Assembly: GCA_036476315.1 (NCBI GenBank)
Contig: JAZGBI010000109.1
Coordinates: forward strand, 1-38,615
DNA length: 38,615 bases
Direction: 5' to 3'
Source: Candidatus Neomarinimicrobiota bacterium
GTDB lineage: Bacteria; Fidelibacterota; Marinisomatia; Marinisomatales; S15-B10
Shown: piece after piece, positions 1-38,615 of the stretch
How the letters are laid out: every line of letters starts with the position of its first letter
Position numbering within the stretch: the first letter of the stretch is position 1
The notes under the pieces: generated by a model
The model's input: the letters and a program-made list of their open reading frames with translations, nothing else
Databases searched by the model: none
Told to the model about the DNA's origin: nothing
Position numbers and translations under genes: made by a program

Positions 1-1
1 C

Positions 2-1891
2 CACACACTGTCCTGGCGCCTCTATACCAATGATTACTGGGCCCGTACAAGTATCTTTAGCAACATTTTTTCAGCCCGGTTCACTCATATGTTGAGTCCC
101 AGATCGTACTACGAAGTTTTCCTTGAAAGAGTCGGGAAGAATTACAGGACAGGACCAGGTGCGGCCCGGGATACCTCAAGAATCCACGAAATTGTCCCAG
201 ACTTTAACGTGGATGAGTCCCCCTTCGGCTACCAGAAATTCCCGGTGTTTGCCATTGGAGATGGCATGGGAATGGGTGGATCGGTGAGTACATCACGCGA
301 CACCAGCAGCTTTGCCACCTGGACGGCCAGATTCAACTATTTCAGCCAGATCAACCAGCAAAACGAGATTTCAACCGGCTTCGAATTTGTTTACGATCAA
401 TTCGACCTACGATTCGGTGCCATCAACTGGGCCCTCCCTGAGGGCAATACCTGGACAGAATTCAGCCGGAGTCCCATCCGCGGCACCATCTATGCCCAGG
501 ACAAGTTGGAGACGAGAGGATTTGTCGGGATCCTGGGTCTCAACCTGGAATACATCAATCCAAACGGGGAGTGGTATGTCGTGGATCCCTACGATGCCGA
601 TTTCCTCTCCTCCGCCTATTCCCCGGACAGGGAGTCGGAATTTTCAACAGAAACAGCCAAGCCTCATTACTACTGGAGCCCGCGTCTCGGTATTTCTCAC
701 CCCATCACTGTCAATTCCAAACTGTATTTCAATTATGGTCATTATCGTCAGATGCCCAATTCCGACAGGCTTTACCGGATTCAGCGAGGCTCCGGGTACG
801 TGCTCGACCGCCTGGGTGATCCCACCCTGCCCCTGGCGAGAACCATTTCGTATGAGTTGGGATATGACCAGGCCATTGCCGATCAGTACCTCATCCATGT
901 GGCCGCTTACTATAAGGATATCAGCGATCAGCAGGACTGGACGCGGTACATAAACATTAAGGGAAACGTCAACTACTTCAGGCTCACAAACAACAGCTAC
1001 GAAGATATCCGGGGCCTGGAAATCGATCTCTCCAAGAATGTTGGCAGGTGGCTGACGGGTAATATCAATTATGAATTCAGAGTGAACTCCGATGGTGAAT
1101 TCGGATTTCCTCGCCATTACGAGAATCCCGCGGAGCAGAGGGACTACCTGAGAGACAATCCTCCTGAGCAGGAAAAGCCGGTTCCCCGGCCCCGTTTCAA
1201 GGCAAATCTGGCGTTTCACACGCCATACAACTTTGGACCAAGCATCGCGGGACAGAACTTGTTGGGTGGATGGCTGGTAAATGTTCTCACTTGGTGGACA
1301 TCCGGAAGCTGGTTCGACTGGAATCCACACAAGGTCAAGGGGTTGAAAGACAATATGCAGTGGCGGCCTTACAAGAATATTGACCTCAAGGCGTCGAAGA
1401 CCTTTCAGTTCGCCGGTATAAACGCGGCGTTCTTCCTGGATATCTACAACGTTTTCAATATCAAGAACTTCTCAAGGGAGTCGTTTTACGATGGCTTCGA
1501 CTACGACTATTACATGTATTCGCTGCATCTGGAAGAGGGTGTCATCGAGAAGCTGAGTCGCGGTGAGACTCAACATCCCGGTATCTCCGGGAACGACCGT
1601 CCAGGTGACTATCGACAATCCGGTGTTGAGTTCGTACCCATTGAGTGGGTCCCCGTCGCTGAAAACCTGCCCGAAGAGAAACCTGCAGAAAGGGAGATGT
1701 ACTATTACCTGGCCGATACGGAAGACTACATGGAATTCGTTGACGGTGAGTGGGTACCGGCAGACAGCAAGAGGATCGACGAAATTCTTGAAACAAAAGC
1801 CTACATTGATATGCCGAATCAAACGTACTTCACTTTTCTTAACCCGAGAGCGATCTTCTTCGGCATAAGGCTAAACTTCAGTCTCAAGTAG
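2..1891 (+). CDS. TonB-dependent receptor (SusC-like), 3' part only
   Basis: The reading frame is open from base 2, so the start, signal peptide, carboxypeptidase-regulatory-like domain and plug lie outside the window. What remains is outer-membrane beta-barrel: alternating aromatic/polar strands, a PRLGISHPIT segment followed by LYFNYGHYRQ, and a closing strand ending in NFSLK. It aligns by eye along its length with the TBDR at 6938-10069 (shared VDESPFGY/VDEAPFGY, SYELGY, AAYYKDI, EDIRGLE, KAYIDMPN, YFTFLNPR). Before the last strand there is a hydrophilic stretch of about 90 residues that its paralogue also has. TBDRs import ligands across the outer membrane using TonB energy; the ligand here is unknown. 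The cargo-like gene starts 37 bases downstream, consistent with an operon. Confidence 0.9.
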   Translation, partial: HTLSWRLYTNDYWARTSIFSNIFSARFTHMLSPRSYYEVFLERVGKNYRTGPGAARDTSRIHEIVPDFNVDESPFGYQKFPVFAIGDGMGMGGSVSTSRDTSSFATWTARFNYFSQINQQNEISTGFEFVYDQFDLRFGAINWALPEGNTWTEFSRSPIRGTIYAQDKLETRGFVGILGLNLEYINPNGEWYVVDPYDADFLSSAYSPDRESEFSTETAKPHYYWSPRLGISHPITVNSKLYFNYGHYRQMPNSDRLYRIQRGSGYVLDRLGDPTLPLARTISYELGYDQAIADQYLIHVAAYYKDISDQQDWTRYINIKGNVNYFRLTNNSYEDIRGLEIDLSKNVGRWLTGNINYEFRVNSDGEFGFPRHYENPAEQRDYLRDNPPEQEKPVPRPRFKANLAFHTPYNFGPSIAGQNLLGGWLVNVLTWWTSGSWFDWNPHKVKGLKDNMQWRPYKNIDLKASKTFQFAGINAAFFLDIYNVFNIKNFSRESFYDGFDYDYYMYSLHLEEGVIEKLSRGETQHPGISGNDRPGDYRQSGVEFVPIEWVPVAENLPEEKPAEREMYYYLADTEDYMEFVDGEWVPADSKRIDEILETKAYIDMPNQTYFTFLNPRAIFFGIRLNFSLK

Positions 1892-1928
1892 TGCAACACC
1901 AGGCCTCCAGACGTTTAGGGAGAGCAAC

Positions 1929-4082
1929 ATGCAACAGATGACACTCAGGAACTTGACGGCCAGACTGGTCCTCACAATGTTCATATTGGCGGGCGCGGCG
2001 GTGGCAGATGAAACCAAATGGATTGCAGTGGGAAATCTGCACAACTGGTACTCCAGCGCTGGCGGGGAAAGAGAAGTGGGCCGGACAGGCGAGATACCGG
2101 ATCAACAAGACGGCTTAAGGTGGCCGGCTCAATTCAGATGGCAGGATACGCAAGCGGCAAAAGCGTTATGGATCGGTTCCACCAACTACAATGATCCAAT
2201 CGTTGGCAAGACTTTCGATTACAAGGTGGTCCATGTAGGGCCCAGAGTGCTGGATGACCTGGACGAAATAATCCCCATGGAATTCAATATGGTCGGTCGA
2301 TTCGGTCATCCAAACGTGTTCGTGGATGGCGTTCCTGGATCCAATCTTATGGTGGCTATGGATGAGGTGGATGAAATTGACCCCACGCTCAAGGCCGACA
2401 GAGTGATTTACAACGTGGTTCACACGGCCATAGGTATTACGCTCACCCGGAAAATCCACGCTTTCACCAATCCATATCACGATAACTACTTCATTTACGA
2501 TTACGTCTTCAAGAACACAGGAATCGTTAAGAAGGACACCAGTATCACTCATTCGCAGACGTTGACGGACGTGGTCTTCTTCATTCAGTACCGCTATGCA
2601 CCCACGCGGGAAGGAAGTGTCTACGGAGGGGGGTGGCTTCCCCAGTCGGCATCGTGGGGACACAATACGGTGAACGACGCGGTCTTCACGCATCCCGAAA
2701 CGGGAGATCCCTTCAGGGTTCAATTCGCCTGGCAAGGCCTTCATTCCCAGGGTGCCTTCAGTACCATTGGAGGGCCGGCAGCCACAGGGGACGGTCACCT
2801 CACCAGTGCCCAGTACGTGGGTGTCATCACCCTCCACGCGGACAAGTCTGCTTCGGACCCGTCTGATGATCCCGATCAGCCGAGCACAACCATGTATTTA
2901 CAGTCAGATCTGAGAATCACCTCGGGTAACAGCCAGTTTAACGATTCCCAGATGGCGGAAGAGTATGCTGCCATGACGGCCGGGCACCCCCTGAATAGGC
3001 ACGGGGAGGATCTCGGCTGCCCCACCCCCATCGATTGCGGCGCACCTGCGAATACTTATGTCAAAGCCGGGGATCCCGGCAACCCCGGAGGCTATACCCA
3101 CGGTCAGGGATTCGGTCCCTATACGCTTGCTCCGGGGGACAGCGTTCATATCGTCCTTGCGGAAGGGGTGGCGGGGATTGACCGCGAATCGTCGTATGAC
3201 ATCGGCGCCCAATGGTTGAGCGGCAGCGGACCGTTTCAGCTTCCTGAAAAAGTTGGAGGTGGCACCACAAATGACGCCGATTATTTCAAGAATGCCTGGG
3301 TGTACACCGGTGAAGATTCACTCTTTCAAACGTTTGAGAGAGCTCTTGAGAATTACGAATCCGACTTTGACATTTCTCAACCCCCCCCTCCCCCCGAACT
3401 TTTCGAGGTGAATTCGGGTGGAGACAGGATCTCATTGACGTGGACAGACAATGCTGAGTTCGATCCCGTCAATAATGCTGTGGGATACAGGATTTATCGG
3501 GCGATCCATGTACCCGATACCACGTATGAATTAATCTTTGAGTGCGGACAGGGCACGGATAACGCCATCGTACATGAGTATGATGATAGAAGCGCAATTC
3601 GTGGGTTCGACTACTACTATTACATCGTTTCATTCGATGACGGAAATTCCAACGACGTACAGGCTGGAGTTCCCCTCGTAAGCAGCAAATTCTATACCAT
3701 GACAAGCGAACCTGCATCTCTGAAAAGACCCGCCGGAGAAAAACTGGCGAACATACGAGTTGTCCCCAACCCTTTCAACATAAAGGCCCGGGAACTCCAA
3801 TTCGGAGAAAGTGACCCTGACCGTATTATGTTCTACAACATCCCCCCCGTCTGCAGAATCAGGATTTATACCGAGCGGGGCGATCTTGTCAAAACACTGG
3901 AGCACACCGATGGAAGCGGGGACGAGGCCTGGAACTCCGTGACCTCTTCCCGGCAGCTGGTGGTTAGCGGAGTCTATATAGCTCACATCGAAGTGACACA
4001 GGACTATCAGGATCCCGTCTCGGGCGAATTACTCTACAAGGTGGGAGATGCCGCCATCCGGAAGTTGATCATTATCCGATGA
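1929..4082 (+). CDS. Large exported protein with Fn3-like and T9SS-like C-terminal domains (TBDR partner, family 1)
   Basis: 717 residues. A signal peptide is visible (hydrophobic LVLTMFILAGAAVADE near residues 14-29). The body of about 460 residues (GNLHNWYSS near the start, later KALWIG and HDNYFIYDYVFKNTG) matches no characterised family I can name. A proline run (SQPPPPPELFEV) leads into a fibronectin-III-like domain at about 495-595, and residues about 608-717 form a sorting-tail-like domain starting IRVVPNPF and containing TERGDLVKTLEHTDGSG and SGVYIAHIEV. It is paralogous to the protein at 10095. A GGGAGAG ribosome site at 1918-1924 supports the start. I infer export by Sec and then T9SS to the surface as partner of the preceding TBDR; it does not resemble SusD. 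The inference rests on the tail and on synteny. Confidence 0.82.
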   Translation: MQQMTLRNLTARLVLTMFILAGAAVADETKWIAVGNLHNWYSSAGGEREVGRTGEIPDQQDGLRWPAQFRWQDTQAAKALWIGSTNYNDPIVGKTFDYKVVHVGPRVLDDLDEIIPMEFNMVGRFGHPNVFVDGVPGSNLMVAMDEVDEIDPTLKADRVIYNVVHTAIGITLTRKIHAFTNPYHDNYFIYDYVFKNTGIVKKDTSITHSQTLTDVVFFIQYRYAPTREGSVYGGGWLPQSASWGHNTVNDAVFTHPETGDPFRVQFAWQGLHSQGAFSTIGGPAATGDGHLTSAQYVGVITLHADKSASDPSDDPDQPSTTMYLQSDLRITSGNSQFNDSQMAEEYAAMTAGHPLNRHGEDLGCPTPIDCGAPANTYVKAGDPGNPGGYTHGQGFGPYTLAPGDSVHIVLAEGVAGIDRESSYDIGAQWLSGSGPFQLPEKVGGGTTNDADYFKNAWVYTGEDSLFQTFERALENYESDFDISQPPPPPELFEVNSGGDRISLTWTDNAEFDPVNNAVGYRIYRAIHVPDTTYELIFECGQGTDNAIVHEYDDRSAIRGFDYYYYIVSFDDGNSNDVQAGVPLVSSKFYTMTSEPASLKRPAGEKLANIRVVPNPFNIKARELQFGESDPDRIMFYNIPPVCRIRIYTERGDLVKTLEHTDGSGDEAWNSVTSSRQLVVSGVYIAHIEVTQDYQDPVSGELLYKVGDAAIRKLIIIR

Positions 4083-4114
4083 TACATCCGTCGAAGCCCG
4101 GGAGAAAATAAGCC

Positions 4115-4657
4115 ATGAACGAGAATACCATACGAAAACTCATTCCCAGACTGGCCTTGGGCGTTGCGATTATGGTGTGCACCGCCTGTGAAAACTATCT
4201 TCCGGAAGCCTTTCAGGAAGAAGAATTTTCGACTGCCCTTCTGGACGACAACGCCCGTACACTTCTGATAGATACCCTGACTGTTCCCGTCAACGCCTCT
4301 ATTTCCGATACGCTAGATTCATTGATCGCAGACTCCAGTATAGTGTCCCCGGGAGATGTGAACTGGAATGTTGTGATGCCCGGAGACACCGGATACGTTG
4401 TTCTTGCCAATGATGGGACGACCAGCGGAGCGGCAGCAACACTATTCTTCTATGATGACATTGTTGCCATGGTCGTAACGGAGGAGGATGGCTCACCGGT
4501 TGAGCCGACCAGCGAACACATTCCCCTCGAGACTATCGCCTACGCGCCGGAAATCAGGACGCGACTGGGATACGACCTTTCAGGAGGCCAGGACTATGTA
4601 GTCCGGTTTGTCTCCTCAGTTTCATCATTTCACCTGGTTATTCTAGAAGGAGAGTAG
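4115..4657 (+). CDS. Small putative lipoprotein of unknown function
   Basis: 180 residues. The N-terminus has a basic n-region (IRKLIPR), a hydrophobic core and a CTAC end, so Cys25 is the probable lipidated residue; the lipobox is imperfect. The mature part is acidic and rich in Ser, Thr and Val, with repeated short beta-type segments (DTLTVPVNASISDTLDS, MPGDTGYVVLAND), suggesting a small all-beta periplasmic or outer-membrane-anchored domain. I do not recognise the family. A GGGAGA ribosome site at 4100-4105 precedes the ATG. It lies 32 bases after the cargo-like gene and 21 bases before the PorV-like gene, so it is probably co-transcribed with both and may be an accessory of the same export or receptor unit. 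Confidence 0.72.
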   Translation: MNENTIRKLIPRLALGVAIMVCTACENYLPEAFQEEEFSTALLDDNARTLLIDTLTVPVNASISDTLDSLIADSSIVSPGDVNWNVVMPGDTGYVVLANDGTTSGAAATLFFYDDIVAMVVTEEDGSPVEPTSEHIPLETIAYAPEIRTRLGYDLSGGQDYVVRFVSSVSSFHLVILEGE

Positions 4658-4678
4658 CCAACAAGAGGGAGAAAGGTG

Positions 4679-5686
4679 ATGTACAAACCTATCATAACCC
4701 GGTTGCTCATCATCATGATGATTCTCGCATCAGGGTCATACCTGACGGGACAGAACAAGAAACTGGGCCAGACGGGATTCCAATTCCTGAGTGTGACTTC
4801 CGATGCCCGGGCTGCCGGTATGGGTGGGGCCATGACCACCGTGGAAGCCTATTCCGCCTCACTGTTCTTCAATCCTGCCGGCATGGCAAGAGTGCCCAAC
4901 CTTCTCGACGTGAGATTCAATCAGAACGAATGGATTGCCGACATTATGCACAACTCGTTCAGTCTTTCATTCAGACCGGGTGGTGGAGAATACGGTGTTT
5001 TCGGACTCAGCCTCCTTTCAGTGGACTACGGAGACATCCAGGGAACCATGGTCGCCGAGAACGAGCAAGGCTATGTGGAAACGGAAACATTCACTCCGTC
5101 GGCCCTCGCAGTGGGTATCGGATATGCCAGGGCTCTTACCGACAAATTCTCCGTTGGAGCCCATCTCAAGTCTGCGCACCAGTCTCTCGGGAAAAGCGTG
5201 ATACCCGTGACAGATACGACCAATACATTGATCAAGAATCTGGCAAGGGCGACCGCGTTCGATTTCGGCACTATCTACTTTACAGGATTCAAAAGTCTCG
5301 CTTTCGGCATGTCCGTCCGCAATTTTTCCGATGAGATCAAGTTCGAGTCCGAAGGATTTCAGCTGCCGCTGACCTTCAGAATCGGGGTATCCATGGACGT
5401 CCTGGATTTGCTTCCTGAAAAAACCTTCCAGTCTCTTCTCGTTTCTCTCGATGCGGTTCATCCCCGGTCATATCCCGAGTACGTGGACCTTGGAATGGAA
5501 TATACCCTAGCGGGCATGTTTGCCGTCCGAAGCGGTTATCTGTTCAACCGTGAGGAGCAAGGATTAACGGTAGGTGTGGGGGTCCAAAAACGGTTGAAAA
5601 ACATCTTCTTTGCTGTGGACTATTCCTCGTCTCCATTCGGCGTGTTTGGCAACATTCAGAGGTTATCACTCCAGTTTTCACTGTAA
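4679..5686 (+). CDS. PorV/PorQ-type outer-membrane barrel protein
   Basis: 335 residues. A signal peptide (RLLIIMMILASGSYLTGQ) is followed by the hallmark of the PorV/UPF0164 family: FQFLSVTSDARAAGMGGAMT, then SASLFFNPAGMARV. The rest is antiparallel beta strand ending on the aromatic residue pattern LSLQFSL, as expected of an outer-membrane barrel. In characterised T9SS systems PorV binds the C-terminal signal of cargo and shuttles it to the attachment complex. I place the start at ATG 4679 behind a purine-rich AGAGGGAGAAAGG tract rather than at the adjacent GTG 4676. Its position right after a gene with a T9SS-like tail suggests a shuttle dedicated to that cargo; this is inference. A paralogue lies at 27987. 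Confidence 0.87.
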   Translation: MYKPIITRLLIIMMILASGSYLTGQNKKLGQTGFQFLSVTSDARAAGMGGAMTTVEAYSASLFFNPAGMARVPNLLDVRFNQNEWIADIMHNSFSLSFRPGGGEYGVFGLSLLSVDYGDIQGTMVAENEQGYVETETFTPSALAVGIGYARALTDKFSVGAHLKSAHQSLGKSVIPVTDTTNTLIKNLARATAFDFGTIYFTGFKSLAFGMSVRNFSDEIKFESEGFQLPLTFRIGVSMDVLDLLPEKTFQSLLVSLDAVHPRSYPEYVDLGMEYTLAGMFAVRSGYLFNREEQGLTVGVGVQKRLKNIFFAVDYSSSPFGVFGNIQRLSLQFSL

Positions 5687-5720
5687 TGGACTATTGATCA
5701 GGGTGTTGGAGGACAATCCC

Positions 5721-6941
5721 ATGAAACAATTGAGTGCAGAGAGGAATGTGACATGGATCCTCTCTTTGTTTGTCATTTCCATCTTCTCCGCTTGCGAAGA
5801 ACCGGAATACCCGGAAAGTATCTGGGAGGGTGACGATGTGGGTGAAGCGTATCCTTCCATCTCTCTTGTTCAACCCGAGGACGGTTCACTGGCAGGTGTG
5901 GGTGAAGTCACCATAATCGGAGAAAATTTCTCCGCCGATTCTGCGGACAATATCGTCTTCTTTGACGGATCATTGGCAACCATCCTGAGCGCCAGTGAAA
6001 TGGAACTGCTGGTGAGGGCACCCGATCTTTCGGGAGATTCACTCACCATCAAGGTAGCTGTGACCGGGGCATTCGAGTTCGCAGAGTATCACCCATATAA
6101 GCTGGAACCCGCCGTAACTGAATACGGAGCTTTTGGCGAGTTTGACGACATCTACGCCATGGCTATGGATACCGATGAAAACCTCTATATTTCGATCTAT
6201 GCTCGTACCATTACGATGGTTGATTCAACAGAGGAGAAAAGTGAGTACGCTTCCTGGGGCGGTCCTCCCTTGATATTAGCAGGGATGAAAATGGGGCCTG
6301 ACGGGTATCTCTACTTTGCCGCCAACCGAACCCAGCTTTACAGGATCAATCCCGACGACGGTTCCCGTGAAACTTTCGCCGTTTTTGAAGAAAAGGTCCT
6401 CGACCTGGATTTCGATTCCGACTTGAACCTGTACGCTGCGGGGAAAGAAGGAAGGGTTTTCCTGACCACCCCTGAAGGTGACACCGCAACCGTCGCCCAA
6501 TATGACACAGAGATTGAGTTTAACTGCGTGCGAGTCTTCGGAGACCATGTATACCTGACGGGAGAATCACCAACACAAAAAGCTATCTGGCGAAACGAAA
6601 TCGAAGATGGAGGAACATTGGGTCCCGGCGAACTTGTTTTTGACTGGGATGAGTTTGCAGGGGACCTGGGTCCATCAATTCAGGCAATTACTTTCGCAGA
6701 GGACGGAACCCTGTTCATAGGGTCGAACAGGGAGGAGGCCCTGTATGCCCTGGAACCTCCGTATAGCGAGTCCACACCCGAACCTCTCTATCCACAGGTT
6801 CTAGTACCCCCCGCCAGCTGGTTGTCCTGGGGCAATGGCAAGTACCTGTACGTAAACCGCCACAGCGATGACACTGCCCAACGACGCGTCCTCAAAGTGA
6901 ACATGAAACAGGAGGGCGCCCCGTACTACGGAAGGCAATAA
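5721..6941 (+). CDS. Lipoprotein with IPT/TIG domain and beta-propeller (NHL/SMP-30-like)
   Basis: 406 residues. A lipoprotein signal ends at FSAC with Cys25 as acceptor. Residues about 44-130 look like an IPT/TIG domain (ISLVQPEDGSLAGVGEVTIIG, later DNIVFFDG). Residues about 135-406 carry repeated GPDGYLYFAANR, DSDLNLYAAGKEG, VYLTGES and EDGTLFIGS segments typical of NHL or SMP-30-like propellers. IPT/TIG-containing lipoproteins are often encoded beside SusC-like receptors and can act as surface binding proteins. The start is ATG 5721 with a GGAGGA ribosome site at 5708-5713; in-frame upstream codons overlap the PorV-like gene and add no signal. The next TBDR follows without a gap, so this lipoprotein may belong to it. 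Confidence 0.83.
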   Translation: MKQLSAERNVTWILSLFVISIFSACEEPEYPESIWEGDDVGEAYPSISLVQPEDGSLAGVGEVTIIGENFSADSADNIVFFDGSLATILSASEMELLVRAPDLSGDSLTIKVAVTGAFEFAEYHPYKLEPAVTEYGAFGEFDDIYAMAMDTDENLYISIYARTITMVDSTEEKSEYASWGGPPLILAGMKMGPDGYLYFAANRTQLYRINPDDGSRETFAVFEEKVLDLDFDSDLNLYAAGKEGRVFLTTPEGDTATVAQYDTEIEFNCVRVFGDHVYLTGESPTQKAIWRNEIEDGGTLGPGELVFDWDEFAGDLGPSIQAITFAEDGTLFIGSNREEALYALEPPYSESTPEPLYPQVLVPPASWLSWGNGKYLYVNRHSDDTAQRRVLKVNMKQEGAPYYGRQ

Positions 6942-9900
6942 CAGTTTCCAGGCTAAATAGATCGCTCCCCATCGTTGTTTCCTTTCTGGTCTTCCCCGGA
7001 CTCATTCTCGGGGGCATCACTGGGAAGATTGCAGGAAGGATTGCTGATGCTCAAAGTGGTGATGGACTCGCAGGCGTAAATGTGGTCATTCAGGAAAGTG
7101 AGATGGGAGCTGCGACGGACAACAGCGGCTATTACGTCATACTCAATGTTCCCCCGGGGGACTATATGCTGAAAGCTTCCATGATCGGATACTCCGACGT
7201 AACCGCAACGAATGTTGTGGTGGTGATGGGTCAGACGACCACGCTCGACCTGAAGATGGAAACCGAGGTGCTGGCCGCGGAAGAAGTCACCATTGTCGCC
7301 GAGCGTCCCGTTGTGGTAAGGGATGTTTCAAACAGCCAGCTGAATGTCACCTCCGAGACCATTGAGAACATGCCCATCCTCGATGTTACGGAGGTGATTG
7401 GGCTCCAGGCCGGAATTCAGGGAATGACGGTCCGGGGAGGAAGTGCCCGCCAGACCGCTTTCGTGGTAGACGGGATTGTCCTGAATGACGAACGTTCAAA
7501 CGATCCCTACACCTCAGTGAGTTTCGGCAGTATTAGTGAAGTCCAGGTGCAAACCGGCGGATTTAACGCCGAATACGGAGATGCAAGGTCGGGCATCATC
7601 AATGTTGTCACCAAAGGGGGCGGGAGGGATAGATACAGTGGCTCCATTATTCTCCGGTACAGACCCCCAGGCAAGAAACACTTCGGTCCATCGGTAGACG
7701 ACCCAAACACCTTTTTCACACGCCCTTACCTGGATCCTGAAGTTTGCTACACGGGAACCGACAATGGTACCTGGGATGCTTACACCCAGAGGCAGTATCC
7801 GGCTTTTGAAGGATGGAATACCGTTTCTCAAGCGACACTTCAGGACAGCGATCCCACAAACGACCTGACACCTGAGGGGGCAAGACGACTTTTCAGGTGG
7901 CAGCACAGGAGAAACAGCAATATTGTGAAACCGGATCAGACCCTTGATGTCACGATAGGGGGACCCGTGCCCTGGATTGGCAAGGAGCTGGGAGATCTCC
8001 GTTTCCATTTTTCATACCGGGATCTCAAGGAAATGTTCATTATCCCCCTGGCCCGGAAAAGCTATGATGCGAATATAGGTCGTCTCAAGCTCACCACGGA
8101 CATAAACCCGGAAACGAAATTGACGTTGACCGGAATGTACGGTGAAACCCATTCCGTTTCTCCATACCAGTGGCAGACCACACCCACGGGAGACGTTCTC
8201 AGATCCCCCTATGAGATCGCGAACTATGTAAGCAGCAGTTCCGGGAACAGTATCATCTATATGCCCGGTTGGTTCAGTCCCAGCACAATCTATCGAACTA
8301 TATTGGGAGCGACATTCAGTCGCGTGCTGAGTTCAAGAACGTTTTACGAGGTGTATCTTCAGCACAACAGAAATCGGTACAACACCTACAAAATGGCAGA
8401 CCGGGACACAACGCGAAAGTATGAGATCCTGCCCGGCTATTTTGTGGATGAGGCACCGTTCGGATACTGGGGCTATGGCGTGACCAGCATAGAGGGCATG
8501 AGGATTGGCGGATGGATGAACCTTGGACGCGACTCCAGTGTTGTGTCTACGACCACCCTCCGTTTCAATTTTACCAGTCAGCTCAATAGCACCAATCAGA
8601 TTAAGAGCGGACTCAAGGTGACGTTCAATAACTACGACATCAACTCCTCCACCGAGAGTCCGTCCATGACAACCTGGACGCGAGATCAGGTTTATGAGGT
8701 CCACCCCTTTAGAATTGGAGTGTACGCTCAAGATAAACTGGAATTCGAAGGGTTTATCGCCAACGTGGGACTTCGTCTTGACTACTCCGACGCAAACTCG
8801 CCCCGGTATGAATTGGACTTTTATGACCCTTATTTCAAGGAAGGTTACGGACACCTGATTGAGGAAGAGGTACCGGTCGACAATGCGGAACCCCAATGGA
8901 GTTTGAGTCCCCGTCTGGGGGTGTCGCACCCCATTACCGACAATTCCAAGCTCTACTTCAATTATGGCCATTTTCGCCAGGAGCCTTCCTCTACCTACCG
9001 ATTCAGGATTCAGCGGGAGTACAATGGACTCGTGACATCCATCGGGGAGCCAGATCTGCGGCTGGAGAAGACGGTCTCCTACGAATTGGGCTATACACAC
9101 TATCTCTTCAACCGGCTTCTTCTGAATATTGCCGCTTATTACAAGGATGTGACGAACGAACACGGTTGGATCACCTATCAAAACATCAATAATTCGGTTC
9201 AGTACCTGAGGGCTTCAGATAATAATTATGAAGATATTCGCGGACTGGAATTCACGCTCGACAAGCGGGTAGGAAGATGGGTGACCGGTTTTGTCAACTA
9301 TACCTACGAAGTGAGAACTTACGGATATTTTGGCCTGACTGAGTACTATGAGGATCCCAACAGACAGCGGGAATACCTGAGACAGAACCCCTATCAGGAA
9401 AGACCTCACCCCAGACCCTACATGCGAGCCAATCTCGATATTCATTCTCCTGAAAGATTTGGCCCGGAGCTCAACGGGGTCTACGCATTGGGAGATTGGA
9501 ACGTCAATCTACTTGCAACCTGGCGAGCTGGTGCATTCACGACCTATAATCCCAACAGCGGACCCGGAATAGTGGATAATGTCCAGTGGAAAGACAGCCA
9601 CAATATCGATCTCCGGGTGACAAAATCGTTGCGGATTGGAGGTCAAGAAATGCAGTTGTTCGTGGATCTCACAAACGTCTTGAATTCCAGATTCTTAAGC
9701 TACGCAGGTTTTTCCGACAATTTCGACTATCTCGACTACATGGAATCGCTGCACTTTGCCTGGGAGGAGGGTGTTGAGAACGGTAATGACAGAGTTGGGG
9801 AATACCGCGAGACTCAAGTGAATTACATACCCATGCAGTCGGTTTCCAGTCTCGACGTGGTTCTCGATCCCGAGCTCCCTGTACTTTACTATGACCTGGA

Positions 9901-10069
9901 GACAGAAAGATACGTACAGTTCGTGGAAAACGAATGGATGGAACGAGATGAAAGCTGGATCAAAAGGGAGGTCATCGATAAGAAGGCGTACATCGACATG
10001 CCCAATCTCACCTATTTCACCTACCTGAATCCCCGGAATGTCAAGCTCGGCATCAAAGTGAGTTTCTAA
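6938..10069 (+). CDS. TonB-dependent receptor (SusC-like), family 1; start codon abnormal
   Basis: About 1043 residues from the proposed start. In order: signal peptide (PIVVSFLVFPGLILG), a carboxypeptidase-regulatory-like domain (TGKIAGRIADAQSGDGLAGV and MGAATDNSGYYVILNVPPG), a TonB plug (NVTSETIENMP, TVRGGSARQTAFVVDGI, GGFNAEYGDARSGIINVVTK) and a barrel ending in LGIKVSF. No TonB box is obvious. The frame is open back to 6872 but has no ATG, GTG or TTG before the signal peptide. The most plausible initiator is ATA at 6938, overlapping the TAA of the upstream gene, with GGAAGG only two bases before it. A single-base error or mutation of ATG is equally possible. The first in-frame GTG (7082) would delete the signal peptide. 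The next cargo-like gene starts 25 bases after the stop. Confidence 0.9.
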   Translation: MTVSRLNRSLPIVVSFLVFPGLILGGITGKIAGRIADAQSGDGLAGVNVVIQESEMGAATDNSGYYVILNVPPGDYMLKASMIGYSDVTATNVVVVMGQTTTLDLKMETEVLAAEEVTIVAERPVVVRDVSNSQLNVTSETIENMPILDVTEVIGLQAGIQGMTVRGGSARQTAFVVDGIVLNDERSNDPYTSVSFGSISEVQVQTGGFNAEYGDARSGIINVVTKGGGRDRYSGSIILRYRPPGKKHFGPSVDDPNTFFTRPYLDPEVCYTGTDNGTWDAYTQRQYPAFEGWNTVSQATLQDSDPTNDLTPEGARRLFRWQHRRNSNIVKPDQTLDVTIGGPVPWIGKELGDLRFHFSYRDLKEMFIIPLARKSYDANIGRLKLTTDINPETKLTLTGMYGETHSVSPYQWQTTPTGDVLRSPYEIANYVSSSSGNSIIYMPGWFSPSTIYRTILGATFSRVLSSRTFYEVYLQHNRNRYNTYKMADRDTTRKYEILPGYFVDEAPFGYWGYGVTSIEGMRIGGWMNLGRDSSVVSTTTLRFNFTSQLNSTNQIKSGLKVTFNNYDINSSTESPSMTTWTRDQVYEVHPFRIGVYAQDKLEFEGFIANVGLRLDYSDANSPRYELDFYDPYFKEGYGHLIEEEVPVDNAEPQWSLSPRLGVSHPITDNSKLYFNYGHFRQEPSSTYRFRIQREYNGLVTSIGEPDLRLEKTVSYELGYTHYLFNRLLLNIAAYYKDVTNEHGWITYQNINNSVQYLRASDNNYEDIRGLEFTLDKRVGRWVTGFVNYTYEVRTYGYFGLTEYYEDPNRQREYLRQNPYQERPHPRPYMRANLDIHSPERFGPELNGVYALGDWNVNLLATWRAGAFTTYNPNSGPGIVDNVQWKDSHNIDLRVTKSLRIGGQEMQLFVDLTNVLNSRFLSYAGFSDNFDYLDYMESLHFAWEEGVENGNDRVGEYRETQVNYIPMQSVSSLDVVLDPELPVLYYDLETERYVQFVENEWMERDESWIKREVIDKKAYIDMPNLTYFTYLNPRNVKLGIKVSF

Positions 10070-10071
10070 TT

Positions 10072-10097
10072 CATGGAGAGGGTTTCGAATCTCCATG
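10072..10097 (+). promoter_or_regulatory. Perfect 8-bp stem-loop covering ribosome site and start codon
   Basis: CATGGAGA (10072-10079) pairs perfectly with TCTCCATG (10090-10097) across a ten-base loop. The left arm holds most of the only good ribosome site (GGAGAGG) and the right arm contains the ATG at 10095. In mRNA the hairpin would hide initiation until it is melted, for example by ribosomes finishing the TBDR just upstream. The pairing is seen; the role in translational coupling is inferred. Confidence 0.5.
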
Positions 10098-12233
10098 GAT
10101 AAACACATAGTAGTCTGGGCCAGCGTGCTGTCTTTTTCTTTTCTCTGGGCCCAGGTGGGGGAAAACGAAAAAAGGTACGTTCGAGTTGGCACCCTGCAGA
10201 GTCATTTTTCCGCCTACGGCTCGGAACGTGCCTGGAACAACACCTATTATGAGGGACTAATCTGGCCGGCGGACTACCCCTATCAGGACAATGCCGTCAT
10301 AAAAAGAGCCTGGATTGCCGCAACAGATTTCACGGATTCAGAGGACGAGCACTGGGACGTCTGGGGAACCTATATTTCCAGTGGATACGTGCAGAATTCC
10401 CTGTTTCCCATGAAACTGACTCAAGTAGCCAGATTTGAATCCCCTGTTGTGTTCGTCGATGGAAACAACATAACTGCCCCGTATGCAGGGGATGTAGATG
10501 AATTCAATCCTGGCCAGATACCCGATCGAATCGTGACCAATGTTGTCAACACTTCACTCGGTCTCACCATGACCCGTCGAGTCCTGGCATTCAGTCAGCA
10601 GTACCATGACAATTACTTCATCAAGGAATTCGTTTTCACAAACACAGGAAACGTGGATTTCGATGACGACATTGAACTCAATGCCACCCTGAAGGGAGTT
10701 CGTATCGGATGGGGAACGCGTTACAGTGTCTCGCGGGAAGGATCCATTGCGGTCGACGGTCAGCAGTCATGGGGCAAACATACCTGGGTGAGTAAGCGTG
10801 GAGAGGACTACCCCTCCCATGCGGCAGAGTCCATAACGGAGGATAATCCCATTGTGGACTGGATCAGGTGTGGTTTCAGCTGGTTCGGTCAATCAGAAAG
10901 GGTGTCCTTTGACAATATTGGCGCCCCGGATGTGAGGCATGACGGCCGTCTTACCTCTCCTCATCACGCGGGAAGTGCGATTCTTCATGTAGATAAAAGT
11001 GTCACCGACAGAAGTGACGATCCTCATCAGCCTGCCGTACTCGGGTGGCACGCGGGCGATTCTTATCCGTCGGTGGGTAATATCACTCCTTCGGACATGA
11101 ACAATATGATCAAACTGTACGATTTCCTGAGCGGTAAACCCTATCCGAGTGAAAACTCGGGGGATACCCTGAGGATGGACGAGACATTTCTGGAATCTAT
11201 CACGCACCGCCTGGACCCTTACACCATTCACAATGACGGAGGGGGAACCAATGTCTGGATCTGCTATGGTCCGTTTGATATACCTCCCGGAGACAGTATT
11301 GTCATTGTCGAGGCGGAGGGAATCAGCGGACTGAGCCGGCAAGAATGTGAAGAAATCGGTCGAAGGTGGAAAAAAGCTTACGACAATCCCAGCGATTCCG
11401 GTCCCTTTATTCTTCCCGACGGTTCCGAGACGAGTGACAAGGATGTTTTCAAGAACACGTGGGTGTACACGGGCAAGGACTCCATTCTTCAAACGTTTGG
11501 AAGGGCAAAAAGAAACTACGACCTGGGATACCTGATTCCCCAGCCCCCTCTGCCTCCTCCTGTCTTTGAGGTGACGTCCGGAGGAGACAAGATCATGCTC
11601 ACGTGGAGCACCAGTCCTACGGAAGGAGAACCGGATTTTGCGGGCTACAAAATCTTCCGTGCCGTGGGAAAACCAGATACCACCTATGAACAGATAGCCG
11701 CTCTTAGCCCGGGCGAAACGTTGTTTGATGACGTGACTGCGGTTCGCGGATTCTCTTACTACTACTATATCGTGGCGTACAACGACGGGTCCAGTAACTC
11801 AACAGGAGAGGCAAATCCGATGGGCATACTCCACAGCAGCAGGTTCTACACAAGAACCACAGAACCCGCATTTCTCAGGCGGCCAGCAGGAAAGTCCCTT
11901 GAGAAGATCCGGGTAGTGCCGAACCCCTTTCATATCGCTGCGGGCGACCTTCAGTACACGGGCGAAAAGGACAAAATCATGTTCCTGAATATTCCCGCAC
12001 GTTGCACCATCAAGATTTTTACAGAAAGAGGTGATTTGATAAAAACCATTAATCATGCAGACGGCAGCGGAGACGAAGCGTGGAATTCGGTAACGTCATC
12101 GCGTCAGGTCGTGGTGAGCGGTATATACCTGGCTCACTTCAAGGTGACTGAGGACTACACCGACCCGGCCACGGAAGAACTTCTTTACAGGAAAGGGGAT
12201 ACTGCCATCCGCAAATTCGTTGTTATCCGGTGA
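10095..12233 (+). CDS. Large exported protein with Fn3-like and T9SS-like C-terminal domains (TBDR partner, family 1)
   Basis: 712 residues, paralogous to the protein at 1929. Signal peptide MDKHIVVWASVLSFSFLWAQ. The N-terminal body has RYVRVGTLQSHFSAYGSER, LIWPADYPYQDNAVIKRAW and HDNYFIKEFVFTNTGN, aligned by eye with the first copy. Proline-rich PQPPLPPPVFEV leads into an Fn3-like domain (residues about 490-590), followed by a C-terminal domain starting IRVVPNPF (about 605-712) with TERGDLIKTINHADGSG and SGIYLAHFKV. Tail motifs of the two copies are almost identical while the bodies differ more, suggesting a shared export signal on diverging functional domains. It follows the TBDR at 6938 by 25 bases, repeating the receptor-partner order. 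Function is unknown; surface exposure through T9SS is inferred. Confidence 0.82.
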   Translation: MDKHIVVWASVLSFSFLWAQVGENEKRYVRVGTLQSHFSAYGSERAWNNTYYEGLIWPADYPYQDNAVIKRAWIAATDFTDSEDEHWDVWGTYISSGYVQNSLFPMKLTQVARFESPVVFVDGNNITAPYAGDVDEFNPGQIPDRIVTNVVNTSLGLTMTRRVLAFSQQYHDNYFIKEFVFTNTGNVDFDDDIELNATLKGVRIGWGTRYSVSREGSIAVDGQQSWGKHTWVSKRGEDYPSHAAESITEDNPIVDWIRCGFSWFGQSERVSFDNIGAPDVRHDGRLTSPHHAGSAILHVDKSVTDRSDDPHQPAVLGWHAGDSYPSVGNITPSDMNNMIKLYDFLSGKPYPSENSGDTLRMDETFLESITHRLDPYTIHNDGGGTNVWICYGPFDIPPGDSIVIVEAEGISGLSRQECEEIGRRWKKAYDNPSDSGPFILPDGSETSDKDVFKNTWVYTGKDSILQTFGRAKRNYDLGYLIPQPPLPPPVFEVTSGGDKIMLTWSTSPTEGEPDFAGYKIFRAVGKPDTTYEQIAALSPGETLFDDVTAVRGFSYYYYIVAYNDGSSNSTGEANPMGILHSSRFYTRTTEPAFLRRPAGKSLEKIRVVPNPFHIAAGDLQYTGEKDKIMFLNIPARCTIKIFTERGDLIKTINHADGSGDEAWNSVTSSRQVVVSGIYLAHFKVTEDYTDPATEELLYRKGDTAIRKFVVIR

Positions 12234-12248
12234 GTCACTCTCTGGACT

Positions 12249-12290
12249 CCAAAATTATGTTGACCTGTTCGGTCGAAATACATAATTTGG
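12249..12290. promoter_or_regulatory. Imperfect inverted repeat with candidate promoter
   Basis: CCAAAATTATG (12249-12259) pairs with CATAATTTGG (12281-12290) with one bulged A, and GACC (12262-12265) pairs with GGTC (12271-12274) inside it. There is no T-tract, so it is not a standard terminator. A TTGACC (12260) and CATAAT (12281) pair with a 15-base spacer could be a sub-optimal promoter for the next gene, in which case the repeat might be an operator. The evidence is only the bases. Confidence 0.35.
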
Positions 12291-12297
12291 ACGAAAG

Positions 12298-12320
12298 AAG
12301 GGGAGAGATACACTCCCCTT
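12298..12320 (+). other. Leader hairpin upstream of the beta-propeller gene
   Basis: AAGGGGAG (12298-12305) and CTCCCCTT (12313-12320) form a perfect 8-bp stem with a seven-base loop, followed by TATAAGGAAAC and then, about 25 bases on, a strong ribosome site. It lies in the 5' leader of the gene at 12358. It may stabilise the mRNA 5' end; no function can be shown. Confidence 0.4.
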
Positions 12321-12357
12321 ATAAGGAAACAAGCATTCAAAACAGAGGGGGTGACAA

Positions 12358-13698
12358 ATGAATAGACTGCTAAAGCTGATGATCATCATCATAGCCGTGT
12401 CCGGTGTTATGGCTGCGCAGTGGACCTATGAGGAGGACTTCTTCGAAGGTACGCTAATTCACGGTGTTGTTGTGGATCCGGACGGCAAGATATGGATAAC
12501 CCAGTACGCTCAGACAGACACTCTTGTGTTGACGTCAACCGATACGGTTACCGCGTCAGGGATATCCGTATTTAACTCCGATGGAACTGAAGCATCCTTT
12601 TCACCCATCACAACGTTGACCGTGGATGGAGTGACGGATACCCTCATCTATAGCAACCGGGGAATCTCCCTTGACGGTGATGGAAACATCCTTACATCCA
12701 CCGGATCCCTCTACCAAATAAACTATCAGACGGGCGAAGGGATGAACAAATACATGTTCGAGGGTTCGGGTGCCCAACCGTTGACGGAGGCGGGAGCAGA
12801 CGACAATGGCTTTGTCTACATCGCTCACGTGCTCAACGGACATGCACTGGTGATCCTGGATGAGGATTGGTCAGAATACAATGTGGTGGCGGACACAGTC
12901 CACACTATCCAACGCTCCATTCTCGCGAGCCCCGATGGAAAAGATGTCTACGTAGGTGCAATATACACTACCTACAACGGGATTCTCCATTATCACAGTG
13001 ACGATGGCCCCGACGGAACGTACTCACTTGTCGATACCCTCTACGGGAAAACCGGCAAACAGTTGTGGGCGCAAATCCTGGACTGGGATAACAACGGCCT
13101 CCTCTGGGTCGGCACCTATTGGAATGTGGATGCCGATGATTTTACCGGTTGGTACGCGCTGGATCCCACGCAGGACTACTTTGCCGTCGACACTATCGGA
13201 CATAATGCAAATACAGCGGATCCTCCCGCTATCGGAGATACGCCACCTGCCGGGGGTAGCTATTACGCCCCCAGGGGGATAGCCTTCAGTGCAGATGGAC
13301 TGACGGCCTACACCGCAGATTTTGACGGCGGCGTAGTCAAGAAATGGACCAATTCAGATCCAGCTCAACCGGGAGACACACCGATCCTGCCTGACCTGAG
13401 GATAGACTACGAAAGAGGTAATCCCATAATTGCAGTGGAGTTTACCCTTTCTCAGAACTATCCCAATCCGTTCAATCCGACGACGACTATTCCTTACGAT
13501 CTGAAACAAAGCGGTATGGCGAAATTGACCGTCTACGATATGCTCGGACGGGAAATCGCAACACTCGTCAATGAACCGAGACCGGCTGGTCGTTACAAGG
13601 TTCTCTTCGATGCCACTGGATTGGCTTCAGGTATGTACGTCTACAAACTGGAGTTCAACAACCGTGTGATTTCAAAGAGAATGACGTACATGAAGTAG
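12358..13698 (+). CDS. Secreted beta-propeller protein with T9SS type A sorting domain
   Basis: 446 residues. Short signal peptide (LLKLMIIIIAVSGVMAAQ). Residues about 25-350 contain propeller-type segments: GVVVDPDGKIWITQYAQTDT, ISLDGDGNILTSTGSLYQI, ILASPDGKDVYVGAIYT, DWDNNGLLWVGTYWN, IAFSADGLTAYTADFDGG. These resemble SMP-30/NHL-like repeats; no catalytic residues can be assigned. Residues 362-446 are a canonical type A sorting tail: FTLSQNYPNPFNPTTTIPYD, KLTVYDMLGREIATLVN, ASGMYVYKLEF and a basic end. The start has a GAGGGGGTGA ribosome site. It is the last gene of the first plus-strand block: a possible promoter and hairpins precede it and a strong terminator follows, so it may be its own transcription unit. 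It is probably surface-anchored or released by T9SS. Confidence 0.87.
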   Translation: MNRLLKLMIIIIAVSGVMAAQWTYEEDFFEGTLIHGVVVDPDGKIWITQYAQTDTLVLTSTDTVTASGISVFNSDGTEASFSPITTLTVDGVTDTLIYSNRGISLDGDGNILTSTGSLYQINYQTGEGMNKYMFEGSGAQPLTEAGADDNGFVYIAHVLNGHALVILDEDWSEYNVVADTVHTIQRSILASPDGKDVYVGAIYTTYNGILHYHSDDGPDGTYSLVDTLYGKTGKQLWAQILDWDNNGLLWVGTYWNVDADDFTGWYALDPTQDYFAVDTIGHNANTADPPAIGDTPPAGGSYYAPRGIAFSADGLTAYTADFDGGVVKKWTNSDPAQPGDTPILPDLRIDYERGNPIIAVEFTLSQNYPNPFNPTTTIPYDLKQSGMAKLTVYDMLGREIATLVNEPRPAGRYKVLFDATGLASGMYVYKLEFNNRVISKRMTYMK

Positions 13699-13728
13699 AA
13701 CATCGCGCCGGTTTAATCTCTAAAGAAG

Positions 13729-13762
13729 GGCCGACGGAATCCCGTTCCGTCGGCCTTTTCTT
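13729..13762 (+). terminator. Rho-independent terminator
   Basis: An 11-bp perfect GC-rich stem, GGCCGACGGAA (13729-13739) with TTCCGTCGGCC (13745-13755), encloses a five-base loop and is followed by TTTTCTT. It lies 30 bases after the stop of the propeller gene and ends the first plus-strand block. Confidence 0.93.
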
Positions 13763-13829
13763 GCTTATTCCCATCCCGGGTTTCTAAATTCCTTCATCAA
13801 CTCAGCCGCATCTTCAGGAGAATAAGACC

Positions 13830-14621
13830 ATGTTGGTGAAGATCTTCAAAAGTGCCGACGATTACTCGAAGGCCGCTGCACGGGTAATCGCCAGACTGAT
13901 CGGCCGAAAGCCGGATGCCGTTTTGGGGCTGGCCACCGGATCTACGCCTGTCCCTCTTTACAATGAACTCATTCGACTTCATCAAGAAGAAGCTTTAGAC
14001 TTTTGCAGGGTCACCACGTTCAATCTCGATGAATACGTGGGCATTACTCGGACTCACTCCCAGAGCTATCACGCCTTCATGAAGGAGAATCTGTTCTCAA
14101 AAATCAACATCCCCTCCGAGAATATTCACGTTCCCAACGGAACGGTGGAGAATATCGAGCAGCAGTGCGAATGGTATGAGGAAAGGATTAGACTCAAAGG
14201 CGGGATCGATCTTCAGGTGCTGGGGATCGGCGGAAACGGACACATCGCCTTCAATGAACCGGGCTCTTCACTGGGATCCCGCACACGAATAAAGACATTA
14301 TCTGAGCGAACTCGAGATGATAACAGCCGGTTCTTTGACTCTATGGACAAGGTTCCGAAATATGCCATTACCATGGGAATCGGTACGATCATGGAATCTC
14401 ACCGGCTTCTCCTCCTGGCTTCGGGCAAGAGCAAGGCCAAAGCCATAAAAAACACCGTGGAGGGTCCCATTACCGCTATGGTGCCCGCCACGATTGTCCA
14501 GATGCACCGTTACGCCATGATCTACATCGATGAGGCAGCCGCTTCTGCCCTCAGCCGTGAATACGAAAAAATAAAACCCGAAGACGTCGCCAGAAAGAGA
14601 AGCGTTACGATACAGCTCTAA
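13830..14621 (+). CDS. nagB: Glucosamine-6-phosphate deaminase (NagB)
   Basis: 263 residues, close to family length. NagB converts glucosamine-6-phosphate to fructose-6-phosphate and ammonia in the cytoplasm, feeding amino sugars from chitin, peptidoglycan or glycoproteins into glycolysis. Visible motifs: phosphate-binding LGLATGSTP near residues 32-40, FNLDEYVG with catalytic-type Asp67, GIGGNGHIAFNEP with His138 and Glu143 of the catalytic relay, and SRTRIKTL. Asn136 occupies a position that is Asp in the Escherichia coli enzyme but Asn in Bacillus-type enzymes, so it is not a defect. The AGGAG ribosome site at 13816-13820 supports the start. The gene is alone between a terminator and a convergent glycoside hydrolase gene whose stop is four bases away. 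Confidence 0.96.
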   Translation: MLVKIFKSADDYSKAAARVIARLIGRKPDAVLGLATGSTPVPLYNELIRLHQEEALDFCRVTTFNLDEYVGITRTHSQSYHAFMKENLFSKINIPSENIHVPNGTVENIEQQCEWYEERIRLKGGIDLQVLGIGGNGHIAFNEPGSSLGSRTRIKTLSERTRDDNSRFFDSMDKVPKYAITMGIGTIMESHRLLLLASGKSKAKAIKNTVEGPITAMVPATIVQMHRYAMIYIDEAAASALSREYEKIKPEDVARKRSVTIQL

Positions 14622-14625
14622 GGTA

Positions 14626-17600
14626 TCATTTGAGGAGAAGCATTCTCCTGGCCTGAAAAAGGCCGCCTTCCCGATCCAGATAATAGATATAGACGCCCGA
14701 TCCTGCCCGGGTACCCGATTCCGTTTCACCGTTCCATTCGACACTATGAATTCCCGCCGGGAATTCACGGTTTACAAGCGTCTTCACGTGGCGTCCGGCG
14801 ATGTCGTAAATGGTGAGCTGCACCCTGCCAGGTGTGGGGAGTTCAAAGGGTATCACCGTACGGTTGTTGAAAGGATTTGGATAGTTCTGCAAGAGACGGA
14901 ATTTCTCCGGCAGACGAGGTCCGGCATGGGCCACCGAGAGGGGAGGCGTTTTCCTTACTATCCGGAGATCGTCGAAATAGATGGTTCCGCTGGTGGCTGC
15001 CCCCTGTTCGTGAGTGAGTTGAAAACTGTCTATCCGGAGGTCGCCTTCGAGGATTCCATTTCCAATCCAGTTTCCCACGGGATCAGATCCCAGATCCCAT
15101 TCAACCAGCCTCCAACCCACCCAATCTATGGTCCTCCAGGGACTGACTTCATGATACGCCGCTGTACCTTCAGCAGGAGCGTGGTCATCCACGCAGAACC
15201 GGAATTTGTTGTGACTCCCGTCACCGTATAAATAACACTGAAGCACGTAACTCGTATCGAACAGTACATCTCTGGGGGCTCCTCCCGAAAGATACTCCCG
15301 GAGCAGATGTTCAGACGCCGATTGGTCCCACACATAGGTGAGCTTGGCCGATTTCTTCGGTGCGGAAGCTGGAAGATAGGTTTCCGTGCTGTACCCAAAA
15401 CTCGTCCCTGCCAGTATTCCCGTGGTGGAACCGCTGTAACCGGGCGATTCCCAGTTGCCGGGAAACGTAAATTTGTCAATCAGGATTTCCTCCATATAGC
15501 CCTGATTAAGGGTCGTGAAATCAATGGTCATATGGGAACCCACGGTGTTACCCAGCAGATCCTTGATCGTGCTGTGAAGAAAAATCTGGTACGATCGCTC
15601 CGGATCCAGTGGATCGTCCGATTGGATGCTGAGGACCGATCTGTTGTTGTACGTTGTCAGGAGAAGACTTCTGTCGATACCTGTGGATCCTCTGTTAAGG
15701 AGAACGGTCGTGTCATTGATGGAACCGGGATCCACGAGCTCGTCAAAGAGAATTGTCACAACATCTTCTACATCGAACATGTCCATCTCAGTCTCATAAT
15801 ACGGGTAGCTGAAAACAATCCCGGGCCCTGTCACGTCTTCTTCTTCGGTTCTGAAATTGAGCTCGTAAGGGTCCCCTCCCACCCCGTCGCCGTCTCCATC
15901 GATGGCCGATCCGTTGATATCCAATGCCCCAGTGTCTATCGTGAACCTGTAACTGTTGGCATAATTGAGAACCTGTTCAAACTGGATAGTGAGGGTCCTG
16001 TGATCGCTCGACCAGATTATCTGCTCCACGGCCGCGGTGGGCGATAGAGTTATAGCATCCGGCACCGTTTGCACGTCCATCGTTTTCGAGAATGAAATGA
16101 TAATCTCTGCGCTCACGCTGATCGTATCCCCCTCGACCGGATCGGACTGAATCACCGTGGGCGGAAAGGATGGAATCGAGTCACTCATGACAACATTGGA
16201 AAGGGGAGATTCGTTCCAGTACCGGTTCAGCGTGGTGGCTCCGTAGCTGTACTGGCCGTTGAAATCCTGCGTTCCCGGGAAACTGTCCGAAACAGTGAAG
16301 GCACGATTTCCAAACACTCTCTCAACAATCAGATCATCACCAGTCTTCACGTTCGCGTCTTCCGATCGATAGACTACGTACCAGTTATCGACTCCACCCG
16401 TATCACGGGGTGTGACGGTCAATCGATACTTCAGCGAATCGATCTTGATGATATCGATAGTCGGACTATCAGGATATGTTGTATCCACAAGGGCAGTGCC
16501 ACGAACTTTCGTTTTGGCTGGAAAGAATTGCTTCGCTTCCTCCCAGTATTGATAGTAGTCCCAAGTGCCATACCTAAAGAACTGAAAACCGTCGACCCAG
16601 GGCACACTGCGGGAAGTCTCGACGATCTGGGGATGGTTTCTCCACCTGTTCTGGTCGGCCAGGGCATAAGACCCGGGCCCCACGCTGTAAAGCCGGCCGT
16701 TGGAAATCCCCTTTTCAATATGGTCTTCCCAGCATTGAGGACAGGAGCCCGTCAGCATCCCGTAGAATTCATTTCCCGTTGTCCAGTGGTAATGCATGGG
16801 GGTCAACTGATCGATATGCCCTTCGTTGAACCATAGAGCGGCATCCTGATAAACGACGCCGTATCCCTGCCAGCCAGACCAGTTGTATTTCCCCAGCGCC
16901 GCCACGGAGAGGCGTACCCACGGTTTCACGGCCTGAATGGAGTCGTGCAGTACCCGGACAAATTCGGTCACCGTCCACCGCCACCAATCCTCCCAGGAGG
17001 GGAATTGGCCTCCGTCAACACTGTCCGGAGGATCCTCACTGTACGGATGTGCCGCGTCGTACAGGTATCGTCCGCCCGGATTCTCCTGCAGTTCCCGTAT
17101 CTGTTCTTCCGTAATCATTCCATCAGAGTACCGGTTTTCTTCCACCAACCGCGCAAACCCGCGGGATCGCTGAGAACTCGTGAATTCATTCCAGCGGACG
17201 TAGTCCAGATGAAGGCCATCGATATCGTAATTGTCAACGATTTCCATGGCGACGGAGAGGAGATATTCCCTCACTGCTTCAAGTCCGGGTGAGAGAGCAA
17301 GATTGGACGTCATAGGATTGCCGTCGCGATCTCTGCAGATCCACTCCTCGTGCTCCTGGCTGGGACTCCCAGGGTAACTGCTCCTGGCCTCGAACACATT
17401 CATCCATGCGTGAAGTTCAAGACCTCGTTTATGTGCCTCCTCCACCGCATAGGCGAGAGGGTCATAGCCGGGGTCCTGGTGACCCGCGTAAGAGCCCCAC
17501 GGTTCGTAGGAGGACGGATAATAGGCGGTCCCGCTCTGGCGGGCCTGCCACAACACGGCGTTCATGTTGCCTTTTCTGTGATTATCCATGATGGACCGGG

Positions 17601-17745
17601 CGAGAGCCTGATTCTCTTCAACACTACTGCCCGAATTGATTAAATCCCACGTGACCACCCAGGTAGCCCGGAATTCCTCGTTGGCAGTTGCCGAGAAAAC
17701 GCAGCCTAACGAAAGGAATACCGAAACATAGATAACCCGATTCAT
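14626..17745 (-). CDS. Secreted GHL10 (DUF187)-type glycoside hydrolase with Ig-like, binding and T9SS domains
   Basis: 1039 residues. Signal peptide RVIYVSVFLSLGCVFSATA. Residues about 24-420 match the GHL10/YngK-type barrel: EFRATWVVTWDLINSG, MNAVLWQARQSGTAYYPSSY, YAVEEAHKRGLELHAWMN and IDGLHLDYVRW (Asp181 in the usual catalytic stretch). An Fn3-like region follows (about 430-520), then two Big_5-like Ig domains (SDPVEGDTISVSAEIIISFS; VEDVVTILFDELVDPGSIND), a jelly-roll-like putative binding module (about 760-930) and a type A sorting tail (945-1039, LLQNYPNPFNNRTVIPFELP, ending ARRMLLLK). The start is ATG 17745; longer in-frame extension would lie inside the upstream gene and encode Arg/Gly-rich sequence. 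It is eight bases after the phosphoesterase gene, so co-transcribed. Substrate unknown. Confidence 0.9.
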   Translation of the reverse strand: MNRVIYVSVFLSLGCVFSATANEEFRATWVVTWDLINSGSSVEENQALARSIMDNHRKGNMNAVLWQARQSGTAYYPSSYEPWGSYAGHQDPGYDPLAYAVEEAHKRGLELHAWMNVFEARSSYPGSPSQEHEEWICRDRDGNPMTSNLALSPGLEAVREYLLSVAMEIVDNYDIDGLHLDYVRWNEFTSSQRSRGFARLVEENRYSDGMITEEQIRELQENPGGRYLYDAAHPYSEDPPDSVDGGQFPSWEDWWRWTVTEFVRVLHDSIQAVKPWVRLSVAALGKYNWSGWQGYGVVYQDAALWFNEGHIDQLTPMHYHWTTGNEFYGMLTGSCPQCWEDHIEKGISNGRLYSVGPGSYALADQNRWRNHPQIVETSRSVPWVDGFQFFRYGTWDYYQYWEEAKQFFPAKTKVRGTALVDTTYPDSPTIDIIKIDSLKYRLTVTPRDTGGVDNWYVVYRSEDANVKTGDDLIVERVFGNRAFTVSDSFPGTQDFNGQYSYGATTLNRYWNESPLSNVVMSDSIPSFPPTVIQSDPVEGDTISVSAEIIISFSKTMDVQTVPDAITLSPTAAVEQIIWSSDHRTLTIQFEQVLNYANSYRFTIDTGALDINGSAIDGDGDGVGGDPYELNFRTEEEDVTGPGIVFSYPYYETEMDMFDVEDVVTILFDELVDPGSINDTTVLLNRGSTGIDRSLLLTTYNNRSVLSIQSDDPLDPERSYQIFLHSTIKDLLGNTVGSHMTIDFTTLNQGYMEEILIDKFTFPGNWESPGYSGSTTGILAGTSFGYSTETYLPASAPKKSAKLTYVWDQSASEHLLREYLSGGAPRDVLFDTSYVLQCYLYGDGSHNKFRFCVDDHAPAEGTAAYHEVSPWRTIDWVGWRLVEWDLGSDPVGNWIGNGILEGDLRIDSFQLTHEQGAATSGTIYFDDLRIVRKTPPLSVAHAGPRLPEKFRLLQNYPNPFNNRTVIPFELPTPGRVQLTIYDIAGRHVKTLVNREFPAGIHSVEWNGETESGTRAGSGVYIYYLDREGGLFQARRMLLLK

Positions 17746-17753
17746 CCGCGAAT

Positions 17754-19619
17754 TCAGTGTTGACTTTCGATGAGCATCACCCTGCCGTCCATATCCGTCA
17801 CCACCACCCGCTGTGCGTCCACGGGAGCCACCGTGTTCACCACCGTGACGCCCATTCGGTGTTTCCACCTGAGGTCTCCGGTTTGGGCGCCTGCGGCAAT
17901 CACAAGACCATTCTTGGTTCCAAAAAAGACGACGCCGTCTTTTTCCACCGGCATGGAAGGGTCGATGTCGTAGCCATAACCACAGGAGGTTGACCAGATA
18001 ATCTCCGGTTCCTGAGCTGAGGCGGAAAAGGCGAACAGGGTATCCCACATGGACCGGGCGTAGACCGTGGCGCCGTCTTCGGAAATGCCGATGGTTTCCC
18101 TCACGTTATACCCATCGGCTCGCCACACGGTTTTTCCCGTTTCAACGTCGATGGCCGTCATGAACCTGTCCGGGGCAACAATGAAAACCTTCTTTTCAGA
18201 TCCTACAGGCCAGCAGGCGGCGGGAGAATAGAGCGTGGAAGGATTCCCGTTCCACCACTTCCAGGCAAGGGAGCCGTCGCGAGAATCCAGTGCGTAAAGA
18301 TAGGAGTCCCAGGCGCCAAAGACGACCCTGTCCTCATAGACGAGCGGCCTGGTTTCAACGAAGCCACCCACCTCGGAAAACTCCCACACCCGGGTCCCCA
18401 ATTCCAGATCGATTGCCCTGAAAGTACCGTCACTTCCACCCACGTATACCGTGCCGCCACGGACCGCCGGCGCTGCCACCACCGGAGCCCCGGTTGCATA
18501 TTGCCATAAGCGATTTCCATTCTCCATATCGAGACAGTAGATACTGCTGTCCGCTGAGCCAAATACCACCTTTCCACCTGCTATTTGGGGAGTCGAATAG
18601 ACGGATGACCCCGTCTGAATCCTCCATCTCTCCGTCCCATCCTTCACCGAGAGATCGTGCACGGTTCCGTTGCTGTTCCCTACTACCACATGATCCCGCC
18701 AGACCGCAGGTGCGGAGGCAATGGTATGGTCCGTGTCAAATTTCCACTTCACCTGCGCCTGTGGATAGGCTGCATTTATGGAAAAGTCCGGTCGCTCGTA
18801 TTCCGTGGTATCAGAGAGATAGTCTCTCTCTTCAAGTGACAGCCGGTGCCAGGACGGTTTGGTCCCTTTCCCGGTGGTTCGTTCGTAGAAAATAAGACTG
18901 TCTCCGAGGATATCCACAATCGTGTATCCTCCCACCGGATCTTTGCCCCTCAGAGCGGATCGGCCGATTACACCAGGTATTCCTTCAAAATCGAGGACCC
19001 TGTTGCGATGGCCATGGCCCACCAATATGGTTTTTATGTTGAACGGTTTGATTCTATCGAGCAGTTCATACCAGTTGTCTATGGAGGAGTCGACAGGATA
19101 GTGCGTGACAAATATGAGTGGCTCTTCTTTCTCGGGAAGGTTCACCAGAACCGAATCGAGCCACCTCAGATCCTCCGGTGAAAAATGTCCATCCCCCATG
19201 CGCATCAGGGGACCCTCGTGCAATCCGATGAAACGGAAACCCCCGAACTCAAAGACAAACCTGTCGCTTCCCCACAGCTTGGGAAACTTTGTCGCTCCCG
19301 ACCCAGACCATTTGGTGTCGTGGTTGCCGGGAACAATGTAGTACGGCTTGCGGAGACTATCGAGAATCGCTTTGGCAAGTTCCAGACTGGAGTCGTCTCC
19401 CGTCTCTGTGATATCTCCCGAAATGAGAGTGAAGTCAATGTCGTTCATCCGGTTGATATCGTGCATGGCGAGACTCAAATCTTCGGCACCGGTACTGCTG
19501 CCCACATGAGTATCGCTCAGCCAGGCAAAGCGTGCGACAGTTTCCCGGTCCTCAGCAAATGTGACTGAGATAGAAAGGTAACTGAGAATCAGGAAGCAAT
19601 AACGGAAAAACAATGTCAC
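17754..19619 (-). CDS. Exported metallophosphoesterase fused to a PQQ-type beta-propeller
   Basis: 621 residues. Signal peptide YCFLILSYLSISVTFAE. Residues about 28-250 form a calcineurin-like phosphoesterase with all metal motifs: SDTH (Asp36, His38), SGD (Asp69), GNHD (99-101), VTHYP (His173) and GHGH (His202, His204). Residues about 290-621 are PQQ-like propeller repeats (VKWKFDTDHTIASAPAV, RWRIQTGSSVYSTPQIAG, LWQYATGAPVVAAPAVRGG, VWEFSEVGGFVETRP, LAWKWWNG, TVWRADGY, LRWKHRMG). The enzyme part hydrolyses phosphoester bonds with two metal ions; the propeller may bind a partner or polymer. No T9SS tail is seen. The GTG start overlaps by four bases the TGA of a degraded upstream frame. Operonic with the GHL10 gene, which suggests extracellular or periplasmic nutrient processing. 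Confidence 0.9.
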   Translation of the reverse strand: MTLFFRYCFLILSYLSISVTFAEDRETVARFAWLSDTHVGSSTGAEDLSLAMHDINRMNDIDFTLISGDITETGDDSSLELAKAILDSLRKPYYIVPGNHDTKWSGSGATKFPKLWGSDRFVFEFGGFRFIGLHEGPLMRMGDGHFSPEDLRWLDSVLVNLPEKEEPLIFVTHYPVDSSIDNWYELLDRIKPFNIKTILVGHGHRNRVLDFEGIPGVIGRSALRGKDPVGGYTIVDILGDSLIFYERTTGKGTKPSWHRLSLEERDYLSDTTEYERPDFSINAAYPQAQVKWKFDTDHTIASAPAVWRDHVVVGNSNGTVHDLSVKDGTERWRIQTGSSVYSTPQIAGGKVVFGSADSSIYCLDMENGNRLWQYATGAPVVAAPAVRGGTVYVGGSDGTFRAIDLELGTRVWEFSEVGGFVETRPLVYEDRVVFGAWDSYLYALDSRDGSLAWKWWNGNPSTLYSPAACWPVGSEKKVFIVAPDRFMTAIDVETGKTVWRADGYNVRETIGISEDGATVYARSMWDTLFAFSASAQEPEIIWSTSCGYGYDIDPSMPVEKDGVVFFGTKNGLVIAAGAQTGDLRWKHRMGVTVVNTVAPVDAQRVVVTDMDGRVMLIESQH

Positions 19620-19753
19620 CTCAACAGCACCGCCCTTCTGGTCTGAACGAATTGGCGTGTGTGATCATTGGTAGTCTTACCCGTGAAGGATCTGGCAAAC
19701 ATGCGGATAAAGTAGGTTCCACTACTCACAGCCGAATTTACAAACCGTTCGCA
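19616..19753 (-). pseudogene. Remnant of a T9SS sorting-tail gene
   Basis: In the frame ending at TGA 19618-19616 the minus strand reads AVSSGTYFIRMFARSFTGKT, then QFVQTRRAVLLR and stop. This is the last third of a type A sorting domain, with the usual SGTYF strand and a basic RRAVLLR end. Upstream the frame meets a TAG at 19756-19754, and no start, signal peptide or conserved NYPNPFNP segment lies in frame before it. The stop overlaps the GTG start of the phosphoesterase gene (GTGA). I infer that a secreted-protein gene once stood first in this operon and that all but its 3' end was lost. Confidence 0.7.
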
Positions 19754-19854
19754 CTATTGTTCACTTAACCTATCTAATCTTGATGAAGAACCGTGCAATT
19801 GTTGTCACAACAAGACAGCGGACCCGGTAGTGGAGCCCGTCAGGCAGTCGGTTC

Positions 19855-21252
19855 TCAGAACTGCACCAAGGGAGGAACGACCAATTGTCGATTAAGATCA
19901 CTCCCCCAAAAAACCAACATAGGAATACCTGTGAGTTCAATACTCTGCAGGTGAGAGGCATTGATTTTGACCTGAGCCTTATCGCGCAACTCCCTGATCC
20001 GTTCAGCAATCTGCTCTTTGTCGCTTTCGACAGTCTTGTTCTGATGGAGAGCAGATATGCCCATCATGTACAAGAAATATCGGCGCCACATCTGAGTGTC
20101 AGCACGGACCCGTAGAGTGGACTCCAAGCCCAACTCTTTTGCTCTTTCAGCTAAATAATGGTCACGAACCGTACTTTTCAAGAATCCTGTCAAGCTTTTG
20201 CTCAGCGCTTCACCATTCTCGGTGTTAATGGGGTAATCATACTTTCTGAGCAAGAGCAACACATCTTTTCCATCCCATACAAAATCAGGAGCTTGAATAA
20301 CCGGCAGGGAGAGATCAAACGCCTCAGATAACTTGATCTCGTCGCGAAGGATCATGGGCGGTTGGAGCGAATCCTCAGAACGAAAATCGAGCTCTGCTCT
20401 GAGAGACTTTATGACCTCAAGAAACCCCACTGCCTTTTGCCTGATTGTCAGGGGTGCCAGTAGATTGTTCACGTATTCATTTGCCAATCGGCTCTCTACC
20501 CGGGCTTGAAGGAGCTGTTTTACCTGCTGCCGCTTGTTATGAAGCTCATACGGGGTTAGAAACAGATCCTGCACCCTGTGTTCGACAAAAAGGATCGCAT
20601 ACCCATGAGACAACTCAACAACCTCCGAAGCCTCACCAGGATTTAACTGGTAAGCGGTTCTTTCCACCTGAATGGGTACTGTGCCATCCCCCCAATGAAT
20701 TGATGAATGGGTAATCTGAGTCCTGTGATCATTTTCTGCTTCTATTGCTAGATCTTCAAATGTTTTTCCGGAGCGAAGCGATTTGCGCCATTCTCCAGCA
20801 ATGTCTTCATCCTTACTGAATAGTGCCCGAACTTTCAACTGTTGAGTTGATTTTTGTAATGCCTGATGAATCGGTTCCGAATCGGGTTCCGCGTGAGCAC
20901 GAATCTCTTCAAGGTAGAGTTCACGAATAAGAGCCTGTTGCCTGGCGAAATCCACCGCCTCTATGTATTCCGGTGAATCATCCAGGCGATTCTCCACTGC
21001 CCACTGACTCACCACCATCTCGTCAATCAATGCGTCCAATGCCCTCTTATTCCTTTCTGTCACCTTATGAAATTCAGGGAAGGGTGTGAATTCCAATCGT
21101 TGTATAAACTGTTCTTTCGTAATCGGTTCACCATTGACGAGAGCCACATTTTCCTCAGAAATCCGTTGCGGTTCTTTTGCGCAATTGATGAGAAATAAAA
21201 CGGGTATTAAATAGACAAATCCCCGTCTGTTGTAGCTTTGTTTCAAACCCAT
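19855..21252 (-). CDS. SurA/PpiC-like peptidyl-prolyl isomerase lipoprotein
   Basis: 465 residues from ATG 21252. The N-terminus (MGLKQSYNRRGFVYLIPVLF, then LINC) is a lipoprotein-type signal with lipidation Cys at about position 24; Asn at -1 is unusual. Residues about 35-140 look like a SurA-type N-terminal region (NVALVNGEPITKEQFIQRLE, ALDALIDEMVVSQWAVENRL). About 150-240 resembles a parvulin/PpiC domain (VRALFSKDEDIAGEWRKSLR, KTFEDLAIEAEND, LNPGEASEVVELSHGYAILF). The C-terminal 220 residues are helical and unassigned. SurA-like chaperones escort outer-membrane barrels through the periplasm, apt beside so many TBDR and PorV genes. A GTG 21 codons upstream is possible but would spoil the signal. 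It could equally be a non-catalytic chaperone. Confidence 0.82.
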   Translation of the reverse strand: MGLKQSYNRRGFVYLIPVLFLINCAKEPQRISEENVALVNGEPITKEQFIQRLEFTPFPEFHKVTERNKRALDALIDEMVVSQWAVENRLDDSPEYIEAVDFARQQALIRELYLEEIRAHAEPDSEPIHQALQKSTQQLKVRALFSKDEDIAGEWRKSLRSGKTFEDLAIEAENDHRTQITHSSIHWGDGTVPIQVERTAYQLNPGEASEVVELSHGYAILFVEHRVQDLFLTPYELHNKRQQVKQLLQARVESRLANEYVNNLLAPLTIRQKAVGFLEVIKSLRAELDFRSEDSLQPPMILRDEIKLSEAFDLSLPVIQAPDFVWDGKDVLLLLRKYDYPINTENGEALSKSLTGFLKSTVRDHYLAERAKELGLESTLRVRADTQMWRRYFLYMMGISALHQNKTVESDKEQIAERIRELRDKAQVKINASHLQSIELTGIPMLVFWGSDLNRQLVVPPLVQF

Positions 21253-21271
21253 TTTTTGATATTTATTCGAA

Positions 21272-21302
21272 ATTATGTTTGACCGATCTTTTACAGTTGC
21301 AA
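21272..21302 (-). promoter_or_regulatory. Candidate promoter of the SurA-like gene
   Basis: On the minus strand TTGCAA (21302-21297) is followed after 19 bases by CATAAT (21277-21272), 20 bases before the ATG. The core CGGTC, A-rich spacer, CATAATTT recurs upstream of the gene at 12358. The match to consensus is modest. Confidence 0.35.
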
Positions 21303-21666
21303 AAGCTAACTTCACGAATACAGGCAGTTACGGAGACCAAAAACGGGCTTGGCACTACACTTTTCTCATCTGTGTCGTGTTTCATGGCATCTGCCCCGGA
21401 GCGATAACGACTCTTGGTTTGACCTTGCCGTTATCCACAACCTGAAGATATTGGTTCTTGCCGGATTTCTTGATTCGGACAAACAGAACCTCTCTCTATC
21501 AAGTGATACTGCAATGTTAAAATTCACTCCGGTTGTGATGCAAGACATATCACCCGAAACAAAAGATATATCTCCTATCGGTCAATTGGGTCCTGCAAGT
21601 GTCTCATCAAGAGGAAGCGGAGGGACCTTTCACACTTCTATATCGGAATTGGGAGCATTTGTCTCC

Positions 21667-21696
21667 TTGATAGTAGTGGAATCTTTTGATTATATT
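21667..21696 (+). promoter_or_regulatory. Sigma-70-like promoter for the third TBDR operon
   Basis: TTGATA (21667-21672), an 18-base spacer and TATATT (21691-21696) each match consensus in five of six positions. Transcription would start near 21703 and leave a leader of about 115 bases before the GTG start. The arrangement equals that of the promoter at 30762. Confidence 0.55.
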
Positions 21697-21817
21697 AAAA
21701 ACGTTCTCAGAAATCAACGAAACCAACGAAAATTGCTGGGAATCAGTGATGCGTCCGGGCAGAGGGTTGTGGTTGACCGCAATTCTTTCATCGGTAAGAT
21801 TCTGGAGGAGGCGAAGG

Positions 21818-24658
21818 GTGAAGTTCTACTTTTCATCGAGACTTAGTTCATCGGTTGTTCCGAGATTTCTTCCCGTTTTATTATGTTTGGTAGCAACTTA
21901 TGCATTTGCGGGAACGACCGGCAAAATCGTTGGAAAGGTCGTGGATGCTGAAACTCGTGAACCGCTCATAGGTGCGAATGTTATTGTCGAAGGTACGACA
22001 ATGGGTGCGGCAACAGATTGGGAAGGTGGCTATATTATTCTGAACGTCGCACCGGGGTCCTACACAATAAGAGCGGAGATGATAGGGTATCAAGCCATAA
22101 GAGTTCTGGATGTGGAGGTTTCAGCAGATTTCACGACACACACCGATTTTGAGCTTACATCAACGATTTTGGAGATGGAAGCGGTTAGTGTTATTGCCGA
22201 GAGACCCATAATTAAGATGGATCTCACCTCTACAAAGGCCATCGTTGGCGCTGAGACAATTTCCCAAATGCCTGTGGAGGAGATTGGAGATATTCTTGAA
22301 CTACAGGCGGGAATCATTAAAGGAAGTGACAACAAAATTCACATTCGCGGTGGCCGGTCGAGTGAAATTCTTTATCTGATTGACGGTATTTCTGTAAGTG
22401 ATCCGTTCTCAGGTGAAATCGCAGTGGAAGTGGAAAATAACGTCATACAGGAGCTTACGGTAGTCAGTGGAACATTTAATGCAGAGTACGGAAGGGCGAT
22501 GTCAGGTATTGTTGAAATCATAACTAAGGATGGGGGTCGGGAATTATCGGGAAATATTTCAACTTATTTAGGGGATTATTTGAGTTTTGATGATGGTGTG
22601 TTTTGGAATATCAATGATATGAGTCCCAATGGTTTAACGAATATACAAGTAAGTCTAAATGGACCAATTCCAGGATTTGGGAAAAAGTTAACTTTTTTTG
22701 CTTCCGGTAGAAATTACAGTGATAAAGGATGGTTGTATGGAAGAAGGTGGGTAACTCCTGGCTATCTTGATCAATCTAACCCTGATAGTGTATTTTGGGC
22801 GGTTGAACCCGGGGATAGTGCTTTTGTCTCAATGAACTTCTTTTGGAAAACGACTGCACAGGGAAAGCTGACTTTCCGACCTCTCCCAAAGATTAAACTC
22901 TCGTATGGCGTATTTTGGGATAATTCAAACTACCGTGTATATGACCAGCTTTTCAGATTCAACCCGGATGGTGATTACAAGCACTTTAAGAATGCACTCA
23001 CTCAAATTTTTTCCCTGAATCATACGTTGTCTGCCACCACATTTTATACATTTAAACTATCCAATATAGCAACCCATTATGAAAGGAATGTCTTTGATGA
23101 CCCATTCAATCCTGAATATGTGGATGTTGAGGCCTACAGGGGTAGATTTTACGACGGTGGCACCAAACTCTGGCATGTAAGTCGAAGGACGACAAGTTAC
23201 GGTGGGAGGTTTGATCTGCTGAGTCAGGTAACAAATAATCACCAAACGAAGACCGGATTTGAGATCACAAAATACACGATGACTTATAAAGATTTTAAGG
23301 TGTTATTGGATCGGAGCACTGATTATATGCCTGCTATCGGGGAGGATGTTCCGGGAAATATAAATTACAACAATTACGAACACCGTCCTTTGGAAGTTGC
23401 AGTATATATACAGGACAAAATGGAATTTGAGGATATGATCGTGAATGTCGGTATTCGATTTGACTACTTTGATCCTGCCGGTAAAGTTCCAACCGACTTC
23501 AGAGATCCGGATAATGCCAAGTATTTTTGGGTGAAAATTGATGATGCTGATTCTCTTCGCATTCGTGAAAGAGATTTTAATTCCACTACTATGACTCTAT
23601 TGAGAACCGTCGATATTCAAGACAAACCGTGGGAATACAAATATAAAGATGCTGAACCAACGCAAAAAATAAGTCCCAGAATTGGAATTGCCTACCCTAT
23701 CACGGATAGAGGTGTAATTCATTTTTCTTATGGTCACTTTTTTCAAACACCGCCGTTTCAGTATCTTTACTTTAATTCTGAGTTTGAGGTTCGGTCAGGA
23801 CCGCTAAATAAGAATGAAGGTAAAGGAGTTTTTGATAGAGTATTTAGTATTGATCCTGAAGCGGAAGGCAACAAAATGGGTAATGCCGAATTGAAACCGC
23901 AGCAAACGATCATTTATGAATTGGGACTTCAACAACAAATCAGTGACGATATTGGGATTGATATTACCGGATTTTATAAAGATATGAGAAATCTGTTAGG
24001 TACTGAAATTATTGAGATGTATGACACACGACTCTATGCGAGATATATCAATCGGGATTATGGAAATATTCGCGGCGTGACATTCGCCTTAAATCAACGA
24101 TCTTCTAGAAATACATTTATTTCTTTGGATTATACATTTCAAATTGCCGAAGGGAATGCCTCAAATCCGAATGATGCTTTTTTGGATGCGATTGGCGGGC
24201 GTGAAAGTGAAATCAGGGTTGTTCCTTTAGATTGGGATCAGACACATACTTTAAATGTTAATCTAACGGTAACGATCCCTGGAAACTCGGGATTGAGTAT
24301 TCTGGGTAAATTTGGCAGTGGTTTGCCCTATACTTTCGAGCCCCCACAAACGGGTGCACAATTTACTCGTTTTGAGAATAATGAAAGAAAACCGGCCAAT
24401 ATCACAATTGACCTCAATGCTCATAAAGAATTCAATATCGGAGGAATCAAGGGTTCACTGTTTATGAAAGTTTATAACCTTTTTGACAGGAGGAATGAAA
24501 TTGCCGTGTACAATGATACCGGACGTGCGGGTTACACAGTTCGTACGCAGTACTGGGGTGAGTGGGTGGACGTAGGATCAGAACCACAATGGGTGAATCG
24601 CCCTCATATGTTCTCTCAACCACGACGATTTATATTGGGCTTCAGCTTGGGATTTTAA
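21818..24658 (+). CDS. TonB-dependent receptor (SusC-like), family 2
   Basis: 946 residues from GTG 21818, chosen because GGAGGAG at 21804-21810 sits seven bases upstream and a signal peptide follows at once (PRFLPVLLCLVATYAFAG). Next come a carboxypeptidase-regulatory-like domain (TTGKIVGKVVDAETREPLIG, MGAATDWEGGYIILNVAPGS), a plug (IRGGRSSEILYLIDGISVSD, SGTFNAEYGRAMSGIVEIIT) and a barrel ending FILGFSLGF. Landmarks include NNYEHRPLEVAVYIQDKMEF, SPRIGIAYPITDRG and GSGLPYTF. It is paralogous to the receptor at 32755 and more distant from the two receptors in the first 10 kb. Its base composition is visibly more AT-rich than those. The cargo-like gene starts five bases after the stop. No SusD gene accompanies it, so a classical glycan-utilisation pair is not supported. 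Confidence 0.94.
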   Translation: MKFYFSSRLSSSVVPRFLPVLLCLVATYAFAGTTGKIVGKVVDAETREPLIGANVIVEGTTMGAATDWEGGYIILNVAPGSYTIRAEMIGYQAIRVLDVEVSADFTTHTDFELTSTILEMEAVSVIAERPIIKMDLTSTKAIVGAETISQMPVEEIGDILELQAGIIKGSDNKIHIRGGRSSEILYLIDGISVSDPFSGEIAVEVENNVIQELTVVSGTFNAEYGRAMSGIVEIITKDGGRELSGNISTYLGDYLSFDDGVFWNINDMSPNGLTNIQVSLNGPIPGFGKKLTFFASGRNYSDKGWLYGRRWVTPGYLDQSNPDSVFWAVEPGDSAFVSMNFFWKTTAQGKLTFRPLPKIKLSYGVFWDNSNYRVYDQLFRFNPDGDYKHFKNALTQIFSLNHTLSATTFYTFKLSNIATHYERNVFDDPFNPEYVDVEAYRGRFYDGGTKLWHVSRRTTSYGGRFDLLSQVTNNHQTKTGFEITKYTMTYKDFKVLLDRSTDYMPAIGEDVPGNINYNNYEHRPLEVAVYIQDKMEFEDMIVNVGIRFDYFDPAGKVPTDFRDPDNAKYFWVKIDDADSLRIRERDFNSTTMTLLRTVDIQDKPWEYKYKDAEPTQKISPRIGIAYPITDRGVIHFSYGHFFQTPPFQYLYFNSEFEVRSGPLNKNEGKGVFDRVFSIDPEAEGNKMGNAELKPQQTIIYELGLQQQISDDIGIDITGFYKDMRNLLGTEIIEMYDTRLYARYINRDYGNIRGVTFALNQRSSRNTFISLDYTFQIAEGNASNPNDAFLDAIGGRESEIRVVPLDWDQTHTLNVNLTVTIPGNSGLSILGKFGSGLPYTFEPPQTGAQFTRFENNERKPANITIDLNAHKEFNIGGIKGSLFMKVYNLFDRRNEIAVYNDTGRAGYTVRTQYWGEWVDVGSEPQWVNRPHMFSQPRRFILGFSLGF

Positions 24659-24663
24659 TCATT

Positions 24664-27600
24664 ATGAAGATTTTAACTTATCGCCTGTCTGCCGAACAGG
24701 CAGGGAAACAGAGACAATTCCGCGGTTTATCAGGGATCATAACCGGTTCGATGTTATTTCTGTTGATGACGATGGCTTACGGGGGTGGTCCCTATGGAGA
24801 TGTAACTTTCCGGAGAATGGGGACCCATAATGGAAATCTGATTGCTACGATTTATTTTAACCAAGGTGACATCAGTGGTTGGCATGGATGGGGTTATCCA
24901 CCTCCACGGATCGAGTGGCCTAAAGGATCAGGTCATGAATACGGCGACGAAAACAGTATATTGGTAGCAGCAGAAGTTGTGAATGTACACGGAGACACCA
25001 TTCATATTCTCAGTGAAAGCAGTCTGGACTGGGATGCCACGGATACCAATCCAATTCTGGGAGGTCAGATGGGATGGGAACCATTACCAGGATTTTTCAA
25101 TCCGGCACAGGATTCCCCTGCCATGAGTGACCTTTTAGAAAGCTGGCCCTCAGACTGGCCCGATAGGATGAATCAGGATGACCCCGGGTGGCCCGGATCG
25201 TGGAATGGCTACTTCGGTCGTGACGTTTTCCAGGCTGACCAGGAGAGTTATTTCGTGATGGATGATAACTACAATGTGGAGTTTGATTATATACCGGATA
25301 ACACTGACCCCAACCGCCACGGTTTAGGCCTCCAGGTCGCTGTCAGAGGCCTCCAGTGGTCCGATCCCCTTGCTCAAGACTGCATCTTCTGGCTCTATGA
25401 CATAACAAACGTCTCCACAACCACTTACGATAAAATTGTCTTCGGAGAGGTGTTCGACGCAAGGGTTGGGGGAACAGGGGAGGAGAATGATGATTTAGCT
25501 GAATTTATTGCCTATGGGAATATAGATATTACTTATTCCTGGGATAATGATAATTTGGGGTCCGGCGGATGGTCTCCCGTTGGGTATATAGGATTTGCCT
25601 TTTTGGAAAGCCCGGGGATAGATCTAGATGGGATTGACAATGATGACGATGGTTTGGTTGATGAAAGTCGGGATAACGATGCGGGAACCTGGCTGGACGC
25701 CTTTCCTTATGGCATTGATGATGTGGATAGATTTAGACTGTTTTACAAACGGGAACCAGTCCCCCACTGGTCCGGGGATGAGGATGGAGATTGGCTTGGC
25801 TTTGGTGACCTGAATGGGAATGGAGAGTGGGAATCATCCTTCGAAGTACTCAATGACGATTTAGGAATGGACGGTATCGGGCCCGACCATCCCAAGTATC
25901 CAGGCAAGGACACCGGGGAAGGTAACGGTATCCCGACGGAAGGAGAACCCAATTTCGGGATACTGGATGTGGATGAGTCCGACCAGATTGGTTTGACCAG
26001 CATGGAATCCCATGTTGAGAATTCGGTCGTCTTTGCCAATGATGAGCTCATGTGGACATTATTACAACCGGATCGTTTTGTAACTCCTGATCCTAATAGA
26101 CTCACAAATTACGAATTTTTCTATGCTTCCGGTTTCTTCCTGCTTGAGCCCGGTAAAACGGAACGTTTTTCCCTTGCCCTCCTTTTAGGAGAAGATAAAG
26201 ATGACATTCTTCGGAACAAGAAAACAGTTCAGAACATTTACGACGCCAACTACCGTTTTAAAACTCCCCCGCTTAAGCCGAAAGTTCTTGCAGTAGCAGG
26301 GGACAAAAAGGTGACCCTTTATTGGGACAAGCTCGCTGAACGTTCCCGGGATCCTGTCTATGGATTTGACTTCGAAGGATATATGATTTACAAAAGTACC
26401 TGGTATGACTTTTCCGATTCGGATCCAGTGACAGACAGTTACGGGAATGTCGTCTTTTTTGAGCCTGCAGCACAGTTTGATCTGGTGGATGGGCTTGTGG
26501 GTCCCCATTCGGTCGGGATCGGTTCCGAACCGGGGATAGATGAACCCACCGGGGCAAACCTGAACATGGGCACAGATAGTGGGCTCAAACACTTCTGGGT
26601 AGATACGGACGTCCTGAATGGACAGACTTATTATTATGCTATTGTATCCTACGACAAAGGATACGACACTGACTTCTTCGAACGAGGGCTTTCTAATGAT
26701 TCCACTCTTCTTGTCGCTTCCCCGAGTATTAGCGCCATCGATTTTGAACTGGATAAGCTGGGCAACGTTATCGGTAAGGGAATCAACACGGCCATTGCAA
26801 CACCATCTCCTCCCTCTGCAGGATACATTCCCCCCGAATTATCCGAGCTGGAACATATCGCCGGACCAGCGACTGGAACCATCCTATACACCCTGCTCGA
26901 CCCACTTAAGATAAAAGACAGCACTACCTACCATTTAGTCTTTGGTGATACATCTGCCAATGATGATGATACATCTGCCAATGAGATCATCTATTCCGTC
27001 CTGAATATGACCGATTTTCGCACAGTCCTTTCCAACCAAACAGGGATATACGGAGACAACAGCCTGGAGTTCGACGGTCTTATGCTCACCATCTACAATG
27101 ATTCAACCGTGAACTATGACCCATCCAATTCAGGGTGGATTGCCGGTAGCAGTAATTATGAACTTAATGTACGGGATCGCAAATCTTCCGGTCCATTGTA
27201 TCGTTCTCCTTCTGATTATATGATTATTTTTGACAGCACAATGATCGACACATCATGGGATCCTGCAAGCTCTAGCCTCAACAACAGGCCAGCGAAGTTC
27301 CAGATATGGGACATAACCTTTGCTGAAAATCCAAAGAAGCTCAGGTTTGCATTCAAAGAACCGAGGGGGCAAGAGGATGGACTATTTATCGGGGGTGCGA
27401 ACATTGACTATGTCTATATCTGGGCGGAACACGATGATGGGACTTACAGCAAGAGCTGGAGACTAGCATTAGAAGAACCGTTGGACATATTCGATACGAC
27501 AGGAGTCGGACAGGACATAAGTGTTGATACGATTCGTGTGGAGCCTATTATTCCTACGGTTGGGGATACATTATTTATTTCAGTCACCAAACCGTTTCGA

Positions 27601-27987
27601 TCAAGTGATATTTATGAATTGAAAACAATGGCAGCTTACGTCGATAGATCTGTTGCTGAAAAGAGGTTGGACCGTATTGTAGTAGTTCCCAATCCTTATG
27701 TTGCAGCAGCTTCGTGGGAGCAGAGGTTACCCCCCGGCATCATTTCCGGACGCGGAGAGCGAAAAATCGGATTTATTAATCTTCCGGAAAAGTGCACCAT
27801 ACGTATTTATACCGCCCGTGGGTATCTCGTACGTATCATTGAACATGAATCCACTATAGCCAACGGAACGGAATTCTGGGATTTAAAAACCAAAGATGGA
27901 ATGGAAGTGGCTTACGGACTCTATTTTTTCCACGTTGACGCAGACAATCTGGGTGAAAAGCTCGGGAGGTTTGCCATTATTAAGTGA
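24664..27987 (+). CDS. Large exported protein with Asp-rich motifs and T9SS-like tail (TBDR partner, family 2)
   Basis: 1107 residues. The signal core (GIITGSMLFLLMTMAYG) is preceded by about 25 residues, partly encoded by an inserted palindrome. The body starts GTHNGNLIATIYFNQGDISG and WPKGSGHEYGDENSILVAAE. Residues about 320-335 (DGIDNDDDGLVDES) and about 375-395 (DEDGDW, then DLNGNGEW) resemble calcium-binding Asp-rich loops. An Fn3-like domain lies at about 540-680, and the C-terminal about 105 residues (RIVVVPNPY, INLPEKCTIRIYTARGYLVR, GLYFFHVDAD, ending GRFAIIK) look like a sorting tail. It is paralogous to the truncated protein at 37397. Its TGA overlaps the ATG of the PorV-like gene. 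It is probably a T9SS cargo on the cell surface working with the receptor upstream; function unknown. Confidence 0.83.
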   Translation: MKILTYRLSAEQAGKQRQFRGLSGIITGSMLFLLMTMAYGGGPYGDVTFRRMGTHNGNLIATIYFNQGDISGWHGWGYPPPRIEWPKGSGHEYGDENSILVAAEVVNVHGDTIHILSESSLDWDATDTNPILGGQMGWEPLPGFFNPAQDSPAMSDLLESWPSDWPDRMNQDDPGWPGSWNGYFGRDVFQADQESYFVMDDNYNVEFDYIPDNTDPNRHGLGLQVAVRGLQWSDPLAQDCIFWLYDITNVSTTTYDKIVFGEVFDARVGGTGEENDDLAEFIAYGNIDITYSWDNDNLGSGGWSPVGYIGFAFLESPGIDLDGIDNDDDGLVDESRDNDAGTWLDAFPYGIDDVDRFRLFYKREPVPHWSGDEDGDWLGFGDLNGNGEWESSFEVLNDDLGMDGIGPDHPKYPGKDTGEGNGIPTEGEPNFGILDVDESDQIGLTSMESHVENSVVFANDELMWTLLQPDRFVTPDPNRLTNYEFFYASGFFLLEPGKTERFSLALLLGEDKDDILRNKKTVQNIYDANYRFKTPPLKPKVLAVAGDKKVTLYWDKLAERSRDPVYGFDFEGYMIYKSTWYDFSDSDPVTDSYGNVVFFEPAAQFDLVDGLVGPHSVGIGSEPGIDEPTGANLNMGTDSGLKHFWVDTDVLNGQTYYYAIVSYDKGYDTDFFERGLSNDSTLLVASPSISAIDFELDKLGNVIGKGINTAIATPSPPSAGYIPPELSELEHIAGPATGTILYTLLDPLKIKDSTTYHLVFGDTSANDDDTSANEIIYSVLNMTDFRTVLSNQTGIYGDNSLEFDGLMLTIYNDSTVNYDPSNSGWIAGSSNYELNVRDRKSSGPLYRSPSDYMIIFDSTMIDTSWDPASSSLNNRPAKFQIWDITFAENPKKLRFAFKEPRGQEDGLFIGGANIDYVYIWAEHDDGTYSKSWRLALEEPLDIFDTTGVGQDISVDTIRVEPIIPTVGDTLFISVTKPFRSSDIYELKTMAAYVDRSVAEKRLDRIVVVPNPYVAAASWEQRLPPGIISGRGERKIGFINLPEKCTIRIYTARGYLVRIIEHESTIANGTEFWDLKTKDGMEVAYGLYFFHVDADNLGEKLGRFAIIK
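24684..24704. repeat. In-gene near-palindrome (21 bp)
   Basis: CCTGTCTG (24684-24691) and CAGGCAGG (24697-24704) pair in seven of eight positions around CCGAA. It lies in frame in the N-terminus of the partner gene and encodes most of RLSAEQAGK. Its length is seven codons, so an insertion would keep the frame. Confidence 0.6.
26947..26988 (+). repeat. 21-bp tandem duplication inside the partner gene
   Basis: Two adjacent 21-base units begin with GATACATCTGCCAATGA at 26947 and 26968 and encode DTSANDD and DTSANEI. The reading frame is kept. It is probably a recent slippage or duplication event. Confidence 0.6.
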
Positions 27988-29180
27988 TGAGAATTTGTAT
28001 GAGGACAAGTTGCCCAAAGGTTCTTTCGGACAAGTTTCTCCCGAGAATCGGGACAAGTTTCTCAAAGAGTCTTTTGGACAAATCGAAGCGTATTGGAAAC
28101 CCCGTACACGCAGTGTCGGGGTTTAGAGTTTCATATTTCAATCAGTCTGTTCGAAATGTCCTATTCTCCCTCTTCTTTTTTGTCACTTTCATTATACTCA
28201 ATCTTGTGCAAGGTCAAATTGTAAGCAATGTCTCGAAAGTAGGCACCACGGCTGCTCCATTCTTAGAAATTGAAGTGGGCTCCAGGGCACTAGGAATGGG
28301 AGGCGCCTTTGTTGCGATTGCCAATGATGCAACTGCTATCTATTGGAATCCGGCGGGAATAGCCCGGTTATCGAAGAGCGAGGCTACATTGATTCATACA
28401 AATTGGTTGGTAGGAACCAATTTCGACTTTGCAGGCATTGTGTTGCCTATGGGCCGCATGGGATCAATCGCAGTAAGTGTAACCTCCTTGAGTACTGATG
28501 AAATGGAAGTTAGAACCGTACAGAATCCTGAGGGCACTGGGGAAAAATTTTCCCAGGGCGATTTGTCCGCAGGATTGTCTTATGCTAAGAATCTGACGGA
28601 TAAGTTTTCGATTGGAGTTAATGTAAAATATATTTCACAGAAAATTTGGCATATGAATGCCCAAGGGTATGCCCTCGATATAGGAACTTTATTCCGAACC
28701 GAGTTTAACGGGATGATGATCGGAATGAGCATCTCAAATTTTGGAGGGTCGATGAAATTGGAAGGGAAAGACATCTTCGTAAACTATGATGAGGCACCGC
28801 AATTCGGTGGAAGTAATGAGCGAATCCCAGCATTTAAGAAGACTGATGAGTTTCCTTTACCCCTTCTTTTCAGGGTCGGCATAGCGATGGACCTTCTCAA
28901 GAATAGCAGGAACCAATTAACAATTGCCGCAGATGCAGCTCACCCGAACGACAATACGGAGTATATTAACCTGGGGATGGAATATATCTTTAGAAATCAG
29001 GTAGCCCTGAGATTTGGATACAAGAATTTGTTCACCCTTGATACTGAAGAAGGATTTACTGCCGGAGTCGGCACAAAATTGAAATTGGCAAGAGGAATTG
29101 CAGTAAAGATTGATTATGCCTTACAGGATTTTGGTAGACTGCATAATGCACAACGATTTTCTTTGGGGTTTGAATTTTAG
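27987..29180 (+). CDS. PorV/PorQ-type outer-membrane barrel protein with repeat-derived N-terminal extension
   Basis: 397 residues from ATG 27987, which overlaps the TGA of the partner gene (TGATG), so translation is probably coupled. The PorV family core is clear: VGTTAAPFLEIEVGSRALGM, then GGAFVAIANDATAIYWNPAG, and a barrel ending FSLGFEF. The signal-like hydrophobic stretch (VLFSLFFFVTFIILNLVQGQ) begins only about 60 residues in. The preceding residues (RTSCPKVLSDKFLPRIGTSF and onward) are encoded by short repeats and a hairpin and do not look like native protein. A start at GTG 28113 would give an ordinary signal peptide but has no ribosome site. Role inferred: T9SS cargo shuttle, encoded next to a cargo-like gene as in the first unit (4679). 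Confidence 0.83.
   Translation: MRICMRTSCPKVLSDKFLPRIGTSFSKSLLDKSKRIGNPVHAVSGFRVSYFNQSVRNVLFSLFFFVTFIILNLVQGQIVSNVSKVGTTAAPFLEIEVGSRALGMGGAFVAIANDATAIYWNPAGIARLSKSEATLIHTNWLVGTNFDFAGIVLPMGRMGSIAVSVTSLSTDEMEVRTVQNPEGTGEKFSQGDLSAGLSYAKNLTDKFSIGVNVKYISQKIWHMNAQGYALDIGTLFRTEFNGMMIGMSISNFGGSMKLEGKDIFVNYDEAPQFGGSNERIPAFKKTDEFPLPLLFRVGIAMDLLKNSRNQLTIAADAAHPNDNTEYINLGMEYIFRNQVALRFGYKNLFTLDTEEGFTAGVGTKLKLARGIAVKIDYALQDFGRLHNAQRFSLGFEF
28026..28080. repeat. Short direct repeats with small inverted repeat
   Basis: GGACAAGTTTCTC occurs at 28028-28040 and 28051-28063 (23-bp period), with a degenerate third unit GGACAAATCG at 28076. Between the first two lies CCCGA-GAA-TCGGG (28040-28052). A related GTCCTTCGGACAAG occurs at 29202. 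The array lies in the 5' end of the PorV-like gene. It is too short and irregular for CRISPR. Confidence 0.6.
28097..28124. repeat. Strong 28-bp hairpin (REP-like)
   Basis: AAACCCCG (28097-28104) pairs perfectly with CGGGGTTT (28117-28124), and ACAC (28106-28109) with GTGT (28113-28116), leaving a one-base bulge and a GCA loop. No T-run follows, so it is not a simple terminator. It lies just before the signal peptide codons of the PorV-like gene. Confidence 0.65.
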
Positions 29181-29639
29181 TTTGGATTATTCAACTACAG
29201 CGTCCTTCGGACAAGATCTCGTTGGATTTATCAATCCTAACCTGAATCATTCATCAGCAAACAAGCAATCGATTTTAAATGCCATTAAAACAAATACTTG
29301 TGAATATCTATGCTTGCTGATGAATAATTCACCGAAGGCCGCCTCCGGTGGATAATTCATCAGAATTAATATTGATCTGGTATAAGTGTTTATTATTCTT
29401 TTACATAAGCGATATCAGAATAATGCTGATGAATTATCCAGGCTAAAAGAATTGTTATGGCAAAAGAACACTGTTTACGAAAATAAAATTCTCTCAAACG
29501 ATTACGACCTCATGCCTTATACCCTAAATCTTATTTTCTAAGTTACATATTAATAAATAACTAATGAATACAGCAAACAAACAGTAGGCATATGTGAAAT
29601 TTGATGATCAATATGGTTAATAGAGTAAAGGAAAGAAGA
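29181..29639. other. Intergenic region with palindromic elements
   Basis: This 459-base AT-rich stretch has no credible gene. It holds GTCC-TTC-GGAC at 29202-29212, a 47-bp near-palindrome at 29317-29363, and a part copy of its arm at 29425-29440. I see no clear terminator or promoter. Confidence 0.6.
29317..29363. repeat. 47-bp near-palindrome with a nearby part copy
   Basis: The left arm CTGATGAATAATTCACCG (29317-29334) pairs with CGGTGGATAATTCATCAG (29346-29363) with two mismatches, and the GC-rich centre is itself almost self-complementary. A related arm, GCTGATGAATTATCCA, occurs at 29425-29440. The form suits a REP- or MITE-like element, or a structured 3' end for the PorV transcript. 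Confidence 0.6.
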
Positions 29640-30620
29640 ATGCTGCAGAATAATATTGTGCTAATTTTTTCCGTACTGTTCCTTGTTGCTCCGGCAAGTG
29701 GTCAGCATGTTCAGCAAAACTATGCCATAACAGATAATGGTAAAAGAGTTATTCTAAAGGATAACGGAACTTGGGAATACATTGAGGAAGACAAACAGAA
29801 TTATGATTATAAAAAAGTTCCACCAAAGACGTATAATTACGAATTCAAACCGCAAGCATGGGAAGAGCGAATGGAACAAGCGGCCCATGAATATTGGCGT
29901 ATAAGAGCCCATGCAGAATTGGAACAATTAGGTATTCCCGTTAACCGGTATGATCCTACAACCAACGATGTTCCACTTCTTTTGAAATTAGAGGGTGGCA
30001 GAATTAGAACAGATTTTGATCCTTTTACGCCATTAGCAAGAGGGGAAGTTATCGATATTGCGGGTCTGTGGGATCCTTCCAAGGGTGATAATCCAACTCT
30101 TAAGATTCATGGCAAACTTTTCCTGCAAATAACGATGAAATTGGATGACCACAAGAGATTATTTTCGCAATATAAACAGCGTAATTATATTCCAACACCT
30201 GAGGATTTTCAGAGAATATTGGAATTTAGAGATTCCCTTGATGTTATTTCTCTTGGAATGCACGACTATAATCGTGACAACACACATATTTGGCCTGGAA
30301 TTCCTCACAGCTTTCTTTACGCACCGCCCGGATCACCCTATGATCCGGATAATCCACCGATTATTCGAGGTGATGGTTTCCCTTATATTCAAAGGGGTCA
30401 TCTCACGTTAGCCCGTCGAGAAGTACCCATGTCAAACTATCAGTACGAAAATCTATTAAAACACATTGATAATCTGGAAGGACATGGTTCCATCAAAGTA
30501 AGATATGATATGGGAAATGGAGTTATTGAAACAGTTATTTTTGAGGAAGTGTGGCTTAAGATTAATCCATATAATGGAGATCCGACACACATTTTAGAAA
30601 AAGTAAGTCTTAAAAAATAA
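29640..30620 (+). CDS. Secreted protein with DUF3157-like N-terminal motif, otherwise unknown
   Basis: 326 residues from ATG 29640, where AAAGGAAAGAAG gives a ribosome site and a signal peptide starts directly (MLQNNIVLIFSVLFLVAPAS, then GQ). Residues about 25-50 (YAITDNGKRVILKDNGTWEY) match the short beta motif of DUF3157-like proteins. The rest (KPQAWEERMEQAAHEYWRIR, GRIRTDFDPFTPLARGE, NNPTLKIHG-like and GHLTLARREVPMSNYQYENL segments) is a mixed alpha/beta domain I do not recognise. There is no sorting tail, so a periplasmic or surface location is open. It is flanked by long AT-rich spacers, so it is probably a single-gene unit. In-frame start codons at 29601-29604 are less likely. Confidence 0.75.
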   Translation: MLQNNIVLIFSVLFLVAPASGQHVQQNYAITDNGKRVILKDNGTWEYIEEDKQNYDYKKVPPKTYNYEFKPQAWEERMEQAAHEYWRIRAHAELEQLGIPVNRYDPTTNDVPLLLKLEGGRIRTDFDPFTPLARGEVIDIAGLWDPSKGDNPTLKIHGKLFLQITMKLDDHKRLFSQYKQRNYIPTPEDFQRILEFRDSLDVISLGMHDYNRDNTHIWPGIPHSFLYAPPGSPYDPDNPPIIRGDGFPYIQRGHLTLARREVPMSNYQYENLLKHIDNLEGHGSIKVRYDMGNGVIETVIFEEVWLKINPYNGDPTHILEKVSLKK

Positions 30621-30761
30621 TTATCATTCCAAGTTATTCAACACAGTGTGCATAAAATTAGCATCAAATATTTCTAACAATTGTATAGATGTTTTGGAGA
30701 TAATGTTCAATTCAGGGTTATTCAGAAAAACAACTTCCATTTTAAGACTGAAGTAAAGCAC

Positions 30762-30791
30762 TTGACATTTATTTGTTAATGAAATTATATT
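30762..30791 (+). promoter_or_regulatory. Sigma-70-like promoter
   Basis: TTGACA (30762-30767, perfect), an 18-base spacer and TATATT (30786-30791, five of six) would start transcription near 30798, giving a leader of about 120 bases to the ATG at 30919. The rest of the 298-base intergenic stretch shows nothing else definite. Confidence 0.65.
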
Positions 30792-30918
30792 GCATTTAAG
30801 CGATTGCCTATTCAAACCAAAAGTGGGACTCTTTCAATTAAATCTTTTACTGAAATGTGAGGGCGATGGTTTTATCGTTGCCTTAATTCAAAAAAAATTA
30901 CCTTTAAGGAGATAACTA

Positions 30919-32589
30919 ATGAATAAGAAAAAGCTAATGGATAAATTATTCCTTCCATTGTTGGTGTTGGCTTTTGGTATCTTTGTGATACCTGCTTATA
31001 GTCAAGTAGGTAACAATGCCGATCTCAGTTTAGCCTGGCACGAAGCGGATGATATTGAGTATGGTCGCGGCTATACGCTGAAAGTAGGGATGGACATTGA
31101 TGAAGACGGCTGGGGAGAGATGTTGGTTTACGAGCGGCTGAATGAGAGTGCGACACTATACAAGGTTAGTCTCTTTGAGGCGGATGCCGACAACAGTTAC
31201 AGTGAAGTGTGGTTTTACCAGTTTGCTTCTGCTGACATTGGCGGCGGTGAGCGTGGGCTTATGGTGACGGATCTGGACAATGACGGTTTTTCGGAAATTA
31301 CAGCAATTATACAAACGGTTGAAAACGTGGATAACCTTCTCGTCTTTGAGTGGGATGGTACGGATAACGGTTTGCCCAGCACTCCCACGGTGACGTTTGA
31401 TCTACCCAGAGATACCGGCGGTTACGTGGCTTTGGAGAACAACGTTCAGTACCTTCAAATGGATGATGATGCCAATCTGGAAATGGTGCTGACCCATCGT
31501 GGTGGTGCCAGTATCTTCCTGCAGATCGTCGAGCTGAGTAATTCCGATTTTGGTAGTCCGGAGTGGCTGGTAGAGTTTACGGATGTCTGGGAGGGAGCGA
31601 AGAACTCGGGCTTCGGCATTTCGGATATTGATCATGATGGACTTAAGGAAATTATCATGTGGAACGAAGGTACCGGGGATGTTCGTGTGTATGAGAACAC
31701 AGGAACAGACGCCTATGAAGTGGTGAATACATGGACACCGACTCCGACGGGATATGAAGGTACAGTGAAGAGTAGGATTCAGGCCTCGGATTTTGATAAG
31801 GATGGAGTAGATGAGCTTTACTTATCCGATTCGAAGGGTATTTTGTGGGTTATAACTCCCAATGGAGATGTGTCGACGATGTTTGACGATGCGAACTGGA
31901 ATATTCTTCACGATTGGAAGTTGGATGGTGTTGAGTTCAACGAAGGGGGCGAGGTACGTGGATGTATTCCTGGTGATCTGGATCGGGACGGTTTGCCTGA
32001 CCTCTATTTTGCCGGAAACAACTTTGGTGCGATCATGGATATGGAGTATGAAGGCGGATCCGTCACCGAGGAAGAGAGTTACTCATTCTACTACACGACC
32101 ATAGATGGGGAGACAGTGGCTGGTGGTCATTTTGGCCGTCCGGCTAATGTGGATATAGGTGATATGGACAATGACGGACATCTGGAACTGGTAGCGACAG
32201 TTCCCTGGTCCGGCGATGACCCGGTTGATAACCTCTTGGGACTCTATGTCTTTGAGTTTGAGTCTACTACCCTGGGAATTGAAGCGGAGAGTCCAAAGGA
32301 ACAACTTCCCACGACCTTTGCTTTGAAGCAGAACTATCCGAACCCATTTAACCCGGTCACCACCATTGCTTACGACTTACCTGCGGCTACCGATGTGTCT
32401 CTGAAGGTCTATGATTTGTTGGGCCGACACGTGAGAACATTAGTAAACGTACATCAAATGGCAAATTCTTATGTTGCTGTTTGGGATGGCAGGGACAGTA
32501 TGGGAGCTCAAGTGGCTACCGGTATCTACCTTTATCGGTTGAAAACTGGGCAATTCTCATCCACAAAAAAGATGATACTGCTGAGGTAG
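30919..32589 (+). CDS. Secreted seven-motif FG-GAP/VCBS-type propeller with T9SS type A tail
   Basis: 556 residues. Signal peptide LFLPLLVLAFGIFVIPAYSQ. Seven Asp-rich DxDxDG-type motifs are spaced along residues about 55-440: DIDEDGWGE, DLDNDGFSE, MDDDANLE, DIDHDGLKE, DFDKDGVDE, DLDRDGLPD and DMDNDGHLE. This is the pattern of an FG-GAP/integrin-like seven-bladed propeller binding calcium. Residues 467-556 are a textbook type A sorting tail (FALKQNYPNPFNPVTTIAYD, VYDLLGRHVRTLVN, ATGIYLYRL, KKMILLR). AAGGAG lies about nine bases before the ATG. It has a consensus-like promoter and its own terminator, so it is a single-gene transcription unit, probably for a surface adhesin or binding protein. 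Confidence 0.9.
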   Translation: MNKKKLMDKLFLPLLVLAFGIFVIPAYSQVGNNADLSLAWHEADDIEYGRGYTLKVGMDIDEDGWGEMLVYERLNESATLYKVSLFEADADNSYSEVWFYQFASADIGGGERGLMVTDLDNDGFSEITAIIQTVENVDNLLVFEWDGTDNGLPSTPTVTFDLPRDTGGYVALENNVQYLQMDDDANLEMVLTHRGGASIFLQIVELSNSDFGSPEWLVEFTDVWEGAKNSGFGISDIDHDGLKEIIMWNEGTGDVRVYENTGTDAYEVVNTWTPTPTGYEGTVKSRIQASDFDKDGVDELYLSDSKGILWVITPNGDVSTMFDDANWNILHDWKLDGVEFNEGGEVRGCIPGDLDRDGLPDLYFAGNNFGAIMDMEYEGGSVTEEESYSFYYTTIDGETVAGGHFGRPANVDIGDMDNDGHLELVATVPWSGDDPVDNLLGLYVFEFESTTLGIEAESPKEQLPTTFALKQNYPNPFNPVTTIAYDLPAATDVSLKVYDLLGRHVRTLVNVHQMANSYVAVWDGRDSMGAQVATGIYLYRLKTGQFSSTKKMILLR

Positions 32590-32620
32590 ACTGACTTCAA
32601 TAAAGGAAGTCTCAACTTAG

Positions 32621-32653
32621 AGCCCCACTGATTAATCCTCAGTGGGGCTTTTT
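32621..32653 (+). terminator. Rho-independent terminator
   Basis: AGCCCCACTGA (32621-32631) pairs perfectly with TCAGTGGGGCT (32639-32649) across a seven-base loop and runs into TTTTT. It lies 31 bases after the stop of the FG-GAP propeller gene. Confidence 0.93.
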
Positions 32654-32754
32654 GTGTGGGATCGTGGAATGAGAAATCGTAAATATTTAGTGAACCCGTT
32701 GTCATTGTCAGATCAATTACCTCATGCTTTAGCTCGTGGGTTAGAATAGGTTCA

Positions 32755-35670
32755 ATGAGTAGTATTTTGCATGGATTTAGCAAATCAGCAAAGTTATATC
32801 TTATTAAAAATCTGATTTCACGTCGAGTCAATATTCTGTTCATTTTTCTTTGTGTTTGTATTTTAGGATCCACGTTAAAAGCTGGAACCACGGGTAAAAT
32901 TACAGGTACCGTTCGAGATCTTTCTACGGGAGAATCATTGATCGGAGCAAACATAATCATTGAAGGAACCTCCATGGGAGCTGCTACCGATGTTGATGGC
33001 CAATATATTATTCTAAACATTTCACCCGGTATTTATGATGTAAAGTCTATGATGATCGGATACACTTCCGTCCGAACGGTGGGTATAAAAATATCAATCG
33101 ATGTTACTACTGCTCTTAATTTTCAATTACAACCTTCCATATTGGAGTTTGAGGAGGTAACTATTACTGCAGAGCGGACAATTGTTCAAAAAGATCTTAC
33201 ATCTTCGCTTTCCATCGTAGGTAGTGATGAGATAGCAGGAATGCCCGTTGAGGAGTTTGAGGATGTGTTGGCGCTTCAGGCTGGAATTATTATTGGCACT
33301 GGGGGTGAGATTCATATCCGAGGGGGGCGATCCAGTGAAATCTCTTATTTGGTTGATGGTATTTCAGTAACAGATCCTTTTTCCGGTGAGCTTGCCATTG
33401 AAATTGAAAATAACTCCATTCAGGAACTGCAAGTGATTAGCGGGACGTTCAATGCGGAGTATGGTCAGGCAATGTCCGGAATTATTGATATCGTAACCAA
33501 GGAGGGGGGTGATAGACTGCGGGGGAATATCTCTTTTTATTCTGGGGACTATCTTAGCCGCAATAATAATCTGTTTATGAATATTGACAATATTAATTTT
33601 AAAAATGTATCAAATGTACAATTAAGTATGGATGGCCCACTCCCATTGTTTGGTAATAAATTATCTTTTTTTCTTACAGGGAGGTATTATGACACCCAGG
33701 GTTGGCTTTATGGGAAAAGAAGATTCTTGCCTGCCGACTCTTCTAATTTTGCGAATTGGGATGTGAGAAAAGATGATGTGGGTGCAGATTCCACCGCAAA
33801 TACCGGAGATGACGGTGAAGGTGACGACAGCGCGACTCCTGGAGAACCGAATGTCTATGTGGAAGAATCTGGTGATGGCGCATTTGTTGCTATGAATCCA
33901 CTTGTTAAAATAAGCGCTGAAGGGAAACTTACTTATCGGCTCTCCCCAACCATTAAAGTTTCTTACATTTTTTTCTGGAATAAGATCAATTTTCGCGAAT
34001 ATTCCCATTTATTCAAGTTAAACCCGGGTGGAGATTATCAACAGTTCAAATACGGATATACACAATCGTTGATTTGGAATCATACTTTGAGTTCCAAGTC
34101 CTTTTATACTCTTAAGCTTTCCGATACATTCTTTGATTATAAAAGGTATGTATATCAGGATCCTCTCGATTCTCGATATGTTGACCCTAAACGTTTAAAT
34201 GATGCTTCACAGAAAGCATTTAAGACAGGTGGAACTGAAATGTGGCATTATTACCGGAATACTCGTTCATTTGGAGGAAAGGTGGATTTAACCAGTCAAA
34301 TCAATAATTCACATCAAGCAAAAATCGGATTGGAGTTCAGGCAGAACAATTTGTATTTCCACGAATTCGAGATAATTCCTAAGAGAAATGATGCAGGAAT
34401 CATTATTAGACCTTTTGAACCTACTCCTGCCCGTTCTACATCCATCGCAAATAATCGTTACCGTCACCATCCCGTTGAGGCAGCGGCATATATTCAAGAC
34501 AAAATGGAATTTGAAGAAATGATTGTTAATGTAGGTCTACGATATGATTATTTTAACGCAAATGCGAAAGTTCCTATTGATCTTAGAGATCCCGACAATG
34601 CAAAATATTTTACGGTTCTTTCTCCCCAGGATAATAGTGTTCGAATAGTGGGAGAAAGTATATATGATTCCGCTATTATGGGTGAAATTCTCGATACTGT
34701 CAATGTCCGGGGAAACAAATGGAAAAATAATTATAGAAATGCAAAACCTTTACACAATTTGAGTCCTCGGGTTGGAATTTCTTATCCCATTACAGACCGG
34801 GGCGCTATCCATTTTTCTTATGGCCATTTTTCCCAAATACCCACCTTTGAGCAGTTATTTGACAATTCGGAATTTGAGGTTTGGCCTGGATTATCTTCCA
34901 TGATGGGCAATGCAGAACTGAAACCACAACGTACGGTTATTTATGAAATTGGTTTACAACAACAACTTTCGGAAAATATTGGCATTGATATAACCAGTTT
35001 TTACAAAGATATTAGACATCTTTTAGGCATGGAAATCATTACTACTTACACTCAGGATAGGTATGCTCGTTTTATTAACCGTGACTATGGGAATGTAAAG
35101 GGTATCACCTTAGCTCTTGAGAAAAGGAGGTCAAACTATATTTATGCTTCCGTTGACTATACCTATCAAGTAGCTGAGGGTAACGCCTCCGATCCACAGC
35201 AAGTCTTCAAAGATGCTAAGAGTAATAAAGAGAGTGAGATTCAAATCGTCCCACTGGACTGGGATCAGACACATACTCTCAATTTTAATATAACTATAAG
35301 TCAACCAGGGAATTGGGGCTTGAGTGTTATTGCAAGGGTGGGAAGCGGGCTTCCATACACACCCAAAATTGAAAATGTAGGGGCAACCTTTAAAAACAGT
35401 GAAAGAAAACCACCCCAATATTCATTCGATCTGAAAGCACAAAAGGAGTTTAAAACTTTGGGTACAGTGTACTCTGTCTATGTTAAAGCGTATAATATTT
35501 TTGATCGGCAAAATGAAAAGCTTGTTTTTTCAGATACCGGACGAGCCGGTTATACTATTGATCCTCCGGTAAGTGTGAGAGGTGTGAATACTTTGGATGA
35601 ATTCCTGACCAGACCTGATTACTACTCCGAACCAAGGAGAGTAATATTTGGGGTTTCGATTGGATTTTGA
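32755..35670 (+). CDS. TonB-dependent receptor (SusC-like), family 2
   Basis: 971 residues. Signal peptide RVNILFIFLCVCILGSTLKA after a longish n-region. A carboxypeptidase-regulatory-like domain (TTGKITGTVRDLSTGESLIG, MGAATDVDGQYIILNISPG), a plug (IRGGRSSEISYLVDGISVTD, SGTFNAEYGQAMSGIIDIVT) and a barrel ending VIFGVSIGF follow. It is collinear with the receptor at 21818 (shared HHPVEAAAYIQDKMEFEEMI, NWGLSVIARVGSGLPYTP), with an acidic insert at about residues 335-370 (DVGADSTANTGDDGEGDDS). AT-rich, like that paralogue. No clear promoter or strong ribosome site is visible before the ATG. Its expected partner gene begins at 37397, now separated by an insertion sequence. Ligand unknown. Confidence 0.93.
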   Translation: MSSILHGFSKSAKLYLIKNLISRRVNILFIFLCVCILGSTLKAGTTGKITGTVRDLSTGESLIGANIIIEGTSMGAATDVDGQYIILNISPGIYDVKSMMIGYTSVRTVGIKISIDVTTALNFQLQPSILEFEEVTITAERTIVQKDLTSSLSIVGSDEIAGMPVEEFEDVLALQAGIIIGTGGEIHIRGGRSSEISYLVDGISVTDPFSGELAIEIENNSIQELQVISGTFNAEYGQAMSGIIDIVTKEGGDRLRGNISFYSGDYLSRNNNLFMNIDNINFKNVSNVQLSMDGPLPLFGNKLSFFLTGRYYDTQGWLYGKRRFLPADSSNFANWDVRKDDVGADSTANTGDDGEGDDSATPGEPNVYVEESGDGAFVAMNPLVKISAEGKLTYRLSPTIKVSYIFFWNKINFREYSHLFKLNPGGDYQQFKYGYTQSLIWNHTLSSKSFYTLKLSDTFFDYKRYVYQDPLDSRYVDPKRLNDASQKAFKTGGTEMWHYYRNTRSFGGKVDLTSQINNSHQAKIGLEFRQNNLYFHEFEIIPKRNDAGIIIRPFEPTPARSTSIANNRYRHHPVEAAAYIQDKMEFEEMIVNVGLRYDYFNANAKVPIDLRDPDNAKYFTVLSPQDNSVRIVGESIYDSAIMGEILDTVNVRGNKWKNNYRNAKPLHNLSPRVGISYPITDRGAIHFSYGHFSQIPTFEQLFDNSEFEVWPGLSSMMGNAELKPQRTVIYEIGLQQQLSENIGIDITSFYKDIRHLLGMEIITTYTQDRYARFINRDYGNVKGITLALEKRRSNYIYASVDYTYQVAEGNASDPQQVFKDAKSNKESEIQIVPLDWDQTHTLNFNITISQPGNWGLSVIARVGSGLPYTPKIENVGATFKNSERKPPQYSFDLKAQKEFKTLGTVYSVYVKAYNIFDRQNEKLVFSDTGRAGYTIDPPVSVRGVNTLDEFLTRPDYYSEPRRVIFGVSIGF

Positions 35671-35712
35671 TGAGCAAAATTTAGCAAGGCATTCATGGCC
35701 TTATCATCAGAA

Positions 35713-35730
35713 ATCCGTCAGCTGACGGAT
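35713..35730. repeat. Perfect 18-bp palindrome (TCCGNCAGCTGNCGGA class, N=T)
   Basis: ATCCGTCAGCTGACGGAT is perfectly self-complementary and lies 43 bases after the TBDR stop. Three related 16-bp palindromes occur in the next 1.5 kb. Confidence 0.85.
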
Positions 35731-35856
35731 AACGCCGTGAACGGTTAATGAGGGAAATATATGCGGATAAATCAAAATTGTAACGGGTTTACTGAATGTT
35801 TGCGTAAATGAAAATTATATTTTCAGATGGATACATTTTAATATTAAAGACAGACA

Positions 35857-35863
35857 CTAAATA
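35857..35863 (+). repeat. Target-site duplication, left copy
   Basis: CTAAATA next to the left inverted repeat of the insertion sequence, identical to 37388-37394. One extra A separates it from the inverted repeat on this side. Confidence 0.7.
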
Positions 35864-36010
35864 ATCGTCCCTGAAATATATCATAACGTTCTTAATATCA
35901 ATAGAGTAAGTCACCAAACCTTGTTAAATTTTCGCCAGAAAGCCTTGCGTTAACCCCAAAAAAACTGGTGAAATATGCACCCAAAATCTCAAGCCCGACC
36001 TCAAGATGAA

Positions 36011-36026
36011 TCCGGCAGCTGCCGGA
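36011..36026. repeat. Perfect 16-bp palindrome in transposase gene (N=G)
   Basis: TCCGGCAGCTGCCGGA is fully self-complementary. It separates MHPKSQARPQDE from RLEQIID of the transposase and coincides with a frame change. Confidence 0.85.
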
Positions 36027-36814
36027 CCGTTTAGAGCAGATTATCGACACAGACCATCCCTTGTGCCAGTTAGCTCGTGCTGTAAACTGGTCCTATTTCG
36101 TGGAGGAGTTTGGGCTCTTGTATGTGGAAAACAGCGGTCGTCCTGGCAAACCCATTCGGTTGATGGTCGCTCTCCATAATCTGAAGCACACATTCGATGA
36201 GAGTGACGAGTCTGTCATGGAGCGATTCTTGGAGAACCCCTACTGGCAGTACTTTGCCGGCTTTGAGTATTTCCAACATGAACTACCGTTAGATCCTACC
36301 AGCCTGGTCAAATGGCGGCAACGAATTGGGCCCGAAGGGATAGAGAAGGTATTCTACCAGACATTGAAGACAGCTCAGCAATTAGGCTTATTGAAGCGTT
36401 CCCATTTGAACAAAGTGAATATTGACACCACGGTTCAGGAGAAGGCCATTGCTTTTCCCACAGACGCTCGCCTCTATCATAAGACGCGTGAACCCATTAG
36501 TAAAGGAAGCAAAGTCTCGTGGCATCCAGCTTCGACAGAGCTGTGTCCGATTGGGAAAGGAAGCGCTGGTCAATCAGAACCGTTATGCTCACGCAAAGCA
36601 ATATAAACGTGCCAGAAGGGAGACCAGAAAGCTAAAGACATATTTAGGACGTGTAAACGCGAGATATCCATCGGAAGGCAGGTGAGACAGATCCTGGGTT
36701 ATCAGATCTACTCCTGTTAAGTGAACGTTTGTTGGTACAGGAGAGGACCAGCAAGAATAAGCTTTAGAGCATCCACGAACCTCATGTGGAATGTATTTCA
36801 AAAGGAAAAGCTCA

Positions 36815-36830
36815 TCCGCCAGCTGGCGGA
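36815..36830. repeat. Perfect 16-bp palindrome in transposase gene (N=C)
   Basis: TCCGCCAGCTGGCGGA lies between the codons for SKGKAH and those for YEFGCKV, a junction that is nearly continuous in intact homologues, and it shifts the frame. Confidence 0.85.
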
Positions 36831-37235
36831 GTATGAGTTTGGGTGTAAGGTGAGTGTAGCCACCAGTTCCAGGGATAACTGGGTGGTTGGTATCCAAGCT
36901 CTCCATAACAATCCTTATGATGGTCATACGTTGGTAACGGTTCTGGATCAGATCAGACGGCTCATCGGGTGGAAGCCAAAAGACGCTTACTGTGATCGGG
37001 GCTATCGCGGTCATCAGTATCAAGGCGAAACCGCCATTCATCTTGTGGGTCAAGGACGAAAAAAACTCTCCCGTTGGGAACGGAAGTGGCGACGACGGCG
37101 CAGCGCCGTGGAGCCCAAAATAAGCCATATCAAGTACGATAACCGAATGGACCGGAACTATTTGTCCAAAGGATCCTATGGAAAAGGCAAGGAAGGGGAC
37201 AGAATCAATGCCTTATTAGCCGGCAGCGGGGCTAA

Positions 37236-37251
37236 TCCGCCAGCTGGCGGA
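37236..37251. repeat. Perfect 16-bp palindrome in transposase gene (N=C, second copy)
   Basis: TCCGCCAGCTGGCGGA, identical to the copy at 36815, encodes PPAGG in frame within LLAGSGANPPAGGLLIAF near the transposase C-terminus. Confidence 0.85.
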
Positions 37252-37387
37252 CTGCTGATAGCTTTCTCTTTGTCCCTTTTTACTCTGGTGAGAAACTGGA
37301 AGAATTTGTTCAAATCTGGTCGGGAGAAGTGGAATCAACAACAAGCAAAGTTCAATTTTGCTATGTAACCCACTTTTTCAGGGACGA

Positions 37388-37394
37388 CTAAATA
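37388..37394 (+). repeat. Target-site duplication, right copy
   Basis: CTAAATA directly follows the right inverted repeat and matches 35857-35863. The ATG of the next gene lies two bases further on. Confidence 0.7.
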
Positions 37395-37396
37395 GA

Positions 37397-38615
37397 ATGA
37401 TCTCAGCTATATTATTTGTGATTATCATGAGCAGTATCGTTTGCTCTCAGGAGCCATACGGTGACCCGATCTGGAAAAAACGAGGGATCATGGATGGGAA
37501 TCTGGTGCGGACGATTTTCTATAATCACGGTGAAGTTGCCGAAAACCCCTTTGAGCCTTCCGGTGAATGGCCCAAGGGCAGTGGTCATTCCTATCTAGAT
37601 GGCGTCGCCCCGTGGGTGGCTGCAGAAGTGGTCGATATTCATGGAAACACAATCCACCCGTTAGAAGCTAACTATAGGGAATTCGTTGATTTTGACCCAG
37701 AAACTGGAACGGAGTGGGGTTGGCAGCCCCTTCCAGGCTATGTGAATCTCGATCAGGACTCCCCCGCAATGAGCAATGATCCCGGCACGTGGCCCCAGCG
37801 CTGGCCGGACCAGCCCGACTGGTATGACCAAGAAACCGGGGATGCCTTCTGGAACGGGTTTTTCGGGATGGGTGTCAAAAACGCCGATTTGGAAACGTAC
37901 TTCGTGATGGACGATGCGGTGGATAAGGAGTTTGACTTCTATCCGGATACCCATGACTCGGCCCGAGGTGGCCTGGGACTGCGGGTGGGCGTACGGGGTT
38001 TTCAATGGTCGCATGTGCTGGCTGAAGACGTAATCTTCTGGCACTACGATATTAAAAACGTGGGTACCATCGACTACGATAAAGCGTTATTCGGGATGTA
38101 CATCGATTTCGGCATTGGTGGCGACGGGGATTCGTACGACGATTGGGGTGAATTCGACCCCCTATTAGACATCACATTTGCCTGGGACGGCGATGGGCTT
38201 GGTAATACCGGCTGGGAGCCCGTTGGTGTAGCTGGCTATGCCTTTCTCGAGAGTCCGGGGATAGGCGATATCTATATTTATGATGAATTTGGTAATCTCA
38301 TCGAAGAGAAATTAGGAGATGGCATAGATAATGATGATGATGGTCTTATCGATGAAAGTAGAAGCAGCCCGCGAGGCGAATACGTCTTCGGATCAGTAGG
38401 TATTTATAACAATGGTAAACCTAAAGATCACTGGGAAGGTGATGAGGATGGGGATTGGGAAAGTTTTACCGACTTGAATGGAAATGGTGTTTGGGATGAA
38501 GGTGAATCATTAAATGATGACCTCGGTGCAGATGGTGTCGGACCCACCGATGAACAATATACTGAACCCGATTTCGGAGAAGGCGATGGTATGCCCACTG
38601 ATGGCGAGCCGCATT
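37397..38615 (+). CDS. Large exported protein (TBDR partner, family 2), 3' end outside the window
   Basis: The first 406 residues are present and open to the window edge. A short signal peptide (MISAILFVIIMSSIVCSQ) lacks the usual positive n-region. The body is paralogous to the protein at 24664: DGNLVRTIFYNHGEV, WPKGSGHSYLDGVAPWVAAE, LQVAV/LRVGVRGFQWS, YDITN/YDIKN, and GYAFLESPGIG. The Asp-rich motifs recur (GDGIDNDDDGLIDES, then GDEDGDW and DLNGNGVWDEGE), suggesting conserved calcium binding. The insertion sequence ends nine bases before the ATG, so the native upstream signals are gone; AGGGA in the inverted repeat is the only ribosome-site-like stretch, 12 bases upstream. It was probably the downstream partner of the TBDR at 32755. 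The Fn3 and sorting-tail regions would lie beyond the window. Confidence 0.85.
   Translation, partial: MISAILFVIIMSSIVCSQEPYGDPIWKKRGIMDGNLVRTIFYNHGEVAENPFEPSGEWPKGSGHSYLDGVAPWVAAEVVDIHGNTIHPLEANYREFVDFDPETGTEWGWQPLPGYVNLDQDSPAMSNDPGTWPQRWPDQPDWYDQETGDAFWNGFFGMGVKNADLETYFVMDDAVDKEFDFYPDTHDSARGGLGLRVGVRGFQWSHVLAEDVIFWHYDIKNVGTIDYDKALFGMYIDFGIGGDGDSYDDWGEFDPLLDITFAWDGDGLGNTGWEPVGVAGYAFLESPGIGDIYIYDEFGNLIEEKLGDGIDNDDDGLIDESRSSPRGEYVFGSVGIYNNGKPKDHWEGDEDGDWESFTDLNGNGVWDEGESLNDDLGADGVGPTDEQYTEPDFGEGDGMPTDGEPH

Follow-up and report, generated by a model that had tools for sequence, protein, structure and literature searches.

The locus lies in a window of 38,615 nucleotides, by which we mean the whole stretch of DNA that was analysed. 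On its minus strand, a phosphoesterase gene (PE) is preceded by an orphan sorting tail that overlaps the PE start and is followed by a gene for a GHL10 glycoside-hydrolase-like protein. The features of this region are, in window coordinates:

12358..13698, plus strand: tailed secreted protein belonging to the ancestral cluster, located ahead of the propeller-amidase pair in relatives (TIGR04183, 41.1 bits)
13830..14621, plus strand: glucosamine-6-phosphate isomerase/6-phosphogluconolactonase-like protein, convergent with GHL10 (PF01182, 91.5 bits)
14626..17745, minus strand: GHL10 glycoside-hydrolase-like protein with Big_5 domains and a sorting tail (PF02638, 119.4 bits; PF13205; PF13860; tail TIGR04183, 30.5 bits, cut-off 23)
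17754..19619, minus strand: calcineurin-like metallophosphoesterase with a PQQ/BamB-type beta-propeller, 621 aa, intact (PF00149 Metallophos, 64.4 bits, cut-off 21.5; PF13360, 129 bits)
19512..19729, no strand assigned: 218-bp segment with a second copy at C74:5301-5518 (210/218 identical)
19616..19729, minus strand: orphan sorting-tail remnant, the last 37 amidase codons and stop (1/114 nt differs from C74)
19730..19854, no strand assigned: unassigned filler from the repeat end to the isomerase stop, whose matches in the loci compared are all the window's own copies
19855..21315, minus strand: PpiC-type, SurA-like peptidyl-prolyl isomerase (PF00639, 30 bits, cut-off 21.7)

The PE motifs SDTH, GD, GNHD and GHGH, read by eye, are metal-ligand motifs. 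The GHL10 start was set by frame reading at the ATG at 17745, the longest open reading frame extending to 18048. In the filler, the minus strand carries a terminator-like hairpin at 19839-19819 (one site against 0.3 expected). Elsewhere in the window, a PorV-like protein (27984-29180; PF19572, 46.1 bits, cut-off 27) is encoded between a TonB receptor cluster and a tailed FG-GAP protein; our check for T9SS machinery covered this PorV-like gene.

Read on the minus strand, positions 19729-19616 give VSSGTYFIRMFARSFTGKTTNDHTRQFVQTRRAVLLR*, the 37 codons and stop of the orphan tail, while the wider frame 19753-19616 reads CERFVNSAVSSGTYFIRMFARSFTGKTTNDHTRQFVQTRRAVLLR and ends in SSGTYFIRMFARSFTGKTTNDHTRQFVQTRRAVLLR. 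The TGA of the tail (19618-19616) overlaps the GTG (19619-19617) that forms the first codon of the 621-residue PE reading frame. By domain search alone the identity of the tail is weak: it has no Pfam match at 0.001 when taken by itself, and it reaches an E-value of 0.034 against a tail HMM whose building set included its own parent. Its identity is instead carried by a DNA match within the same genome and by an insertion of 11-12 residues (around SFTGKTTNDHTRQ) that, among 13 aligned tails (this genome's own amidase and GHL10, ten amidases of relatives and one tail from L173), is found only in the amidase, encoded on a second contig, C74, and is shared by the orphan tail. A search of the genome's own DNA aligned window positions 19512-19729 with C74:5301-5518 at 210 of 218 positions (E 1.9e-99), and exactly two places in the genome contain this segment. 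Since 218 bp containing the tail match the terminal part of a tailed gene at 96% identity, the orphan tail read in the initial annotation is real and not a chance reading; of the span 19616-19757 given there, positions 19616-19729 stand as tail, whereas 19730-19757 (CERFVNSA) do not, the match stopping at 19729. In frame 19770-20063 (...LPDGLHYRVRCLVVTTIARFFIKIR), directly behind the isomerase stop, a further tail had been suspected by eye; it was discarded, since upstream of PE in this locus the tail HMM returned the known tail and no other.

The GTG at 19619-19617 is a plausible PE start, since a signal-peptide-like N-terminal stretch follows it (judged by eye) and the PE homologue of L082, 66% identical, has an ATG at the aligned residue. 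That the TGA/GTG overlap is the start actually used is likely but not certain, because an alternative start two codons in reads TTG in the window and ATG in the C74 copy.

The 218-bp segment comprises the 3' end of the amidase gene and the first 36 codons of PE, and the truncations on either side of it are complementary: C74 has the amidase whole and PE cut, the window PE whole and the amidase cut. On C74 the amidase is an intact reading frame of 873 residues (L033:5405-8026) with an Amidase_3 domain (51.7 bits), two Big_5 stretches, FlgD_ig and a terminal sorting tail that reaches 24.6 bits against TIGR04183 (cut-off 23), PF18962 not being listed at 0.001. The junction of ...LLR-TGA with the PE start is kept there behind the full-length cargo, and after the amidase stop a PE stub continues for 36 codons, with codon 33 changed from TGG to TAG. 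In agreement, a search of the genome with the PE protein returned PE itself, a distant propeller match and its first 38 residues on C74 with internal stops. The two copies differ at eight sites, one in the 114-nt tail (ACA/ACC, synonymous, in the comparison with C74:5405-5518) and seven in the 104 nt beyond it, in PE (two synonymous, four replacement, one stop). This asymmetry, 1/114 against 7/104, gives a Fisher p of 0.029 in one small post hoc comparison and could stem from gene conversion, from chance or from constraint acting on the tail. We also considered whether the repeat marks a mobile element and set this aside, as the genome holds two copies only and insertion-type inverted repeats are absent from 17700-21400.

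The initial annotation had taken the fragment as the trace of a lost secreted protein once translationally coupled to the phosphoesterase. The parent, however, is not lost, since it is the intact amidase on C74, beside its usual propeller partner; what survives of the coupling claim is that PE formerly stood directly behind this parent, which the junction kept on C74 supports.

Comparison with relatives points to the setting from which the amidase came. On C74 the amidase is immediately preceded by a PD40 propeller gene, and the stop codon of the latter shares bases with the ATG of the amidase (TAATG). A search of 101 genomes (100 relatives and our own) listed a full-length amidase in ten relatives, and the propeller stands directly upstream in all ten stretches, which argues that the propeller-amidase pair is ancestral; PE is present in none of the ten. 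A GHL10 homologue occurs on eight of these stretches, convergent with the amidase in six and divergent on the propeller side in two. In G049 and G078, homologues of the window genes at 7082, 10095 and 12358 are followed by propeller, amidase, a gene of about 415 residues (NamZ-like in G049; PF07075, 271.7 bits) and GHL10 in reverse. The window keeps the three homologues and GHL10, but the propeller-amidase pair is absent between them and lies on C74 instead. The region 7082-18048, which holds a TonB-type receptor, a tailed protein, a sugar-phosphate isomerase and GHL10, suggests a peptidoglycan-scavenging cluster. No full-length amidase or PE was listed in the nine same-family genomes searched, a result that hints that this cluster was gained by transfer and that also removed the candidate of an intact operon preserved within the family (0/9).

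Strong PE matches (E to 1e-90) were found in three of 130 genomes of the order (our own, G031 and G020) and in 46 of 245 genomes of the phylum. By identity, the closest homologues were not in the order sample but in L083 (titled KSB1), at 67%, and L082 (titled Stahlbacteria), at the 66% given above. We compared 42 PE loci (30 of 47 phylum matches and 12 from the nearest-homologue search) with 217-1800 nt of upstream sequence each. The tail HMM matched just upstream of PE in four of them: our own, L082, L087 and L089. The initial annotation had named the same short fragment, kept with its start codon in many relatives, as the mark of a small gene; this was not seen in the 42 loci, where tail-like sequence is limited to these four, two of them the ends of full-length genes. 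These two, from Ignavibacteriales MAGs, are tailed Kelch-repeat proteins (L087:8551-9923 and L089:8629-9923) that stop 10 nt and 7 nt, respectively, short of the PE start. A tailed protein immediately in front of PE is thus a recurring arrangement, with the cargo differing between loci. Amidase coding sequence lies upstream of PE in none of the 42 loci. L082 shares with the window the order PE-GHL10; 58 nt ahead of its PE is a tail fragment, interrupted by a repeat that looks dispersed. This fragment cannot be assigned to a parent, since the amidase search of the L082 genome gave tail-level matches only and no full-length gene. At L082:1-240, two copies of a CCGTAAGGGTTTTATATAAAA-like motif precede the tail and seem to cut its frame, and the contig ends there.

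The genes that now adjoin the two copies form a further line of evidence. The repeat on C74 adjoins an SSF transporter, MBL, PfkB and a truncated ADH, and the repeat in the window adjoins the PpiC-type isomerase. The ADH (L033:4926-5237) is cut after about 92 residues, and its remainder was not found in the genome, where a full homologue as query matched residues 2-92 at 76% and otherwise paralogues at 25-33%. Six relatives gave a strong isomerase match, and in four of them transporter-MBL-PfkB is on the same contig, co-directional with the isomerase as judged from PfkB: contiguous in G043, one gene apart in G088, four in G011 and about 14 kb away in G024. On the isomerase stretches fetched for G013 and G079 these three genes were not present. 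The genes beside both copies thus belong to one inositol-type operon in relatives, and its recruitment at both broken ends makes one exchange that duplicated the breakpoint sequence more likely than losses that occurred independently. A third piece of this operon, with at least four genes, IolB-like, xylose-isomerase-like and TPP-enzyme ones among them, is on contig C13 (L177:9140-13751), so the operon has been broken more than once and split into at least three parts. Moreover, no arrangement seen in relatives gives the isomerase orientation found here by a one-step inversion, so that at least one further flip is needed. The C13 piece and this orientation speak against a single clean inversion.

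Taken together, the tail is very probably the severed 3' end of the gene for a secreted N-acetylmuramoyl-L-alanine amidase, left when an operon was split at the amidase/PE border, with this border retained at both junctions. We infer, with good support, an ancestral operon of propeller, amidase and PE, which would also have included GHL10, found after PE in both the window and L082. A break at the amidase/PE border would have separated propeller-amidase from PE, and the border sequence would have stayed at both new junctions, most likely through staggered breaks and fill-in as in the pattern of DNA duplication associated with inversion (DDAI); the other ends of the exchange would come from the inositol-type operon that also carries the PpiC isomerase. 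Within this explanation, one exchange between the two operons whose staggered ends produced the 218-bp duplication is the somewhat better bet. Decay in place fits the break less well than a rearrangement from which 218 bp remained at each side. The tail that persists in the window gives rise to no useful protein, and its last ~25 bases probably still act as the upstream region of PE.

Complementary truncation would be explained equally well had the whole operon been duplicated and then reciprocally reduced, to PE-GHL10 in one copy and propeller-amidase in the other, with the 218 bp as the overlap of the deletions. The nearby ADH truncation shows that deletions did happen, but this account does not predict partners from a shared operon at both copies and requires two large deletions to end within the same 218 bp; we consider it possible but clearly the less likely course. 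It is improbable that the tail is a small gene or a regulatory reading frame coupled to PE, and equally so that selection has kept it as a short leader delivering ribosomes to the PE start. The near-absence of change in the tail relative to the PE stub would fit such a function, as would the reading frames of 37 codons from the GTG at 19729 and of 28 codons from an ATG further in. That contrast is nevertheless the single post hoc comparison described above, tail-like sequence precedes PE at only four of the 42 loci, and the region has no unusual RNA fold (z 0.91), Rfam match or sigma-70-type promoter match. We accordingly dropped the idea that the PE start holds a structured RNA, 172 of the 200 shuffled sequences having folded equally well or better, and likewise that of a promoter inside the tail, the sigma-70-type scan being one that may not suit this phylum. 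The fragment is a sorting-tail remnant and no conserved small gene. An assembly or binning artefact, with junctions from different strains or a misjoin, might be suspected in a 112-contig assembly, but it is more improbable still: the eight differing sites and the like tetranucleotide profiles (r 0.92 between window and C74, against 0.51-0.85 between the window and the seven relatives compared) make an assembly duplicate unlikely, the copies sit inside contigs of 38.6 and 61.4 kb, and the stated contamination is 0.69%.

The amidase/PE split may be compared by analogy with DDAI in Helicobacter pylori (Furuta et al. 2011), for which PMC8963470 and PMC3120642 describe an originally single-copy segment at both breakpoints, with genes created or cut. 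Here, too, a short segment lies at both junctions and the genes there are cut: the genome has two copies, one per junction. The partner flanks belong to one operon in four of six relatives, contiguous in G043, but the isomerase orientation does not fit one step and a third operon piece is on C13. The case differs in being known from unordered, unoriented contigs without an uninverted ancestor, the pre-event arrangement being absent from the relatives examined, and further changes are seen at the other breakpoint partner. Staggered-break inversions in Drosophila (PMC3355041) likewise duplicate single-copy DNA at either breakpoint, and of the two copies one stays intact while the other decays, but they concern a eukaryote and segments of 1-7 kb, against 218 bp in a bacterium. 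For this tail, likeness to the T9SS type A sorting domain (TIGR04183/PF18962) is confined to the parent amidase, the orphan fragment alone having no Pfam family and the amidase tail its private insertion. With the peptidoglycan-utilisation cluster of relatives (amidase, NamZ, GHL10, TonB receptor) this genome has Amidase_3 and GHL10 genes in common, but in the window PE occupies the former amidase site, amidase-propeller lies elsewhere and NamZ is absent between. A thin literature search found no paper combining orphan T9SS tails, pseudogenes and rearrangement, and we claim no novelty: breakpoint remnants are already known as a kind of feature, and this one is a cleanly traced scar.

The fragment is a breakpoint scar that holds the end of a still-living gene, and an apparently lost cargo can thus be recovered from the same genome. 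In an uncultured lineage, the 218-bp scar is datable as a marker of rearrangement. For a secreted phosphoesterase that is uncharacterised, the analysis names a peptidoglycan amidase as the former partner in the operon; with GHL10 still beside PE, this leads to the testable guess that the phosphoesterase works in cell-wall salvage.
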